Positions 1-64,000 of a DNA stretch of 64,000 nt are shown one piece after another (within the stretch, counting starts at the first letter, position 1; each line of letters begins with the position of its first letter). The stretch is from Candidatus Zixiibacteriota bacterium. Lineage in GTDB: Bacteria > Zixibacteria > MSB-5A5 > GN15 > FEB-12. Location: positions 186,001 through 250,000 of the forward strand of contig JACZXB010000001.1 in assembly GCA_022571845.1 (NCBI GenBank). The letters are read 5' to 3'. The notes under the pieces are model-generated. The model worked only from the letters and a program-made list of their open reading frames with translations. It searched no databases and was not told the DNA's origin. The translations under genes and the position numbers were made by a program.

Positions 1-251
1 TTCGGCAGCAGATAGTAGCCGCTTTTAATCAGCCTGGTATTAATTTTTGAACTGTCGAAATGCTGTGTAGCAGCATAGGCCCAGTAATGCCCACCGATAT
101 CAAGACTCCTGCCCGGAGGTTCCACTATTATTTTATCCAGGAAATAGCTACCCTTGCGCCCTGATGAACCATCAACAATGGTTACTCTCGCCGAATAAAC
201 ACCCGTCTTGACCGCCAGAGATAGTTTGTCAAAAACTTTGATATCATCGGC
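1..251 (-). pseudogene. In-frame continuation of the GWxTD-partner protein beyond a TAA stop (runs off window)
   Basis: Reading on past the TAA at 252-254 in the same frame gives an uninterrupted translation to the window edge. It begins ADDIKVFDKLSLAVKTG, includes VYSARVTIVDGSSGRKGSY and DKIIVEPPGR, and ends TRLIKSGYYLLP. The text continues the beta-rich domain of the upstream piece and has the same character as the N-terminal region of the adjacent GWxTD protein. I see no start codon with a ribosome binding site that would make it a separate gene. It is therefore the distal part of one gene split by a nonsense codon, a base-call error, or (least likely) a recoded stop. The far end lies outside the window. 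Confidence 0.6.
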
Positions 252-584
252 TTAGGCGTCAACGCTGTCCCTGGCGCTAACGATGAAAAAAGTATTAGCA
301 GAGTCAACTGTAAAACCCTCTGTTCCGATAAGATCAACCTGAGCTAAAACCACCGCGTAAATATTTGAATCTTCATTTGTCTTACTTGGCAAAAATCCGA
401 GTTGATTGCGGCTGATTGAAAAAAGAAATTCTACAATCGCAACTGAATCATAGGCAGGATTATTAAATACAGCCGCCCCGGCTGAAACGGTTAAACCGGC
501 CTTGTCAGAAACTGACTGCCCGCTCGCATAGACCGTACTTGAAACCAGGACAACTATCAGAAATATTAATACGGATTTGCTCAC
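252..584 (-). CDS. Secreted GWxTD-partner protein, N-terminal part ended by an in-frame TAA
   Basis: 110 residues with a signal peptide (MSKSVLIFLIVVLVSSTVYA), so it is exported. The rest resembles the N-terminal beta domain of GWxTD-type proteins, for example YDSVAIVEFLFSISRNQLGF compared with the neighbour's VDYAAFAIEDSRQMRLEVYY. Start is GTG with no clear ribosome binding site. It lies 33 nt downstream of the GWxTD gene on the same strand and is probably the last or next-to-last gene of the transporter operon. The stop at 252-254 falls inside the domain, and the frame stays open beyond it to the window edge, so this is probably an interrupted gene rather than a complete 110-residue protein. 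Function unknown. Confidence 0.6.
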   Translation of the reverse strand: MSKSVLIFLIVVLVSSTVYASGQSVSDKAGLTVSAGAAVFNNPAYDSVAIVEFLFSISRNQLGFLPSKTNEDSNIYAVVLAQVDLIGTEGFTVDSANTFFIVSARDSVDA

Positions 585-617
585 CAGAAAAAAATATCTA
601 ACTGACCTCTAATTTAG

Positions 618-1967
618 TCAATAATCAGGGCTGCTTCCTATCCCGTCATAAGGAAATTGCAGGCGGTAGTCGCCGTCGTGGCTGTCATCGATGAAGATAA
701 ACTTTCGGTACCTTCCTTTTCGATAATAATGCCAGACCTGTGAAGGATAAGTCTCCAGCGCAAAGGGGTAATCTTCAATCTGATCCGGAATTCCATATCT
801 TATGAGAACTCGTCCCCGGTCTGTTTCCCAGCCCAGCCGTCTCAGGAAACCGTAATTGGCATTAGCCATTCTGACCCTGCGATAGAATTCAGCTCTAAAT
901 TCATTTCTTGGAGTTTCAGGGAACGGGTCCTTTAATTTCCAAAAACTATCCAAGGCTGCCTTTTTCTCTTGGAGGGTTTTGGCCTTTTTTAGTTCTTTCA
1001 CATCCTTGGGTGATGCGATAAGAGATATCTGACTGACTAAGATATCATAATTATGCTGAAGAAGCGATTCCTCGTCCCATCTAATATAGAATTTACCCTT
1101 TTTCTTATCGTACTTCTTGCCCCGGGCTCCTTTAAGCTCGATTTCAATTTCATACTCTCCCGGCTCAAAGCCGGCCACGGAAATCTCTCTTATCTGCCTC
1201 GTAAAAGGCTTCTCCAACATAGAGGTAAGTGTATCCCGGTAGACCATTTTCCCTTTTCTTTTTCTTATCAGCGTCTGCACCGTAGCCTTAGCCTGACCCT
1301 TGGAACCCGGATAAATTTCGAGATAATAAAGAAGTTTGTTATCTTTGTCTTCTCCGCCCCCGTAATAATGCGATACTGAGGGTATTACTACCTTGTCCCC
1401 TTTGGCGAACAAATCCGAATTATCCTGGAGTGGCCCTACTGCCTGAGCAAACAGGATATTGGAAAGTTTTGGGGTTCCCTTGTTAACATTTTCAAGTTTT
1501 GCCTGAAATTCCTTTGTCTTAATGTTGTTTTTCTTGGCGTGGTGGTCATTAAGAGCAAACCGGACATCGTACTTGCCGGGGTCCAGTATGAAGTTAATTT
1601 GGCTGGTACGGTAACTGGTGCTGGAGAGGGCCTCCCGTTTATCAGCGACTGTAATAGTTTTTTCTCTCTTTTCCTCTGTAAGACGGCGGCCGCGCTTGTC
1701 CATTATTGTTATTTTTATGTCATATGAAGCTTGAAAAAGATCTCCTTCTTCTTTAAAAGCCAGGGCACTATTATGGATCTGATAATAGACTTCCAGACGC
1801 ATCTGCCTGGAGTCTTCAATCGCAAACGCCGCATAATCCACTTTGGCTTCGCGCTGGTTTCTATCCAGAAATAATGACCCGTAATCCCCCTGGGCCAAGA
1901 CAGGGGAAAACAGAACTATGGCAGTTAGCAGAGCCAGTGGTAAAAATCTGTGTTTCTTGAAAAACAT
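618..1967 (-). CDS. GWxTD domain-containing secreted protein
   Basis: 449 residues. Residues 1-25 form a signal peptide (FLPLALLTAIVLFSPVLAQG). A beta-rich N-terminal half (about 30-300) is followed by a C-terminal GWxTD domain, with the diagnostic GWETDRGRVLIRYGIPD at about 379-395 and VWHYYRKGRYRKFIFIDD shortly after. This domain is characteristic of FCB-group bacteria; its biochemical role is not known. The gene lies 98 nt downstream of the second ABC permease and 33 nt upstream of a second, interrupted GWxTD-type protein, so it is probably the product or a partner of the export machinery encoded upstream. Family assignment is firm; the function is not. Confidence 0.85.
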   Translation of the reverse strand: MFFKKHRFLPLALLTAIVLFSPVLAQGDYGSLFLDRNQREAKVDYAAFAIEDSRQMRLEVYYQIHNSALAFKEEGDLFQASYDIKITIMDKRGRRLTEEKREKTITVADKREALSSTSYRTSQINFILDPGKYDVRFALNDHHAKKNNIKTKEFQAKLENVNKGTPKLSNILFAQAVGPLQDNSDLFAKGDKVVIPSVSHYYGGGEDKDNKLLYYLEIYPGSKGQAKATVQTLIRKRKGKMVYRDTLTSMLEKPFTRQIREISVAGFEPGEYEIEIELKGARGKKYDKKKGKFYIRWDEESLLQHNYDILVSQISLIASPKDVKELKKAKTLQEKKAALDSFWKLKDPFPETPRNEFRAEFYRRVRMANANYGFLRRLGWETDRGRVLIRYGIPDQIEDYPFALETYPSQVWHYYRKGRYRKFIFIDDSHDGDYRLQFPYDGIGSSPDY

Positions 1968-2065
1968 GACGCCTACTTAATTTAACTAAACTCAAAGACT
2001 ACAGTTCCAATCTATGACCGAACGAAGTTCAGTTCAACAAAAAGCTGACTAATATGCAGGCTGAT

Positions 2066-3316
2066 TTATTCGTAGCGGAGAGATTCAATCGGGTCGAGTT
2101 TTGAGGCTTTAATGGCGGGATATATACCTGATACAAGTCCAACCGAGACGGATACCGTAAAGCCGAGAATTATCCAGAAAGGAGAAACCGCGAGAGGCCA
2201 GCCCATCCAGAAATTAAATGCCATCCCCAAAGCTAAGCCTGTTAAAACACCTATAATACCGCCGGTTCCGGAAAGCGTCATGGCTTCGGTCAGAAATTGC
2301 ATTATGATATTCGAGCGCTTGGCCCCGATAGCTTTTCTGACTCCTATTTCACGGGTGCGCTCTGTGACAGAAACCAGCATTATATTCATAACGCCAATGC
2401 CGCCGACCATCAGGCCAACCGATGTAATAACCACCATACCCATGTAGATAATATTGGTAATATTATTTATCTCGTCCTTAAACTGCTCCTGAGTCGACAG
2501 CGCAAAATTATTTTCTTTGTTGAAAGGAACTTTGCGAAATACTCTCAAAGCTACCGTAACTTCTTCTATGGCTTTGTCAATTTCTTCAAAACTCCTCGAC
2601 CTGCATTCCAGTGTGAGAGCTTTGTCCATAGGCATCAGCTTTTGAAATGTAGTCAGAGGCATTATTACGTAGGTATTGTCAGAATCCTCGCCAAAATTTG
2701 ACTTGACATGCTCCATTACTCCAACGACCTGAAACTTATCACCATTAACTCTGATTTCCCGACCGACCGGATTTTGATTCGGAAATAACAGTTCAGCGAC
2801 TGATGAACCCAGGACACAAACCATTAACCTGTACTGGAGATCTATTTCAGAAAAGAACCTGCCTGTCTCCATATTCTTTTCTCTGACTTTCAGATAATCC
2901 GGCCAGGTCCCCATAACCAGCGGATTTTTATAAGCGCGGTTTCTATACTTTGCCTGGTTGCCGCCAAGTGCGTAAAAGTGATTCCTGGGGGCCACACCAT
3001 CGACAGTAGGACAGTTCGCTAAAATTGCTTCGGCTTCGCCTACGGACATTTCCGGACGCTTGCGCTCTTCATCTGTGAGATTATCCCAGTCAGTACCAGG
3101 GGCAAATTTTCTGACTGTTATGATATTAGTACCCATCTTGTCTACTTCATCTTTGGCGGCAGCGTCAAGGCCGTCAATTACTGCCGACATTGATATTACC
3201 GAGCCAACGCCTACCACGACGCCAAGGATTGTCAGAAACGAGCGGAACTTATTGCTCATTAGTGAACCAAGAGCCATCATCACGGCATTTTTCATTTCAA
3301 CTGGAGATAACAGCAT
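2066..3316 (-). CDS. ABC transporter permease, MacB/FtsX type (second copy)
   Basis: 416 residues in the usual MacB permease layout: a TM helix near residues 20-45, a large periplasmic MacB_PCD domain (about 50-280), then three TM helices. VTERTREIGVRKAIGAKRSN before the last helices is the typical FtsX-domain coupling region. No ATPase is fused; the separate ATP-binding protein two genes upstream must energise it. It follows the first permease by 8 nt and ends in DPIESLRYE, like the other copy's DPIKALSFE. The pair is diverged in sequence, so a heterodimeric transporter is plausible. Exported substrate unknown; such systems move lipoproteins, peptides or small amphiphiles across the envelope. 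Confidence 0.9.
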   Translation of the reverse strand: MLLSPVEMKNAVMMALGSLMSNKFRSFLTILGVVVGVGSVISMSAVIDGLDAAAKDEVDKMGTNIITVRKFAPGTDWDNLTDEERKRPEMSVGEAEAILANCPTVDGVAPRNHFYALGGNQAKYRNRAYKNPLVMGTWPDYLKVREKNMETGRFFSEIDLQYRLMVCVLGSSVAELLFPNQNPVGREIRVNGDKFQVVGVMEHVKSNFGEDSDNTYVIMPLTTFQKLMPMDKALTLECRSRSFEEIDKAIEEVTVALRVFRKVPFNKENNFALSTQEQFKDEINNITNIIYMGMVVITSVGLMVGGIGVMNIMLVSVTERTREIGVRKAIGAKRSNIIMQFLTEAMTLSGTGGIIGVLTGLALGMAFNFWMGWPLAVSPFWIILGFTVSVSVGLVSGIYPAIKASKLDPIESLRYE

Positions 3317-3324
3317 AATAATAC

Positions 3325-4545
3325 CTATTCAAAACTTAGTGCCTTAATGGGGTCAAGTTTAGCTGCTTTAAGCGCCGGGTAAATTCCGAAAACCAGTCCC
3401 GTACCCATAGAGATCGATAGTCCGGCTATAATAGCCAGAGCCGATGGGGAAATATTCATGTCTATCATTCCAACCAGAAATTTTGCCAACAGATGTCCGA
3501 TGACCATGCCTACCAGTCCGCCGCTGGAGGTGAGGATCAATGACTCAAACAGAAACTGCAACAGTATATGCCTTCGTTTGGCGCCGATTGCTTTGCGGAT
3601 TCCTATTTCGCGAGTTCTTTCGGAAACTGCCACCATCATTACGTTCATGACCACAATGCCGCCGACTACTATGGAAATTGATGAAACCCCTATCAATGCT
3701 ATCCGGAATACCCTGGTAATAGAATTAAGAAGCTCCAGGAAAATGTCAGCGGTCATCATGTCAAAATCATCTTCTTCGTCATAGGCAACGCCTCTTTGCG
3801 ACCTCAAAAGCAGCCGGACTTCGTCCATGGCGTCTTCTAACTTCTCAACCGAAAGCGCTTTGATAACAATGTTCAGTCCCCGGCGAGTCTGGCCAAAATG
3901 GGCGCCGTATGTAGATAGAGGCATGACCACAAAGTTGTCACGTTCTTGCCCGAACATAGGACCGAATTTTTTGGCGATACCTATGATCGTATATTTCTTG
4001 CTGCCAACTCTTAAAGTTTTTCCGATCGGGTCAATTCCGGAAAACAGTTTTTCTTTGACCCCATCGCCAATCAGCACAACTTGACTCCTGTGTAAATCGT
4101 CTTCCATCGAGTGGAATCTCCCTTGGGCAACTTCTATATCAATAATATCTATCAAATTGTAAGTACCCGCCATGATTCTGCCGTCACGAATATATTCGGA
4201 GCCATATTTTATCCGAGCCTGTGCAAATGTTCTGGGAGAAACTTTCTCGCATAGATTGCATTCGTTTGTAATGAGATCTGCTGATTTCAGATCAATTGAC
4301 TTGCGCTTTATTTTCTTAAAATAGTCCTCTCTAGAAGTTGTAATCATCATCTTGGCAACCATAAATGTTGAAGGCCCCAGACGACCAATTTCATTTTTGA
4401 TTGAATCCGTCATTCCTTCGAGCGCAGATATGATTGTCATCACAGAGACCATTCCAAAGACAATGCCTAAAAGTGTCAGCGAAGACCTTAGTTTATTAGC
4501 CCTAATTGCGTTTACCGCGATGCCGAATATTGAAAATCCTATCAT
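3325..4545 (-). CDS. ABC transporter permease, MacB/FtsX type (first copy)
   Basis: 406 residues: an N-terminal TM helix in ANKLRSSLTLLGIVFGMVSV, a MacB-like periplasmic domain with CNLCEKVSPR (two cysteines three apart, possibly a disulphide), then three C-terminal helices with VSERTREIGIRKAIGAKRRH. It follows the ATPase gene by 18 nt and precedes the second permease by 8 nt, so all three are surely co-expressed. Unlike one-piece MacB, ATPase and permease are separate polypeptides. I infer an ATP-driven envelope exporter working with the adaptor and TolC-like proteins of the same operon. Confidence 0.9.
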   Translation of the reverse strand: MIGFSIFGIAVNAIRANKLRSSLTLLGIVFGMVSVMTIISALEGMTDSIKNEIGRLGPSTFMVAKMMITTSREDYFKKIKRKSIDLKSADLITNECNLCEKVSPRTFAQARIKYGSEYIRDGRIMAGTYNLIDIIDIEVAQGRFHSMEDDLHRSQVVLIGDGVKEKLFSGIDPIGKTLRVGSKKYTIIGIAKKFGPMFGQERDNFVVMPLSTYGAHFGQTRRGLNIVIKALSVEKLEDAMDEVRLLLRSQRGVAYDEEDDFDMMTADIFLELLNSITRVFRIALIGVSSISIVVGGIVVMNVMMVAVSERTREIGIRKAIGAKRRHILLQFLFESLILTSSGGLVGMVIGHLLAKFLVGMIDMNISPSALAIIAGLSISMGTGLVFGIYPALKAAKLDPIKALSFE

Positions 4546-4563
4546 TTCAAGTTTACCGCTTGG

Positions 4564-5247
4564 CTATTTGATTCTCTTATCGCTGGCAACTGCACCGTCA
4601 AATAGTGATATAATCCGGTGGGCATGGCTGGCCACACTTTGTTCGTGGGTGACAGTGATAATTGTATTTCCCTGCGAATGCAGCCTGTCAAACAGTTTCA
4701 TAATCTCTTCTGAGGTTTTACTGTCAAGGTTTCCGGTCGGTTCGTCGGCCAGAATCAAGGAAGGGTTATTAACCAGCGCGCGTGCAATAGCAACTCTCTG
4801 CTTTTCCCCTCCGGAAAGTTCGTTTGGTTTGTGAGTTATTCTGTCTGCTAAATCAACTTTTGCCAGGGCTTCCTTTGCCATGATAATTCTGTCTTCTGTA
4901 GAAGTTCCGTTGTATATCAGAGGCAGCTCTACATTGTGCAGCGAGGTGGCCCTGGGCAGGAGATTGAACGTCTGGAAAACAAAGCCTATCTCACGGTTTC
5001 TTATATTAGCCAGTTCATTGTCATCAAGAGTGATGACAGCTTTGCTGTTAAGATAGTATTCCCCTTTTGAAGGAGTATCCAGGCAGCCAATGAGATTCAT
5101 CAGGGTAGATTTGCCGGAACCCGAAGGTCCCATTATGGCTACATATTCTCCCTTTTCAATCACTATTGAGACTCCCCGCAGAGCGTGAACTTTTTCATGC
5201 CCCATATCATAAGTTCTCCAGATGTCTTTGGTTACTATAAGAGACAT
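4564..5247 (-). CDS. ABC transporter ATP-binding protein (MacB/LolD type)
   Basis: 227 residues, the normal length for this family. Walker [10 protein letters not shown] is at 40-48, the Q-loop at Q92, the signature LSGGEKQR at 144-151 and Walker B with [12 protein letters not shown] at 164-175. The GNLD motif after Walker B is typical of the MacB/LolD/FtsE group. Its ATG immediately follows the adaptor stop codon with no gap, which implies translational coupling. It powers the two FtsX-type permeases encoded just downstream. Confidence 0.95.
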
Positions 5248-6558
5248 TTATTCTTTATCCTGTTCATCTGTTTTAATTTCAATGGCGTCGCCATCTTTAA
5301 TTTTCCTTAAGGACTTATAAGGGCCGGCAACTACAGAGTCTCCCGGCTCCAGACCGGAAGTTATTTCTATAAACTTCTGATCCGCAATGCCCGTTTTAAT
5401 TTCTACAAACATCGCCTTCCCATCTTTTATTACAAAAACGCCGCGTAAATCCTTGCGCTCAACATTCTTTTTTTTCTTATTCTTGTTATTGTCCAAATCA
5501 CCATTTTCAGCAGCGTTAACTTCGCTAACCAAAGTTGTGCCTGCCGACTCCTTTTGTTCTCTGGCCGCCAGGAGTGAGTCCATATCAAATGAACGCATGA
5601 CTACGGCACTAAAGGGAACCGAGACAGCCTCTTCACGCCTGCTGGTAGTAATGTCAACTGTGGCCGACATTCCCGGTCGTACTGTTACGTCGCTGTCAGC
5701 AAATACTACTTTTACTCTGAAATTCGTAGCCTGATCCTGTGTTCCGGCACGACTGACTACGGCAGTATTGCCAATTTCAACAACTGTTCCGGCAAAAGTA
5801 GTATCAGGAAATGCATCTACTTCGATCTCAACTTCCTGATTTAGCTGCACTTTATTGATTTCCGTCTCGTCAACCTCTACTTCAACTTCAAACAGACTCA
5901 AATCTGAAACTGTCATCAAAGTCTTCCCTTGAGTAAAAGCAGTCTGGGCAGGGGCGATTTCACCAACTTCACAATCAACATAAGTAACCACGCCGTTCAT
6001 GGGAGCAACGATTGTAGCCTTACCAAGATTGTCCAATACTTTTTCGTATCTGAACTGCGACTGCTTGGCTTGGGCAACCGTTGCTTTTTCAGTCGATTTG
6101 GCATTCAGATATTTATACTTGGCATCAGTATAGGCGGTCTCGGATGTCAGAGATTTATCAAAGAGTCTCTGTTGGCGGTCATATTCATCTTTGGCCTGCT
6201 CCAATGTGGCGCGAGCGCCTTCAAGTCTGGCATTAACTTCATTCAAATTATACTTGGCCTGATTAACGTCAGAACGAAGCTGTACTGTGTCCAGAACTAT
6301 CAGCAGGTCTCCTGTCGAAACCGGGTCACCTTCTTTGACAGCCAGTCGGACTATTTCGCCATTAATTTGTGCAGTAATGTTTACTTTGGTCTTTGGTTCA
6401 ACGCTGCCGGAAGCTGAAACGATTTCGATAATGTCGCGGCTTTCGACTTCGGCAGAGGTGACTGTTACTTTGGCTTCATTGTCAGAAATCAGGCTCATGA
6501 CAAGCAGTGCAATAGCAATTACCCCAATCGATCCGAATATCAGTATTTTCTTTTTCAT
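5248..6558 (-). CDS. Periplasmic adaptor protein (MacA/HlyD, RND-MFP family)
   Basis: 436 residues. An N-terminal membrane anchor (FGSIGVIAIALLVMSLIS) is followed by a lipoyl half-motif (VKEGDPVSTGDLLIVLD), a long alpha-helical hairpin (about 95-175), the second lipoyl half (ATIVAPMNGVVTYVDCEVGE) and beta-barrel and membrane-proximal domains. A lysine-rich insertion, NKNKKKKNVERKD, lies near residue 360 and is unusual. The protein bridges inner-membrane ABC permeases and a TolC-like channel. It lies 26 nt downstream of the TolC-like gene and abuts the ATPase gene, giving a complete tripartite exporter. Confidence 0.92.
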   Translation of the reverse strand: MKKKILIFGSIGVIAIALLVMSLISDNEAKVTVTSAEVESRDIIEIVSASGSVEPKTKVNITAQINGEIVRLAVKEGDPVSTGDLLIVLDTVQLRSDVNQAKYNLNEVNARLEGARATLEQAKDEYDRQQRLFDKSLTSETAYTDAKYKYLNAKSTEKATVAQAKQSQFRYEKVLDNLGKATIVAPMNGVVTYVDCEVGEIAPAQTAFTQGKTLMTVSDLSLFEVEVEVDETEINKVQLNQEVEIEVDAFPDTTFAGTVVEIGNTAVVSRAGTQDQATNFRVKVVFADSDVTVRPGMSATVDITTSRREEAVSVPFSAVVMRSFDMDSLLAAREQKESAGTTLVSEVNAAENGDLDNNKNKKKKNVERKDLRGVFVIKDGKAMFVEIKTGIADQKFIEITSGLEPGDSVVAGPYKSLRKIKDGDAIEIKTDEQDKE

Positions 6559-6584
6559 AACAATTAATTATACCTCTTTTCAGG

Positions 6585-7958
6585 TTACGGTTTCCCCATA
6601 GAATTTTCCAGATTTGCTATTGATAAATTGAGTGAGAATCTTGTGTTTATAAAAGAAACCTGCGCTCTTTTCAAATTTTCTTGTGCTTTCAGCAGATCCA
6701 GTATTGTTGCAGCGCCGAGATTATATCTCTCCTGTACTATCTTCATATCTTCTTCTGCAGCCGCAACTGTTTCTTCTGCCACTAAAAGTCCCTCTTTTTG
6801 GTTTTGAATATCTGCATAAGCAATTTTAATTTGCTGCACTACTCTATTTCTTGTATCAGACAGCGCAGCCCCGGCATTGTTGCGGCTGATTTTTGAGCGA
6901 CCTATCTCTCTTTGCTTCCCGAAGCCGTCAAAGATACTGTAAGTTACTTGAAAACCGTAATTTATCGAGTTGAACGAATAGTTGAAGACTACAGGGAAGG
7001 CCTGAGTGCCTGCAAAGTCGGTATATCTGGCAAAAGCAGTTATTTTTGGGAGATACTCCGCCAATGTAGTTTTGACGCCATAGCCAGAAGCCGAGTAATC
7101 TTTCAGGCTCGACAAATACCCCGGCTCATGAGAAATTCCGAAACCGATTGCCTGCTCCAGTGTTCCTTCGTATTCGCGCATATCGTCTACAGTAGAAAAT
7201 TCCACATCTTCATTTGGATCAAGTCCAGCCGTATAAGAAAGTACCGCCTTGGTCGTGGCCATGTTGTTCTGTGCTTTAAGCAGTTCCAGCCTGTCAGTAC
7301 CGTACAGCACCCGCTGGCTCAGTACATCAGAATAAGCCGCAGAGCCTAATTCGTAACGTGACTCTACCAGCTTCAATTGCTCTTTGCTTCTTTCAACGGC
7401 CTGTTTGTTTACCTCTTCACTTTGGACAGCTCGGAGATAGTTATAATATACCGTTTTTACCTGATATATCAGCTCCTGCTCGGTGTCTATTGCAGCCAGA
7501 TGAGCGGCACCGTGACTTGCACTGGCGCCAAGATAGTTGAACACATTAGAGAAACTAAAAGTAGCTCCTGCGGATATGGTCAAACTTTTGTCAGGGCCAA
7601 GGTCTTGTTCATCTCTAAATGTAACCGGAATTCTGAAAACATCTCTGGCAGTTTCCGAACCAATAGTAGTTACTATAATGGTATCCTTGAACTTGTCGCC
7701 GGACATAGGACTGATATTGAATTGACGTCCTTTATTGTAATTATAAGTAGCTTCAACCGTCGGTAAAAACTTTCCGAAAGCTCTCAGCTTGTCCTTTCCT
7801 GCGAGAGATTCCCTGCCGCGTGCGATTATTACGTTTGCACGAGTTTTTAGAGCATGCTCAATGCATTGGTCGAGCGTCAGAGTCTCGGCTGATACAACAG
7901 TTCCGCCTGAGAGAACAGAAATTATTAGAAGTGTTATGACTGCATTTCTGAGTCGCAT
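6585..7958 (-). CDS. TolC family outer-membrane efflux protein
   Basis: 457 residues with a signal peptide (AVITLLIISVLSGGTVVSA) and the duplicated OEP structure of TolC proteins. LTLDQCIEHALKTRANVIIA begins the first repeat and YNLGAATILDLLKAQENLKR is a hallmark of the second helical hairpin; the length matches the family. It forms the outer-membrane channel and periplasmic tunnel. It precedes the adaptor gene by 26 nt and follows the Yip1-like gene by 33 nt, so it belongs to the same tripartite export operon. Confidence 0.92.
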   Translation of the reverse strand: MRLRNAVITLLIISVLSGGTVVSAETLTLDQCIEHALKTRANVIIARGRESLAGKDKLRAFGKFLPTVEATYNYNKGRQFNISPMSGDKFKDTIIVTTIGSETARDVFRIPVTFRDEQDLGPDKSLTISAGATFSFSNVFNYLGASASHGAAHLAAIDTEQELIYQVKTVYYNYLRAVQSEEVNKQAVERSKEQLKLVESRYELGSAAYSDVLSQRVLYGTDRLELLKAQNNMATTKAVLSYTAGLDPNEDVEFSTVDDMREYEGTLEQAIGFGISHEPGYLSSLKDYSASGYGVKTTLAEYLPKITAFARYTDFAGTQAFPVVFNYSFNSINYGFQVTYSIFDGFGKQREIGRSKISRNNAGAALSDTRNRVVQQIKIAYADIQNQKEGLLVAEETVAAAEEDMKIVQERYNLGAATILDLLKAQENLKRAQVSFINTRFSLNLSIANLENSMGKP

Positions 7959-7991
7959 TAAATTTCTCCTTCAATTATATATACTTATACT

Positions 7992-8705
7992 TTATCCGAA
8001 CGCCAGTTGCACCAGAGCGTGCGTTATAGATATCATTCCCATGGATAAGACCGCTAAAGTGTAACCTTTGTTGCGGGAAAATCCGTAAACAATCGAAAGT
8101 CCTATGCCTATTACAATAATTTCCCAAATATAGAATGCTCCAAATTTTGAAAGCGCTATATATAATGGGTCTTGAACTTGAGAGTCTTGTAAAATAGCTG
8201 CCAAAGATATCGAAACTTTCATACTCCCTTTGGCCAGCATCAGAGGTGCCAATATTAAAGACCCTAAAGCGAAAACGATTTCACTATATAACATGACCGA
8301 AAGCAGCTGCTTGAATTTTGCACGACCTTCCATTACTACATTTCCAAAGAACAAGGCCAGCGCTGCCGCTATCAGCGGAGATAACATTAAGACCAATGGA
8401 CCGAATATAATCGCTGACCATTTGATCATGGCTGCAGGCGGAAGATTTGCGGTACCTAGTCCCTGGTCGGCAATTTTTTCTCGCATAACTTCCATCTGCA
8501 TTTCCACGATCATGTCAGAAACCAGATAAATAAATGAAAAAATCAGCAGAAAGAAAACTATCCAGGGGACTAAGATCTTAGGCTCGTTTTTTATTCTTTC
8601 AAATAAGTTTACAGGCTGATAAAAGACTTCTACTAGGCCCTTGAGTCCAAGATTGCTTTCTTTTTTACCTTCCTGTGAAAGCTGCTCTTGTTCGTGCGCT
8701 TCCAT
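7992..8705 (-). CDS. Yip1-like multi-pass membrane protein
   Basis: About 237 residues. An acidic N-terminal tail is followed by GLKGLVEVFYQPVNLFERIK, the typical lead-in of bacterial Yip1-domain proteins, and five or so TM helices. The first in-frame ATG is at 8720, but GGGGAG directly precedes the ATG at 8705 with good spacing, so I chose 8705. It is the first gene of the transporter operon, 33 nt upstream of the TolC-like gene. Its role is unknown; the position suggests a membrane factor accompanying the exporter. Confidence 0.78.
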   Translation of the reverse strand: MEAHEQEQLSQEGKKESNLGLKGLVEVFYQPVNLFERIKNEPKILVPWIVFFLLIFSFIYLVSDMIVEMQMEVMREKIADQGLGTANLPPAAMIKWSAIIFGPLVLMLSPLIAAALALFFGNVVMEGRAKFKQLLSVMLYSEIVFALGSLILAPLMLAKGSMKVSISLAAILQDSQVQDPLYIALSKFGAFYIWEIIVIGIGLSIVYGFSRNKGYTLAVLSMGMISITHALVQLAFG

Positions 8706-8791
8706 TAGTACTCTCCCCATTTCATTGATTTAAGTGTACGCCTATAAAACCAATTTGTTTCATAATGAATCTCATAACCCAAAATAGCAAA

Positions 8792-8821
8792 TGCCCATAG
8801 CTATTACAATAGCTATGGGCA
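8792..8821 (-). terminator. Intrinsic terminator of the pyrophosphatase gene
   Basis: A perfect 13-bp inverted repeat (TGCCCATAGCTAT and its complement) has a 4-nt loop. On the minus strand it is followed by a T-rich tract (TTTGCTATTTT). It lies about 70 nt beyond the hppA stop and before the Yip1-like operon, separating the two transcription units. Confidence 0.75.
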
Positions 8822-8893
8822 AAAGCCGTATTCTATACTCAACAGATATATAAATTATTTCCCTATTAGTGCACTATTTAGGAATCCTTAGTC

Positions 8894-10894
8894 TTAATTA
8901 AATAAATATGGTCCAACCACAAGTGATACTATAGCCATCAGCTTTATCAGAATATTCATCGATGGCCCGGAAGTATCCTTAAACGGGTCTCCTACAGTAT
9001 CACCAACTACTGCAGCTTTATGAGCATCAGAGCCTTTTCCGCCATGAGCGCCGGCTTCAATATACTTCTTAGCATTATCCCAGGCACCTCCGGCATTGGC
9101 CATCATTAGTGCCAGCATCACGCCTGACATTGTAGCGCCTGCCAGCATGCCTCCCAAAGCTTCTTTGTCAAGAACAAGCCCGACCACAATCGGTGCAAAT
9201 ATGGCCACAAGTCCAGGAGCAATCATCTGCCTTAAGGCTCCGCGGGTGGCTATATCAATGCAACGGGCTGTATCCGGTTTAGCTGTTCCTTCCATCAGAC
9301 CGACAATTTCTTTAAACTGCCTGCGAACTTCGGCGACCATTTGTGCCGCTGCCTTGCCGACAGCTTTCATTGTCAGAGCTGCCACCAAGAACGGCAGAGC
9401 GCCCCCGATAAAGAATCCAATGACCACTTTTACATCCAGAATATTAATACTGGTCAGTCCAACTGCGCTGGAATAAGCCGAGAACAAAGCCAGAGCGGTT
9501 AAAGCTGCCGAACCGATTGCAAAGCCTTTTCCAATGGCGGCAGTGGTATTGCCAAGTGAGTCGAGCTTATCAGTTGTCTTGCGAACTTCGGGGCCTAGAC
9601 CAGCCATCTCTGATATTCCGCCGGCGTTATCCGCAATAGGGCCGTAAGCATCGACAGACATAGTTACTCCTATTGTAGCCAGCATTCCCACACCGGCTAT
9701 GCCAATACCATAAAGTCCGGCAAACTCGAAGCCGACATAAATTGTCACGCAGATAACCAAAATCGGCAGCACCACAGATTCCATTCCGATAGCAAGTCCT
9801 GAAATAATATTGGTTGCGGAACCTGTTTTGGAAGCATCTGCAATATCCCTGATAGGCTTAGCTGCGGTATAGTATTCGGTTAAAATACCCAAGATTATTC
9901 CGGCAACATTTCCGGCAAAGACTGCCCAAAAAACTTCCTGCCGTATATTGAGCTCTTTTATGATGAACCAGGTCCCTCCCAGCATTACAGCCGCGCCAAC
10001 ATAAGTAACAAGTCTTAATACCATAGCCGGGTTCATCTTAGTGAAAACATGAACTGACAGAATACCCAGTATTGAAGCCAGCGCTCCAAAAGACACTATT
10101 AATAGAGGCAGCTGCATATATGACTCGCGTGCGGCAGCAACGGCCATGGCTATAGAAGTTCCGCCACTCAGGGTGGCAGCAATAGCAATGGTAGCTATAA
10201 CAGAGCCAACATAGGATTCAAACAGGTCAGCGCCCATACCGGCCGTATCACCGACGTTATCGCCAACATTATCAGCTATAACGGCGGGGTTTCTGGGATC
10301 ATCTTCAGGAATGCCGGCCTCGACTTTTCCAACCAGATCAGCGCCGATGTCGGCTGCTTTGGTAAAAATACCTCCGCCAACACGGGCAAAAAGAGCTATA
10401 GATGACGCCCCCATGGCAAAGCCAGAGATTACAGCTGAAGATTCAGGATTACCGAAATAATAAAAAACGATACCCATACCGACCAGACCAAGGGAAGCCA
10501 CAGACATTCCCATAACCGCACCCCCGGTAAAGGCAATAGACAGAGCCTGGCCCTCGCCGAAATCTTTAGCCGCCGCGGTTGTGCGAACATTAGCGCGAGT
10601 TGCTGCTTTCATACCGAAAAATCCGGCCAGCATTGAGCAGCCTGCGCCGCCAAGAAAGGCATAAGCTGTCTGAGCAGAAATCTTCCAGAAAAGCATAGCA
10701 AATACAACGATTATGAAGATTAATAGGATAGAGTATTCCCGCTTAAGAAAGACCATTGCTCCCTGATGAATTACATCAGAAATCTCTCTCATAAGGTCTG
10801 TCCCGGTCGGTTTACTCTTGATCCATATAAAGAGTATCAAGCCAAAAATAAGCCCAACAGCGCCAATCAGAACAGCTATCAAACCTGTATCCAT
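8894..10894 (-). CDS. hppA: Membrane-bound ion-pumping pyrophosphatase, K+-dependent type
   Basis: 666 residues, about 16 TM helices, the usual length. It hydrolyses cytoplasmic pyrophosphate and pumps H+ or Na+ across the inner membrane. Key blocks are present: [40 protein letters not shown] and, near the C-terminus, [20 protein letters not shown]. The segment [18 protein letters not shown] carries Ala and Gly at the two positions that separate K+-dependent enzymes from K+-independent ones (Lys/Thr there), so K+ dependence is expected. H+ versus Na+ specificity cannot be settled by eye. GGGAGAA precedes the ATG, and a promoter is visible upstream. Confidence 0.96.
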
Positions 10895-10963
10895 CAGTCG
10901 TTTCTCCCGTTTAACGTTATCTGAATTAAATAGTTACTAACTATCCGAAATTAAGAAGCCTCG

Positions 10964-10992
10964 AATATATCCGCTCTGGTTTTGGTTGGCAA
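10964..10992 (-). promoter_or_regulatory. Sigma70-like promoter of hppA
   Basis: On the minus strand, TTGCCA (10992-10987), a 17-bp spacer and TATATT (10969-10964) lie about 70 nt upstream of the hppA start codon. This close match to consensus sits between the upstream gene's terminator hairpin and hppA. Confidence 0.55.
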
Positions 10993-11034
10993 GTTAATTC
11001 AATGATTTGGGGATTGATTATGAGAAATAAAGAA

Positions 11035-11054
11035 GCCGGTTAATAATAACCGGC
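11035..11054 (-). terminator. Hairpin terminator of the large lipoprotein gene
   Basis: An 8-bp inverted repeat (GCCGGTTA/TAACCGGC) with a 4-nt loop lies about 40 nt beyond the lipoprotein stop. On the minus strand it is followed by the T-rich stretch TTCTTTATTTCTC. Confidence 0.6.
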
Positions 11055-11095
11055 CTCTATTATCATTATCTAAATTAAAATTCCTTAGTACGCTC

Positions 11096-12508
11096 TTAAA
11101 ACGTCTTGATATCCACTCTTATCCGGGGAAATCCAGTGAACCCATCGTTCGTTTGGGTTTTGTTCTGCATATTTATTATTACAACAGACGAAGTTACTAT
11201 ACTTCTGCTTTTAGGAACTTTGCTCATAAAAGGAATAAGTGGAAAATTCGTAGTATCGGTTACGAAGTTGGTCGGTTCAAGCGAAATAAAGACTGTCCCG
11301 GAATTCCCGTTATTAAAAGGTACAAGACCTCCCCAACTTCCGCCCTCGGAGATAGGAACCATACCTCCCGGAAGGTTTTCAATAAAATCTTCTCCGGGGA
11401 ATTGCGGCAGTCTGGGGCCGGCGACATACGGATTACTATTATCTGGCTGATTAATTTTGTTGAATGTACCTGTGGTGAGAAGCCCACAAGTGTCACAAAC
11501 CCCTGGCATTAGAGAATCAAAGGGCCGGTTAGGTTGCCAGGCCGGTAATGTCACGCTTCCGAACGCCAGAGGTTTAACTGTCGGCGATACGACCCAACCC
11601 TTATAGTTCCAGCCGTATGAAGAGTAATCAGGCAGCGCAAAACTATCCTGAGTAAATTCATCAAAATTAAATGCAAATAAGCTTCCGATAGTGTAAATAA
11701 AATTGGGAATAGTTACCAGTATAGAATCTCCGGCATCAGCGGAATCAATCTGAACGTCCTGGAAAAATCTAATAACCTTATGGCTAAATGAATCAACTCC
11801 AAATATGCGGGTTGTATCTTTACTTATGAAGGGGCATGTATCACATTTGGTTGAATCTCTAAAGATATTAATAAGGTTTGGAATAACTGTGTCTCGCTGG
11901 AAAATTTCATAGGTGGTATCTACCCAGAAAGAATCAAGGCTAAAAGTATCCCTGACAGAATCGACAAGCCGCTGATAGCTGGCAAACCAAATTCCGTACC
12001 CATCCAGTGCTACTCTGTCACTATCTGAAGTCGTTTCCATATTAAAGCGGGCTGTAGCTTCCCAGAGAATGTCGCTAAGCGGGAAGACTAAGTCGACAGA
12101 TATATCAGACGGCAAAGTTACATCATCAATGAGCATAATCGGACCCGGAGATGACGGAGCAGGATCATTGTCTTCTTCAATAGAAACAAATAGTTTTGAA
12201 TACTTAAAGATGTTGTCGTCTAAGGTGAACAAGTTGGAGTCTGCTCTTAGAGTATCGTTCAATTCCAGAAATCTCTTATCAAAGTCATCGTAAGCAAATC
12301 GTCCTAAAGAAACGGTATCCTGAGAATTTGATACCCATAATTGATAATGCATGCCGGGGAAATTGGCAGGCAATAGCTGAGGGTTAAGAGTAACCTGGCT
12401 GGTTGAAAAGGGCGCCAGGACATCGGCCGGCTGTGAGCAACCCCAATAAGCAGTAGTAGCTGCGACAATAGCTGCCAATATCAGCAGCCGTCTAATTCTC
12501 TTCGACAT
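11096..12508 (-). CDS. Large lipoprotein of unknown function
   Basis: 470 residues. The N-terminus has basic residues, a hydrophobic stretch (LLILAAIVAATTAYWG) and a lipobox cysteine near residue 24 (YWGCS), so it is a lipoprotein. The body is beta-rich and aspartate-rich with many short DSF and DTT segments and no motif I recognise. It includes a cysteine pair CDTCP and a similar CDTCG, possibly a disulphide or metal site. AGGGAGGA precedes the start. It lies alone between hppA and the divergent TPR gene, with its own promoter and terminator, so context gives no functional clue beyond an envelope location. Confidence 0.8.
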   Translation of the reverse strand: MSKRIRRLLILAAIVAATTAYWGCSQPADVLAPFSTSQVTLNPQLLPANFPGMHYQLWVSNSQDTVSLGRFAYDDFDKRFLELNDTLRADSNLFTLDDNIFKYSKLFVSIEEDNDPAPSSPGPIMLIDDVTLPSDISVDLVFPLSDILWEATARFNMETTSDSDRVALDGYGIWFASYQRLVDSVRDTFSLDSFWVDTTYEIFQRDTVIPNLINIFRDSTKCDTCPFISKDTTRIFGVDSFSHKVIRFFQDVQIDSADAGDSILVTIPNFIYTIGSLFAFNFDEFTQDSFALPDYSSYGWNYKGWVVSPTVKPLAFGSVTLPAWQPNRPFDSLMPGVCDTCGLLTTGTFNKINQPDNSNPYVAGPRLPQFPGEDFIENLPGGMVPISEGGSWGGLVPFNNGNSGTVFISLEPTNFVTDTTNFPLIPFMSKVPKSRSIVTSSVVIINMQNKTQTNDGFTGFPRIRVDIKTF

Positions 12509-12574
12509 TATAAATCTTCCTCCCTAATCACCGGGGTCTCTATGTACAAGTTCCTGTTCAAAATATAAGCACAA

Positions 12575-12604
12575 ATGATAAGCTATAAGCTAAGCGTGTG
12601 TCAA
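12575..12604 (-). promoter_or_regulatory. Sigma70-like promoter of the large lipoprotein gene
   Basis: On the minus strand, TTGACA (12604-12599), an 18-bp spacer and TATCAT (12580-12575) lie about 67 nt before the lipoprotein start. The -35 is perfect, the -10 one mismatch away. Confidence 0.55.
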
Positions 12605-12686
12605 GCCCTTTACAGCCCATTTTTTGTACAACTCTAACTTAAGCAGACGCTTTGAGAGCCTCAAATATCTAAAGAAAGTTTAAATT

Positions 12687-14870
12687 TTGGTCGATAAAGT
12701 GACAGAATCTCAAAAGTCAGGAGCCAGTACTTTGTTAAAGCATTGCCCCAGATGTAAATCTGAGCAACTAATTACAGAAACGGGGAATTGCACTGTATGC
12801 AGCACAACACTCGAGGACTTGCCGGCAGGTAGCTCCCCTGAGCCACTGGATACGGGTCAACTTGATATTGTTGTAACAGAAGTACCTGCAGATGATAGAG
12901 AATTTGTGGGCGGAGAGAAGCCTGGTGTTGAGGACTCAAAAGATCAGCCCAACCCCAGCCAGGAGACCTCTGACAATTCCGGGAAAATCAATAAATTAAG
13001 AGACTACGATCCCATCGGCGTATCTGAACCAACCCTCCCCCCTGCAGCTGATTATTCCGACGAAAATAACTCCAAAGAAGAATCTAAACCAGAACCGGCT
13101 CCTCAGTTTTCAAAATCGACCTCGGGTAAACCTGAAAAGGCTCCGGCCAAAGTTGATGGAAAACTCCAGAAACTCTCAGATGAAGACTTAAAAAAAATTG
13201 AACACAATTTATACGGCAAGAACGTTCATCTTGCTGATAAAGAGAAAGCCGAAATCAGAAGTAAACTCAATGAATTAGATTCTCCCGCAGGGTCCAAAGA
13301 AGCTGATTCAAATATTCCTGAATCTGATAAAAGGCCTCTTCTGGAAGGTCTGGGAGAAACTCCCAAGCCATCTCGCAGCAAAGGCAAAGCATATTTCTAC
13401 ATGAACTATATTCAGCTTATGGGCCGGCACCATCTGACCCGCCATGATGAATTGATTTTAAACGGCAGAGCTTATCATCTTCAGCCTAAGAAGCTCAATT
13501 CAGCCCTTCTATTTAGCAGTATAGCCGGTGCATTTTTGATAGTTCTCTTCATCGTCGGTTCGATGTTCTTGAGCGGCTCCGGAAGCGGCAATGGAACAGT
13601 CGCTGGAATGATATTAGACAAGAAAGGTAAGCCTTTCATTAGCGGCGCGCAGGTAGTATTCCCGGAACTCGGGATTAAGATTGAGTCAAATGCCCAAGGT
13701 TATTTTAGCACCAGCGGCGTTCCTGAAGGTACGCACAAAATCGAGTATTACGTCAAGAAAAAGCTGACAGGTTCTGACTTTGCTACGGTAGTAAATGACA
13801 AAATCTCGATGATTTCCCTATCACCTAATATTAAAAGTTCAGCCAAAAAGAGCGCCAAGTATGCCAAGAAATCTTCTGCTAAATCAAGCAGCTCCAAAAC
13901 CACCAAAAAAGTGGCACAAGCAACGCCGACTTCGAAACAGACCTCTGCTCCGATAAAAAGCAGCACTATCAGCAAGGCCAGCCCTCGAAGAGGACCGGCT
14001 TCAATCAAGCTTGCCGCGAACGTAGCTAACGCCAGAATTAAGATAGATGGCAAAGTTCTGGGGGCCGGTAATCTGAAATACAGAAATATTGAACCAGGCA
14101 GCCACAAATATGAAATATCTGCTGATGGCTACGGAACAAGAAGCGGTACTGTTTTCTTAAGAGCAGGAGAAACACGAACCCTCTCAGTCTCGCTGCAGCC
14201 TCTGTCCAGCCAGGTTAAAGAAAAGACATATAATGCTAAAGATTTTTTCCAGTCAGGACTTAATGCTTTCAAAGCCGGAAAACATGCAGACGCAATTGCA
14301 GATTTCACAGAAGCGATAAATCTGGAGCCGAGTTATCCTCAGGCGTATTTTAATAGAGCCAGAACCAAGCAGCAGCTTTATCTACAGGAAGAGGCCGTCG
14401 AAGATTATATCAGAGCAGCCGAAATTTACAGATTCAAAAAACGCTTTAGCAAAGCAATTACATCCTATAACAAAGCTCTGGAAATTGATGACAAATCAAT
14501 ACCCGCATACCTTGGCCGGGCTGAATTATACCTGGCCAAAGGGGAAGAAATCGCGGCATTGGCAGATTATGACAAAGTTGTAAGAGTGGACAGAAGAAAT
14601 TTTCAGGGATATTACGGTCTTGGCCAGGCTCGTTTTAATCAGGGACATTACAAACAAGCCATAGGTCATTTCAAGAATGCCAGATCGCTAAATAAGAGTG
14701 ACCCGTATGTATATCAATATCTGATGCTTAGCTACATGGCGATTGATAAGTTTAAGAATGTAAAGAAGTCCTATGAGCGGTTTCAGGCGGTTGCCAGCAA
14801 AAAGCAAATGCGTGAAATGCTCAGTAACAAACGATATGCGGCTGCTATCAAAGCTGCCAAAACACAATAA
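12687..14870 (+). CDS. Zinc-ribbon / transmembrane / PEGA / TPR protein
   Basis: 727 residues. An N-terminal zinc ribbon (CPRCKSEQ near 21 and CTVC near 35) is followed by a long acidic, Pro/Ser-rich linker to about 220, a TM helix near 277-300 (SSIAGAFLIVLFIVGSMFL), a carboxypeptidase-regulatory-like fold (AGMILDKKGKPFISGAQVVF), a Ser/Lys-rich spacer, a PEGA domain (IKLAANVANARIKIDGKVLG) and about five TPRs (515-720). The C-terminal half should face the periplasm. Start is TTG with a weak AAAG-type ribosome binding site; a GTG four codons later is possible. Likely a membrane scaffold for protein assembly; partner unknown. Confidence 0.85.
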   Translation: MVDKVTESQKSGASTLLKHCPRCKSEQLITETGNCTVCSTTLEDLPAGSSPEPLDTGQLDIVVTEVPADDREFVGGEKPGVEDSKDQPNPSQETSDNSGKINKLRDYDPIGVSEPTLPPAADYSDENNSKEESKPEPAPQFSKSTSGKPEKAPAKVDGKLQKLSDEDLKKIEHNLYGKNVHLADKEKAEIRSKLNELDSPAGSKEADSNIPESDKRPLLEGLGETPKPSRSKGKAYFYMNYIQLMGRHHLTRHDELILNGRAYHLQPKKLNSALLFSSIAGAFLIVLFIVGSMFLSGSGSGNGTVAGMILDKKGKPFISGAQVVFPELGIKIESNAQGYFSTSGVPEGTHKIEYYVKKKLTGSDFATVVNDKISMISLSPNIKSSAKKSAKYAKKSSAKSSSSKTTKKVAQATPTSKQTSAPIKSSTISKASPRRGPASIKLAANVANARIKIDGKVLGAGNLKYRNIEPGSHKYEISADGYGTRSGTVFLRAGETRTLSVSLQPLSSQVKEKTYNAKDFFQSGLNAFKAGKHADAIADFTEAINLEPSYPQAYFNRARTKQQLYLQEEAVEDYIRAAEIYRFKKRFSKAITSYNKALEIDDKSIPAYLGRAELYLAKGEEIAALADYDKVVRVDRRNFQGYYGLGQARFNQGHYKQAIGHFKNARSLNKSDPYVYQYLMLSYMAIDKFKNVKKSYERFQAVASKKQMREMLSNKRYAAAIKAAKTQ

Positions 14871-14888
14871 TATAAGCTAATTTGGCTT

Positions 14889-14917
14889 AAACCCGCCCGG
14901 CATAGGCGGGTTTTTTT
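14889..14917 (+). terminator. Intrinsic terminator of the TPR protein gene
   Basis: A 9-bp GC-rich inverted repeat (AAACCCGCC/GGCGGGTTT) with a 7-nt loop runs directly into a T tract, 18 nt after the stop codon. Confidence 0.88.
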
Positions 14918-14963
14918 GTGCCTGCAAACTATGCGACTTCTAAAATAAGCAGTGGCAAAATCA

Positions 14964-14992
14964 TTGCTATCGACTATTCTTAAACGTATAAT
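14964..14992 (+). promoter_or_regulatory. Sigma70-like promoter of the S9 peptidase gene
   Basis: TTGCTA (14964-14969), a 17-bp spacer and a consensus TATAAT (14987-14992) lie 39 nt before the ATG. AAGGAG gives a strong ribosome binding site just upstream of the start. Confidence 0.6.
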
Positions 14993-15031
14993 CCATAATT
15001 GACTCAGTTTCGAATATACTAAGGAGATACT

Positions 15032-16951
15032 ATGCATAGAATTTTAGCAATTGCTCTACTTGCTCTGCTTACTGTTCTACTAACAACAGATCTAGCTCAG
15101 TCACAAAAAAACAAAGCGGTAAAGTCGATGCTCAGCCAGGGCAAATATATACCTGACATCGGTACTTTCATGCAGGTAGGCAGTAATTCACCGGCGGGTT
15201 ACAGCTGGGATGGAAAACAGCTGTTTTTCAGATCTTCTGCGTCTGGCGCATCTCAAATATACAGGCTGACAGAAAATGCCTGGCCTTATCAGCTAACTAC
15301 ATTTGAAGACGGTATAGACTTTTTCCAGCTTTCGCATAACTCCTTGATGGGAATAGTAGGAGCTTCAGCAGGCGGCTCTGAGCAGTCTCAGCTTTATCTG
15401 ATGGACACAGAAACCGGCCGGATAATGACTCTAACAGATGGCAAAGATATTCAATATGGCTCTGTAACCTGGTCGCATGATGATTCACATATTTTTTACA
15501 GGTCAAACAAGGAGAATGGTCAGGACTTTTTCATCTATAAAATGGACGTCAGCACAGGTGAAGCCGTTAAAATATTTGGCGATACGGCCGGGGTTCGCGG
15601 CTACAATGCCATCGCAGATGTTGGTTCAGACGGCAAATTCATGATTATCTATCAATTTACATCGAACGCCAACGACGATCTCTATTTGCTGGATTTGAAT
15701 AGTCTGGAGTTTACTAAACTCACAGACGATGACGGCGAAGTTCTCTACCTTTCCCCTACTCTCATGCCTGACAATAAGACAATCTGGCTGACCTGCAATG
15801 ATAACGAAGACGGCATCTCGCGCATTGCAACTATGACAGTTGGTTCACCCAATGTAAATTTTGTGGACGATGGCTGGATTGACCCAAAATGGGAAGTCGA
15901 TGATCTTGAATTTTCCAGAGACTTTAAATATATGTCCGCCGAGGTCAACCAAGATGGCTATGCCAGACTAAAGCTGCGTGAAGTAGATTCAAAAAAAGAG
16001 CTGCCGAGTCCGCCTCTGGACGGCAAGCTGGGCGGCGGATATTTTGATGAAAACGGCTCATGTATTGTTTCTTTTCACGGCCCCACCCGGGCCCCCGATG
16101 TATGGAAATGGAACCCCAAATCAAAAGAACTCAAGCAGCTGACGTTTTCCATTTATGCCGGGATAGACCGGGATATTTTCTCTGAGCCCAGGCTTATTCA
16201 CTATAAGAGTTTTGACGATTTGGAAATTCCGGCATTTCTGTATCTGCCTCCGGATTACAAAGAGGGAGAGCAAATACCGTTTGTGGTTCACGCCCATGGC
16301 GGACCGGAGAGTCAGTTTACTCCCGGCTTTATCAGGAATTTCCAGTATTTGATTCTTAACGGATACGGCATTATTGCCCCCAATCCGAGAGGTTCATCGG
16401 GCTATGGCAGCCACTATATGGGTCTTGATAACTACAAAAACAGAAAACTTTCACTCAAAGATTACAAAGCCGCAGTAGATTATCTGGTTGAGAATGGCTA
16501 CACCAGTGAGGGTATGATTGGCATTCGGGGCGGCTCTTACGGCGGCTATGTGGTGATGGGCATGATTACCGAGTATCCGGACTTATTCTCGGCAGCTATC
16601 AATATTGTGGGTATCGTGAATTTTAAAACATTTCTGGAAAATACGAAACCCTACAGAAGAGCTTTGCGAGAATCTGAGTATGGACCGCTAAGCGACCCTG
16701 AATTTTTGGAATCAATCTCCCCCATTCACAAGGCTGACCAGATCAAAACACCTCTTTTGGTAATCCATGGCGAAAACGATCCGCGAGTTCCTGTCGGAGA
16801 GGCCCGCCAGATTATTGCAGCAATTCAGAAAAATGGCGGCGTTGTTGATTCTTTAATTTTCCCTGATGAAGGACACGGCGCTTCCAAGCGCGTAAACATT
16901 ATTGCAGAATACCGCAAGCAAGTAGAATTCTTTGACAAACACTTAAAATAG
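15032..16951 (+). CDS. S9 family peptidase (prolyl oligopeptidase / acylaminoacyl peptidase type)
   Basis: 639 residues: signal peptide (residues 1-24, ending LAQSQ), an N-terminal WD40-like beta-propeller (about 40-370) and a C-terminal alpha/beta hydrolase. The catalytic triad is visible: Ser502 in GGSYGG, Asp583 in GENDPRVP and His615 in DEGHG. FVVHAHGGPESQF forms the oxyanion region. The family cleaves short peptides, and the signal sequence puts it in the periplasm or outside. It is a single-gene unit with its own promoter and a shared downstream terminator. A role in using peptides released by the many secreted proteases here is inference. Confidence 0.93.
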   Translation: MHRILAIALLALLTVLLTTDLAQSQKNKAVKSMLSQGKYIPDIGTFMQVGSNSPAGYSWDGKQLFFRSSASGASQIYRLTENAWPYQLTTFEDGIDFFQLSHNSLMGIVGASAGGSEQSQLYLMDTETGRIMTLTDGKDIQYGSVTWSHDDSHIFYRSNKENGQDFFIYKMDVSTGEAVKIFGDTAGVRGYNAIADVGSDGKFMIIYQFTSNANDDLYLLDLNSLEFTKLTDDDGEVLYLSPTLMPDNKTIWLTCNDNEDGISRIATMTVGSPNVNFVDDGWIDPKWEVDDLEFSRDFKYMSAEVNQDGYARLKLREVDSKKELPSPPLDGKLGGGYFDENGSCIVSFHGPTRAPDVWKWNPKSKELKQLTFSIYAGIDRDIFSEPRLIHYKSFDDLEIPAFLYLPPDYKEGEQIPFVVHAHGGPESQFTPGFIRNFQYLILNGYGIIAPNPRGSSGYGSHYMGLDNYKNRKLSLKDYKAAVDYLVENGYTSEGMIGIRGGSYGGYVVMGMITEYPDLFSAAINIVGIVNFKTFLENTKPYRRALRESEYGPLSDPEFLESISPIHKADQIKTPLLVIHGENDPRVPVGEARQIIAAIQKNGGVVDSLIFPDEGHGASKRVNIIAEYRKQVEFFDKHLK

Positions 16952-16983
16952 ATGTTTGAACAGCTATAAATTGCTTGAAATAA

Positions 16984-17013
16984 AATAGGCGAGTGAAAAG
17001 TCACTCGCCTATT
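16984..17013. terminator. Bidirectional terminator shared by the S9 peptidase and yjbQ genes
   Basis: A perfect 13-bp inverted repeat (AATAGGCGAGTGA and its complement) has a 4-nt AAAG loop. It is followed by ATTTTG on plus, and by ATTTTAT on minus after the mirror arm. The yjbQ stop codon (17001-17003 on minus) is inside the right arm, so the hairpin doubles as coding sequence. Confidence 0.75.
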
Positions 17014-17414
17014 ATTTTGATAATGACTCTTTTTTTGCGGCGGCCGTCAAACTCGGCATAGTAAACCTGCTGCCAGGGGCCGAAGTCAAGCTGTCCTTTG
17101 GTAACCGGCAGTAAGACCTGCGAACCAATCATCAAATTTTTCAGATGGGCATCACCGTTGTCTTCGCCGGTTCTATGATGGCGGTAATCAGGGCCATAGG
17201 GGGCAAGTTTGTCAAGCCATTCGTCGATGTCTTCAATCAAACCCTGTTCGGCATCGTTTACGTAAACGCCGGCTGTGATATGCATCGCCGAGACCAGCAC
17301 AAAGCCTTCCTGCACTCCGCTTTTTTCGACAGCTTCTTCTACTCTGCCTGTAATATTAATGTATTCCCGGCGCTTTTTGGTATTAAACAGTAAATACTCG
17401 GTATGGCTCTTCAT
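17001..17414 (-). CDS. yjbQ: YjbQ family protein (UPF0047, secondary thiamine-phosphate synthase-like)
   Basis: 137 residues, the exact size of the single-domain YjbQ/UPF0047 family. Conserved blocks are visible: [20 protein letters not shown], the His-rich [17 protein letters not shown] and [20 protein letters not shown]. Family members have weak thiamine-phosphate synthase activity; their real role is unsettled. No thiamine genes are nearby. The last codons lie inside the terminator hairpin shared with the convergent peptidase gene. It lies 41 nt downstream of the SPOR lipoprotein and may be co-transcribed with it. Confidence 0.93.
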
Positions 17415-17455
17415 TTAGGATATGAGAGTCTAATGCTATTTAGACCTCCCTTTTT

Positions 17456-17920
17456 CTAATATGAAACCTGGTCTATCCAGGCATTAGCGGAGTATTTGTC
17501 TTCAAGTTCGGCCACTAACTTCTTGGCTTCGCTGTGAGCCTCAAAAAGCCCGATGCGGACTCTGAAATAAGGCTCATCATTGAAGGTAATTGTTGTCACA
17601 TACGGCTCGTAGCCCCTCTCTTTCCAGAGGTCTACCAGATAATAGGCATATGATTGATCGGTTGCACTTGAAACCTGCACAACGTAGCCATCTCCCTGCG
17701 GAGCACGAGGCATCTCAAGAGCCGCCTCATCTGCGGCTTCATAATCGTCTTCCATCATGCTGGTGTCCAGCACAGGCTCAGAGGCATCAACCATAGCAGT
17801 TTCAGCGGCTATATCTGTCATATCCTGCTGTATCTGTTCCGAATCTTTTTGCTTATCAGAACAACCAGATACAATAAAGGCGGCTACTGTTAATATTATT
17901 AAAGCTTTATCAATCTTCAT
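17456..17920 (-). CDS. SPOR domain lipoprotein
   Basis: 154 residues. The lipobox FIVSGCSDK gives acylation at a cysteine near residue 19. An acidic linker (about 25-75) leads to a C-terminal SPOR domain (YVVQVSSATDQSYAYYLVDL, then YFRVRIGLFEAHSEAKKLVA). SPOR domains bind denuded glycan strands of septal peptidoglycan, so this is probably a cell-division-associated envelope protein. The frame could start four codons earlier at a TTG, but that TTG overlaps the GGAGG ribosome binding site placed for the ATG at 17920, so I chose 17920. Confidence 0.87.
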   Translation of the reverse strand: MKIDKALIILTVAAFIVSGCSDKQKDSEQIQQDMTDIAAETAMVDASEPVLDTSMMEDDYEAADEAALEMPRAPQGDGYVVQVSSATDQSYAYYLVDLWKERGYEPYVTTITFNDEPYFRVRIGLFEAHSEAKKLVAELEDKYSANAWIDQVSY

Positions 17921-18063
17921 CTTATCCTCCAAAATCAGATATAGTTATTCCAAACTATATATCAACAAAATTATCATCTACTTTTTTTTCCAAGCTTGAG
18001 CAATCTCCCGGCGCCGCAGGAGATTGTCAACTATAAAGACCCGCTCTAGTTTTACACATAAAG

Positions 18064-18093
18064 TTGTTGAAAAACCAAAGTGAATTGTATAAA
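18064..18093 (+). promoter_or_regulatory. Possible promoter of the cysteine synthase gene
   Basis: TTGTTG (18064-18069), an 18-bp spacer and TATAAA (18088-18093) would start transcription about 15 nt before the ATG, leaving a very short leader. No strong ribosome binding site precedes that ATG. Match is moderate. Confidence 0.35.
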
Positions 18094-18116
18094 CTTTAAC
18101 TTTTAAACTTGGCTGC

Positions 18117-19085
18117 ATGAATACTTTTGAAAACATCCTGGAATTGATTGGTAACACACCACTGGTACGTCTCAGAACAGGCATTCCCGAAGGTGGTCCA
18201 AAAGCCTACGCCAAACTTGAGTTTATGAATCCCACCGGTTCAGTAAAAGACCGGATGACCGCCTATATTCTAAAAAAAGCAATTTCCGAGGGACGTCTAA
18301 AGCCGGGCGATACGGTGGTGGATAATAGTTCCGGCAACACCGGTTCGTCGCTGGCGATGACAGCCTCGGTGCTGGGCTTAAAATCAATCATCACGACGCC
18401 GGAAAAAACCAGCCGGGAGAAAACCGATCTGATTCGCTCGTTTGGCGCAGAAGTGATAGTTACTCCTACAGAAGCGCCTCATGACTCTCCGGAGAATCAT
18501 TATATGATTGCCAGAAAGCTCTGCCAGGAAAACGGTTATTTTGACCTTAATCAATATGACAATAAAGAAAATATAGAAGCTCACTATCAGACGACAGGTC
18601 CCGAACTGTGGAATGACACCGAAGGCAAAATAACGCATTTTGTCTGCGGAATAGGGACCGGCGGTACTCTCTCGGGAACCGGCCGGTTCTTGAAAGAAAA
18701 GAACCAGGATGTCAGGATAATCGCAGTAGACCCTGAAGGCTCAATATTTGCCGAGTATGTTAAGAGTGGGAAAATAATCGAAGGGGAGTTGTACCAGATT
18801 GAAGGCATCGGTTCTGATGTGGTAACCGGAGCGCTTGATAAAGATGTGATAGATGAACTGATTTCCGTTTCAGACAAAGATTCTTTTGTTCGAGCCCGGC
18901 TTGTTTCCAAAACCGAAGGGATTTCATGCGGGGGATCATCGGGAACAGTAGCCTGCGCTATGGAAATAGTTGCCCGGAATGCACAACCGGATTCTTTTAT
19001 TGTAGGTATTTTTGCAGACTCCGGCATTAGATATCTGAGCAAATGTTACAATGACGACTGGATGAAAGAACAGGGGTTTATTTGA
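18117..19085 (+). CDS. Cysteine synthase / cystathionine beta-synthase family PLP enzyme
   Basis: 322 residues, fold-type II PLP enzyme. LIGNTPLVRL opens the domain, Lys44 in NPTGSVKDRM is the PLP Schiff-base lysine, SSGNTG (71-76) is the substrate loop and GIGTGGTLSGTGR binds the PLP phosphate. IEGIGSDVVTGALD resembles the corresponding segment of cystathionine beta-synthases and CysM-like enzymes, so cysteine synthase versus CBS cannot be decided by eye. No CBS regulatory domains are attached. The stop overlaps the alternative TTG start of the following DUF1573-like gene, so the two are translationally coupled. Confidence 0.93.
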   Translation: MNTFENILELIGNTPLVRLRTGIPEGGPKAYAKLEFMNPTGSVKDRMTAYILKKAISEGRLKPGDTVVDNSSGNTGSSLAMTASVLGLKSIITTPEKTSREKTDLIRSFGAEVIVTPTEAPHDSPENHYMIARKLCQENGYFDLNQYDNKENIEAHYQTTGPELWNDTEGKITHFVCGIGTGGTLSGTGRFLKEKNQDVRIIAVDPEGSIFAEYVKSGKIIEGELYQIEGIGSDVVTGALDKDVIDELISVSDKDSFVRARLVSKTEGISCGGSSGTVACAMEIVARNAQPDSFIVGIFADSGIRYLSKCYNDDWMKEQGFI

Positions 19086-19087
19086 TA

Positions 19088-19795
19088 ATGTACAAAATGT
19101 TGAAGAATTCAATATTGAGATTGCTGTTTGCTGTAGGGTTCACAATAGTAATCACAAGTCAGCTACTCTCAGCCGAGGCAGTAACTGTTGTCGAAGAGTT
19201 TTTTGATTTTGGCCATGTAGGAATAGAGTATAAGCTGTTTCACAAATTTAAGGTGATCAATACCGGATTAAAGCGAATCAAAATAGATAGTATTAATGTC
19301 CCGTGTGACTGTTCTGTTGTCAGGTATGAAAAAGAATGGATGGAAAAAGGCGACACCCTTGATTTCATTTTAACCTTTGACACCAAAGATTTTTACGGTC
19401 CGGTTAACAGGAAATTCAAGATTTACTTAAGTGTTCCTGAGAAAAAGACCATCAGCCTGATTTATTTGGCGCATGTTGGACAATGGATGAACGGATTGAA
19501 ACCGAATCCTTTTTCTTTATTCTTTTTGCCAACTAATAAAAAGAAGACAATTGAAATAGCAAATAAGTATTTTGATAAGATAAGCCTGGAGTTAGAAAGA
19601 CAATACGACAACAGCTTTACCGTGAATATTATCAAAGCTGAAGCTGAAAAAGGCGAAATGCTGGAGCTTTCGTTGTCACCTAATCCTGAGTTAGGCAAAG
19701 GAACTTATCTTTCTAATTTCACCTTGAAAGTGACTGCAGGAGAAGATGAAGAACCGACTATCCTGACAATTCCGGTGAAAATTGCTCGGTTTTAG
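19088..19795 (+). CDS. Secreted DUF1573-like (Ig-like/ASH fold) protein
   Basis: About 235 residues. A hydrophobic N-terminus ends in QLLSAEA, a signal peptide. The next 100 residues fit DUF1573: FFDFGHVGIEYKLFHKFKVI, then the CDCSV block where the family has CGCT. A second beta domain follows. A TTG at 19082 overlaps the previous stop (TTGA) and is 5 nt from AGGGG, so the start may be there; I list the ATG at 19088. Coupled to the cysteine synthase-like gene. Function unknown; exported structural or binding role inferred. Confidence 0.75.
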   Translation: MYKMLKNSILRLLFAVGFTIVITSQLLSAEAVTVVEEFFDFGHVGIEYKLFHKFKVINTGLKRIKIDSINVPCDCSVVRYEKEWMEKGDTLDFILTFDTKDFYGPVNRKFKIYLSVPEKKTISLIYLAHVGQWMNGLKPNPFSLFFLPTNKKKTIEIANKYFDKISLELERQYDNSFTVNIIKAEAEKGEMLELSLSPNPELGKGTYLSNFTLKVTAGEDEEPTILTIPVKIARF

Positions 19796-19810
19796 TTAAA
19801 GGATTCTATC

Positions 19811-19838
19811 TTGACAAAACAGTCAAATTTGGTATATA
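19811..19838 (+). promoter_or_regulatory. Sigma70-like promoter in front of a candidate small RNA
   Basis: A perfect TTGACA (19811-19816), a 16-bp spacer and TATATA (19833-19838). No ORF with a ribosome binding site follows; the next plus-strand feature is a structured hairpin ending in T5. Confidence 0.5.
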
Positions 19839-19844
19839 GAGGAT

Positions 19845-19920
19845 TGTCGAGGGTGTCTCTCTGCTGTCCCTGGGTAGTTTCCTAGCCCCCTCTACCCAAC
19901 CAGAGCTGCACCCTCTTTTT
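19845..19920 (+). ncRNA. Candidate small structured RNA (about 75 nt)
   Basis: Starting about 7 nt after a good promoter, the sequence folds into one irregular arm: GAGGGTG (19849-19855) with CACCCTC (19909-19915), CTCTG (19859-19863) with CAGAG (19901-19905), and TGGGTAG (19871-19877) with CTACCCA (19892-19898), closing a C-rich 14-nt loop. T5 follows the outer stem directly, as in a Rho-independent terminator. I do not recognise an Rfam family. Alternative: it is only an elaborate terminator for the DUF1573-like gene 50 nt upstream; the promoter argues otherwise. Confidence 0.42.
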
Positions 19921-19949
19921 CTTGTCCTTTCATAGAATGACTCAAATAA

Positions 19950-19986
19950 AACAGCCGCTTGTCTTTGCAGATGTCAAGCGGCTGTT
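19950..19986. terminator. Terminator hairpin between the small RNA and the matrixin operon
   Basis: A 12-bp inverted repeat (ACAGCCGCTTG arm) with a 13-nt loop. T-rich tails occur on both strands (TGTCTTTCC on plus, TTTATTTG on minus). It lies 30 nt beyond the matrixin stop on minus, so its main client is probably that operon. Confidence 0.65.
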
Positions 19987-20015
19987 GTCTTTCCTAAAAT
20001 AAAGTATTCAGTTCA

Positions 20016-22730
20016 TCAGCACTGCGGAGGAGGCGGACCTCCACGGAATATCTTGTCAACCAGAAAAGTTAAATCAAGAATGTCAGCCGGTGAGCCATCC
20101 GCGTTAACGTCCGACTCATCAGGACATCCGCCTGGATTACCGCTGCCACGGAATATGAAATCGACCAGGAAAACCAGGTCCAATATATTAGCATCGATGC
20201 CGTCGCCATTCAAATCACCCCGTATGCCATTGCAGCAGCAAGCATCTCCAACACCATCACCGTCCAGGTCCTCCTGGCCGGGATTATGGTTTACAGGACA
20301 ATTATCGCAACCGTCAGGAACTCCGTCGCCGTCACCGTCCTGCAAATCATCAAAGCCGGGACAAATATCACAGGCATCGGGAACTGTGTCACCGTCCGAA
20401 TCAAGATTGTCGTCTCCATTCGGACAGATGTCGCAATCATCACCGACGCCATCTCCATCAGAATCCAGCTGACCGGGGTTAAAGTTGAATGGGCAGTTGT
20501 CATCTGGGTCGCAAACGCCATCGCCGTCTGCGTCCGGGCATCCGGCAGTATCCGGGCAGATTACGTAAGCGTATTCTATGACTACAAATGGCTGCTCAAA
20601 GGGACACTCAGCCTCACCGTTTTGGTCTTCAAAATTGGCCAAGTCTGCCGTTAAGGGATAGTCGCTGACGATTTCGGCGATTACTCCCCCGCCAAGACAG
20701 CCGAATCCGGCAGCAGCAAGAGAATACTGGTCATGCTGAATTTGTCCATGCGGGCCGCTGATGTTAAAGGCATCGTTATGAACAGTCGCCCCATGTGCTG
20801 AACCTGCCGGAGGTTCACCCTCAAGAGCATCAAAGAAAGGATCAGAAATACAAATTTTGAAATCGGTAGTGCAGACTCCGGCTACAGTCACATAGTGGCC
20901 GCCTATACGACAGCAGTTGCCTCCGCCGAGGTCTGAATAAATCCCCAGCAGCAGAATTACATCGTAGCTCTGCAGAACTTCATCTCTAATAAGCGAGTAG
21001 GAAGGCCATTGGTAGAGTGAATCGTTATATTCCGCAGACAGACCTCTGGAAGCAATGTACTGTCTGGTGCCTGATACCAGGCTGTCAATATCAGTACCAA
21101 AGCCTACTCCAGGATTGTTAGTATTCATAAATATTGCCAGTTCATCTACCAGCGGCACAACATTCAGAGTATCATGATCATCCCAGGCCCCGTAGGCAGT
21201 GACCAAATCATAGCTGTCATTTGCGGGTGTTGAAGCAAACGGACGCGGGTCAATAGGATTCGGCTCGAACTTGGAGTCGAACCACCAGAGACAATTTGCT
21301 ACAGCAACAGGGCCGCAATGCGACCAATTGCCAGCGCCATCTGCCCAGTGAGCTGCCGCTTTCTGGTCAAAGTCTGGCATACCATTTGGTGCATAGTCCA
21401 GATACGGTGATTTGTGGTACTCACAGCAGCTGTCGGGAGTAACGCCCGGACAGCAGTGACCCAGATGGGCAGCCCAGATTGTCGAATCACCGGCATCGCT
21501 GGCAAAATTGCAGTTTAAATCATCACAAATTCGCCCACCTACGAAATCATTGGAAGTTACACACAGGTCACCATCGTTGTCCAGGAAGCGAGTTGCTAAT
21601 GACGCACAAAATTGGCCGTCAATAAACAGAGCCGCATCGCATAATGTGCAAACGTCAATGCCGGCATCAACAGTAAAGAAATGGGTACCGGTCAGGGGGT
21701 CACATGAATCCGAAAAGACCAGTGGCCAATCAGGCTCTTCATCGGGGCATGGTAAGGCGGGGCAAGCACCGAAATCCAGATAAGTCCCAATAGAATCACA
21801 GATTGGATTACCGCAGCTATCCTTCACTGTAACTTGGAAAACCACATCAGACTGCGGACAAATCAGCAGACAGGGGTCATATGTTGTGCTGTCACAGAAC
21901 GGCTGGCCCGGAGGGCATTCGCCGCCACCTTCACATGCAACAAATTCACACTGCATAAACATTGGAGTTTTAGGAGAACCCGCGTATGGCGGGTGGCTGT
22001 GATTAGCTTCACACCGCTGCGATGTAACAATCACACCTGTGCCATCATATGCGTAAAACAGACCGGCTGCATCGTCAGCTGTAATGGATCTACGTACTTC
22101 ACAGAATGTGAACGATGAAAACATGACTGGCCGATAGCCAAGAACTCCGTCATGATCTTCGTGCCCCAAAGATATCCAATGCCCAAATTCATGGGTGGCT
22201 ACACTTTGCATATCGTAGCAGTCTACCGGACAGGCCGTCGAATCCTGGTCTTTAAACCATGAGTAATCCTGGGAAAAGCAGATGTCTGCTTCAATTATGC
22301 AGCATTCGTCGAATGCTCCCGGGGTATTAATAAACCACCAGAAGGCAGTTGCCACAATACCCGGGGGCATGGGGCAAGTAGCCATTGAAACTACGTTTTG
22401 ACCGTCAAATGTACCAATGCAGAACCCCATCGGGTCAGCCAGGTCAGCTTCACAGCCACGATTACTTGTAGTTCCGCCGTAAACCAGTTGGAAAGCCGCC
22501 CCTTGGGCATTCCAGGAAGCAGCTGCGGCATTGACTACATCTATGAAACTTCGGGGATTATTACCGCAGACCGTATCCGGTTCCCCGGGATTTATACAGT
22601 AGATAATATCTGTTTCACAGCACCAGGCAGAGCTATTGTAATCAAAGGCCTGTGTCGAATTTACTGACAGCAGCCCGAGCAGAAATAACCCAGCCGCTGC
22701 CAGGAGAGAAAATCTTTTTGTATTCATCAT
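20016..22730 (-). CDS. Secreted double protease: matrixin domain plus C39-like peptidase, TSP3 and dockerin-like repeats
   Basis: 904 residues. Signal peptide 1-28; matrixin-like metalloprotease about 30-235 with zinc motif HEFGHWISLGH (H180, H184, H190; catalytic E181) and a possible Met-turn in RPVMFSS. A cysteine-rich linker is followed by a C39-like cysteine protease region: SHCGPVAVANCLWWFD near 470 and GGHYVTVAGV near 610 supply Cys and His. Thrombospondin type-3 repeats (about 730-835) bind calcium, and a two-repeat dockerin-like module ends in GGPPPPQC. AAGGAG precedes the start. Follows the small secreted protein by 20 nt; probably one transcript. Confidence 0.88.
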   Translation of the reverse strand: MMNTKRFSLLAAAGLFLLGLLSVNSTQAFDYNSSAWCCETDIIYCINPGEPDTVCGNNPRSFIDVVNAAAASWNAQGAAFQLVYGGTTSNRGCEADLADPMGFCIGTFDGQNVVSMATCPMPPGIVATAFWWFINTPGAFDECCIIEADICFSQDYSWFKDQDSTACPVDCYDMQSVATHEFGHWISLGHEDHDGVLGYRPVMFSSFTFCEVRRSITADDAAGLFYAYDGTGVIVTSQRCEANHSHPPYAGSPKTPMFMQCEFVACEGGGECPPGQPFCDSTTYDPCLLICPQSDVVFQVTVKDSCGNPICDSIGTYLDFGACPALPCPDEEPDWPLVFSDSCDPLTGTHFFTVDAGIDVCTLCDAALFIDGQFCASLATRFLDNDGDLCVTSNDFVGGRICDDLNCNFASDAGDSTIWAAHLGHCCPGVTPDSCCEYHKSPYLDYAPNGMPDFDQKAAAHWADGAGNWSHCGPVAVANCLWWFDSKFEPNPIDPRPFASTPANDSYDLVTAYGAWDDHDTLNVVPLVDELAIFMNTNNPGVGFGTDIDSLVSGTRQYIASRGLSAEYNDSLYQWPSYSLIRDEVLQSYDVILLLGIYSDLGGGNCCRIGGHYVTVAGVCTTDFKICISDPFFDALEGEPPAGSAHGATVHNDAFNISGPHGQIQHDQYSLAAAGFGCLGGGVIAEIVSDYPLTADLANFEDQNGEAECPFEQPFVVIEYAYVICPDTAGCPDADGDGVCDPDDNCPFNFNPGQLDSDGDGVGDDCDICPNGDDNLDSDGDTVPDACDICPGFDDLQDGDGDGVPDGCDNCPVNHNPGQEDLDGDGVGDACCCNGIRGDLNGDGIDANILDLVFLVDFIFRGSGNPGGCPDESDVNADGSPADILDLTFLVDKIFRGGPPPPQC

Positions 22731-22750
22731 ATTCTCCTTACAGTTTCGGG

Positions 22751-23230
22751 TTAACGTTTAGCCGCTTTGATTTCAGTAATAAATGCTGAAACCGGCAGTT
22801 TCTTTTCTACAACATTGGAGTTTTCAACTCTGAATTTTCCCATTTCCCAGCTGGTCACGCTGTAGAGATTATCAAGCTCTGTTAGGAACAGTATGACATC
22901 TTCGCCGTCTTCAAACTCCGGAGCATGCTCAACTCTGAGTCCGGTGTCATTTACTACTCCTCCTGGAATGTAAACCGATATAGTGGCTCCCTCAGCAATT
23001 GAGCCGAGCAGAATCTCAGTAATCTCAATCGTAACGTCGGTGTAAATCATAGTATGAGTTTCATTCCACTGAGAAATCTGGCTGATAACTTTGCCTCTGA
23101 TAACATCGCTGGAATTTTCAACCAGCTGCTCTGTAGATTGGGGTGTGGTAGCTGCGTTGGCTGTGATTCCTAAAATGCAAACGCAAAAGAACAACACTCC
23201 GGTGATTATTATTTTTCGTACATGATGCAT
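22751..23230 (-). CDS. Small secreted protein accompanying the matrixin
   Basis: 159 residues with a signal peptide (ITGVLFFCVCILGITANA). The body LVENSSDVIRGKVISQISQW ... IYTDVTIEITEILLG ... YIPGGVVNDTGLRVEHAPEF ... EDVILFLTE is a small beta-rich fold that I associate with genes next to matrixins, but I cannot name its domain. GGAGG lies 7 nt before the ATG. It is the first gene of a two-gene unit with the double protease, 20 nt apart. It could be an inhibitor, chaperone or surface partner of that protease; this is inference from position only. Confidence 0.75.
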   Translation of the reverse strand: MHHVRKIIITGVLFFCVCILGITANAATTPQSTEQLVENSSDVIRGKVISQISQWNETHTMIYTDVTIEITEILLGSIAEGATISVYIPGGVVNDTGLRVEHAPEFEDGEDVILFLTELDNLYSVTSWEMGKFRVENSNVVEKKLPVSAFITEIKAAKR

Positions 23231-23516
23231 ATTAAAGCCTCCAATTATTTTGAGTCTTCGAAGCTCTGAGTTTATTGCAGAAAAAAACAGACAGAACTTC
23301 TTCTACGAAATTCTGTGAAAGGAAAGATTTGCTGATTTGTTTCAATTCAATAACCCTACCTGAAGCTGAGTTTCACTCATAGAGTCAGCAGTTAATTGAT
23401 AGTGATGTATACTTAGGGAGCGCTTATAAAACGGATTTCTATTGAATCAAGCTTTCCGGATTGTAATTCAAAATCAGAGAAGCCAGATAGTACCCGCTCC
23501 CCAAAAGCTTAACTAA
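23231..23516 (-). promoter_or_regulatory. Long 5' leader of the matrixin operon with a weak attenuator-like hairpin
   Basis: A leader of about 280 nt lies between the promoter at 23520-23547 and the first start codon. No gene is visible in it. Within it, on minus, ACAGAA (23316-23311) can pair with TTCTGT (23296-23291), followed by CTG and T7 (23287-23281), which resembles an intrinsic terminator inside the leader. The stem is only 6 bp and AT-rich, so attenuation is speculative. Confidence 0.3.
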
Positions 23517-23519
23517 TAA

Positions 23520-23547
23520 AATATAGTAACGCCGATACTATTGTCAA
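23520..23547 (-). promoter_or_regulatory. Sigma70-like promoter of the matrixin operon
   Basis: On minus, TTGACA (23547-23542), a 16-bp spacer and TATATT (23525-23520). It is the best match upstream of the secreted partner gene and implies a long leader. Confidence 0.5.
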
Positions 23548-23576
23548 GCTCATTTCAGGCTTTCGCGACCAACTAT

Positions 23577-23660
23577 CTACGAGCAGCTTGGAGTTGCTGG
23601 ACCGCCTCTGAATATGAAATCTACCAGAAAAGTTAAATCGAGAATATTCGCATTACCACC
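23577..23660 (-). pseudogene. Orphan C-terminal fragment of a dockerin-like module
   Basis: Minus-strand translation reads GGNANILDLTFLVDFIFRGG, then PATPSCS and a stop at 23579-23577. This matches the final repeat of the dockerin-like tails of the matrixin, sugar dehydrogenase and subtilisin in this window. Upstream the frame stays open only about 20 more codons, has no start, and runs into an in-frame stop within sequence of intergenic character. It is the stump of a lost secreted-protein gene. Confidence 0.7.
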
Positions 23661-23779
23661 GACAGGTAACCCACCCTTCGACCTTTTCCGCCGAGGCGGA
23701 CTCAGGACAGGCTCTACTCAGGATGACAACTAATTGGTGAGATTAATAGATTAAGAATTTTAGGTTTACGATTAAAAAA

Positions 23780-23851
<72 letters not shown>

Positions 23852-23856
23852 CAAAC

Positions 23857-23934
<78 letters not shown>

Positions 23935-24019
23935 TTATCAAAATAACCGGGTTTTCCGGTCAACTGTTCTGAATATATGAGCCTTTGCCCTTATGTCAAT
24001 ATCTTTAGGATATTTGTTA

Positions 24020-24266
24020 TTATCGGCCAGCTCTACCCGCCTCCCTAATCTGCTTCTCCACATTGGCTTGCAGGCGAGGCCAGTACCAGGGTAGCAGCTA
24101 CTGGAGCCATCTTTTATGAAGTTCGGCCCGCTCAAGTTTCTGGTTATTTCTCACGTAAGTATAGAGGTCTTTGTGGCTCTCAAAAATGGTGGAATCCATC
24201 TCTAAAACCAGTTCATGGAGCCTGACCGCCCGCTCGTGGTTCCCTGATGGCATACAGTCTGGCCAT
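24020..24266 (-). pseudogene. Decayed small gene coupled to the glycogen synthase stop
   Basis: The glycogen synthase stop overlaps a new ATG (TAATG, 24268-24264) preceded by GGAG. The product MARLYAIREPRAGGQAP ends after 17 codons. One frame over, a protein-like stretch begins (HERAVRLHELVLEMDSTIFE, then SHKDLYTYVRNNQKLERAEL), meets a TAG at 24100-24098 and stays open (LLPWYWPRLQANVEKQIREA) to a TAA at 24022-24020. The charged, helix-like composition looks coding. I read it as one small gene with a frameshift and a nonsense codon. An alternative is an intact 51-residue ORF at 24098-24253. No family recognised. Confidence 0.35.
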
Positions 24267-25732
24267 TACTTATCTCCGCCGCTTACCAGATTTTCAAAAA
24301 GGTCATGGTATGACTTGGCGGATTCATTCCAGGAAAAATCGAGTTTCATTCCGTTTTTCATAAGTTTAGTCCAGCTTCTTTTTTTATGATATAATTTGAT
24401 AGCACGATTAAGCGCAGCCAGCATTGACTTGCTGTTAAACTTATCAAACAAAAAACCGTTGCCTTCTCCCGTTTTGGGATCAAATTCCCTGACAGTATCA
24501 GCCAGCCCCCCAACATTATGCACCACCGGCGGTGTGCCGTATTTAAGAGAATACATCTGATTTAAGCCGCATGGTTCAAACATCGACGGCATTAGAAATA
24601 TATCCGAAGCCGCTTCTATCTTGTGAGCTAAAACTTCATCAAATTTTAAAAAAGTCTTAAGCTTATCCGGGTATTTATTGGAAAGAGCAACCAGTTCATG
24701 TTCCAGCTTTTTTTCACCTGTTCCTAAAATAACCATTTGAATATTGTTCTCAAAAAGTTTTTGAGCGCTTTTCAGAATCAGACCAATACCTTTCTGCTCC
24801 ACCAGTCTGGTGACCATGCCGATCAAAGGAACTTGACTTCTAAGCGGCAGTGCAATCTCGTTTAGCAGTTCAATCTTATTCACTTTTTTCCCGGACAAGT
24901 TTGAAATCCGGTAATTTGCAAAGATATGCTTATCTTTGTTGGGATTCCAGATAGAATAGTCGACTCCGTTTATGATTCCGGACAAATCTTTGGCCCTCTT
25001 TTTGAGCAGACTTTCCAGTCCGCAGCCTTGATCATTTTGTATCTCTTTGGCATAAGTTTGAGAAACAGTCACTATCTTATCTGAGAAGGAAATGCCGCCT
25101 TTTAAAAAGTTAGTTTGTCCGAAACTTTCCATCGCACCTGATTCCTGTACTAATTCATCCGGCAGAGCGAGCAATTCAAATCTCTCTTTGTCAAACTTCC
25201 CTTGATAGGCCATGTTATGAATTGTCAGAACTGTTTTGGTTATTTCAAAGAACTTGTTGTTCTTCTCGTTTGTCTTTAAGTATACCGCAATCAGCGATGT
25301 ATGCCAGTCGTTAAGATGAATTATGTCCGGCTGCCAGTTTTGTTTTTGAACGCAGTCAAGAATCGCCCTGCAGAAAAAAGCATAGCGTTCATCGTTGTCG
25401 GCATAGTCAGAATTAGTGGCCGGGTCAAAGTAAATACCTTCTCTGCCAAAATAGATATCGTTGACTATTAAGAAGTGCCCGATTGATAAATTCTTATCCA
25501 GTAACAGTTCGACCTGATATTCAACTTTCCCTGCAGGCATGTTAAGACTTGCCTCAGAGATGACAGTTTGTGTTTTGGGCTTTAGCTTATTGATTGTTCT
25601 GTAATAGGGCAGAAACATTCTGACATCGTTGCCAAGTTTATGAAGCGCTGCCGGAAGTGAGCCAAGTACATCACCCAGTCCGCCGGTTTTTACCAGTGGC
25701 GACATTTCCGAACCGGCGATCAGAATTTTCAT
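24266..25732 (-). CDS. glgA: Glycogen synthase (ADP-glucose type, GT5)
   Basis: 488 residues, normal for bacterial GlgA. It starts MKILIAGSEMSPLVKTGGLG, the ADP-glucose-binding KTGGLGD motif close to the N-terminus; the frame runs eight codons further to a TTG, but the family alignment favours this ATG. IIHLNDWHTSLI, MVTRLVEQKGIGLI and MPSMFEPCGLNQMYSLKYGT are conserved GT5 blocks of the two Rossmann domains. It transfers glucose from ADP-glucose to growing alpha-1,4-glucan. The stop overlaps the start of a decayed ORF. GlgP is encoded 21 kb away; no GlgB or GlgC is seen here. Confidence 0.96.
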   Translation of the reverse strand: MKILIAGSEMSPLVKTGGLGDVLGSLPAALHKLGNDVRMFLPYYRTINKLKPKTQTVISEASLNMPAGKVEYQVELLLDKNLSIGHFLIVNDIYFGREGIYFDPATNSDYADNDERYAFFCRAILDCVQKQNWQPDIIHLNDWHTSLIAVYLKTNEKNNKFFEITKTVLTIHNMAYQGKFDKERFELLALPDELVQESGAMESFGQTNFLKGGISFSDKIVTVSQTYAKEIQNDQGCGLESLLKKRAKDLSGIINGVDYSIWNPNKDKHIFANYRISNLSGKKVNKIELLNEIALPLRSQVPLIGMVTRLVEQKGIGLILKSAQKLFENNIQMVILGTGEKKLEHELVALSNKYPDKLKTFLKFDEVLAHKIEAASDIFLMPSMFEPCGLNQMYSLKYGTPPVVHNVGGLADTVREFDPKTGEGNGFLFDKFNSKSMLAALNRAIKLYHKKRSWTKLMKNGMKLDFSWNESAKSYHDLFENLVSGGDK

Positions 25733-25894
25733 AAACTCAATTCTACCTATAATCAAATGAACTTAACAAGTAGAGACAGAATGTTTTGGCCGTTTTTCTA
25801 TTAGAAAAGTTGCTGTGCATTCCGGACCCGACTCCGGCTTATTTTGAGCAAATAATTTTCGGCGGTGTCTTAATCTGGTTTCTACGGAAATTAT

Positions 25895-26413
25895 TTACTT
25901 TCCCCAATAAATTTCTCGTTTCTTCCTATGGTATATTTCCATATTCAATTGCTGCTTATCCAGAAGCGAGCCATCAGATTTCTTAAATGCTGTAAATAAC
26001 AAGCTTAGTTCAAATCTCTCGTAGTCTTCTTTTGGGACAATTATCGAATCCAACATCAAGACCTTTGAGCCACCATAAAGATGGGTATTATAGCTGGAAG
26101 CAGATAAATCATTTCTAATTTTCGAATTTGGGAAGTAGATCGTGATAGAGTCAGCGGTCAATTCAATCTCTTCATTGGACACGGAATCGGAATAGTATTC
26201 GAAGCCAATTGACAACATGGTGCTGCCTTTTCCCAAATATTTCGTTGAACCTTCTTCGTCATTATCGTAATGATAAACTACTGTGAGTATACTTCCGTGC
26301 GCCATTTCTATTATCGGAGTAGTAGAATAAAAGTAATGATGAGTTACGCAAGCTGCTAGCAGAAACATGAAGCAGCATAATATAGAGTATATGCAAATTG
26401 TTCTAAAAAACAT
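25895..26413 (-). CDS. Small lipoprotein of unknown function
   Basis: 172 residues. The N-terminus is hydrophobic with a clear lipobox (MFLLAACVT), giving a lipidated cysteine near residue 22. The remainder is beta-rich (LTVVYHYDNDEEGSTKYLGK, KVLMLDSIIVPKEDYERFEL) with no motif I recognise. AAGGGAAAG lies before the ATG. It has 150-160 nt gaps on both sides, between glycogen synthase and the GlmU-like gene, and is probably an independent gene. Confidence 0.75.
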   Translation of the reverse strand: MFFRTICIYSILCCFMFLLAACVTHHYFYSTTPIIEMAHGSILTVVYHYDNDEEGSTKYLGKGSTMLSIGFEYYSDSVSNEEIELTADSITIYFPNSKIRNDLSASSYNTHLYGGSKVLMLDSIIVPKEDYERFELSLLFTAFKKSDGSLLDKQQLNMEIYHRKKREIYWGK

Positions 26414-26566
26414 TTCTTTCCCTTTTGAATTATATTCCTGAACTATTGAAACCCTGACAGCGTCTAATTTCTCTGTTCCCTGATATATAGAAGTGGTCTT
26501 TACGGATTTCCGGCATCCTTATTAATTCATTTTCGATTTCTTATGAAGAATATAAGCTGTTTGAGC

Positions 26567-27838
26567 TTAGAAATCCAGCGCCCCCTTGCTGAGCGATTCG
26601 CCGTTAAAAATAGCCCTCAATAATTCGGAAGATTGCGTCGGCAGCAGGCAGTCTCTACGACTGCAAACAGTTTCTGCCGTATCAATCGCTTTATCAATAT
26701 CATAACGTTCATAGCTGCCGCTGCTGCCCCAGCTAAATGGCTTTATCTCTTTGTCGGTGATCAAAGAGCCTCCAAAAATATTGGAGGAAACACCGACGTT
26801 TATTCCGGTATTTAACATTGTTCCTATTCCGAAACGGCAGAAGTCACCGATGAAAGAGCCTACTTTGATTGAACCGGTATCAATTTCCTGGCCATTTTGT
26901 GATACACGGATATTTGAATAGTTGTTTTTCAAATCAGAGTTTGTTGTCATGGCGCCAAAATTCACCCACGAGCCGACGTAGCTGTGCCCGATAAATCCGT
27001 CATGATATTTGTTTACGTACGACTGGAATATCGAACATTCGACTTCCCCGCCCACTCGACAATTGGGGCCTATTGAAGAACCCGAAATCAGACCGCCATA
27101 AAGCGTACAATTATTGGCGATATAGCAGGGCCCGACAATCGTTGCCTGCGGACGAATATTGGTGAACGGTCCGACATATATTGGTCCGTTTGAAGCATCC
27201 AATACTGCCGTGGGAAATATTTCCACTTCATCGCTTAAGTGAATATCATCTTCATTTATAAAATAAACACCGTCATGCACTTTTATTTTATTCTGTGAAC
27301 TCTGCTCCGCGTTCAGCCTGGCAAAGTCTGCTGCTATTGCAGACGGTATCTCGTCTACCAATTCCCAGAGATGGTTGTATAAAGTTGCTTTGGTATCATA
27401 CTCAGCTGAGACAGATTTTTGAGCGGGCAGAATTTCACCGAATATTTCGGGAGTCGTCAAATCAGGCACTTTGGCCAATGCTTCATTTTTGAACAACACT
27501 CCGATTATGTCCTGACCATTTTTGAAAATAGTAGTGAGGCGGCATCCCTCAATTAACTGCGGCAAGTCCGCTAAATCTTTGATGCGGCCGTTTAGAAACA
27601 GGATATCTCCCTGACCTTTCTTGATTATATTTACCGGAATGTCGCGAGCCTCGTCACCTGTCAAAGATGAAATTTGCGTTCTGCAGCTGAAACTTATGGC
27701 GCAGTCCCTAAAAACAAGCTTAGTCCGCTCAAATAATGGTGAAATTCCGGGGCGCAGCAAGAATACAGGACGAAAGTATGTTAACGGATAAAACTGGTCG
27801 AAGTGAGTATCTTCATAAATGCAGATATTCACGGCCAT
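26567..27838 (-). CDS. GlmU-like sugar nucleotidyltransferase/acetyltransferase (alternate bacterial GlmU)
   Basis: 423 residues. The N-terminal part (ICIYEDTHFDQFYPLTYFRP) resembles the degenerate nucleotidyltransferase domain of the alternate GlmU family; there is no classical GlmU LAAGxGTRM loop. The C-terminal part (about 210-380) is a left-handed beta-helix of hexapeptide repeats, with GPFTNIRPQATIVGPCYIAN and IGHSYVGSWVNFGAMTTNSD. The family is proposed to make UDP-GlcNAc from glucosamine-1-phosphate for peptidoglycan, and FCB bacteria commonly use this form. AAAGGA precedes the ATG. Confidence 0.86.
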   Translation of the reverse strand: MAVNICIYEDTHFDQFYPLTYFRPVFLLRPGISPLFERTKLVFRDCAISFSCRTQISSLTGDEARDIPVNIIKKGQGDILFLNGRIKDLADLPQLIEGCRLTTIFKNGQDIIGVLFKNEALAKVPDLTTPEIFGEILPAQKSVSAEYDTKATLYNHLWELVDEIPSAIAADFARLNAEQSSQNKIKVHDGVYFINEDDIHLSDEVEIFPTAVLDASNGPIYVGPFTNIRPQATIVGPCYIANNCTLYGGLISGSSIGPNCRVGGEVECSIFQSYVNKYHDGFIGHSYVGSWVNFGAMTTNSDLKNNYSNIRVSQNGQEIDTGSIKVGSFIGDFCRFGIGTMLNTGINVGVSSNIFGGSLITDKEIKPFSWGSSGSYERYDIDKAIDTAETVCSRRDCLLPTQSSELLRAIFNGESLSKGALDF

Positions 27839-27909
27839 AAAAATAATCCTTTCATTATCCAGTTATCAATGAGCTTCCCTGCTCATCGTACTATCATATA
27901 CCATCTTAC

Positions 27910-29394
27910 TTAAGACCTTGCCGCATTCAATTTCTTAAGCTGGCTAATAGCCATCAATATAATAATTATCGGAACAAGCGGCTGAATCATATAGATCAGC
28001 TCAATCTTAACTACTCCCTGCTGAACAAAAATCGGCAGGTAGCGCAGCCAGCTGTTGGCAGCCACAACTACCATAAACAAGAGAAGTCCTTCTTTTCCCG
28101 ATTTGCTGTTTATCGCTTTGGCAAGAATTACACCGGAGCCTATATGCAGCAAAATCAAGAATGATTTTTCAAGCAGATTAAGTGAGAAAATTTCTACAGC
28201 AGGCAATTTGCCGGCAATGTAGCAAGCCTCAAGCAGTGCAAATCCGGCTCCGATAGCAGCGCCTGAAATTAATATTCGCCTGGGTGTCAAAAGAAAATAC
28301 TTTATGCCTGCCATAATTAGCAAGAGCTTGATTGTTTCCTGAATTATTCCTGCCGGAAGAGCAGGAACTAAGCCCCACAAGTAAACAGATTCCCCCGATT
28401 CAACTTTTGGAAAGAAGTAATCATTGGCAAAGTATTCCTGCAGCGGCACCTGAGTAAATATAGCTGCTATGTATCCCAGCAGTCCTAAAGCCATAGCCAC
28501 ATAAAGACCGGGCCAGCGCAAGGCGTTGCCAGTCAAAAAAACCAGACCAAGCATAGCAATCATCAGATAGATCAGATACAACGGCAACAGGCCTATAAAT
28601 TTGTCAAATGTAAACGACGGCTGGTTTAGCAATTCGCGGGGAATCGTTCGTATTACATCCAGGTAAATTTTTGTGTTTTGATTAGGAAGTTCTGCTTTAA
28701 GTAGTCTTTTGTCGGCGCTGAAATAAACGGCCATCTCTTGCGGCCGGCTGAATTGAATTACGAATACAGAGTCACGCACTTCGTTATAAAGTGTAATCAA
28801 ATCAAAGCTCTCTACAAACGCTGAGATTTTCTCGACATACATTGTCTGCGGGACAAAAAAGCTGTCGAATATGCTCTGGCCTACTTTGATATCCCTGGTG
28901 GCCAGCAGCATTTCAATTTGATCAAGAAATTGCCTGTCTGCTGCAAACATGGTAGGTGACAACTCTGTTTCCTGGTCAATCTCCCTGCCCGAGCGGGTCA
29001 TGTAACCCTTAATAAATTTGCCGTCGCGCTCAAGCTCAATCTTTTCTGACTGACCGTTGACTATTATTTCCAGATTGCTACCCAGATATTCCCCTCGTTT
29101 AGTGATAAACTGGCTTCCTTTAATTTGCAACTTCCTGGGAGTGCCGATTTTATTATAATCAAGCTGCAGATTCTGCTGAATCTCAAGCGCTGGAACACCT
29201 GCAAATTCTAATTCATCTTTAACAATTGAAATTAGCTGACCAATAGAGGAATCTTTGACCACAAATGTCCAGACCCGCATTTCGCCGACTTGCCGGTAAT
29301 CAGTAATATTTTCTGTGGCAGGAGCTACTCTCTGAGATTTCCCCTCAACCGGGAGAAAAAACAAAATTGTCAGCGATAGAAGCAGTTTCTTCAT
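27910..29394 (-). CDS. Exported domain fused to a PrsW/YhfC-like membrane peptidase domain
   Basis: 494 residues. A signal peptide (LLLSLTILFFLPVEG) and an extracytoplasmic beta-rich domain (about 20-265) precede seven or so TM helices. The membrane half has spaced polar motifs like PrsW/YhfC-type intramembrane metallopeptidases: AGIIQETIKLLLIMAG, GAAIGAGFALLEACY and FLILLHIGSGVILAKA, supplying Glu, Glu and His. The usual EE pair is QE here. Such proteins cleave anti-sigma factors or act as CAAX-like peptidases. The large N-terminal sensor-like domain is not typical. Follows the sugar dehydrogenase by 65 nt and precedes the GlmU-like gene by 71 nt. Confidence 0.68.
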   Translation of the reverse strand: MKKLLLSLTILFFLPVEGKSQRVAPATENITDYRQVGEMRVWTFVVKDSSIGQLISIVKDELEFAGVPALEIQQNLQLDYNKIGTPRKLQIKGSQFITKRGEYLGSNLEIIVNGQSEKIELERDGKFIKGYMTRSGREIDQETELSPTMFAADRQFLDQIEMLLATRDIKVGQSIFDSFFVPQTMYVEKISAFVESFDLITLYNEVRDSVFVIQFSRPQEMAVYFSADKRLLKAELPNQNTKIYLDVIRTIPRELLNQPSFTFDKFIGLLPLYLIYLMIAMLGLVFLTGNALRWPGLYVAMALGLLGYIAAIFTQVPLQEYFANDYFFPKVESGESVYLWGLVPALPAGIIQETIKLLLIMAGIKYFLLTPRRILISGAAIGAGFALLEACYIAGKLPAVEIFSLNLLEKSFLILLHIGSGVILAKAINSKSGKEGLLLFMVVVAANSWLRYLPIFVQQGVVKIELIYMIQPLVPIIIILMAISQLKKLNAARS

Positions 29395-29459
29395 TTGTAA
29401 AATGAATTAAGATAAGCAGGTTAGGTCAACTAAATACGGACAACAATAGATTGAACTAT

Positions 29460-30881
29460 TCAACATGGCGGAGGCGGCGGACCGCCGCGGAATATAACGT
29501 CCACTACATAGGTCAGGTCCAAAATATTGGATGGAATGCCGTCCGAGTTTACATCACTCTCTTCCGGGCAGGACCCCGGATCGCCGCTTCCCCTGAAAAT
29601 AAAGTCTACCAGAAATGTCAAATCGAGAATGTTAGCGTCGTCACCATCTGTATTCAGATCACCACGTATGCCAGTGCAACAAGGAGTGATGCCACACTGA
29701 CTGGGGACGCTATCGGGAACAATCTTATAAACGGCCCCGGAAAAATATGAGCAAACGTACAACTCTCCGTAATAATCCTCTCCATACGAGGAAATGGCCA
29801 CTGCTCCAAGGCCGAGTTCAGATTTCCTGTTGGTTGAATCTGTTATAGTTGTACCGTCATACCTGATTGACCAGGTATCACCGCTGCAAAAATCTCCGTA
29901 GAAATAGGTGCCGTAAAGATCCGGTATGGCGCAGCCACGGTATACATATCCACCTGTTACAGAGCACTTGTTCGGAATGCCGCCGTGAAAATACTGAGTG
30001 ATTGGGTCTGTCAAATCGGCCAACGTATCACAGCCGGTCGAAGGAATAAAACAATTGTTGCCTTCTTTTAAACGCCAGCCGTAGTTTTCCCCGCCGCTGC
30101 TCGAGTCGGGTTGAAAATCTATTTCTTCAATTAGGTTTTGCCCGACATCCCCGATATACATATCTCCGGTAGCTCTGTCGAATGAGAACCGCCAGGGATT
30201 TCTAAGACCCAGGGCCCATATTTCGGGTAAATAACTGGTATCACCTACAAAAGGATTATCTCCCGGGATTCCGTATGGTGAGCCTCCATCGACATCAATC
30301 CGAAGCATCTTCCCCAGGAGTTCCTTTTTGTTCTGAGCACGATTTCCTGGATCACCTCCGGCGCCACCATCGCCCATTCCTATATAGAGATAGCCATCAT
30401 TCGGGCCAAAGGCAATCATACCCCCATTATGATTTGAGAATGGCTGGTTAATCGTAATTATGTCAAAGCTACTGGAAACGTCTGCAGAGTCAGGGTTTCC
30501 ACTGACATTGTATCTTCTGGCCACAGTATTACCTGATGAATTGGTATAGTTGACAAAGAAACGGCCATTGGTTTGATAATCGGGGTGAAACGCCAGACCC
30601 AAAAGCCCTCGTTCGCTGCCGCTGCTTACCAGCGAACTGATATTAAGAAAAGGGTCCGGCAAGAGAGTGTCGTTTTTGACTAACCTGATTCTACCACCTT
30701 GTTCAACTATGAAGACTCTGGTACTATCACCCGGTGCGAAAGTCACCAGTAATGGCTTAGTCAAACCGGCCGCAAAAAGTTCAGTTTTTAGGGGCGTAGC
30801 AGAGTTCAATATCTCAGTGGTCCCCATAAGCACCAATGAAACTAAGATACAACTGAGAAATAAAGCAGATATTCTATTCAT
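29460..30881 (-). CDS. PQQ-dependent sugar dehydrogenase-like beta-propeller with dockerin-like tail
   Basis: 473 residues: signal peptide 1-27; a six-bladed glucose/sorbosone dehydrogenase propeller (about 30-395) with LLGLAFHPDYQTNGRFFVNY, the active-site-like NHNGGMIAFGP, GMGDGGAGGDPGNRAQ and EIWALGLRNPWRFSFDR; then a two-repeat dockerin-like module ending GGPPPPPC. Family members oxidise sugars with PQQ, but many homologues have unknown substrates and may not bind PQQ. The tail is nearly identical in plan to that of the matrixin and subtilisin. A good promoter lies upstream. Confidence 0.88.
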   Translation of the reverse strand: MNRISALFLSCILVSLVLMGTTEILNSATPLKTELFAAGLTKPLLVTFAPGDSTRVFIVEQGGRIRLVKNDTLLPDPFLNISSLVSSGSERGLLGLAFHPDYQTNGRFFVNYTNSSGNTVARRYNVSGNPDSADVSSSFDIITINQPFSNHNGGMIAFGPNDGYLYIGMGDGGAGGDPGNRAQNKKELLGKMLRIDVDGGSPYGIPGDNPFVGDTSYLPEIWALGLRNPWRFSFDRATGDMYIGDVGQNLIEEIDFQPDSSSGGENYGWRLKEGNNCFIPSTGCDTLADLTDPITQYFHGGIPNKCSVTGGYVYRGCAIPDLYGTYFYGDFCSGDTWSIRYDGTTITDSTNRKSELGLGAVAISSYGEDYYGELYVCSYFSGAVYKIVPDSVPSQCGITPCCTGIRGDLNTDGDDANILDLTFLVDFIFRGSGDPGSCPEESDVNSDGIPSNILDLTYVVDVIFRGGPPPPPC

Positions 30882-30928
30882 GTCAAAATCGCCTACATTG
30901 GTTTTTTTGAAAAAGAGATTACAAAGAC

Positions 30929-30956
30929 AAAATAGATTAACTCAAATTTCTGTCAA
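30929..30956 (-). promoter_or_regulatory. Sigma70-like promoter of the sugar dehydrogenase gene
   Basis: On minus, TTGACA (30956-30951), a 16-bp spacer and TATTTT (30934-30929), about 48 nt before the start codon. It is back to back with the bacilliredoxin promoter. Confidence 0.55.
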
Positions 30957-30972
30957 GGTGAAATTTTAGAGT

Positions 30973-31000
30973 TTGACTTTTGCGCAAATATTGCTAAATA
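30973..31000 (+). promoter_or_regulatory. Sigma70-like promoter of the bacilliredoxin gene
   Basis: TTGACT (30973-30978), a 16-bp spacer and TAAATA (30995-31000), 37 nt before the ATG, with AAGGAG as ribosome binding site. Confidence 0.5.
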
Positions 31001-31037
31001 GAAGTATATAACTTAATTCTATTAAGGAGATAAGAAG

Positions 31038-31517
31038 ATGCAGTCACAATATGATAGAGAGATGGCCAAACCTATGTGGCAGGAACTTGCAAATATCGGC
31101 GTCAGGCCTCTCACCACCCCTGAAGAAGTAGATGAAACTCTGACCAAAACTGAAGGTTCGACTCTTCTGGTGGTCAATTCTGTATGCGGTTGCGCGGCTG
31201 GAAATGCCCGACCCGGAGTAGCCATGGCGCTTCAACACAAACTGATTCCTGATAATTTAGCTACTGTTTTTGCAGGAGTTGACCTCGAAGCCACTGCCAA
31301 GGCCAGAGAATATATCAAAGGCTACCCTCCATCATCGCCATCAATTACGCTTTTCAAAGACGGCCAGGTGGTGGCAATGCTTGAAAGGCACCAGATTGAA
31401 GGTGTTTCGGCTCAAGGGATTGCAGAAACTCTTAAAGCCGAATTTGATAAACATTGCACCAAAGAGGGTCCTTCGGTGTCTGAAGACGTTCTCAAGCAGG
31501 CATTTGGAATCGCATAA
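31038..31517 (+). CDS. BrxA/BrxB family bacilliredoxin
   Basis: 159 residues. It begins with the family motif YDREMAKPMWQELANIGVRP and has the redox motif Cys-Gly-Cys (C50, C52) in NSVCGCAAGNARPG, diagnostic of YphP/YqiW bacilliredoxins. These thioredoxin-fold proteins remove bacillithiol from cytosolic proteins, or act as disulphide isomerases. Length is about 15 residues above the usual 145 because of a short C-terminal tail. No bacillithiol synthesis genes are in the window. Single gene with its own promoter. Confidence 0.94.
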   Translation: MQSQYDREMAKPMWQELANIGVRPLTTPEEVDETLTKTEGSTLLVVNSVCGCAAGNARPGVAMALQHKLIPDNLATVFAGVDLEATAKAREYIKGYPPSSPSITLFKDGQVVAMLERHQIEGVSAQGIAETLKAEFDKHCTKEGPSVSEDVLKQAFGIA

Positions 31518-31693
31518 TTCAATCTGTTAGCAAGAACAGTCTATCTATAATTAACTTGTTGCAGTTCAATTGCTTGTGCTGTTTATCTAGTTTTGTGGTT
31601 TAGTAATGAATCTCCTTGATTTACCTACCTCAAACTGGCTGCTGTTCAAAACCTTAGATTGTTAAAAAGGCCTGATTTGAAACCATTTTCTCC

Positions 31694-31721
31694 TTGACAG
31701 AATAATCTCAAATGCTATAAT
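31694..31721 (+). promoter_or_regulatory. Consensus sigma70 promoter of the HYR giant gene
   Basis: A perfect TTGACA (31694-31699) and a perfect TATAAT (31716-31721) are separated by 16 bp. It is the strongest promoter match in the window and implies a leader of about 165 nt. Confidence 0.75.
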
Positions 31722-31727
31722 AGAAGC

Positions 31728-31892
31728 AAAGCTGGTGGGTTTTAGTGTTTATATTACTTCAGCTTACTTTCGTAGAAACCCACCAGAGTTAGACGATATA
31801 GAAATTCTGATATTCTCAAGCTAACAGCGCTCTTTTTCAAGAGGGCTAGTTATGACGAGGCGAAGAGAATATATCTCGTCTGGAGGACGACG
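31728..31892 (+). promoter_or_regulatory. Structured 5' leader of the HYR giant gene
   Basis: Three hairpins fill this leader. First is a perfect 11-bp stem CTGGTGGGTTT (31732-31742) with its complement at 31776-31786. Second is an interrupted stem at 31822-31852 (TAAC, AGC, CTCTT arms around TTTC). Third is a 6-bp stem GACGAG (31854-31859) with CTCGTC (31875-31880). GGAGG at 31882 follows 1 nt later and the TTG start is 6 nt beyond. The set could be a riboswitch, protein-binding leader or mRNA-stabilising element. No known riboswitch consensus fits. Confidence 0.45.
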
Positions 31893-34800
31893 TTGAAATT
31901 AGGTAATTGTATTGCTGGAGCTCGATGTTCAGGGTTCAAGCTTTCAAAATCAATATTGACTTTTTTTGCCACTATATTTGTGGCATTTCTTGTGTCCGGT
32001 TCAGTTCTGGCAGATTCTCCCTGTGATACCACAAATGAAATAAATCATTATATTCTTGTTTTTGATACCGTAATATATGAGCCTCCCGGGACCTCACAAT
32101 GGGTTTACAATCTAACGTGGGATGGTACTCCACCGGCATTAAGTCATTTCATGATTGAATTGTGTACTCTTATAACCAATGCCAACCTGCTTGCGGTTGA
32201 ACCTGATTTCGGCTCAATTGGTCTTGACGGTTCCACTGGCCTGTATGGCATCAAATGGGATAATATTGAAAATTTTCCTGCTAACTCTGCGGTAACATTC
32301 AGCTTTACGCTTGATGATTCGTTACCCGTCGACCACACCCAGTTTGCCCCCAAGGCAGGTATAAACTCCAACATTGCCACTATTTGCGGGCCAACGCTCG
32401 ACTGCGAGGACCCGTGCGCAAATGATAATACTCCTCCAATTATAGTATGCCCAGCCGACATAACCGTCAGCAATGATCCCGGTCAATGCAGTGCTGTGGT
32501 TACTTATTCAGCCACCGCGAGTGATGACTGTTCAGCAGCCTCGATATCCTGCAGCCCGCCTTCCGGTTCTGTATTCCCGGTCGGCACGACAACAGTAACT
32601 TGCATAGCTACTGACGAGTCCGGTAATGCTGACACCTGCACATTTAATATTACAGTTAACGATACGGAAGCACCGTTAGCAACCTGTCCTGCCGACATAA
32701 CTATCAGCAATGATCCCGGTCAATGCAGTGCCGTTGTCACCTTTTCTGGATCCGTAACTGATAACTGTGCAGGAGCCTCGATATCATGCAGTCCTGCCTC
32801 CGGCTCTGTATTCCCGGTCGGCACGACAACAGTAACTTGTATCGCTACTGATCCTGCCGGTAATGCCGACACCTGTACATTTATCGTAACGGTCAATGAG
32901 ACTGAAGCACCAGTAATAACCTGTCCTACCGACATAACTGTCAGCAATGATCCCGGTCAATGCACTGCTGTGGTTACTTATTCAGTCAGCGCGACTGATA
33001 ACTGCTCAGAAACTTCAATATCCTGCAACCCGCCTTCCGGTTCTACATTCCCGGTCGGCACGACAACAGTAACTTGCATAGCTACTGACGTGTCCGATAA
33101 TGCTGACACCTGCACATTTGATATTACAGTTAACGATACCGAAGCACCGGTAGCAACCTGTCCGGCCGACATAACTGTCGGCAATGATCCCGGTCAATGC
33201 AGTGCCGTAGTCACCTTTTCTGGATCCGTAACTGATAACTGTGCAGGAGCTTCGATATCCTGCAGCCCTGCCTCCGGCTCTGTATTCCCGGTCGGCACGA
33301 CAACAGTAACTTGCATAGCTACTGACGAGTCCGGTAATGCTGACACCTGCACATTTGATATCACAGTTAACGATACTGAAGCACCGGTTTGCAGTGTTCC
33401 AAATGACACTACTATATTCCTTTGTGAGTCCGCCACAATTTGTATACCGATTTCAGCCACTGATAACTGCGACTCCAATCCAACGTGCGTGCTGGAACCC
33501 GGTTCGCCCGGCAGCATTGTCAACGGACAGTGGTGTTACACTACGTCAGGTAGTGAAACCCTTGAAGTAGAATTCCGATGCACCGATGATGGTGGCAACT
33601 TTTGTATTAGTACCTTTACCGTAATTGTAGACCCTCAATGTGACTTCTGTCGCACAAATATTATTATCGAGAAAACGAATAACACACCTCAAGGCAGATA
33701 CGAGAATGTGACAATTAGTATCGAGAATATGCCTGATTCCGGCATTGGCGGCTTCGACCTGCTGATTCAGTACGACCCATCAGCGTTAAGCCTTTCTACG
33801 GTTGAGCCGGGTGACTTTTTAGCCAACTGCGGTTGGGAGTATTTTGCCTACAGGCACGGTCCCACCGGCAATTGTGGCAATAATGCATGCCCGACTGGAA
33901 AAGTTCGCATTCTTGCCTTAGCGGAAACCAACAACGGCGCCATTCATCCGTCCTGTTTCTACAGTAATCCCGCCGAACTGGCTGTAATGACCTACTTAGT
34001 TACCAACGACAGAACATTTGAATGCCAGTACGTGCCCATCAGATTCTGCTGGTATGATTGCGGCGATAATACCTTATCTTCGAAAGCTGGAGACTCTCTG
34101 TATATCTCTCAGGCAGTATATTATTACTATGACGGCGTAATATGGAACGAAATTACAGACATTTCAGCAGAGTTCCCAAGTCTCAACGGCGCTAACTACA
34201 CCTGTGATATTGACCAGGGTGACGGCAAACCGAATCCGATCCGCTCTCTGTGCTTCTACAACGGCGGCGTCAGTATTGTCTGTGCTGAATCAATTGACGA
34301 CCGCGGAGATATCAACTTAAACGGTGTAGCAAATGAAGTCGCCGATGCTGTACTTCTTGGTAACTATTTCGTCTACGGTCTGTCAGTCTTCACTATAAAC
34401 CTTGAAGGACAAATAGCAGCTACGGACGTAAATGCAGATGGCACGGTTCTTTCTGTCGCTGATCTGGTTTATCTGATTAGAATAGTTATTGGAGATGCCT
34501 CAGCATACAGCAAGGTGGTTACCTCAGTAAATATTGATTTCTACCATTATTCAGACGGCCGTCTTGGGGTGGGTGAAAAAACCTCTATTGGAGCTGCCTA
34601 CGTGGTAGCTGAGGGCGAAGTCACGCCAATACTATTGGCCACAGAGATGGATATGAAATATCACTTTGACGGTTCTAATACACGCATTCTGGTATGGTCA
34701 GAATCTGGCAGCGGCTTTACCGGAGATTTCCTCCTGCTGGATGCCGATTTGATTTCTTTTGAATTAGCGACCGCTGAGGGTCAACCCGTCAGTTTGAACA

Positions 34801-35078
34801 CCTTGCCAACGACGTACGAACTCTTACAGAACTATCCCAACCCGTTTAACCCCGCTACGGTAATTAGTTTTACTTTGCCCGACGCTTCAGAGTACTCGTT
34901 GACAATTTATAACTTGAACGGTCAAGTAGTTAAAGAATTTGAAGGTGTGGCTAATTCTGCAGGAACTGTAGACCTGGAATGGCAGGCAGTTGATGTCGCC
35001 AGTGGCGTCTATTTCTACCGATTAGAAGCAAACTACGGCAGATATGTTGAAACGAAAAAGATGATTCTTTTGAAGTAA
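31893..35078 (+). CDS. Giant secreted HYR-repeat protein with cohesin-like, dockerin-like and T9SS sorting domains
   Basis: 1061 residues, TTG start 6 nt after GGAGG. Signal peptide to about 40; N-terminal beta domain (40-185); four HYR repeats (187-502); an HYR-like or Ig-like domain (503-585); a cohesin-like domain (about 588-720) with GIGGFDLLIQYDPSALSLST; a dockerin-like pair (DRGDINLNGVANEVADAVLL and DVNADGTVLSVADLVYLIRI); a further beta domain; and a C-terminal T9SS-type sorting module (ELLQNYPNPFNPATVISFTL to the end). HYR repeats are Ig-like adhesion modules. Likely a cell-surface adhesin or scaffold secreted by a type IX-like route. Confidence 0.85.
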   Translation: MKLGNCIAGARCSGFKLSKSILTFFATIFVAFLVSGSVLADSPCDTTNEINHYILVFDTVIYEPPGTSQWVYNLTWDGTPPALSHFMIELCTLITNANLLAVEPDFGSIGLDGSTGLYGIKWDNIENFPANSAVTFSFTLDDSLPVDHTQFAPKAGINSNIATICGPTLDCEDPCANDNTPPIIVCPADITVSNDPGQCSAVVTYSATASDDCSAASISCSPPSGSVFPVGTTTVTCIATDESGNADTCTFNITVNDTEAPLATCPADITISNDPGQCSAVVTFSGSVTDNCAGASISCSPASGSVFPVGTTTVTCIATDPAGNADTCTFIVTVNETEAPVITCPTDITVSNDPGQCTAVVTYSVSATDNCSETSISCNPPSGSTFPVGTTTVTCIATDVSDNADTCTFDITVNDTEAPVATCPADITVGNDPGQCSAVVTFSGSVTDNCAGASISCSPASGSVFPVGTTTVTCIATDESGNADTCTFDITVNDTEAPVCSVPNDTTIFLCESATICIPISATDNCDSNPTCVLEPGSPGSIVNGQWCYTTSGSETLEVEFRCTDDGGNFCISTFTVIVDPQCDFCRTNIIIEKTNNTPQGRYENVTISIENMPDSGIGGFDLLIQYDPSALSLSTVEPGDFLANCGWEYFAYRHGPTGNCGNNACPTGKVRILALAETNNGAIHPSCFYSNPAELAVMTYLVTNDRTFECQYVPIRFCWYDCGDNTLSSKAGDSLYISQAVYYYYDGVIWNEITDISAEFPSLNGANYTCDIDQGDGKPNPIRSLCFYNGGVSIVCAESIDDRGDINLNGVANEVADAVLLGNYFVYGLSVFTINLEGQIAATDVNADGTVLSVADLVYLIRIVIGDASAYSKVVTSVNIDFYHYSDGRLGVGEKTSIGAAYVVAEGEVTPILLATEMDMKYHFDGSNTRILVWSESGSGFTGDFLLLDADLISFELATAEGQPVSLNTLPTTYELLQNYPNPFNPATVISFTLPDASEYSLTIYNLNGQVVKEFEGVANSAGTVDLEWQAVDVASGVYFYRLEANYGRYVETKKMILLK
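32451..33398 (+). repeat. Four tandem 237-bp HYR-encoding repeats
   Basis: Units start at 32451, 32688, 32925 and 33162, exactly 237 bp (79 codons) each. Long stretches are identical in DNA, for example around NDPGQC and VFPVGTTTVTCIATD. Units 1 and 3 share VVTYS and PPSGS; units 2 and 4 share VVTFSGSVTDNCAGASISCS, so a 474-bp double unit was duplicated. Confidence 0.9.
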
Positions 35079-35155
35079 TCTTTGTTTCTTGAGTAAGTTG
35101 ACAAGTTAGAAAAGGCCCCGCGGATTTGTGGATTTTTATTATTGCAACTTTTTAA

Positions 35156-35229
35156 TACTGGGGGGCAGACTCGAACTGCCGACCTCCTGGTCCACAACCA
35201 GGCGTTCTAACCAACTGAACTACCCCAGC
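35156..35229 (-). tRNA. tRNA-His (anticodon GTG), lacking encoded G-1:C73
   Basis: A 74-nt cloverleaf: acceptor GCTGGGG with CCCCAGT, D-stem GTTC/GAAC, anticodon stem CCTGG/CCAGG around TTGTGGA (anticodon GTG), T-arm GGCAG TTCGAGT CTGCC. As folded, pair 1:72 is G:U, position -1 is T and the discriminator is A73, not the G-1:C73 normal in bacterial tRNA-His. CCA is not encoded. It stands alone between the HYR giant and the EVE gene. Confidence 0.93.
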
Positions 35230-35288
35230 ATTGTCGGCCAAAATTAACCAAATCACGCAAATAGTCAAGGCTATTCGGGCGATGTCGC

Positions 35289-35765
35289 CTACTTAACTTT
35301 CGACGCCAATTGCATGATTATTTTCCATTCGCTTTCTCTGACAGGCTGGATAGAAAGCCTGCTACCCCGCTGTGTCAGCATCATTTTTTCAAGTCCCCTG
35401 GTGTCTTTCAGCTCCCTCAACTCAATAACTTCGGGAAATATCTCTACAAGTTTGATATCGACCATATACCATATCGGATTATCCTTAGCAGACTTAGGAT
35501 CATAGTAGGCGCTGGTCTGATCTAAAGCAGAATCGTCCGGATAAGCGGACCTGACAACTTTACCAAGACCAACTATACCTTTAGGGTCTGCATTAGAATG
35601 ATACAGCAAAATTTTGTCTCCTTTTTTTATCTCATCTCTAATAAGGTTTCGGGCCATATAGTTTCTGATACCGTCCCAGCTTGTTGTCTGATTCGGTTCA
35701 TTGGCCAAATCATCAATGGAGTATTCTTTCGGGTCGGCCTTAAATAACCAAAGTTTTGCTGACAT
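35289..35765 (-). CDS. EVE domain protein
   Basis: 158 residues, a single EVE (PUA-like) domain of typical length. It opens KLWLFKADPKEYSIDDLANE; NYMARNLIRDEIKKGDKILL followed by YHSNADPKGIVGLGKV is the core, and GSRLSIQPVRESEW the closing motif. EVE domains bind modified bases in DNA or RNA; the stand-alone bacterial forms are of uncertain role. The gene sits next to tRNA-His, convergent with the HYR gene. Confidence 0.93.
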   Translation of the reverse strand: MSAKLWLFKADPKEYSIDDLANEPNQTTSWDGIRNYMARNLIRDEIKKGDKILLYHSNADPKGIVGLGKVVRSAYPDDSALDQTSAYYDPKSAKDNPIWYMVDIKLVEIFPEVIELRELKDTRGLEKMMLTQRGSRLSIQPVRESEWKIIMQLASKVK

Positions 35766-35871
35766 TTTCTCCTTTCAATTCAAATTCAATTTGCACCGGA
35801 GCTTTAATTCTTTCAACTTAAATTTATTACTGCCAAACTCATAACTTGAAACATTTCAACGATATACTTGT

Positions 35872-35899
35872 TGACAGCAGTCAGAATGACGTTATATTT
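35872..35899 (+). promoter_or_regulatory. Sigma70-like promoter of the subtilisin gene
   Basis: A perfect TTGACA (35872-35877), a 16-bp spacer and TATATT (35894-35899), 96 nt before the ATG. Confidence 0.55.
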
Positions 35900-35995
35900 T
35901 ACCCGTATTATAGAATAATGTACGTATATATTTGTACGCCTCGCTAAAAAGAAACAGAGATCTCCTCACGTCAAAACCAGGAATGGAGTATATCG

Positions 35996-38900
35996 ATGAG
36001 AGCATCTACTATCATTTGTCTCTTACTACTAACATTTGCAGTATCAATTCCCGCATATTCTATTGACCTTGATTTTGCAGTGAAGTTAAAGCAGAGGGAT
36101 TTTGTGCCCGCTCCTGCGGTAAAACAGGTATTGGCACAAGAGTCTGCTCTACTCTTGGGCAAACACGTTTTTGTACAGTTTGACAGGCCGCTGACTGATG
36201 CGGACAGACAGTCTCTTGCTGCCGATGGTATGCAGCTGATAAGCTATATCCCCAATTTTACTTATACAGTTCATCTTGAAATTGAAATTGATGAATCATT
36301 TGCGAACCGGCATGGACTCAGGTGGCTTGGAGAAATATATCCTGATGACAAGATATCCCCATATATAACCGACATTGGCATTGCTGACTGGGCTCGCCGA
36401 GGTGGTGATCTGGTCGAATTTAAAATTGTGCTGCATGAAGATGAAGACCTGGACTATTGGGCGCGGGAATTTCAAAACCAGTTTGATGCCGACATTGTTG
36501 GACTGGCCCGCAGCATTAATACAGTTGAATTGATAGTACCGGAACTCTCCTATCTGCAAATATCTGAGATTGACGCAGTGATTTGGATAGAACAAGACGC
36601 GCCTCCTCCAGTAGAAGAAAACAATGTTGCCAGAGTTAACACTCGCGCCGAAGAGCTGCAGCAGGCTCCATACAATCTAACTGGTTTCGCAGTTACAGTA
36701 GCAGAATGGGATGGTGGCTCTGTCTTTGGTGCCCATACAGATTTGGCCGGAAGGGTTACCCTACGTGATGCGGCTGGTTTTAGCAGTCACGCCACGCACG
36801 TGGCAGGTACAATTCTGGGAACGGGCGCTGAACAGGGCGGGCTTTATGCCGGCATGGCGCCAGAGGCACGGTTGATTTCATACCTGTGGTGGTTTTCGAT
36901 TTCTGAAATGGAACAAGAGTACACGGACGCCATAGGCTTTTTGAATGCATCAATAGCTACAAATTCCTGGGGTTATGGTAGCCCTATAACCATTCCCGGC
37001 TGTGAAGGTGTATTGGGTAATTATTATACTGAAAATACAGCGATTGATAATATAGTCAGAGGTTCACAGGGTGCGCCGATTACAATATGCTGGTCAGCCG
37101 GCAACAGCCGCAACACCAGCCCCTCATCTTGCGGTTCCTTGGGTTTTACATATGGTACAATCGGCGCTCTGGCTACCGCCAAAAATATTGTAACAGTTGG
37201 AGCTATATCATCAGGCTCCAGCGCCATGACCAGTTTTTCATCGTGGGGACCGACAGACGACGGACGGCTCAAACCGGATGTCTGCGGCCCCGGCTGTAGC
37301 TTGCGAAGCTGCAATGTCGGCGGCGGCTACTGGAATGCCTGCGGAACTTCGATGTCATGCCCTGCAACAGCAGGTACTATTGCCTTGATACGAGAGGCGC
37401 TTATGAATTCCGGGCAGCCCTGGCCGGTACTGCCGTCAACAATCAAAGGAGTTCTGATAAATACTGCTGACGACCTCGGAAATACCGGTCCAGATTTCAG
37501 CTTTGGACATGGCCGGGTCAATGGTGTCGATGCTGTTGACAAAATAGTAATTGGTGAACCATCGTATGTAGAAAATCAGACAACGACCGGCACAGTTCAC
37601 ATTTATGATCTGACAGTGCCAAGCGGCGCTGAAAGGCTTAAAGTTACTCTGGTCTGGTCTGACCCGGGAGGACTGGGAATCGCCGGCAAAAATTTAATAA
37701 ATGACCTCGATTTGGAACTGGTCAACCCGTTTGCAAGCATTGAACTGCCATGGGTATTAGACCCGGACAATCCGGTTAATTTTGCGACCAAAGGAGTTGA
37801 TCGTCTAAATAACGTGGAGACTGTAGAAATAGAATCTCCCACACCGGGTCTTTGGAAAGCGCGTGTTACAGGTTTTAATATTCCGACGGGGCCTCAGCTC
37901 TATTCGCTGATATTCACGCCTGACAGCATCTATACTCCCGGAAATCTAGCCGCCCTGGCTGTCTTTGCCGAAGGTGACATAATCCAGGACCCGGGCGATA
38001 CGGTTCCAGTGCGATTTTGGGTTACCAATGTAGGAGCTGCAACCGATTCTGTTGACGTCCATATCGAAGACGATGCCGGCTGGCTTATAGAAGGCACCGT
38101 AGATTCAGTTGTTACTCTTTCCTCGTGGGACTCAGTTACTTTTGTTGTTAATGCTATCATCCCGGTCTCTGCCTTTGCTACTGACAAAACTACGATTACC
38201 TGTTTTGCAGTAAGTAATTTGGATTCTCAGGTAATTGCTCAAGCTTCTGTTGATGTTAATGTGAATGCATTTTACTCAATTTCTCTGATGGACTTGCCGG
38301 ATGATACAGTCGGATCACCCGATAGTTATGATTTTCCGGTCATAATTGAAAATTTGGGAAACGCCTATGATCAAGTTGTGGTCACTATTGATGATGATCT
38401 AGGCTGGGATATTCAACCTCCCTCGGCTGCACTCTCTATTCCGCCTTTGACAATAGACACGTTGTTTTTCACCATAAACGTTCCGGCAGAAGTTCCTCAT
38501 CTGACAGTAAATAACTTTACTGTCAACGGCCCAACTGCTGGTGGAGCCGGAGACACTACGACGTTTCAACTTACGGTGGATAATTTTTTTCAGCCTCCAA
38601 CATTGCTGACGCCTGTCAACCCGTCCTACAGCCAGAACCGCGTTCAAACCTTTACCTGGAGTGGTATCGGAGATAGTTATTCTCTGGTAATAGCCAATGA
38701 TTTTACAATGCAAAGTGTGCTGCATGAGTATTTTGGCATCGGAGATCAGAATTTTACTATGCCGGTAGCAGATTCTCTTGCAGACGGTATTTACTACTGG
38801 GGTGTCAGACAAATTATAGGAGCGGACTCATCTTCGCTTCAGGCCACCCCCTATACACTTGTTATAGACAATGTAGCGCCTGTCACGGTGGTACCAACGT

Positions 38901-39721
38901 CGCCGATTAACGGAACGTTCGTGCCCGCTAAAATCTTTTCCTTCTTTTATGACTATGGCTCGAAAGTTAGTCAGGGAGGTGAAAAATCTTCAGGTCTGGC
39001 CCCTGAATTTGGAAGAATTCAAATTTCACAGGACTCTCTTTTTGGTGGCGGAATTATCACCTATGAACCACTTCCGGACTTTGTATATACCATCCCTGAC
39101 ACTATCAACGAGGGACGCTGGTATTGGCGAGTAGAGCTGGTTGACTCTGCCGGCAATAATTCCGGCTACACCAGCCCGGCTACGTTTATCATGGATTCAG
39201 AAACGCCGGCAGTTCCAACTCAGCTATTGCCTGCAGATAATGCAGTTGAAGACCAGGATACTATTCTGTTTCGCTGGAGCTCACCGGCCCCTCCGACATA
39301 TGAAGTAGCACCGGAGTTTTACAGAATACAGTTTTCCGATAGTCCCCTTTTCTTCAGCATCCACTATACTCAGCAGGTATTTAGTGACAGCCTTGAACTG
39401 CCATCATCGCTTTTCCTTGAAAATGTAGAGTTCTATTGGAGAGTAAAAGCACAGGACTCAGCAGGCCATACATCGCTGTATCAGTCAGCTCCCTTCAACT
39501 TTATCTATGCACTCTTTCTCTGTGGTGATATTTCCGGAGACGGTGAAGGACCAAACATTCTTGATCTTACGTTTATGGTAGACTTCATATTCAGAGGAGG
39601 TCCGGCACCTAACCCCTTAACTTCAGGTGACGTTAACTGTGACGAAAATACAAACATACTCGACCTTACCTACATGGTAGACTTCATATTCAGAGGAGGT
39701 TCGACCCCCTGTTGTTTGTAG
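35996..39721 (+). CDS. Secreted S8 (subtilisin) serine protease with dockerin-like tail
   Basis: 1241 residues. Signal peptide 1-22; propeptide-like region to about 205; catalytic domain about 210-525 with Asp239 (AEWDGG), His265 (SSHATHVAGT), Asn370 (CWSAGN) and Ser452 (CGTSMSCPATAG), so the triad is complete. The His motif is HATH rather than HGTH. Then beta domains: P-like/CARDB-like (about 530-860) and fibronectin-like modules (to 1170), ending in two dockerin-like repeats (PNILDLTFMVDFIFRGG and TNILDLTYMVDFIFRGG) and a CCL terminus. Probably a surface-attached exoprotease. Confidence 0.93.
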   Translation: MRASTIICLLLLTFAVSIPAYSIDLDFAVKLKQRDFVPAPAVKQVLAQESALLLGKHVFVQFDRPLTDADRQSLAADGMQLISYIPNFTYTVHLEIEIDESFANRHGLRWLGEIYPDDKISPYITDIGIADWARRGGDLVEFKIVLHEDEDLDYWAREFQNQFDADIVGLARSINTVELIVPELSYLQISEIDAVIWIEQDAPPPVEENNVARVNTRAEELQQAPYNLTGFAVTVAEWDGGSVFGAHTDLAGRVTLRDAAGFSSHATHVAGTILGTGAEQGGLYAGMAPEARLISYLWWFSISEMEQEYTDAIGFLNASIATNSWGYGSPITIPGCEGVLGNYYTENTAIDNIVRGSQGAPITICWSAGNSRNTSPSSCGSLGFTYGTIGALATAKNIVTVGAISSGSSAMTSFSSWGPTDDGRLKPDVCGPGCSLRSCNVGGGYWNACGTSMSCPATAGTIALIREALMNSGQPWPVLPSTIKGVLINTADDLGNTGPDFSFGHGRVNGVDAVDKIVIGEPSYVENQTTTGTVHIYDLTVPSGAERLKVTLVWSDPGGLGIAGKNLINDLDLELVNPFASIELPWVLDPDNPVNFATKGVDRLNNVETVEIESPTPGLWKARVTGFNIPTGPQLYSLIFTPDSIYTPGNLAALAVFAEGDIIQDPGDTVPVRFWVTNVGAATDSVDVHIEDDAGWLIEGTVDSVVTLSSWDSVTFVVNAIIPVSAFATDKTTITCFAVSNLDSQVIAQASVDVNVNAFYSISLMDLPDDTVGSPDSYDFPVIIENLGNAYDQVVVTIDDDLGWDIQPPSAALSIPPLTIDTLFFTINVPAEVPHLTVNNFTVNGPTAGGAGDTTTFQLTVDNFFQPPTLLTPVNPSYSQNRVQTFTWSGIGDSYSLVIANDFTMQSVLHEYFGIGDQNFTMPVADSLADGIYYWGVRQIIGADSSSLQATPYTLVIDNVAPVTVVPTSPINGTFVPAKIFSFFYDYGSKVSQGGEKSSGLAPEFGRIQISQDSLFGGGIITYEPLPDFVYTIPDTINEGRWYWRVELVDSAGNNSGYTSPATFIMDSETPAVPTQLLPADNAVEDQDTILFRWSSPAPPTYEVAPEFYRIQFSDSPLFFSIHYTQQVFSDSLELPSSLFLENVEFYWRVKAQDSAGHTSLYQSAPFNFIYALFLCGDISGDGEGPNILDLTFMVDFIFRGGPAPNPLTSGDVNCDENTNILDLTYMVDFIFRGGSTPCCL

Positions 39722-39748
39722 GGAAAGTAACAAGACTCTGACTCTACG

Positions 39749-39775
39749 GGCCGGTCTGACAGACCGGCCTTTTTT
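39749..39775 (+). terminator. Intrinsic terminator of the subtilisin gene
   Basis: A 9-bp inverted repeat (GGCCGGTCT/AGACCGGCC) with a 3-nt loop followed by T6, 27 nt after the stop codon. Confidence 0.9.
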
Positions 39776-39822
39776 CTGTTCTTTACATCAGATTTTCATA
39801 CAGTTATAGTCTTGTAATTACT

Positions 39823-40482
39823 ATGAGTAGCATTAGCGATGACATATTCGAACAGCGTCGACTGAAGATGGTCAAAGAGCAGATCGTAAAAAGAGGTGTT
39901 ACTGATAATGCTGTTATACAGACTATGAGCAAACTGCCCAGGCACCTGTTTGTCCCTGAGAGATTCATTGATGACGCTTACGAGGACGGACCTTTGTCTA
40001 TCGGCGAGGGCCAGACTATCTCACAGCCGTATGTGGTGGCTTCGATGACTTCACACCTGCTTTTGAGCAACGACAGCCGGGTGCTCGAAATTGGTACCGG
40101 CTCCGGCTATCAAACTGCCATACTTGCCGAAATAGCAAAAGCTGTCTATACCATTGAGCGCATAGCAGAGCTATTACCAAAAGCAGAGCGTATGTTTGAA
40201 TTACTTGGCTATGACAATATCTTCACAAAACATGCTGACGGCTCAAGCGGCTGGCCTGAGGCAGCCCCCTTTGATGCCATAATAGTAACTGCAGCTGCAA
40301 AAGACATCCCGGAAATACTAACTCTACAACTCAAAGCAGAGGGCATAATGATTATACCATTAGAAAGAGACGCAATCGATAAACAGGAATTAGTGAAAGT
40401 CAAAAAGTCCGCGGATGGACTAAAGCAGGAAACGCTCTATCCTGTACGGTTTGTACCGCTGCTCCGTGATACTGAGAATTAA
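39823..40482 (+). CDS. pcm: Protein-L-isoaspartate O-methyltransferase
   Basis: 219 residues, normal for bacterial Pcm. It transfers a methyl group from SAM to isoaspartyl residues of damaged proteins, starting their repair. RLKMVKEQIVKRGVTDNAVI opens the family; PRHLFVPE, GEGQTISQPYVVASMT and the SAM motif VLEIGTGSGYQTAIL are all present, as is DAIIVTAAAKDIPE. Cytoplasmic (no signal peptide). The last 4 bp overlap the convergent DUF819 gene. Confidence 0.95.
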   Translation: MSSISDDIFEQRRLKMVKEQIVKRGVTDNAVIQTMSKLPRHLFVPERFIDDAYEDGPLSIGEGQTISQPYVVASMTSHLLLSNDSRVLEIGTGSGYQTAILAEIAKAVYTIERIAELLPKAERMFELLGYDNIFTKHADGSSGWPEAAPFDAIIVTAAAKDIPEILTLQLKAEGIMIIPLERDAIDKQELVKVKKSADGLKQETLYPVRFVPLLRDTEN

Positions 40483-41651
40483 ACCAAACTACACAGTATC
40501 GCGGCAATATAAGCGGCGGGATTTCCAATAGCGTAACCCAAAAGTGCCATCAGGATAGATACCGGCACCAGAGCCGGATTGTGAAAAGCTGCAACAATCG
40601 GAGCCGAGGCTGCCCCGCCTATATTAGCTGCCGATGCAATAGCAGCGGTGTGCACGTCAACTTTGAAAATCCTGGCTGCAGCGACTAAGAAAAAGCCATG
40701 GATGAAAATCCAAATGTAGGCCCCCAGCAGAAACCAGAAAATCGACATACTCACGTTGGACAAGTCTGCTTTCGCTCCCATTCGTGCCACAAACAGATAT
40801 ACCAGCGCCATAGCTATTTCATGTGAACCGGGAATCTTGCTTGCTTTTGTAAATGAAAGAGAGATGCCTATTATGGTAACTAATAGAATCTTATAAGTAC
40901 TGGCGGTCAGATATGGCGGAAAAGCCGGCAATATATCCGCAAACCAAATGGCAAATGTTGTGGCGGCAAAGCCTATGAAAGCCAGGTACAGAAAATGCCG
41001 CATCTCAAATTTGCCGTTCACCTGTGTGGCGCCCCTGGCGGCCTCTTCCATCTTGCTTAGCCTGTCATCTGAAACTCCTGTAAATTTATGGAACCAGCCT
41101 GCCAGATTTTTTGAGGCCAGCATAATAGGCAGCCAGATGAGATATACAGCATTATCTGCGATGACAGCGTAGCCAAAATTGGCTGAAGTTTCATCAAGCT
41201 CTACCATCTGCCCGACAGCAAGCATATTTCCCGTGCCGCCTATCCAGCTACCGGCCAGTGCACCAAAGGCTTTCCAGCTCTCCGCATCCAGGCCATGTTT
41301 CACCAGAAAAAACGCGATAGGAGCTCCGATAACAACTCCGAGCGTGCCCGCCAGCATTACGAAAATCCCCTTGCCCATCACTTTCACGGTCATTTTCAGG
41401 TCGACGCGAAGAAGCATAATTACCAGAAAAGTAGGCAGGATACTCTCCCCCATAAAATCATAGACAACAGATTTGGTCGGTATCAGGCCAAAATTTGACA
41501 AGGCAACTGGAGTCAGATAAATAAATATCAAAGGCGGAAAATAATTGAATAACTTCCAGCCGGTTTTTTTCTCTAAGAAGAAAAACAGCGAAGTCACCGC
41601 GGCCAGGACCGCTAACACTCCGACGCTGCTTGAAATCAGGTATTCAGGCAC
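40479..41651 (-). CDS. DUF819 family (YjcL-like) integral membrane protein
   Basis: 390 residues with about 10-11 TM helices. GALAGSWIGGTGNMLAVGQM followed by NFGYAVIADNAVYLIWLPIM and AASAANIGGAASAPIVAAFH are hallmarks of DUF819, a transporter-like family distantly related to sodium/solute symporters with inverted repeats; substrate unknown. Start is GTG. Its end overlaps pcm by 4 bp tail to tail, so no operon is implied. Confidence 0.9.
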   Translation of the reverse strand: MPEYLISSSVGVLAVLAAVTSLFFFLEKKTGWKLFNYFPPLIFIYLTPVALSNFGLIPTKSVVYDFMGESILPTFLVIMLLRVDLKMTVKVMGKGIFVMLAGTLGVVIGAPIAFFLVKHGLDAESWKAFGALAGSWIGGTGNMLAVGQMVELDETSANFGYAVIADNAVYLIWLPIMLASKNLAGWFHKFTGVSDDRLSKMEEAARGATQVNGKFEMRHFLYLAFIGFAATTFAIWFADILPAFPPYLTASTYKILLVTIIGISLSFTKASKIPGSHEIAMALVYLFVARMGAKADLSNVSMSIFWFLLGAYIWIFIHGFFLVAAARIFKVDVHTAAIASAANIGGAASAPIVAAFHNPALVPVSILMALLGYAIGNPAAYIAAILCSLV

Positions 41652-41821
41652 ATTTTGTCCAATTCTTCATTCATAAAGTAAGGCTCAGATTATCGTCCAA
41701 TTTGAACAAGAATTAAATAATTTATAGCAGAAATAACAAACAAATTTCTCACATTTTCGTACAAAAAGGGGTATAACTATGTTGATAAATGGCACTTATG
41801 CTAAATGTATACGAAGTAAAC

Positions 41822-41861
41822 GAAACAACTATTGTCATTTTCTGAAAAATAGTTATGTTTC
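41822..41861 (+). promoter_or_regulatory. Hairpin in the leader of the metzincin gene
   Basis: GAAAC (41822-41826) plus AACTATT (41827-41833) pair with AATAGTT (41848-41854) and GTTTC (41857-41861), leaving a 14-nt loop and a 2-nt bulge. It lies 56 nt upstream of the start codon. No T tract follows it, so it is not a terminator; a 5' stabiliser or regulatory element is possible. No convincing promoter is visible in 41652-41917. Confidence 0.35.
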
Positions 41862-41917
41862 TAAATCTGCCAAGATGAAATTACTGACCCGTAAATAGTG
41901 AACCATAAGGAGATAGT

Positions 41918-44578
41918 ATGAATCTTAGAACAATAACCACACTTTTGGTTCTGGCTTTATTTTTGTCGTTTTCTGCTCAGAGCGTAGAGGCCAGAGGTGT
42001 CAAAGGCGCCGGACAAAAGTCGAAAGGCGAAAACGGAAAATCAGATAAAGACTCTGATAAAGGCAAGTCCAAAGCAAAGCCCTTCGCCAAGCTTATCAAA
42101 GACAAAGTAAAGATCGAGGGGTTGTTTACCTTTTATCATGACACCGTAGATAATTCTGTTTTGATGGCCATAAACCCGGAGCATTTTGGGCCGATTTATC
42201 TCTTTGGTTCAGCACGTTCAACTGGCGATGGCACCTTCTATGACGCCGGTTACCCCAGCAGAACTTTTCCACTTTACTTCAAAAAGGTCGGCAAGAAAAT
42301 CCTGGTAATGGAAAAAAACCTGCGCGTCAGAGCAGACACTTCAAGTACTATGTTCAAAGCTGTCGCGGCCGGTATTTCTGACCATCTCTTTACCTCGCTG
42401 GACATAAAATCTAAACCGGAAGACTCAACTGAAGCTGTCCTGGTCGATCCCTCAACAATGTTTATTACTGATTACAATAATACCGGTTATTATCTGGGGA
42501 AGGCCAAGAAAGGCTTCAGCTTTGACAGTAAGAACAGCTATTACAAACAACTCAAATCTTTCGAACAAAATAGCGAAATTGATGTAATGCTTCACTATAA
42601 GTCCAGCCAGCCCAACTCCGGAGTTACACTTCAGAGTGGCAAAAGTTTTTATCATCAGTATCATTACTCCATTTCTGCTATTCCGGAAACCGACTACGTT
42701 CCCAGACTGTCTGATGACAGAATCGGGCATTTCGAAACGATGTTTTTAGACTATACAGAGCTTGACCACCAATCACCATATGTCCGATATGTCCAGCGCT
42801 GGGACTTAAAGAAGAAGAATCCCGATGCTCGTATTTCCGAGCCGGTCACACCAATCGTCTATTGGATCGAAAATACGGTACCGCCTGAATATCGTGACGC
42901 CCTGGCTGAAGGTATCGAATTCTGGAATCCTGCCTTTGAAAAAATTGGTTTCAGAAACGCAGTTGTAGCCAAACAGATGCCTGATACTGCCAGCTGGGAT
43001 CCGCTCGATACTCGTTATAGTGTTATTCGATGGATTTATTCCCCTCGTGTTTATGCCGTTGGACCCAGCCGCGCCAATCCGTTTACCGGACAGATTTATG
43101 ATGCTGATATCGGTATGTCTGCAGACTTTGTTAGAAACATGTTTATCAATATGGATGAATATATCGGACCGGTATCATTTGACGGACGCCTGATGAAAGA
43201 AGAAGAGTTTAATCCGATGGAACATGAGTCTGAAAGAATCTGTACGTTTGCTACAGAACTTTCTGAACAAGCCGGATTCGGTCTGGCATATCTCTACTCA
43301 AGTATAGGTGATATGGCCGATAAGGATTCGCTGACAAAAGAATACGTGCACGCTTATTTGGTTGAAGTAATCGCGCACGAAGTTGGTCATACTTTAGGCT
43401 TTAGACATAACTACAAGGCCTCGACCATCTACAGCCTCGAACAAATAAACGACCGGGAATTTACTGCCAAAAATAGTACTATCGGAACAGTAATGGAATA
43501 CGCACCGGTCAATATTGCCGGTAAAGGACAAACTCAAGGCGAGTTTTTTTCCTCCACCCCCGGTCCTTATGACTATTGGATTATAGAGTATTCTTATTCT
43601 GATTTTGGAGCTGAAAAGCCTGAAGATGAAACCGAGCAGCTAAAGCAGATTGCTTCCCGTTCGGCTGAAAAAAACCTGGCCTATTGTACAGACTATGATT
43701 TGTACAATGCTTATGCGGTAGACCCCTATGCCAACACCTGGGATCTGGGCGATGACCCGCTGGCCTACAGCGAACTTCAGGTAAAGTTGATTCGAGATTT
43801 GTGGAGCAATACTTTGAGCAAATTTGAAAAGCCGGGTGTCAGTTACGAAAAAATACGCAGGGTTTTTTCAAGAGGTATGCGCTACTATAGATATAGCGCT
43901 CTCTATGCGGCAAGATATATAGGCGGCTTGATTCATAATAAAAACTATGTTGGCGCCAAAGGCGGTACAGTTCCGTTCACGCCTGTTTCGGCTTCAGAGC
44001 AAAGACGTGCGATGAATTTCCTACGTGACAAAGTATTTGCGGCGGATGCATTTGACGTTTCATCTGATATGCTTAACAGACTGCAGCATACCAGAAAGCA
44101 GAACTTTAGAACATCATTGTATGGATCGCCAATAGCTTACCCATGGCATCAACATATATTGTCAATTCAAAATACGGCGCTTAATATTCTTTACAACCCG
44201 CACACTTTGGGACGCTTGGTTAATAATCTTGACCGTTATAAAAAGGGCGAAGAGCGCTACACCATGCATGATATGTTCAGAGATACTCGTCGTGCGATTT
44301 GGGGCGAAATAACCGGTCCGTCAAACGTGAATAGTCACAGACGTCAATTACAATTGGCTCATCTAACCAGGATTGCACGTATTTATTTGAGCGGCAGTTT
44401 TATGTATCCTGCCGATGCCCGCACTCTGGCGGCAAATGACCTTGATATTCTGGAAAGCGCCGCTAAAAAGGCTGCCAATTCGGCTGCTATCAACGACATG
44501 AGCAAAGCTCATTTCAAAGAAGTTCTCAGACAAATTAAAGCAGCCAAGAATTCAGAAAAAGAATACTCGAAATTCTAA
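41918..44578 (+). CDS. Secreted zinc metalloprotease of the DUF5117/DUF5118 metzincin family
   Basis: 886 residues. Signal peptide 1-25, then a Lys/Ser/Asp-rich linker (about 28-58), DUF5118/DUF5117-like regions (IKDKVKIEGLFTFYHDTVDN onward) and a metzincin domain with HEVGHTLGFRH (H487, E488, H491, H497) and Met-turn GTVMEYAPVN. The C-terminal helical part (about 600-880) is typical of this large-metalloprotease family common in Bacteroidota and relatives. All zinc ligands are intact, so activity is expected; substrates unknown. AAGGAG precedes the ATG. Single-gene unit. Confidence 0.93.
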   Translation: MNLRTITTLLVLALFLSFSAQSVEARGVKGAGQKSKGENGKSDKDSDKGKSKAKPFAKLIKDKVKIEGLFTFYHDTVDNSVLMAINPEHFGPIYLFGSARSTGDGTFYDAGYPSRTFPLYFKKVGKKILVMEKNLRVRADTSSTMFKAVAAGISDHLFTSLDIKSKPEDSTEAVLVDPSTMFITDYNNTGYYLGKAKKGFSFDSKNSYYKQLKSFEQNSEIDVMLHYKSSQPNSGVTLQSGKSFYHQYHYSISAIPETDYVPRLSDDRIGHFETMFLDYTELDHQSPYVRYVQRWDLKKKNPDARISEPVTPIVYWIENTVPPEYRDALAEGIEFWNPAFEKIGFRNAVVAKQMPDTASWDPLDTRYSVIRWIYSPRVYAVGPSRANPFTGQIYDADIGMSADFVRNMFINMDEYIGPVSFDGRLMKEEEFNPMEHESERICTFATELSEQAGFGLAYLYSSIGDMADKDSLTKEYVHAYLVEVIAHEVGHTLGFRHNYKASTIYSLEQINDREFTAKNSTIGTVMEYAPVNIAGKGQTQGEFFSSTPGPYDYWIIEYSYSDFGAEKPEDETEQLKQIASRSAEKNLAYCTDYDLYNAYAVDPYANTWDLGDDPLAYSELQVKLIRDLWSNTLSKFEKPGVSYEKIRRVFSRGMRYYRYSALYAARYIGGLIHNKNYVGAKGGTVPFTPVSASEQRRAMNFLRDKVFAADAFDVSSDMLNRLQHTRKQNFRTSLYGSPIAYPWHQHILSIQNTALNILYNPHTLGRLVNNLDRYKKGEERYTMHDMFRDTRRAIWGEITGPSNVNSHRRQLQLAHLTRIARIYLSGSFMYPADARTLAANDLDILESAAKKAANSAAINDMSKAHFKEVLRQIKAAKNSEKEYSKF

Positions 44579-44601
44579 TCTGTTCAATTAGTTGAAATAA
44601 G

Positions 44602-44628
44602 AAACCGGACTCCGCTAGAGTCCGGTTT
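44602..44628. terminator. Bidirectional terminator between the metzincin and LOG-like genes
   Basis: An 11-bp inverted repeat (AAACCGGACTC/GAGTCCGGTTT) with a 5-nt loop; TTTTATTTTC follows on plus and TTTCTTATTTC on minus. It separates two convergent genes. Confidence 0.88.
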
Positions 44629-44636
44629 TTTATTTT

Positions 44637-45488
44637 CTAAATTTCGCCCCGGGATTGGTAGTAAGATTTGATATAGTTCCAGGCATCGGCGGCTTTGTCG
44701 GCAAATACGAATAGTTTCAGGTCCTTTTCGTCGATGGTGCCTTCCTCGACCAGATAGCGAAAATTAATAACTTTCTTCCAATATGATTCACCAAATAGAA
44801 TGATAGGCAAATCGATTATCTTGCGCGTTTGAAGCAGTGTCAGAGCTTCAAAAAGTTCATCCAGTGTCCCGAAGCCACCGGGAAAGGCTACCAGTGCTTT
44901 GGCCCTGAGTAGAAAGTGCATCTTTCTCAGCGCAAAATAATGAAACTGAAAACATAGTTCTTCGGAGATATAGGCGTTCGGTTCCTGCTCTTCCGGTAAG
45001 GTAATATTCAGACCGATAGACTTGGCACCAACGTCGTGCGCACCGCGATTGGAAGCTTCCATTATACCCGGTCCGCCGCCGGTGACCATTACGAATTCGC
45101 GGCTCTGGTGATTTTGCGATTCAGACGAAACCAGCCGGGCGAATTCGCGAGCTTCGTCATAAAAACGAGACTTTACTTCAACTTTCTTGGCTCTTGTAAG
45201 AAGCTGTTTTAATGACTCATCCTTGGGAGACTTTTTTAGCTTTTGCTCTATCCGTCTAACTTTGGCTTTTGCTTTGACAGGCTCAAGTATCCTGGTTCCT
45301 CCAAAGGTGACTATGGTTGAAACAATCTTTTCTTCTCTAAGTCGCATATCTGTTTTCAAGAGTTCAAGTTGCAGTCTGACCGGACGGTTGAAATCTTCGG
45401 ACATAAATTCATTGTCATGAAAGGCAAGCCTGTAGGCGGGCGAGCGCATTAGATTCTTAATTAATTTAGTTTGATTATTCTTGGACAT
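44637..45488 (-). CDS. LOG family protein (lysine decarboxylase-like Rossmann fold)
   Basis: 283 residues. The core (about 65-270) has both family motifs: GGGPGIMEASNRGA and PGGFGTLDELFEAL. This catalytic pair is typical of nucleotide 5'-monophosphate phosphoribohydrolases (LOG, PpnN-like), which release a free base from a nucleoside monophosphate. About 60 N-terminal residues and a Lys-rich insertion (KAKAKVRRIEQKLKKSPKDE) lengthen it over plain LOG proteins of about 190. Cytoplasmic. It lies 86 nt downstream of pfkA and may be on the same transcript. Confidence 0.92.
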   Translation of the reverse strand: MSKNNQTKLIKNLMRSPAYRLAFHDNEFMSEDFNRPVRLQLELLKTDMRLREEKIVSTIVTFGGTRILEPVKAKAKVRRIEQKLKKSPKDESLKQLLTRAKKVEVKSRFYDEAREFARLVSSESQNHQSREFVMVTGGGPGIMEASNRGAHDVGAKSIGLNITLPEEQEPNAYISEELCFQFHYFALRKMHFLLRAKALVAFPGGFGTLDELFEALTLLQTRKIIDLPIILFGESYWKKVINFRYLVEEGTIDEKDLKLFVFADKAADAWNYIKSYYQSRGEI

Positions 45489-45574
45489 GAGAACTCATCC
45501 TTGTTCATATTTATCAGATTCAATTGTATGTGAGCTATATCGGTCGGGGCGGCCAACAAATCAAGTTTCCAATT

Positions 45575-46768
45575 CTATTCTGAGCTGTTGGCTGCTGCCA
45601 AAGAAGCGGCGCTGGCAGTATCCTCGGGAATCGGATTTTCATAGTACTTGTTTAGGTCTTCTCCTACCGGCACGCCCAGGCATATACCTAATGAGACCGC
45701 TGTCTTGATTAATGAATTTTCGACAGTAAGCGGCCGCATTTTGCCGGCTACCTCACTTATCGGTATAGTCCCCAGCTTACTTCCCTGCAAGGTCACCATA
45801 CTGCCAAAGCTGCCCTGCTCTGCCATGTGAACTGCTTCGACTCCAAAGCGTGTGGCCAGGATTCTGTCATAGGCGCTGGGAATGCCGCCTCTTAGCAGAT
45901 GGCCAAGTATCGTAACGCGGCATTCGATATTGGTCAGCCCTTCTATTTGGGCGGCAACTTGATGTGAGATTCCCCCCAGTCGGGTGCTCTCAGAGGATTG
46001 CTTAATCTTACTTCTAAAAACAAGCTCTCCCCCCTGCTGCCTGGCGCCTTCACCTACTACTACAATTGAAAAAGTCTTACCCCTGGCATTGCGAACTCTG
46101 ACCTGCTCGCAGATTGCTTCTATGTCATAAGGAAACTCCGGCAGCAGAATAATGTCACCTCCGCCGGCCAAGCCCGATGACAGCGCCAGCCAGCCGGTAT
46201 AACGCCCCATCACTTCGACAATCATGGCCCGGTGGTGCGACTGCGCTGTAGTATGAATCTTATCAATGGCGTCGGTAGCAGTTACCAAAGCAGAATCAAA
46301 TCCGAAAGTTACATCGGTACCAACCAGGTCATTATCAATTGTCTTGGGAATACCTATAATTGGAATGCCCTTTTCGATTAGCCTGGCCGAGGCCGACATA
46401 GTACCGTCACCGCCAATCGCAATCAGACAATCCAGGCCAAGAGATTCAAAATTTCTTACGGCCTGTGAGGACCTGTCTAAATAAACATACTCTTCATTGT
46501 CACCTTGAAGAACAGGGTAATTGAAGGGGTCAGAGCGATTCGAAGTGCCTAAAATCGTACCGCCTCTGGCCAATAGACCCGAGGCCTGACTCAAAGTGAT
46601 TTCAAAATACTTGTTCTGCACCAGCCCTTCAAAGCCGTCTCGAAAGCCAACCACATCCATGTCAAATTCAACTTCAGCAGTACGTACCACAGCTCGTATG
46701 GCAGCATTCAAACCGGGACAGTCCCCACCGCCTGTTAATATGCCTATTCTTTTCTTTTTACGTGCCAT
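45575..46768 (-). CDS. pfkA: 6-phosphofructokinase, mixed-substrate (group III) type
   Basis: 397 residues, longer than classical bacterial PFK (about 320) and in the range of the mixed-substrate group. GILTGGGDCPGLNAAIRAVV binds nucleotide; AIGGDGTMSASARL and GIPKTIDNDLVGTD are the active-site motifs. GGDGT (Gly at the position that is Asp in PPi enzymes) predicts ATP use, while Lys in PKTIDND is the group III residue; ATP-using enzymes with this pair are known. It phosphorylates fructose-6-phosphate. A strong promoter overlapping an 11-bp tandem repeat lies upstream, shared with the divergent phosphorylase. Confidence 0.95.
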   Translation of the reverse strand: MARKKKRIGILTGGGDCPGLNAAIRAVVRTAEVEFDMDVVGFRDGFEGLVQNKYFEITLSQASGLLARGGTILGTSNRSDPFNYPVLQGDNEEYVYLDRSSQAVRNFESLGLDCLIAIGGDGTMSASARLIEKGIPIIGIPKTIDNDLVGTDVTFGFDSALVTATDAIDKIHTTAQSHHRAMIVEVMGRYTGWLALSSGLAGGGDIILLPEFPYDIEAICEQVRVRNARGKTFSIVVVGEGARQQGGELVFRSKIKQSSESTRLGGISHQVAAQIEGLTNIECRVTILGHLLRGGIPSAYDRILATRFGVEAVHMAEQGSFGSMVTLQGSKLGTIPISEVAGKMRPLTVENSLIKTAVSLGICLGVPVGEDLNKYYENPIPEDTASAASLAAANSSE

Positions 46769-46852
46769 TAATCAAATTCTACCGGTATTGTACTCTTAAA
46801 CAAATTAAAAAGTGTTATTGTTCAATCACTTATATTTTCGGAAAAGTCCCTC

Positions 46853-46880
46853 ATTATATGAGCCTGATATGAGCCTGCAA
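46853..46880 (-). promoter_or_regulatory. pfkA promoter overlapping a tandem repeat
   Basis: On minus, TTGCAG (46880-46875), a 16-bp spacer and a consensus TATAAT (46858-46853). The spacer and flanks are made of two copies of ATATGAGCCTG, so a protein binding the repeats would sit directly on the promoter. Confidence 0.55.
46856..46877. repeat. Perfect 11-bp tandem repeat, candidate operator between pfkA and glgP
   Basis: ATATGAGCCTG occurs twice head to tail (46856-46866 and 46867-46877). A related GCCTGATAT recurs at 46886-46894 and GGCTGATATG sits at the glgP start codon. The site is about 88 bp from pfkA and 117 bp from glgP, and one repeat equals about one helical turn. Confidence 0.6.
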
Positions 46881-46993
46881 TTTAGGCCTGATATAGCTCA
46901 AATTCTGGCGATTTTCAATTTGTCATAAAAGATTGCAGTAGGTGCTCTCTAAAACTGGCATTTGAATTTTTCCCTTTGTAAATTAAGGCTGAT

Positions 46994-49558
46994 ATGAAAA
47001 TTAAACAACTCTTAGTATTGCCCAATTTGCCTGATAGTATTAAAAATCTTCAGGAACTAGCGCATAATCTCTGGTATTCCTGGAACCCGGAACTGTCCGG
47101 ACTATTCAAAGATCTTGACAGTAAACTCTGGGAGGAAACACATCAGAATCCCGTGGAGTTGCTCTCCCGTCTGCCTCAGGAGAGGTTAGCAGAAACAGCA
47201 CAAAATAAAGAATTCACCGACAGGCTGGATATAATTTACGCCGATTTTCAGTCTTATCTTAAAAAGAAATTCTGGTTTCAGCACAAGTATAGTGAAGAGA
47301 CTTCGTCAAAAGTTGCCTACTTCTCACTTGAATATGGGCTCGACACCGGCCTGCCTGTCTATTCCGGCGGTCTGGGAATACTGTCAGGAGACACCCTTAA
47401 AGCGGCCTCAGACCTGGGTGTTCCCATGGTCGCGGTCGGACTTCTTTACCGCTACGGCTATTTCCATCAGGCATTGACTAAAGAAGGCTGGCAGCAGGAA
47501 CGTTATGAAGAAAACGACTGGTATCACATGCCGATTCAAAGAATCAAAGGTAAAGATGGAAATCCACTGCAAATTTCTATAGAATTAGCCGGCGAAAAAG
47601 TTCAGCTGCAGCTCTGGCAGGTGCAGGTTGGCAGAATTCCGCTTTATCTTTTGGATGCTAATATCTCCGATAATTCACCTGCTTTACGCGACATTACTTC
47701 GATCCTCTATGGCGGCGACAAAGAAATGCGAATTAAACAGGAGATTGTCCTTGGAGTCGGCGGAGTTAGGGCCTTAAAAGCGCTCAACATTGACCCTGCA
47801 ATTTACCATATCAACGAAGGCCACGCCTGGTTTCTGATTCTGGAGCGGCTAAGAAATTTGATGGAATCGCACCAGCTCAACTTTGATGAAGCTTATCAAT
47901 ATCTCTGGGCAACTTCTGTTTTTACCACACATACTCCCGTTCCGGCCGGCAACGAAAAGTTTGATCCCGTATTAGTTCATCGTTATTTAGCCGGCAGCGT
48001 AGAGAAAATGGGAATCAGCTGGGACGATTTTCTGAAGATTGGCCGGGTAATTCCTGAAGATGATTCTGAGCCCTTTAACATGACTGCGGCAGCGCTAAAG
48101 TCTTCGGCTTTTAACAATGCGGTATCGGAGCTTCACGGTAGGACGGCCAGAGAAATGTGGCGCCAGATTTGGCCGAACGTGCCGTTTGAGGAAATACCCA
48201 TAAAGGCAATCAGTAACGGAGTTCATCCCGGCTCATGGATTTCGCCGGAGTTAAACAAATTGTACAAATCGACATTCGGCCCCGACTATGTCGAGCGACC
48301 CGGGGCGCCTGAAGTGTGGAAGAAAGTCTATGATATCGCTGACTCTGACCTCTGGCGCTACCGCAACAGCAAAAGGGAACAGCTGGTTGAGTTTGTAAGA
48401 AAGAAACTGGTACAACAATTGTTTAGCCGCGGTTCGTCGCAGACAGACCAGCAGCGGGCAAAAAAAGTCCTTGACCCCAGGGCCTTGACAATCGGTTTTG
48501 CCCGGCGATTTTCAAGTTATAAAAGAGGAAATCTGATATTCAGCGATATTGAACGGTTAGAAAAAATCATAAATCATATTGACAGACCTGTGCAACTTAT
48601 CATATCCGGCAAAGCTCACCCGCTGGATAACTCCGGAAAAGAGATTATAAAACAAATTGTAAAGTATGCTGCCGATGAAAGATTTCGTGACAGAATTATG
48701 TTCCTTGAAGATTATGATATTAATATTGCTCGAATTTTAGTCCAGGGGGTTGATGTCTGGCTTAACAATCCCAGACGACCGCAGGAAGCCAGCGGAACTT
48801 CGGGAATGAAAGCCGCACTCAACGGCTGCCTCCATCTTTCCATTCTGGACGGCTGGTGGGCCGAAGCCTATGACGGCAGTAATGGCTTTGCCATAGGCAG
48901 CGGACATGAGATCGAATCTGTCGAAGCTCAGGACAGATTTGATGCTGATATGCTTTACAATTGTCTGGAGCATGATGTCATACCGATGTTTTACGAACTC
49001 AATGAAATAGGTCTGCCGGCAAAATGGATTGCGCGGATGAAAAATTCTATCAAGACTGCCGGAGAATCATTCTCATCACAAAGAATGCTGATGAACTATA
49101 CCGATAAGTTTTACCTCAAAGCATTTGAAGCTTCACGTAAACTGTCCAGAAATAATTTTGAATTGACCCGCTCTGTTTCGAAATGGACAGACAAAATGGC
49201 TGAACACTGGGAGAGCATTGAAATTCGGACGGTTGATATGAACATACCGGAAGGTGAACTTTTTGTAGGTCAAACTATTCCGGTAACTATTGAAGTTTTC
49301 TTAGGTGAAATTGACCCTGACGATGTTAACATCGAAATTGTTGCCGGTAGACTCGCCAGCCATGAAGAACTGACCAATTTTAAGCCGATACAGCTTTTCA
49401 GCAATAATTCCGGTAAGCCGCCCAAAGACGGTACACACTCGTTTAAGGGTGAAGTTACTCTCTCAGAATCCGGCAAATTCGGGATATCCGCCAGAGTGAC
49501 GCCAAACAATGAAAGCCTGCCCCACACTATCAGACCAAAAATGATATCCTGGTGGTAA
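46994..49558 (+). CDS. glgP: Alpha-glucan (glycogen/maltodextrin) phosphorylase, DUF3417 type
   Basis: 854 residues. The N-terminal DUF3417 region (LPDSIKNLQELAHNLWYSWN) identifies the alpha-glucan family phosphorylases distinct from E. coli GlgP. YFSLEYGLDTGLPVYSGGLG and HINEGHAWFLILERL are conserved; SGTSGMKAALNGCLHLSILD holds the PLP lysine (K606). It releases glucose-1-phosphate from alpha-1,4-glucan. The last 110 residues form a beta-rich extension common in this subfamily. It is divergent from pfkA, sharing a 225-bp regulatory region, so glycogen breakdown and glycolysis may be co-regulated. Confidence 0.96.
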   Translation: MKIKQLLVLPNLPDSIKNLQELAHNLWYSWNPELSGLFKDLDSKLWEETHQNPVELLSRLPQERLAETAQNKEFTDRLDIIYADFQSYLKKKFWFQHKYSEETSSKVAYFSLEYGLDTGLPVYSGGLGILSGDTLKAASDLGVPMVAVGLLYRYGYFHQALTKEGWQQERYEENDWYHMPIQRIKGKDGNPLQISIELAGEKVQLQLWQVQVGRIPLYLLDANISDNSPALRDITSILYGGDKEMRIKQEIVLGVGGVRALKALNIDPAIYHINEGHAWFLILERLRNLMESHQLNFDEAYQYLWATSVFTTHTPVPAGNEKFDPVLVHRYLAGSVEKMGISWDDFLKIGRVIPEDDSEPFNMTAAALKSSAFNNAVSELHGRTAREMWRQIWPNVPFEEIPIKAISNGVHPGSWISPELNKLYKSTFGPDYVERPGAPEVWKKVYDIADSDLWRYRNSKREQLVEFVRKKLVQQLFSRGSSQTDQQRAKKVLDPRALTIGFARRFSSYKRGNLIFSDIERLEKIINHIDRPVQLIISGKAHPLDNSGKEIIKQIVKYAADERFRDRIMFLEDYDINIARILVQGVDVWLNNPRRPQEASGTSGMKAALNGCLHLSILDGWWAEAYDGSNGFAIGSGHEIESVEAQDRFDADMLYNCLEHDVIPMFYELNEIGLPAKWIARMKNSIKTAGESFSSQRMLMNYTDKFYLKAFEASRKLSRNNFELTRSVSKWTDKMAEHWESIEIRTVDMNIPEGELFVGQTIPVTIEVFLGEIDPDDVNIEIVAGRLASHEELTNFKPIQLFSNNSGKPPKDGTHSFKGEVTLSESGKFGISARVTPNNESLPHTIRPKMISWW

Positions 49559-49648
49559 TCTAAGGCTGAAACATTCTCAGAATTGACTCGTAAAACCTCA
49601 ATGTATGAATATCTCCATTTTGAGCGTTCGCATTAAAGAACTATTCGC

Positions 49649-49677
49649 TTGACAGCTATTCGCAATTCAATGTTAAT
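49649..49677 (+). promoter_or_regulatory. Possible promoter of the M16 peptidase operon
   Basis: A perfect TTGACA (49649-49654), a 17-bp spacer and a weaker GTTAAT (49672-49677), 35 nt before the ATG; GGAGGAG is the ribosome binding site. Confidence 0.45.
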
Positions 49678-49711
49678 TTGTTATTAATAGATAAGTTAAA
49701 CGGAGGAGCTG

Positions 49712-51217
49712 ATGAAAAAATATCATTTCACATTTCAATTACTGGCTGTTTTAGCCATCCTGCTGGGGACCTCACCTTCCTACAGTTTTGATTTTTCTAA
49801 ACTTGAGAACTCAGTTGTGGAGCACACTCTGGAAAACGGCCTGAAGCTCATAATTCTTGAAAGACACGACGCACCGGTAGTCTCCTTTAATACTTACGCC
49901 GATGTCGGCTCGGTAGATGACCCCAAAGGCTACACCGGGCTGGCTCATATGTTTGAGCATATGGCCTTTAAGGGTACTACAACTTTCGGGACCAAAGATT
50001 ATAAAGCAGAAAAAGAACTGATAGAAATCGAAGACTCTATTTTTATGGAGCTGCGCGCCGAGCGCACTAAAGGTTTTTGGGCAGATTCTGCCAGAATAGA
50101 AAAACTGGAGAAAGACTATGAAGCTGCCCGTGAGGCATCATATGAACTGGTCATTCCCAATCAATACGGACAGACCGTCAGCCGCGAAGGCGGTGTTGGT
50201 CTGAATGCCGGAACCTGGGCCGACCGCACTGTCTACTTTATTAGTTTGCCTTCCAATAAAGTGGAACTATGGATGGCTCTGGAATCAGAACGTTTCTTAA
50301 ATCCTGTTTTGAGAGAAATGTACAAAGAAAGAGATGTCGTGGCCGAAGAGCGGCGTATGAGAACAGAGTCAAGCCCGATAGGACGCTTGATAGAACAGTT
50401 CTTAGGATTATCCTTTCTTGCTCACCCTTACGGTATACCCGGCATCGGGCATATGTCTGATATACAATATTACTCTCGCAAAGAAGCCAGAGCTTTTTTC
50501 GAAAAATATTATTCTCCGGCCAATCTTACCATATCAATCGTCGGTGATGTCAATACCAAAGATCTGATTAAGATGGCTGAGAAATATTGGAACCGCATTC
50601 CTTACAGACCAAAACCTGCCAGAATCGCTACCGTTGAACCGGTGCAAACGGGCGAAAGAAGAATGGTAATCGAGGATCCCTCGCAGCCCTGGTACCTGGC
50701 CGGCTGGCATATCCCCGAAAACACTCACCCCGACCGTCCGGCTATCGACGCCCTGCTGGATTACCTGGCCATTGGCAGAACTTCTTTGCTCTATAAAAAA
50801 TTGGTTAAAGAGGAAAAAATGGTGGCGCAGGTCTCAGGGCTGACCGGTTTTCCGGGAGAAAAATATCCAGGCATGATTCTTCTCTATGCGCTGCCTGCCC
50901 CAAAAGTCAGCAATACCGACTGTGAGGCTGAAATTTTAGCAGAAGTAGAAAGGATGAAAGAAGAACTTATTCCCGAAGATGAAGTTGAAAAAATCAAGGC
51001 CAGAGCCAAGGCTCAGTTTATAAACGGTCTGAGCAGAAATTCCGGAATGGGCTTTCAACTGGCAGCTTATCAGAATTATTGGGGCGACTGGAGAGAAATG
51101 TTCAATGAGCTGAATCGCATCAATGCGGTTACAGCCGAAGATATCAAACGTGTTGCCAACACTTACCTGACATCGAAAAATAGAACCGTCATCATGATGA
51201 ACACGGTCGAAAGCTGA
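49712..51217 (+). CDS. M16 family zinc metallopeptidase (catalytic partner)
   Basis: 501 residues. Signal peptide 1-25 (LAVLAILLGTSPSYS). The inverted zinc motif HMFEH (H79, E82, H83) is in TGLAHMFEHMAFKGTT, and the distal glutamate region is KERDVVAEERRMRTES. Two M16 half-domains are present. An insertion with a charged helical segment (about 110-155) follows the zinc motif. It lies 18 nt upstream of a second M16 gene that lacks the zinc motif, matching the active/inactive heterodimer arrangement known for processing peptidase-like M16B proteins. Periplasmic. Confidence 0.95.
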   Translation: MKKYHFTFQLLAVLAILLGTSPSYSFDFSKLENSVVEHTLENGLKLIILERHDAPVVSFNTYADVGSVDDPKGYTGLAHMFEHMAFKGTTTFGTKDYKAEKELIEIEDSIFMELRAERTKGFWADSARIEKLEKDYEAAREASYELVIPNQYGQTVSREGGVGLNAGTWADRTVYFISLPSNKVELWMALESERFLNPVLREMYKERDVVAEERRMRTESSPIGRLIEQFLGLSFLAHPYGIPGIGHMSDIQYYSRKEARAFFEKYYSPANLTISIVGDVNTKDLIKMAEKYWNRIPYRPKPARIATVEPVQTGERRMVIEDPSQPWYLAGWHIPENTHPDRPAIDALLDYLAIGRTSLLYKKLVKEEKMVAQVSGLTGFPGEKYPGMILLYALPAPKVSNTDCEAEILAEVERMKEELIPEDEVEKIKARAKAQFINGLSRNSGMGFQLAAYQNYWGDWREMFNELNRINAVTAEDIKRVANTYLTSKNRTVIMMNTVES

Positions 51218-51235
51218 GATTAGGAGATAGATAAA

Positions 51236-53380
51236 ATGAAAAGTATCACATTAGTAACATTTGCAGCTCTGATGACGTTGGTGTTTGTGTTTGGTTCAAG
51301 AAGTTCGGCGCAAGACGTCAGCCAGATTAAATATCCGAAGCTAAATCCGCTGGAAATACCGAACGTTAAGAAAATCGAACTAGATAACGGTCTTCGCCTT
51401 TATCTGTCACAGGACAAGTCATTGCCCATTTTCAGAGCCTCGGTCAGAATAAATATCGGCTCCTATCTGGAACCGGCCGACAAGATTGGCTTAGCCGATA
51501 TTACCAGTTCGGTACTTAGAACCGGCGGCACCAAAAAGTGGAGCGGCGATGAAATCGATGAAATGCTGGAAGCCGTCGGAGCCAGCGTAGAAACATCTAT
51601 GGGACTGGCTACCGGCACCGCCCGCATCAATGTCTTAAGCGAATATACTTTTCTTGGGCTGGAGGTGCTGGCCGAAGTTCTCCGTTATCCTGTTTTTGAA
51701 CAGGATAAAATTGATCTGGAGATCGTCCAGCAGCGCTCAGCTATCGCCAGACGAAATGATGAGGCCTTGCCGCTTGCTATCAGGGAATTCAGAAAAGTCA
51801 TCTACGGCCCCAAATCTGTCTATGCCCGCCAAAGCGAGTATGCGACTATCAACGCCATAAGCCGCGATGATCTGGTGGCTTTCCACAAAAAGTATTTCAC
51901 TCCGGACAATATCCAAATAGGAATCTGGGGTGACTTTGACGAAAAAAAGATAGTTAAGAAAATTAAGAAACTTTTTGGCGACTGGTCCAGAGGAACGGTC
52001 GAAATCCCCAAACTCCCCAAAGTTGATTACAAATTTGTCCGGCAGGTCAATTATGTAGAGAAAAATGATGTCACCCAGACGAACATTTTACTGGGACATA
52101 TCGGCGGCTTAGTTACTGACGAAGACTATGCTGACAGAATTGTAATGAACAATATACTCGGCGGCGGGTTTGGAAATCGTATGTTTAATACGATTCGCTC
52201 CAAGGAAGGTCTGGCCTACGGCACCAGCGCTACTTATACTGCAAATATTGCTTATCCGGGATTCTTTTATGGCTATGTCGGGACAAAATCTGAAACGACT
52301 GCCAAAGCAATAAAAGAAGTTATAAAAGTAATCAAAAGCATGCAGACCGATCCACCTACCGAAGAAGAAATGGATAGAGCCAAAAATGCTTATTTGAATT
52401 CGTTCGTGTTCAACTTTGACACCAAGGGTGAAGTTGTAACCAGAATGATGTCATACGACTACCATGGACTTCCCGAAGACTTTCTGCAGCAGACAAAGGA
52501 AAAAGTTGAGCAGGTAACTGCCGAAGATGTCGTTGCCGCGGCAATGAAAAATCTCAGGCCGGATGCTCTGCAAGTTGTAGTCGTTGGTAAAGGTGAAGAG
52601 TTTGATATGCCTTTAGAGGAACTGGCACTCGGACCGGTTCAGACTATTGATATTACCATCCCATCCGGTGAAGAAAAAACTGAATTGGCCATTACCCCTG
52701 AAAATCTTGAAAAAGGAAAAAACGTCCTGACCGAAGCCGCCGAAGCACATGGCGGCCTGGCAAACTTTAAGAAAGTAAGCTCGCTGCATACTAAAGGTAC
52801 ACTTACGATAATTACGCCTCAGGGAGAGATGGCGATACCATTTGAAGAACTCAAGGCGTTCCCGGATAAAACCAGACAAGAAATATCTTTGATGGGCAGG
52901 ACTATGCTTATAATCCGCAATGGAAGCAGCGGCTGGCACACTGGTCCGACAGGTGAACTGGTCCCCTTTTCCGAAGAAGAAATACTTGAGGAAAACATAG
53001 ATGCTATGAGAAATACCATCCAGATGTTTCAGCAGATAGATTCTCCGGAAATTCAGTTTGTATTCGATGGCTCCGGCGAAGTTGACGGCAGTCCTGTCGA
53101 TTTCGTGGTAATGCTGGACAAAAGTGGTAATTCAATATGCAGATTGGCATTTGACTCAAAAACCCACAAATTGGCCGCTAAATCATTTTGGGGAACGACT
53201 ATGGTCGGCGAGGGAAACATTGAAGAAAGATATGCTGAATTTACTCAGGTTGAGGGTATTCTGATTCCGTTTAAAACTTTCAGAAATTTAGACGGCAAAA
53301 AATGTGATTACACTGAAATCTCCGAATTTAATGTCAACGCCAACGTTTCGGCTGACCAATTCGAGAAACCTACTGAATAG
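51236..53380 (+). CDS. M16 family inactive partner fused to a LolA-like domain
   Basis: 714 residues. Signal peptide 1-25 (SRSSAQ end). Two M16 domains (about 40-455), with the region where HxxEH should lie reading GLADITSSVLRTGG, so no zinc ligands; the substrate-contacting C-terminal domain with GFGNRMFNTIRSKEGLAYGT is conserved. Residues about 485-714 form an extra beta-rich domain (NVLTEAAEAHGGLANFKKVS, then LAAKSFWGTTMVGEGNIEER) resembling LolA/outer-membrane lipoprotein-sorting folds. It is the non-catalytic half of the heterodimer encoded with the preceding gene. Confidence 0.92.
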   Translation: MKSITLVTFAALMTLVFVFGSRSSAQDVSQIKYPKLNPLEIPNVKKIELDNGLRLYLSQDKSLPIFRASVRINIGSYLEPADKIGLADITSSVLRTGGTKKWSGDEIDEMLEAVGASVETSMGLATGTARINVLSEYTFLGLEVLAEVLRYPVFEQDKIDLEIVQQRSAIARRNDEALPLAIREFRKVIYGPKSVYARQSEYATINAISRDDLVAFHKKYFTPDNIQIGIWGDFDEKKIVKKIKKLFGDWSRGTVEIPKLPKVDYKFVRQVNYVEKNDVTQTNILLGHIGGLVTDEDYADRIVMNNILGGGFGNRMFNTIRSKEGLAYGTSATYTANIAYPGFFYGYVGTKSETTAKAIKEVIKVIKSMQTDPPTEEEMDRAKNAYLNSFVFNFDTKGEVVTRMMSYDYHGLPEDFLQQTKEKVEQVTAEDVVAAAMKNLRPDALQVVVVGKGEEFDMPLEELALGPVQTIDITIPSGEEKTELAITPENLEKGKNVLTEAAEAHGGLANFKKVSSLHTKGTLTIITPQGEMAIPFEELKAFPDKTRQEISLMGRTMLIIRNGSSGWHTGPTGELVPFSEEEILEENIDAMRNTIQMFQQIDSPEIQFVFDGSGEVDGSPVDFVVMLDKSGNSICRLAFDSKTHKLAAKSFWGTTMVGEGNIEERYAEFTQVEGILIPFKTFRNLDGKKCDYTEISEFNVNANVSADQFEKPTE

Positions 53381-53401
53381 CTTAGGGTTGCAAGGAATCA
53401 A

Positions 53402-53430
53402 AAAGGCCGGGTCAAACCGGTCTTTTTTTT
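53402..53430 (+). terminator. Intrinsic terminator of the M16 operon
   Basis: AAAGGCCGG pairs with CCGGTCTTT (one G:T) across a 6-nt loop and runs into T8, 22 nt after the stop codon. Confidence 0.85.
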
Positions 53431-53658
53431 GCAGACAGCTGGATTCTGGCTTTGAATTTGCAAAACACAAAGTAGCATTTGCGTCCAAATAATTTCTGTT
53501 GAAAATGCTTGATTGACAAAGCGCTTTTTACTAATTTCTTGACTTATATTAAAATAGAGCTTGGAGTTAGCCTTATTTCTTACCGGGCTCATTAAACTAA
53601 ATTGGACCCTGATTCGTTAATGATTGAGAATCGAACTAATTGAGTGAGTGTTAAATTT

Positions 53659-56280
53659 ATGTCAAAAACATTTCTTGCAACAGTTGCCTTGTATCTGTGT
53701 GCTGTGGTTTTGCTGCTGACTCCCATTTTACAACCCCGTACACTGTATCTTAAAGATGAGGAAGGGAAGTTCAAAAGCAGCAGTCAGCTGGCCGAAAGTC
53801 CTGCCCATTGCATAGCTTCACATAGAATTGGAAATATGACATTAGCGATTTCAAACAACGGAACATTCGGAACCTTTTACGCCCAGTCGGCTGCCTTGGA
53901 CTGTTTTACCACGAGAGGGATTGTCTTTGGCTGCGAGGTCCCTAAAAATGGCGGTGTTGAATATCTATTTGGCGGCTCTTTTTGGATTGGCGCTATTGTG
54001 GGAAGAGACACGTTGGTTACTGTCGGACATGATGGCTGGCAGAGTAACCAGGAATTTTCTCCGGACGAAGTCTTTCAAGGTAATCCCAAAGCAATGAAGA
54101 AGAGATCTATCATTGACCCAACCGTTGACAGCTTGTTCAGGGATGCAATCTCCGAAGAAGACTTTATAGCCTGGTACACTGATACCGCCAAGGGTTCCGG
54201 AACCTACGACGGGCTTGATCCCTTTGGCCACAGGCCTATCGGAATTGAAGTAACTCAGAAATCTTTCGCCTGGTCGTATGAATACGCCGAAGATTTTATT
54301 CTCTTTGATTACCGCATAACCAACATAGGCATCAAATCAATCCGCGATGTCTATATGGGTATATACATTGATGCTGATGTTGGTGCAAATCCGACTCCGC
54401 ATATTGATGACCTGTGTGGTTACACCCACACTTTTTTGGATACATTTTTGACTTGTGAATATGTAGTTGACGCAAATATCGCTTGGATAACGGATAACAA
54501 CGGCGACCTTAACGAAACGTATCCGGCGGCCCCTGGTGTTACTGGAACGAGAATTGTCAGAACCCCGGCAGAGTCTCTAATAGTTTCATTTAACTGGTGG
54601 ATTGGAAACGGTATCGCCGCCAGAGATTTTGGCCCCCGCAAGAGACCGACCGCAAATAAGCCATTCAGAGATTATAGTACGGGAGGGTTAGGTACACCCG
54701 AGGGGGACAGAAACAAATACTATGCTCTCAGTAACGGTGAATTCGACTACGACCAGGCTTATACAGCCTCAATAACAGCATTGGACAGTATCTGGCTGCA
54801 GCCAAACCAAGCTTTGGCTGGAGAATTTGCCGATGGCTTCGATACCAGATATCTATTGTCTTTTGGTCCGTTCGATATTGACCCCGGTGAAGAATTGCCT
54901 ATTTCATTTGCCTATGTATCCAGCGACAATTTCCATGTAGATCCAAATAACATCAATAACCTTCCCGGTGACCCCAATGTTTACTACCAAGGACTGAATT
55001 TCAAGGATTTTCTGGATAATGCACGCTGGGCAGGCTGGATTTATGATAATCCCGGTGTAGATACAGACAGCAATGGCTACGCTGGTGAATTCATAATCTG
55101 TGTAGTGGACAGTTCCATTACCGGGATAGACAGCACTGAATCTCCCTACGACACATTTTATGCTAAAGTGGAAACTTTATTTGTTACTGGTGACGGTGTA
55201 CCGGATTTTAGAGGGGCCTCTCCTCCGCCTGCACCGGCTCTTTTTATCGAGCCAAGTGTCGGGACAATCAAGGTTCGTTTCAATGGCTATCGTTCTGAGA
55301 CCACCAAGGATCCATTTTCCAGAGTTGTTGATTTTGAGGGCTACAGAATCTATATCGCCCGTGACGACCGCGCTACCAGCTATAGTCGGCTGGTATCTTA
55401 TGACAGAGAAGATTTCAATAAATGGACTTTCAACCCGAATGCTTTTCCCCCCACTTTTCAGCTACTAAGCAATCCGTTCACTTATGACGAACTGTTTAAC
55501 TTGTATGCCTTTGGCGACTCTTCATTTGACCCGTTAGACTATACTCGCAACAGACTGTTTAAGCATCCTCTCTTCCCGATTGACTCCCAGTTCTATTTCG
55601 AACCGCAGGGCTTCAATGTTTCAAGTCTGACTGACCCTGACGGCATTCGTAAAACATATCCCACTCAGCCATATCCAAGCACTCTGAACCTGGACTCTTT
55701 GCCCGATGCGGAGAAAACTCCCGAGGGATTACCCCGCTACTTTGAATATTATTATACCGTAAGTAATTTGCTGCCTACTGTGCCCTACTGGATTAGCGTT
55801 ACGGCCTTTGATTTCGGTTCACCCAGTTCGGGTTTGCCCCCGCTGGAAACCAGCGTCACATTCAACACGGCCAACGCTTACCCTCTTGAAACTGCCGATG
55901 GGGTGGCACAGCAGAATCTCAAAGTTTTTGTATACCCCAACCCCTATCGAATCGACCAGAATTACCGTGATAGTGGTTTTGAAGGACTGGATACTCTGGG
56001 ACAGCGCTTACCAAGAGATCAGAGACCCGATACCCGGGCCCGACGCATCCACTTTGCCAATCTTCCAGCAAGATGTACTATCAATATTTACTCTTTGGAT
56101 GGTGATTTAGTCCGGGAAATCATTCATGACAAAGACCTCTCTGACCCCAACTCTACACATGACACCTGGGACCTCATAACCCGCAACACACAATCTGTAG
56201 TTTCCGGCTTGTATTACTGGACTGTAGAAAACACGGAAACCGGTGATGTACAAATTGGTAAACTTGTTATTATTCTGTGA
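53659..56280 (+). CDS. Large secreted protein with C-terminal sorting module, tandem paralogue 1
   Basis: About 873 residues. Signal-like N-terminus (FLATVALYLCAVVLLLTPIL). RIGNMTLAISNNGTFGTFYA and PKNGGVEYLFGGSFWIGAIV open a beta-rich body; GVDTDSNGYAGE is a calcium-loop-like DxDxNG motif; GVPDFRGASPPPAPALFIEP starts a fibronectin-like region, and FVYPNPYRIDQNYRDSGFEG to the end is a FlgD/T9SS-like sorting module. The frame could begin at a GTG at 53644; I prefer this ATG, though neither has a good ribosome binding site. First of three tandem paralogues, probably one operon. Function unknown; surface or extracellular by the signals. Confidence 0.8.
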   Translation: MSKTFLATVALYLCAVVLLLTPILQPRTLYLKDEEGKFKSSSQLAESPAHCIASHRIGNMTLAISNNGTFGTFYAQSAALDCFTTRGIVFGCEVPKNGGVEYLFGGSFWIGAIVGRDTLVTVGHDGWQSNQEFSPDEVFQGNPKAMKKRSIIDPTVDSLFRDAISEEDFIAWYTDTAKGSGTYDGLDPFGHRPIGIEVTQKSFAWSYEYAEDFILFDYRITNIGIKSIRDVYMGIYIDADVGANPTPHIDDLCGYTHTFLDTFLTCEYVVDANIAWITDNNGDLNETYPAAPGVTGTRIVRTPAESLIVSFNWWIGNGIAARDFGPRKRPTANKPFRDYSTGGLGTPEGDRNKYYALSNGEFDYDQAYTASITALDSIWLQPNQALAGEFADGFDTRYLLSFGPFDIDPGEELPISFAYVSSDNFHVDPNNINNLPGDPNVYYQGLNFKDFLDNARWAGWIYDNPGVDTDSNGYAGEFIICVVDSSITGIDSTESPYDTFYAKVETLFVTGDGVPDFRGASPPPAPALFIEPSVGTIKVRFNGYRSETTKDPFSRVVDFEGYRIYIARDDRATSYSRLVSYDREDFNKWTFNPNAFPPTFQLLSNPFTYDELFNLYAFGDSSFDPLDYTRNRLFKHPLFPIDSQFYFEPQGFNVSSLTDPDGIRKTYPTQPYPSTLNLDSLPDAEKTPEGLPRYFEYYYTVSNLLPTVPYWISVTAFDFGSPSSGLPPLETSVTFNTANAYPLETADGVAQQNLKVFVYPNPYRIDQNYRDSGFEGLDTLGQRLPRDQRPDTRARRIHFANLPARCTINIYSLDGDLVREIIHDKDLSDPNSTHDTWDLITRNTQSVVSGLYYWTVENTETGDVQIGKLVIIL

Positions 56281-56329
56281 GTGAGCATGACCAAAGGACT
56301 AAACAACTAAAGCAAAAGGAAACCGAAAT

Positions 56330-58978
56330 ATGTCTCTAAACAAATCATTTTCGATTATCCTCATCTGCCTGGTAGTCATAGTTGGCGCTGCTTCGACTGC
56401 CACAGCCCGCGCGGAGTTCGACCAAAAGGACCAGAACAAATTCAGCAACAGCCAGCGTCTGGCTGAGCCTCCTGAACATAACGCAGTCGCTCATCGAGTC
56501 GGTAATATGGTTCTGAGTATCTCTAACAACGGAACGTTTGGCAATGGGTTTTTAGCCGCTGTTGGTGAGGATCATTTTACGGGAAGACCAATCCCTTTTG
56601 GCTGCGAAGTTCCCAAAAACGGCGGAGTTGAATATCTATTTGCCGCATCATTCTGGGTAGGCGCAGTTGTAGGTCGCGACACCTTGGTTTCTGTTGGCGC
56701 CGATGGCTGGTCATTTACGCGCGAAATGTTTCCTGACCCATTTCCAAAAGGAGAGATGCAGAAGAGATCAATCATTGATCCCACTGATGAAGACTTGTTT
56801 CGAGATGCGATTTCTGAAGAAGACTTTATTGCTGTATATACTGATACTGTGACAGACGGTGTGGCTGCAGATGCTTTTACTAATCTACCCCACAAACCTA
56901 TCGGCATAGAAATCACTCAACGTTCATTCGCCTGGTCATATGAGTATGCAGAGGATTTCGTTCTCTTTGATTACCGTATCAAAAATATCTCCGTCAGAAC
57001 TATTCGAGAAGTTTACATGGGAATTTATGTTGATGCCGATGTTGGCGCTAATTCTCAGGATCGTTTTTTGGATGATCTCTGTGGATTTACACCAAGTTTT
57101 CTTGATACCCACCTGACCTGTGAATATGTTGATATTACCAATCTGGCCTGGATTGCAGACAACGACGGCGACCTGGGCGGCTTGACTGCGCCGGCACCAC
57201 ATGTTACAGGTACGCGTATAGTACGTACTCCGGCTGAATCGCTCCAGGTTTCCTTTAACTGGTGGGTAAGTAATGGAAACGCTTCTTTGGACTTCGGTCC
57301 CCGCGAAAGACCAAATGTAGGAAGCTTAAAAGAACCGTTCCGTGATTTTAGGACCGGCGGGTTAGGCACTCCAGAGGGTGACAGAACTAAATACTATCAG
57401 CTTCGTAATCAGGAATTCGATTATGATCAGGCTTACACCGGCATAATCCGAGAAACCGATTCTATCTGGCTGCCGCCCAATCAAAATTTGAAGGATATTA
57501 TACCTGTAGGATTTGATACCCGATATCTACTTTCATTCGGTCCTTTTGATATTGATCCTGGTGAAGAGCTGCCCATCTCATTTGCCTACGTGGCAGGATT
57601 AGACTTCCATACGGACCCCAACAACTTAAGCAATCTTCCATTGGAGCCTGACAGATACTACGAAAATCTTCACTTCAAAGACTTTTTAGTAAATGCCCGC
57701 TGGGCAGGTTGGATTTATGACAATCCTGGCGTGGATACCGACAGCAATGGCTACGCTGGTGAAATGAGATTCTGCCCTGTTGACTCTTTTATTGCCAGAG
57801 TTGACACATTCTTTGACTCACTTGGGGGCATTGATTCTTTAAAAGACGTGTACGAATACAACATTGTCGACACAACTTTTGCATCTGGTGACGGAGTCCC
57901 TGATTTCAGAGGCGCTTCCCCGCCGCCTGCGCCAGCTCTCTTCATAGAGCCAACTGTTGGTGAAATAAGAGTCAGGTTCAATGGCTATCGCTCAGAAACT
58001 ACCAAAGACCCGTTCTCACGCGTTATTGATTTTGAAGGATATAGAATCTATATCGCCCGTGACGACCGGACTACAAGCTACAGCCGGCTTGTCTCTTATG
58101 ACCTCGAAAACTTCAACAAATGGACGTTTAATCAAAATGCTGTGCCGCCCACTTTTGAGCTAAAAGATGTGCCATTTTCATTCGACGAACTATTTAACTT
58201 GTACGCCTTTGGTGACTCATCCTTTAATCCGGTAGATTATAATCGTAACAGACCGTTTAACCACCCTTTATTTCCGATAGACTCGGTATTCTTCTTTGAA
58301 CAGCAAGGATTTAACGTATCAAGCCTGACCGACCCGGATGGTATCAGAAAAGTTTATCCTTCGCAGCCCTATCCCAGCACACTGGTATTGGACTCATTGC
58401 CCGACGTAGAAAAAACTCCGGATGGTTTGCCGCGCTTTTTTGAATATGAATATACCGTAAGCAATCTGCTGCCTACTGTCCCTTACTGGATTAGCGTTAC
58501 GGCCTTTGATTTTGGCTCACCAAGTTCCGGGCTGCCCTCGCTTGAAACAAATGTTACATTTAACACAGCCAATGCCTATCCGCTTGAGACAGCCGACGGC
58601 GTTGCTCAACAGAATTTGCAAGTCTTTGTTTATCCAAATCCTTATCGAATAGACCAGAACTACCGTGACCGCGGTTTTGAAGGTCTGGACACATTAGGTC
58701 AGCGTCTTTCAAGACAACAAAGGCCAGACGACCGAACCCGGCGGATTCACTTTGCGAATCTTCCGCCAAAATGCAATATCAACATTTACTCTTTGGACGG
58801 AGATTTAGTTCGAGAAATAGTTCATGACAAGGACCCCTCTGACCCCAACTCTACACATGAAACCTGGGATTTGATTACCCGTAACACTCAGTCAGTTGTC
58901 TCTGGCCTGTATTATTGGACAGTAGAAAACAGAGAAACAGGCGATGTTCAGATTGGCAAACTCGTAATTATTATGTAA
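56330..58978 (+). CDS. Large secreted protein with C-terminal sorting module, tandem paralogue 2
   Basis: 882 residues, clear signal peptide (IILICLVVIVGAASTATA). It aligns with paralogue 1 over its whole length: RVGNMVLSISNNGTFGNGFL, GVDTDSNGYAGEM, GDGVPDFRGASPPPAPALF and FVYPNPYRIDQNYRDRGFEG are shared almost word for word. An insertion near 490-510 (FFDSLGGIDSLKDVYEYNIV) is the main difference. AAAGGA precedes the ATG, 49 nt after paralogue 1. Codons for shared residues differ widely, so the duplication is old and the protein is under selection. Function unknown. Confidence 0.85.
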   Translation: MSLNKSFSIILICLVVIVGAASTATARAEFDQKDQNKFSNSQRLAEPPEHNAVAHRVGNMVLSISNNGTFGNGFLAAVGEDHFTGRPIPFGCEVPKNGGVEYLFAASFWVGAVVGRDTLVSVGADGWSFTREMFPDPFPKGEMQKRSIIDPTDEDLFRDAISEEDFIAVYTDTVTDGVAADAFTNLPHKPIGIEITQRSFAWSYEYAEDFVLFDYRIKNISVRTIREVYMGIYVDADVGANSQDRFLDDLCGFTPSFLDTHLTCEYVDITNLAWIADNDGDLGGLTAPAPHVTGTRIVRTPAESLQVSFNWWVSNGNASLDFGPRERPNVGSLKEPFRDFRTGGLGTPEGDRTKYYQLRNQEFDYDQAYTGIIRETDSIWLPPNQNLKDIIPVGFDTRYLLSFGPFDIDPGEELPISFAYVAGLDFHTDPNNLSNLPLEPDRYYENLHFKDFLVNARWAGWIYDNPGVDTDSNGYAGEMRFCPVDSFIARVDTFFDSLGGIDSLKDVYEYNIVDTTFASGDGVPDFRGASPPPAPALFIEPTVGEIRVRFNGYRSETTKDPFSRVIDFEGYRIYIARDDRTTSYSRLVSYDLENFNKWTFNQNAVPPTFELKDVPFSFDELFNLYAFGDSSFNPVDYNRNRPFNHPLFPIDSVFFFEQQGFNVSSLTDPDGIRKVYPSQPYPSTLVLDSLPDVEKTPDGLPRFFEYEYTVSNLLPTVPYWISVTAFDFGSPSSGLPSLETNVTFNTANAYPLETADGVAQQNLQVFVYPNPYRIDQNYRDRGFEGLDTLGQRLSRQQRPDDRTRRIHFANLPPKCNINIYSLDGDLVREIVHDKDPSDPNSTHETWDLITRNTQSVVSGLYYWTVENRETGDVQIGKLVIIM

Positions 58979-58987
58979 CTTTTAACT

Positions 58988-61618
58988 ATGAAAAGATTTT
59001 CATACAAAGGCCGTTCTATAATAGTTCTTGGAACGGCTTTTTTATTGATTTGTACTAATATCTCTGTTGTTGCCAGAGACACTATCAATCCAAAACTAAA
59101 ATATTCCAAAAAATTTACGATTAATTCATTCCGAAGTTTGGAACTTCCTAAAATCGAATATACTTTGCATGACAGGGGAAATATTCAACTGGCCATTGCC
59201 AACAACGGCACTTTTGGAACTCAGGGGCAAACCATGACCGACCCTCTGACTGGCGGGCTAATTCCGTCATGTATTTACCCCAAAAACAGCGAACTCGTCT
59301 ATCTCTGGGTTGGGGCACTATGGATTGGCGCGATTGTGGGCAGAGATACTCTGGTATCGACTGCAAACGAAGATTACTATGAAAATCTGGAATTTTGGGC
59401 TTTGCCGGGGCAGCTCGGCGAGTTTGAGTTCCGTTCGATGGACATTAATAGCTTTTACTATGACCCTGAGCGGCTTGGATTTTCCGAGCAGGACATTATC
59501 TGTCAATATTATGACACAGTTACAAATACTGCCTTGATAAACCCGGATCCGTTTGATCAAACCAGACATAAACCACTTGGGCTTCGTATTGACCAGCGCT
59601 CTATGGCCTGGAGTTATTCCTATGCCGAGGATTTTGTATTATTTGACTACAAGGTTACAAACATCGGTACAGATGTACTTCGCCAAGTTTATATGGGCAT
59701 CTATGTTGACGGAGATGCCTTTCACACATTACGAAACGACCAAAGCGGCTGGAACGATGACATGGTTGGCTTTTACAGAACGCATCCGGCACCCGAAGGC
59801 TGCAACTTTGTTGATACTTTAAATATTGCCTGGCACGCAGATAACGATGGTGACCCGGATGGCGGCGTATGGAATAATATGTCGGTCAAAAGTGTCCTTG
59901 GTTCAATGGTAGTAAGAACTCCCTCTGATTCACTGAAGTATTCATATAACTGGTGGATCACAGGCTATGGCGATGTCACCAAAGATTTTGGGCCAAGAAA
60001 GTTGCCAGCACCGAATGATCCTTTTAGAAGTTTCGGTGCCGAACTGGGAACGCCAAGAGGTGACAGGAACAAGTATTATGTCTTGCGTCATAAAGAGTTT
60101 GACTACGACCTGTTAACAATAGCCCTGGATCATACCAACGAGGGATATCTTAGGCCTCCTTCTAACGCGGAGGAGTTAGCATCTGGCTGGGATACACGAT
60201 ATCTTCTTTCCTTTGGGCCGTTTAATATCGACCCGGGAGAAACTCTGCCAATTTCATTTGCCTGGGTAGCCGGTGCTGACTTTCACGTCAATCCCACTGA
60301 TTTCGACGACTTCGACCCGATGCGCCCCCATAAATATATTCAGAAACTGAATTTTGACAACCTGGCCACTAATGCCCGCTGGGCATCCTGGGTTTATGAT
60401 AATCCCGGTGTTGATACGGATGATGACGGTTATGCCGGCGAATTTCGCGTCTGTGCCACCGATTCATTTATAGCTTCGATTGACACTACCATTATGGATT
60501 CAATCATTATAGATATAGATACAATTTGGACGTATAATGCCTCAGATACTATCTGGTACAAGGGCGACGGCGTTCCTGACTTTCGAGGGGCCGGTCCGCC
60601 GCCCGCTCCGAAAATGAATATAATTCCGACTGTAGGCAAATTGCTGGTGCGCTGGAATGGCTTCTATTCTGAAAACAGTAAAGATATCTTTTCGGGGCTT
60701 CTTGATTTCGAAGGCTACCGCGTTTATATATCCCGCGATGACCGGCGAACCAGTTTTTCCGTGATAACTTCGTATGACAGGGAAAACTTTAACCGCTACC
60801 GCTACAACGCAGCTTCAACTCAGACTAATAAATGGGTGCTTGAAGGTATCCCGTTCACACTCGATTCTCTCAGAGTCATTTACGACGACCAGAATTTTGA
60901 CCCGCTGATATACCGAGTGAACTCACCATTGAACTGGGGAGGCGAGCAATACTATTTCACACCTCAGGATTTCAATGTTTCAGAATTAGGTGAGACCGGA
61001 ACGATTAGAAAAGCTTACCCCAATGTTACAGCAGCACCGGGCACCGACCCCTCGCTCTGGGATCCGGCGGAAGTCACATACGAGCATGGCGATCCTCTTC
61101 CGATGTATTACGAGTATGAATTTGAAATCGAAAATCTCCTGCCAACCGTTCCTTATTACGTATCAGTGACTACCTTTGATTTCGGCTCACCGATATCCGG
61201 ATTGCCGGCTTTGGAAACTGATATACTCAATAATATGATTATTGAATATCCCTTGGAAACAGTAGATGCAGTCATTCAGAATAAATTGGATGTTTTCGTC
61301 TATCCCAATCCTTACCGCAGTGACAGAGAGTATGAAGATCGCGGTTTTGAAAATCTTGGTACTGATTTGGCCTCGTCCAGGGCTAAACGAATTCATTTTG
61401 CAAATTTGCCTGCCGAGTGCAAGATTTCAATCTATTCGCTGGACGGAGACCTGATTAAAGAAATTTTTCATGATAAAAACCCAGCTGAACCATCCGCATC
61501 ACATGACACCTGGGACCTTATTTCAAGGAATACTCAGTCTATCGTGTCCGGGCTGTACTACTGGGTGGTGGAATCTGAAACGAGAACTCAAATGGGCAAG
61601 CTGGTTATCATTAAGTAA
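58988..61618 (+). CDS. Large secreted protein with C-terminal sorting module, tandem paralogue 3
   Basis: 876 residues, starting 9 nt after paralogue 2. Signal peptide (SIIVLGTAFLLICTNISVVA). It is the most diverged of the three but keeps the same landmarks: IQLAIANNGTFGTQ, LWVGALWIGAIVGRDTLVST, GVDTDDDGYAGEFRV, GDGVPDFRGAGPPPAPKMN and VFVYPNPYRSDREYEDRGFE. The C-terminal sorting module ends QMGKLVIIK. Its 3' end overlaps the convergent MFS gene by 8 bp. The conserved order of motifs implies the three proteins share a fold and possibly assemble together. Confidence 0.85.
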   Translation: MKRFSYKGRSIIVLGTAFLLICTNISVVARDTINPKLKYSKKFTINSFRSLELPKIEYTLHDRGNIQLAIANNGTFGTQGQTMTDPLTGGLIPSCIYPKNSELVYLWVGALWIGAIVGRDTLVSTANEDYYENLEFWALPGQLGEFEFRSMDINSFYYDPERLGFSEQDIICQYYDTVTNTALINPDPFDQTRHKPLGLRIDQRSMAWSYSYAEDFVLFDYKVTNIGTDVLRQVYMGIYVDGDAFHTLRNDQSGWNDDMVGFYRTHPAPEGCNFVDTLNIAWHADNDGDPDGGVWNNMSVKSVLGSMVVRTPSDSLKYSYNWWITGYGDVTKDFGPRKLPAPNDPFRSFGAELGTPRGDRNKYYVLRHKEFDYDLLTIALDHTNEGYLRPPSNAEELASGWDTRYLLSFGPFNIDPGETLPISFAWVAGADFHVNPTDFDDFDPMRPHKYIQKLNFDNLATNARWASWVYDNPGVDTDDDGYAGEFRVCATDSFIASIDTTIMDSIIIDIDTIWTYNASDTIWYKGDGVPDFRGAGPPPAPKMNIIPTVGKLLVRWNGFYSENSKDIFSGLLDFEGYRVYISRDDRRTSFSVITSYDRENFNRYRYNAASTQTNKWVLEGIPFTLDSLRVIYDDQNFDPLIYRVNSPLNWGGEQYYFTPQDFNVSELGETGTIRKAYPNVTAAPGTDPSLWDPAEVTYEHGDPLPMYYEYEFEIENLLPTVPYYVSVTTFDFGSPISGLPALETDILNNMIIEYPLETVDAVIQNKLDVFVYPNPYRSDREYEDRGFENLGTDLASSRAKRIHFANLPAECKISIYSLDGDLIKEIFHDKNPAEPSASHDTWDLISRNTQSIVSGLYYWVVESETRTQMGKLVIIK

Positions 61619-62840
61619 TTCTGGGCCTGTTTATGTCATCGCTGATTTTCCGCTGAAACATCAAATACCCGACAGCTGCTACTACCGCCATTGAAGAAAT
61701 TGCTGCCCAAGCCAGCAACGGTGAGTCGAAAGCGAGGTTATCTAAAATAATGCCACCATAAAGCGGACCAAACGACCAGCCTGAGGCCATCATAAAACCA
61801 TAGATTCCCATATAACGTCCCATTTTGCCTTTGGGTGCCAATCTTGATGTTAAGGTAATCGACGGCGGTGATATCGCTAATTCTCCCATTGTGACTACTA
61901 CTAATGCTATCATAAGAAACCAAAATCCGTGCACAGCTCCTACCAAAGTGTAGCCTATCGCGTATAGAATTGCTCCAATAAACAGCTGGGTTGTCATTTT
62001 TATGCCGGACAGTAGTCTGGTAACAGGAAGCTGGCAAAGTCCTACCAACAAACCATTGGCGGCAAATAGGTAGCCCAACTGAAGCTCACTTAAGCCGACT
62101 ATCTGCACAGTATAAACTGAAAACGGTGCAATTAGCTGAGCTACCACTAAAAATAGTATGAAAGTAAGAACAGAATGCGTTAAGAAATTGGGGTCGTCCT
62201 TTACTGCAATTATATCTTTGAATTTGAACTTATCGTTAGCGCGTTCATATGGTACTGGTTTCAAAAAGAACAAAAACAGAAGCGACGCAGTCAGTGTAAC
62301 TATTGACGCCGCTACAAACAGAGAAGCATACGACTTTGCCGCCATAAGTCCGCCAAGTGCAGGACCTACTGCCCAGCCGAGATTCAGGGCAGAACGGGTT
62401 ATGGCGTAGCCGTCGAGTCTTAAATGCTCCGGCAAGATATCCGAGACCATGGCATTGGCGATCGGCTGAAAAACAGCGCCAAATATCGAACTCACTACCA
62501 GGAATCCGGCAACAGCCCAGAAACCCCAGTCAAAGCCGATAGCAATTGCTATCATCAGAAGTGCCACAGAGCGTGCGCCCTGAGCAAAAATCAATATCGA
62601 GCGCCGATCGATTCTGTCTGATATCTCTCCCCCGATTCCCTGAAAAATAGCGCGCACTATGGCCATCACTCCGAAAAATATGCCTACTTCTGTTATTGAC
62701 AGACCGAGCCTGGCATTAAAATAAATTGAGATAAACGGAATTGAAAGAGCAAACCCCAAAGCGCTGACAAACCATCCGGCTGACAGGACCCAGAGATTTT
62801 TATCAAATTTTTTGGTAAAATTAAAAAAGCGGGCTATCAT
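61611..62840 (-). CDS. MFS transporter
   Basis: 409 residues with 12 predicted TM helices. GGEISDRIDRRSILIFAQGA is the MFS loop 2-3 signature (DRxxRR), and a related LAPKGKMGRYMGIYG follows in the second half. It resembles multidrug-efflux MFS proteins of the MdtH/YfcJ kind, but the substrate cannot be read from sequence. Single gene, convergent with and overlapping paralogue 3 by 8 bp. Confidence 0.92.
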   Translation of the reverse strand: MIARFFNFTKKFDKNLWVLSAGWFVSALGFALSIPFISIYFNARLGLSITEVGIFFGVMAIVRAIFQGIGGEISDRIDRRSILIFAQGARSVALLMIAIAIGFDWGFWAVAGFLVVSSIFGAVFQPIANAMVSDILPEHLRLDGYAITRSALNLGWAVGPALGGLMAAKSYASLFVAASIVTLTASLLFLFFLKPVPYERANDKFKFKDIIAVKDDPNFLTHSVLTFILFLVVAQLIAPFSVYTVQIVGLSELQLGYLFAANGLLVGLCQLPVTRLLSGIKMTTQLFIGAILYAIGYTLVGAVHGFWFLMIALVVVTMGELAISPPSITLTSRLAPKGKMGRYMGIYGFMMASGWSFGPLYGGIILDNLAFDSPLLAWAAISSMAVVAAVGYLMFQRKISDDINRPRIT

Positions 62841-63060
62841 CTTCCCACTAATATAAGCTCAACCTTTATAGGGACAAGTTACAAAAGGATTAGGTGAAAT
62901 AAGTTCGGTGAATTATAACTACTCAGCTGGTTAATTCTGCTAATTGTTTATGGGCGTCCTTGGGAAGTAGTCAAGTATTCTCTCTTGATTGATTATTCTA
63001 AGCGAAAGCATTTGGCCCCGGATACAAAACTTTGAGCAAATTTGTAACCGACTTCAAACA

Positions 63061-64000
63061 TCAATTTTCTCTCTTTACTATGAGCATGGTAATATCATCT
63101 GCTCTCGGCTCATCTTCGACAAAAACCATTATGTCGTCGAAAAGTTTCCTGGCAATTACTTCCGGCTGGTCGGTTCGGTTTTTAATTATAATATCCTTTA
63201 TACGCTCTTCCCCGTATTGATTATCCTTGCTATCGTTAGCTTCGGATACTCCATCAGTAAATACAAACAGAACATCCCCGGGGTCAAACTTTGTTGCATC
63301 AAGCTGCCAGTCGCTGAAATCGAAGGCGCCTATCATTACTCCCGAAGCTTCAAGAAACTCTGAATCTCCGTTCTTTCTCACCACCAGAGGCGGATTGTGT
63401 CCGGCATTGACGAAATTCAGGGTGTGAGATTCCGGGTCGATAATTCCGGCGAACAAAGTAGCGAAATCCTGGGCGGCAGTATATTTGTGAAGTTGAATCG
63501 AAACCTGCTTAATCGCCGCAGCAAGATCAAATTGAGGATCGCTATACTTAATTCTGAAGGATGCCAGAATGTTTGACATCAAGAGAGCCGCCCCCATCCC
63601 TTTGCCGCTGACATCGGCGACTAAGAAGAACAACTTCCCGTCTGGAAGAAGCGCCAGATCATACAAGTCTCCGCCAACTGCCTGGCACTGCTCTTGAAAA
63701 GGATGAATGGCGTAGCCGGGAAGTTCGGGAATGTCTTTGGTCAGCAGATTTTCCTGAATTTGTGCGGCTCTATCCAGCTCTGCTTCCATTAGTTGTTTTT
63801 CCTGCCGTTCGTTTATGAGCGTATAGTTTAACAGTCTTGAGGCAATGATATTGCCAAAGGTTGCGAACAAGCGCAGGTAATCGTTGCTGTAACAGTGCAT
63901 TGGATTGGCAGTATCTGCGTATAAAATCCCCAGCACCTTGCCTTCATCAAACAGCGGCACTGCCATGGCCGACTTCAGATTTGAAGCTACAATTGACTCC
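63061..64000 (-). CDS. GAF / SpoIIE-type PP2C serine phosphatase (N-terminus beyond window)
   Basis: At least 313 residues; the frame stays open past the ATG at 63966 to the window edge with GAF-like sequence (ESIVASNLKSAMAVPLFDEG), so the gene is partial and the true start is outside. The end of a GAF domain leads through a helix (LMEAELDRAAQIQENLLTKD, the RsbU linker type) to a PP2C/SpoIIE domain: AVGGDLYDLALL, FLVADVSGKGMGAALLM, NAGHNPPLVV, FTDGVSEAND and DDITMLIV carry the metal-binding aspartates. Such enzymes dephosphorylate anti-sigma-factor antagonists in partner-switching pathways. The anti-sigma partners are not visible here. Confidence 0.93.
   Translation of the reverse strand, partial: ESIVASNLKSAMAVPLFDEGKVLGILYADTANPMHCYSNDYLRLFATFGNIIASRLLNYTLINERQEKQLMEAELDRAAQIQENLLTKDIPELPGYAIHPFQEQCQAVGGDLYDLALLPDGKLFFLVADVSGKGMGAALLMSNILASFRIKYSDPQFDLAAAIKQVSIQLHKYTAAQDFATLFAGIIDPESHTLNFVNAGHNPPLVVRKNGDSEFLEASGVMIGAFDFSDWQLDATKFDPGDVLFVFTDGVSEANDSKDNQYGEERIKDIIIKNRTDQPEVIARKLFDDIMVFVEDEPRADDITMLIVKREN

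Follow-up and report, generated by a model that had tools for sequence, protein, structure and literature searches.

The genome of this Candidatus Zixiibacteriota bacterium encodes cohesin and dockerin modules whose reality is practically certain, and they probably constitute a non-cellulosomal cohesin-dockerin docking system that operates at the cell surface and is spread over the whole genome. What we observe is the modules themselves, the folds predicted for them, where in each protein they lie and how they are spread over the phylum; binding, surface location and the pairing of cohesins with dockerins are inferred from these. In the proposed model, a type IX secretion system (T9SS) tail would anchor small exported proteins with one cohesin on the outside of the cell, ~65 other exported proteins that carry a near-symmetric type-I dockerin in place of the sorting tail would plug into these T9SS-anchored cohesins, and any protein that has both modules would serve as an adaptor. 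The window, by which we mean the whole stretch of 64,000 nucleotides that was analysed, would be one part of this genome-wide surface system, in which a C-terminal unit of the type described below would end surface proteins across the phylum.

The window encodes a protein with HYR repeats (the HYR protein), which has the following features:

31893..35078, + strand: HYR protein, 1061 aa, TTG start, with a signal peptide, ~130 aa, four HYR repeats, a cohesin, a dockerin-like pair, an X domain and a T9SS tail
32424..33392, + strand: four HYR repeats, residues ~178-500 (PF02494, E 1.3e-55; the end of the last repeat is an estimate)
33639..34277, + strand: enlarged cohesin domain, approximately residues 583-795 (PF00963; hhalign; Foldseek)
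34302..34502, + strand: internal divergent dockerin pair, residues 804-870 (Ca-ligand positions kept; hhalign, alignment A2)
34506..34817, + strand: X domain, residues 872-975 (beta-rich, conserved in the 42-sequence alignment)
34833..35075, + strand: T9SS sorting tail, residues 981-1061 (PF18962, E 5e-9; TIGR04183, E 6e-12)

The motif GIGGFDLLIQYDPSALSLST corresponds to residues 617-636. PF00963 matched the protein at E 5e-5 and 24.0 bits in the protein scan, against a cut-off of 24.1, and the cohesin scored 28.5 bits, above this cut-off, in a six-frame search; comparison with the Zixibacteria mono-cohesin profile A3 by hhalign gave prob 98 and E 3e-14. The C-terminal 479 residues were aligned with 41 relatives from the phylum (alignment A2, 42 sequences), and the best match of this profile in the PDB by sequence was a cohesin (E 0.002). 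An AlphaFold2 (AF2) model was then built from A2 (mean pLDDT 84.8, pTM 0.50). In a Foldseek search with this model the 31 best PDB matches all contained a cohesin, and the top match was 3ul4, the OlpA cohesin with its dockerin (E 5.8e-9, target TM 0.79), showing that the predicted domain has the cohesin jelly-roll fold. The sequence-only reading of this region had described the segment as cohesin-like and had made the claim depend on a fold check; the fold came out as cohesin-like (best Foldseek E 6e-9), and not as the different fold that would have spoken against it. The same reading had assigned the protein a divergent dockerin-like pair of its own. This pair was recovered at residues 804-870: it reached 12.8-16.3 bits in Pfam, below the cut-off, matched the terminal dockerin profile with prob 96 and E 4e-9 in hhalign, and its D/N columns are invariant in A2. 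The X domain gave no family match and consists of beta strands in the AF2 model. The HYR protein and the mono-cohesins described below are predicted T9SS cargo by their tails (TIGR04183, E 6e-12 and 4e-10), and SprA is encoded in the genome (E 6e-123).

Three enzymes encoded in the window end in dockerins:

35996..39721, + strand: subtilase (S8) with Ig-like domains and a C-terminal dockerin (PF00082, E 7e-34)
39521..39718, + strand: type-I dockerin at the end of the subtilase (AF2 pLDDT 88; Foldseek prob 1.00; profile A1 117.6 bits, the sequence itself being in A1)
29460..30881, - strand: glucose/sorbosone dehydrogenase-type (GSDH) propeller with a C-terminal dockerin (PF07995, E 8e-40)
29463..29663, - strand: dockerin at the end of the GSDH protein (A1 113.9 bits, the sequence itself being in A1)
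20016..22730, - strand: matrixin-like metalloprotease with a TSP3-like repeat and a C-terminal dockerin (PF00413, E 3e-5, just above the cut-off)
20019..20219, - strand: dockerin at the end of the matrixin-like protease (A1 110.8 bits, the sequence itself being in A1)

All three tails consist of a paired D-x-N-x-D-G...NILDLTFLVDFIFRGG module, and taken singly each falls below the Pfam dockerin cut-off. For the subtilase tail, the AF2 model (pLDDT 88) retrieved almost only dockerins in Foldseek, with prob 1.00 and TM 0.7-0.8; the E value was only 0.003 because the module is small. When the terminal tails were treated as a family (profile A1), solved type-I dockerins were found in the PDB with a best E of 2.4e-8, and the invariant positions D6, D18, D41, N43 and D53 of A1 delineate two Ca-binding loop-helix repeats with D/N ligands. 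Thus, the three enzymes within 12 kb that had been reported to end in dockerin-like modules do carry type-I dockerins by profile, the subtilase tail also by fold. One of them had been called a double protease; Pfam recognised one protease in it (the matrixin, PF00413, E 3e-5), but not the second. Elsewhere in the window, the gene at 41918-44578, near those of the dockerin-tailed enzymes, encodes an exported Met-zincin (DUF4953/DUF5117) protease that has neither a dockerin nor a T9SS tail. Three paralogous genes in tandem at 53644-61618 encode exported proteins of 876-882 aa, whose common end, YPNPYR...SGLYYW...GKLVII, resembles T9SS or FlgD-like tails.

A total of 65 full terminal dockerin pairs were found across the genome, which is 98.8% complete at 2.75 Mb, and 18 places reach the Pfam PF00404 cut-off. 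The dockerin stood at the extreme C-terminus in 31 of 31 whole proteins inspected, and none of these 31 carried the T9SS tail motif. A simple rule detected a signal-peptide-like start in 29 of 30 dockerin-tailed proteins, of which at least two calls (L035 and L063) look false, so that these proteins mostly carry a signal peptide. Their other domains, determined for about half of the set, include subtilases, an M6-type protease, the matrixin-like protease and the GSDH propeller, and further FG-GAP, LVIVD, SBBP and PQQ-like propellers, CHRD domains and thrombospondin-3 repeats, with many propellers of the FG-GAP and LVIVD types. No glycoside hydrolase (GH) or carbohydrate-binding module (CBM) family, as a cellulosome would have, was present among the ~30 dockerin-tailed proteins scanned (about half of the set).

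The terminal dockerins are very uniform in sequence. Repeats 1 and 2 share on average 65% identity over 22 aligned positions, which is as expected for dual-mode dockerins, judging from sequence. A Cys lies near the C-terminus in 30 of 31 tails, and 29 of 31 also have a Cys between the repeats (alignment A4); the two near-constant residues may form a disulfide that closes the dockerin. The Ser-Thr and Lys-Arg positions of the C. thermocellum dockerin, which we take to be those that read the cohesin, are aligned with Ile-Leu and Val-Asp in both repeats of the Zixibacteria tails, and therefore the C. thermocellum specificity is not transferable. One terminal-type dockerin (L042, G000 C16:25772-25969) was seen within an open frame of 8656 aa that encodes a giant surface protein.

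Set against the 65 terminal dockerins are about a dozen cohesins, some of which are partial or weak. In two mono-cohesins, a single cohesin lies between signal peptide and T9SS tail (295 aa on C4 and 276 aa on C1). Both modules occur together in a 288-aa protein with a signal peptide, a cohesin and a terminal dockerin (C14; L126:1264-2127, - strand), whose gene lies between one resembling the gene of transcription termination factor Rho and one resembling that of a flagellar rod protein, and in a 790-aa subtilase with a PKD-like domain, a cohesin and a terminal dockerin (L127:1288-3423, - strand; G000 C14 ~92715-93347). In this subtilase, enzyme, socket and plug are combined in one chain. A large cohesin protein is encoded in a frame of 1872 aa on C4, and four proteins of the genome, the HYR protein among them, have the full cohesin-dockerin-X-T9SS unit. 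No multi-cohesin scaffoldin, the hallmark looked for in a cellulosome, was found in the genome, each of its cohesin proteins giving a single match. At L133:1249-2130 (- strand), a lipoprotein-like protein with the lipobox ...GVLCGC has a marginal cohesin-like domain (E 0.006) and is possibly a lipid-anchored socket.

We examined how the modules are distributed across the phylum. Of 132 genomes, 126 were detected by both the mono-cohesin and the dockerin-tail profile, and the remaining six by neither. These six belong to families f6 and f17 and form one branch on the SprA tree; their co-absence is therefore one evolutionary event and not six, and a count of this perfect co-occurrence over 132 genomes as six independent cases was rejected. 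For G122, a member of this branch, Pfam gave two cohesin matches. T9SS tails and SprA were present in 11 of 11 genomes tested, and the f6/f17 genomes have T9SS. The unit at the C-terminus of the HYR protein is likewise widespread. Its parts follow each other in the same order in the 42 aligned sequences (~50% identity): the cohesin, which at ~215 aa is bigger than usual, then the internal dockerin, the X domain and the T9SS tail. The unit was found in 120 of 132 phylum genomes, mostly in several copies and often within frames of 2000-3600 aa or in a standard protein of ~860 aa. An example of the latter is L116:337-2934 (+ strand), with an N-terminal beta domain, Ig-like domains and cohesin-dockerin-X-T9SS; this standard protein is found again and again in the phylum, its signal peptide staying similar, and may be a major surface protein.

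What the HYR cohesin itself binds has to be weighed separately from the system as a whole. The sequence-only reading had the HYR protein gather the three neighbouring enzymes, and three dockerin-tailed genes do lie within ~12 kb of one cohesin gene. Such a dedicated scaffold is nevertheless very improbable, since at least three dockerin genes within 12.5 kb are found at ~5% of random places in the genome, for which reason co-localisation was rejected as a sign of a functional cluster, and no dockerin gene was found near the other module-bearing genes checked. Dockerin genes tend to lie close to one another (of 50 gaps between neighbours, 17 are below 6 kb, with 6.6 expected), and the three near the HYR gene therefore need no special explanation. 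Also, unrelated genes on both strands separate the HYR gene from the enzyme genes, and only a single cohesin was found in the HYR protein by profiles. The claim thus gives way to ~65 dockerins and about a dozen cohesins genome-wide, and the HYR protein is probably not a dedicated receptor of its three neighbours. A different picture is that the HYR cohesin and the adjoining dockerin-like pair form a fixed intramolecular stalk or cap beside the T9SS tail, with no partner in trans. This concerns the HYR unit only and is compatible with docking elsewhere. The constant order in 42 sequences, the occurrence of the unit in 120 genomes and the length of its frames agree with it, as do the relatives G025 and G027, which gave no match to the unit among 13 scored candidates per genome but have at least 40 dockerin tails each and have kept other cohesins. 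Against it stand the model pTM of only 0.50, which gives no defined domain packing, and the base of 13 scored candidates per genome for the absence from G025 and G027. We consider the two sides close to balance, tipping slightly against an intramolecular role. Because the arrangement of the unit is fixed, its own dockerin may pack on its cohesin in cis, as a model; the fixed arrangement, together with the two genomes that lack the unit yet have other cohesins, suggests that the HYR cohesin is not the general receptor. In the docking model, it would be one possible receptor for dockerin tails.

The docking model as such competes with the view that a secretion or anchoring machine reads the terminal dockerin-like pair as a tag for sorting or processing and that the cohesins are independent of it; cohesin-like sandwiches could be plain structural domains. 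In favour of a tag, the tails are very uniform, have a C-terminal Cys in 30 of 31 cases, and in all 31 proteins inspected stood strictly at the C-terminus with no T9SS motif. A tag would also fit an inverse relation to T9SS tails, whose median density per Mb (first-look candidates) rises from 14 in the families rich in dockerins, through 34 in f15/f16, the families of intermediate dockerin number, to 53 in those without dockerins, f6 and f17. This inverse relation, clear between the groups, is expected from docking as well, however, and over 19 families the rank correlation, with dockerins counted among the matches listed, was not significant (rho -0.35, p 0.14), partly because the dockerin numbers of the richest genomes enter as lower bounds of ~45 each. 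Moreover, both the fold and the sequence of the tails are those of cohesin-binding dockerins, and cohesins occur in the same 126 genomes, which makes a sorting tag unlikely. We therefore prefer docking, and the densities suggest that dockerin tails stand in for T9SS tails. A further step, possible if on balance doubtful, is that in most of the phylum the dockerin has largely replaced the T9SS sorting tail as the C-terminal label, and that a few T9SS-anchored single-cohesin receptors display much of the secretome by non-covalent docking. If this is true, anchoring would be outsourced from each exported protein to a shared socket.

Cohesin-dockerin pairs are known chiefly from cellulosomes, and many lineages have cohesins and dockerins of a non-cellulosomal kind. 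A survey by Peer et al. in 2009 (cited in PMC9012536) reportedly recorded dockerins and cohesins outside cellulose degraders. Such scattered non-cellulosomal finds are poorly explained. Here, an uncultured phylum has dockerins in cellulosome-like numbers, no sign of cellulose degradation, and cohesins tied to T9SS. If the binding is true, diderm bacteria would have a general way of displaying proteins at the surface non-covalently, and the cohesin-dockerin toolbox would gain what may be a new class of specificity, with concrete receptor and ligand modules.

With the cellulosomal type-I pairs of C. thermocellum (CipA/OlpA) and relatives, the Zixibacteria modules share the cohesin fold, the paired Ca-loop dockerin fold with near-symmetric repeats, C-terminal dockerins on enzymes and surface-anchored cohesins (as in OlpA/OlpC). 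In contrast to the cellulosome, no multi-cohesin scaffoldin was found in the Zixibacteria genome and no GH or CBM among the dockerin proteins scanned, the anchor is a T9SS tail, and other residues occupy the recognition positions. Clostridium perfringens NagJ and hyaluronidase likewise are exported non-cellulosomal enzymes with cohesin and dockerin modules; cohesin-dockerin pairing in this species involves few partners, in a Gram-positive organism without T9SS. The NagJ/hyaluronidase modules (PDB 2jh2, 2ozn) were among the weak PDB matches. ANME archaea, which encode proteins with up to five cohesins as well as S-layer/dockerin proteins (PMC9012536), again have dockerins and cohesins outside cellulose degraders.

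The nearest system is that of the Cloacimonadota 'Ca. Stygibacter', for which a surface complex has been inferred: S8 and C25 peptidases there bear a dockerin at the C-terminus, and the conserved C-terminal domain of a cohesin protein serves surface attachment, with T9SS literature cited (PMC8542988). The sequence-only reading had held that a surface complex of this kind would be new, which is only partly right, given that a T9SS-anchored cohesin/dockerin complex with such peptidases was already inferred there. No paper linking Zixibacteria or Zixiibacteriota with dockerins was found in the open-licence literature searched. In 'Ca. Stygibacter', a few dockerin enzymes go with a scaffoldin of 3755 aa that contains CBMs and cohesins in tandem (PMC8542988), whereas the Zixibacteria have single-cohesin anchors, ~65 dockerin proteins and conservation throughout the phylum. 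What is new relative to the known systems is the combination of single-cohesin T9SS anchors, secretome-wide dockerin tails, a phylum-wide cohesin-dockerin-X-T9SS unit and unusual recognition residues.

Follow-up and report, generated by a model that had tools for sequence, protein, structure and literature searches.

The described systems closest to the locus analyzed here are alphaproteobacterial. In Caulobacter, histidine identity is given as A73, U72 and the anticodon (PMC9976931, citing Yuan 2011), and an alphaproteobacterial histidyl-tRNA synthetase (HisRS) is described as using G1:U72 together with A73 (PMC7590224). A73 is treated as a minor element of this system in PMC5370408, according to which a transfer from eukaryotes was not supported by a later study. 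On the enzyme side, Gln123 has been tied to G-1:C73 and Gly123 to the alphaproteobacterial state (PMC3937112). One paper considers a single bacterial origin of the histidine trait likely, and the bacterial examples in the pertinent passages of the reviews are alphaproteobacteria only (PMC3937112, PMC9976931, PMC4284800), which are also the only G-1-less bacteria named in the corresponding section of PMC4284800. Further, no report of the trait in bacterial phyla besides alphaproteobacteria was found in searches of an open-licence library.

The stretch of DNA analyzed (64,000 nucleotides, hereafter the window) corresponds to positions 186001-250000 of contig C1 in a 2.75-Mb Zixibacteria genome, which is 98.84% complete and comprises 21 contigs. 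Close relatives carry the name Candidatus Zixiibacteriota, and in two genomes so named (L218 and L219) tRNA-His occupies the positions that it has in G076 and G003, respectively, of the window's family. The tRNA-His gene of the window (Table 1) differs from the canonical bacterial tRNA-His, in which G-1 is paired with C73, in having U-1 and A73. We consider it very probable that this gene encodes a working tRNA-His under Caulobacter-type identity, that the divergent HisRS of the same genome charges it, and that both belong to a matched module that has spread among phyla.

The tRNA-His gene and its genome

The tRNA-His gene of the window is intact. ARAGORN predicted a tRNA-His(gtg) at 35155-35230 on the minus strand, and the Rfam model RF00005 matched 35229-35156 with 70.3 bits (E 2.7e-13). 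The folding energy of the RNA strand was -34.4 kcal/mol, compared to a mean of -23.2 for shuffled sequences (z -3.25). A previous sequence-only reading of the window had given U-1, A73, G1:U72 and the coordinates of the gene correctly. It had also allowed for a base-call error, which is unlikely, as an 86-base stretch comprising the gene was identical in the two further genomes searched within the genus and the same ends occur in 78 Zixibacteria genomes. Second matches of the 86-base query (query positions 13-69) were also obtained, and the one in the window's genome corresponded to tRNA-Asp. The neighboring open reading frame (ORF), convergent with the tRNA-His gene, carries nearly identical repeats of the type PADITVSNDPGQCSAVVT, and we take its C-terminus to resemble a sorting domain.

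Table 1. Location of the features discussed in the text (window positions, unless the contig is given).
Feature	Position	Strand	Remarks
tRNA-His(GUG), mature region	35156..35229	(-)	G1 35229, U72 35157, A73 35156; without encoded CCA
Encoded nucleotide -1	35230..35230	(-)	U, not G
ORF, 1061 aa	31893-35078		
HisRS, 475 aa	C1:178157-179581		approximately 6.4 kb before the window start

A search of the whole genome with RF00005 yielded 46 tRNA genes, and among the anticodons, all 46 of which could be read, one was GUG. No second tRNA-His, canonical or otherwise, was thus present among these 46 tRNAs, a check that the sequence-only reading had suggested. The anticodon GAU (Ile) and Ala-UGC were also absent, perhaps because the assembly lacks the rRNA operons. 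This gap, together with the draft state of the genome (21 contigs), would leave room for a canonical tRNA-His missing from the assembly, with the window gene being a pseudogene, a misassembly or a contaminant. However, the fold is intact, the same ends were observed in 78 genomes of eight families, and the single HisRS match in the window's genome is of the divergent, matching type, with no canonical HisRS found there, which makes such an explanation highly unlikely.

An equally slight chance is given to a post-transcriptional addition of G-1 in the manner of eukaryotes, whose tRNA-His likewise has A73 and receives G-1 from Thg1, according to the passage on this point in PMC4284800. The Thg1 family (PF04446) had no match in the window's genome at an E-value of 0.001, while a Methanosarcina control was positive; post-transcriptional G-1 is therefore not expected here.

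Covariation of HisRS and tRNA ends in Zixibacteria

The HisRS of the window's genome exceeded the TIGR00442 (hisS) threshold, and in its motif-2 loop VWRVDKPGPGRYREF stands where the canonical HisRS of the phylum have FRxERPQKGRxRQF or a close variant. Within the segment VDKPGPGR, KPGPGR takes the place of the canonical RPQKGR, and Gly121 aligns to the canonical Gln. The alignment of motif 2, which the sequence-only reading had suggested, thus revealed a non-canonical loop and, judged by its sequence, the enzyme is of the non-canonical type that matches the window tRNA-His. It is approximately 40% identical to alphaproteobacterial HisRS, and no relative was found when viral contigs were searched with it.

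The ends of tRNA-His were located by running a pattern on 132 Zixibacteria genomes. A match was obtained in 114 and the ends could be read in 111, while the remaining 21 of the 132 were not matched, had only a false hit, or had a gene that was cut. A covariance model (R1), built and tried on 28 loci, was set aside since the pattern gave the places directly. Three states were observed. G1:U72 and A73 without G-1 occurred in 78 genomes, that of the window included, from eight families (f1-f4, f9, f10, f15 and one genome of f19). G-1, G1:C72 and C73 were present in 31 genomes (f5-f8, f12-f14, f16, f17 and five genomes of f19), and G-1, G1:U72 and U73 in two genomes of family f18. In this third state (L139/G124 and L141/G123), CCA was encoded and the HisRS loops were of the G/D type; the two enzymes were not sisters, although the tRNAs of both genomes were 93% alike.

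With regard to the Zixibacteria genomes in which both the loop and the ends were known (eight more had a HisRS, with no tRNA read), the loop residue aligned to the canonical Gln was G, D or A in 47/47 U72/A73 genomes (G in 41, D in 5 and A in 1), Q in 8/8 C73 genomes, and G in one and D in the other of the two U73 genomes. Families f7 and f8 had the broad backbone of the divergent HisRS, yet their loop was PQKGR and their tRNAs had G-1:C73. A changed histidine identity with a matching divergent HisRS in the window's lineage is thus strongly supported at the level of sequence. The sequence-only reading had proposed either a second origin of the trait or a change of histidine identity; the HisRS loop and its covariation with the tRNA ends speak for the latter, whereas the placement of HisRS in one bacterial group with the alphaproteobacterial enzyme (see below) speaks against the former.

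At position -1, the 78 U72/A73 genes of Zixibacteria had U in 69, C in seven, A in two and G in none. The excess of U might mean that the mature tRNA-His retains U-1 paired with A73, so that the acceptor stem would have eight pairs, like that of canonical tRNA-His, and U-1 would be a new identity element. Indeed, U-1 was also observed in 27/31 genomes outside the phylum, compared to 22/45 among the remaining tRNAs of the window's genome (a few of them with an uncertain register), and the predicted fold of the window strand pairs -1 with 73. However, the nine genes with C or A at -1 come from three families, and bacterial RNase P prefers ordinary precursors with U at -1, which would account for the excess. 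A retained U-1 is, on balance, improbable. Under the Caulobacter-type identity that we prefer, G-1 would be absent and the identity set would consist of G1:U72, A73 and the GUG anticodon; RNase P would presumably cut at +1, the tail would be added by the CCA enzyme, and charging would be performed by the 475-aa HisRS, whose loop lacks the Gln associated with G-1:C73.

Distribution, origin and probable exchange of the pair

To cover bacteria beyond the phylum, 38 genomes containing named HisRS loci were searched, which covers 38 of the 80 loci. Three of them (G132, G133 and G143) were Zixibacteria and were left out, and ends could be read in 31 of the other 35. G1:U72 and A73 were present in 29/31 genomes, a value that is no frequency because the loci had been picked by HisRS similarity; one of the 29 had G at -1. 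Twelve of these 29 genomes were labelled Alpha- or Proteobacteria, and the 17 others comprised Acidobacteria, Planctomycetota, Hydrogenedentes, MAGs labelled Bacteroidetes and unlabelled ones. In whole-phylum samples, the U72/A73 pattern was observed in 15/199 genomes of Planctomycetota (phylum of G144) and in 5/149 of Acidobacteria (phylum of G135), where both samples contain their matching centre genome and the former also G148 and G153, already known. The trait is therefore scattered there and found in a minority of the genomes sampled from either phylum.

Individual genomes showed other combinations. The tRNA-His of G145 (L310, Planctomycetota) had G1:U72 and A73 but G at -1. That of the Planctomycetaceae MAG G149 (L313, L235) had C1:G72 and A73, and two in-frame stops occurred in its HisRS match, in the frame that was read. 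G166 (L308, L279; Candidatus Buchananbacteria) had C73 but C at -1, and its HisRS loop, RPQAGR, has Q.

A quick tree with 71 HisRS rows placed the 59 divergent enzymes in one clade (95, starred), the alphaproteobacterial ones lying deep inside it; in a more careful tree (42 rows), the divergent enzymes occupied one side of a branch with a support of only 67/58. Long branches limit these results, as do three segments that were taken over from PDB alignments, and resolution was weak for the deep branches of the divergent group. These trees suggest that the HisRS of the window's genome belongs to a single bacterial group that also includes HisRS from Alphaproteobacteria, Planctomycetota, Acidobacteriota and Hydrogenedentota, the support for a single clade being uneven. 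Since this group includes the alphaproteobacterial HisRS, the trait looks shared by descent and horizontal transfer, and the second origin that had been proposed is unsupported.

The divergent enzymes of Zixibacteria fell into a main group (f1, f2, f4, f9, two of f10 and G043), f15, G037/G040, G128/G094/G123, and G124. A single clade for all of them was rejected in the 42-row tree (p-AU 5.5e-52). The f3 enzymes of G037/G040 grouped with Planctomycetota and, like those of f15, with Planctomycetota plus alphaproteobacteria. As for a eukaryotic origin of the alphaproteobacterial HisRS, a clade of the alphaproteobacteria without SAR11 and the eukaryotic enzyme was rejected in the careful 42-row tree (p-AU 3e-10), while one including SAR11 and the eukaryotic row was not formally rejected in the quick 71-row tree (p-AU 0.093).

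The weak resolution of the deep branches, and the fact that the window HisRS is only approximately 40% identical to the alphaproteobacterial ones, would also fit an independent origin of the U72/A73 identity in Zixibacteria, parallel to that of alphaproteobacteria. We rate this as improbable, slightly more so than a retained U-1, considering that all enzymes of this type lay on one side of a branch in both trees, that a KPxPGR-like loop and the specific combination of U72 and A73 are common to them, and that f15 and the f3 genomes G037/G040 grouped as described above.

Linkage of both genes was also analyzed. A tRNA-His directly upstream of hisS and on the same strand (within 2 kb, mostly with 40-130 bases between the matches) was observed in at least 23/71 U72/A73, 0/25 C73 and 1/2 U73 genomes, these counts being lower bounds because the contigs are draft. 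In the window's family, f1, adjacency was observed in 0/37 genomes. G128 carried the non-canonical pair only, with tRNA and hisS adjacent, and its genus mates G126 and G127 carried the canonical tRNA and enzyme. Its tRNA-His was 97% identical to that of G094 (family f10) and 69% to that of its genus mate G127. The pair lies on a 514-kb contig, on which the DNA of both flanks matches the family members G129 and G130, and this is therefore evidence against contamination. Apparently, the whole pair was swapped inside this genus. In G037 (f3) and G123, hisS was apparently replaced alone: their tRNAs were 95% and 93% identical to those of their family mates G043 and G124, respectively, and their HisRS belonged to another branch of the same type. 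Distances of tRNA and HisRS were correlated (r 0.45 for 55 genomes and r 0.63 for 26 Zixibacteria, reached by 0/2000 permutations in either), a correlation that shared ancestry alone would also produce.

Transfer probably explains the discordance between the gene trees, and any direction given to it is tentative. The tRNA-His and hisS genes would belong together as a matched module, dispersed over bacterial phyla partly as a linked cassette; where the tRNA already had U72, hisS could also be replaced alone by an enzyme of the same type, and in the window's family both genes would no longer be adjacent. It seems rather likely, with less assurance than the reading of the window gene itself, that bacteria contain two mutually exclusive compatibility groups of tRNA-His identity, and that the U72/A73 group represents a bacterial tRNA-His-hisS module, neither alphaproteobacterial nor eukaryotic in origin, which passed between several phyla and reached alphaproteobacteria among others, the U72 lineages exchanging hisS only within the group (f3, G123).

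Rules of tRNA identity are usually regarded as difficult to transfer from one lineage to another. An identity rule present in several phyla, with genes that are often adjacent and a pair apparently swapped in one genus, would offer a natural experiment on the spread of such rules. Further, the pool of HisRS/tRNA-His pairs that are possibly orthogonal to those of E. coli would be widened. At the level of sequence, the rule already known from alphaproteobacteria was observed here in Zixibacteria, Planctomycetota, Acidobacteriota and Hydrogenedentota.

Comparison with known systems

The non-canonical pair of Rhizobiales, Rhodobacterales, Caulobacterales and most SAR11 has in common with that of the window a tRNA-His in which G-1 is not encoded, with G1:U72, A73 and GUG, a HisRS with Gly for Gln in motif 2, and no Thg1 found. 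The window system differs in its Zixibacteria host and in a HisRS with approximately 40% identity. Moreover, tRNA-His of Zixibacteria often adjoins hisS (not in the window's family), and Asp or Ala also occur at the Gln position.

The chain of PDB 6nhi, which we take to be a Bacteroidota-type HisRS, and the enzymes of f7 and f8 resemble the window HisRS in their broad backbone and differ in the loop, which is PQKGR. The chain of PDB 3net, presumably the Nostoc HisRS, has the motif-2 loop ERAKDGR, which is neither the Q nor the G/D form.

Eukaryotic tRNA-His has A73 in common with the window gene, and Thg1 was not found in the window's genome. The tRNA-His of trypanosomes and Acanthamoeba, as presented in the section of PMC4284800 dealing with them, has no G-1, like that of the window. 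The canonical bacterial pair, finally, shares the GUG anticodon and a class II HisRS with the window system, which, however, lacks G-1, C73 and Gln, while sister families of the same phylum have the canonical pair.
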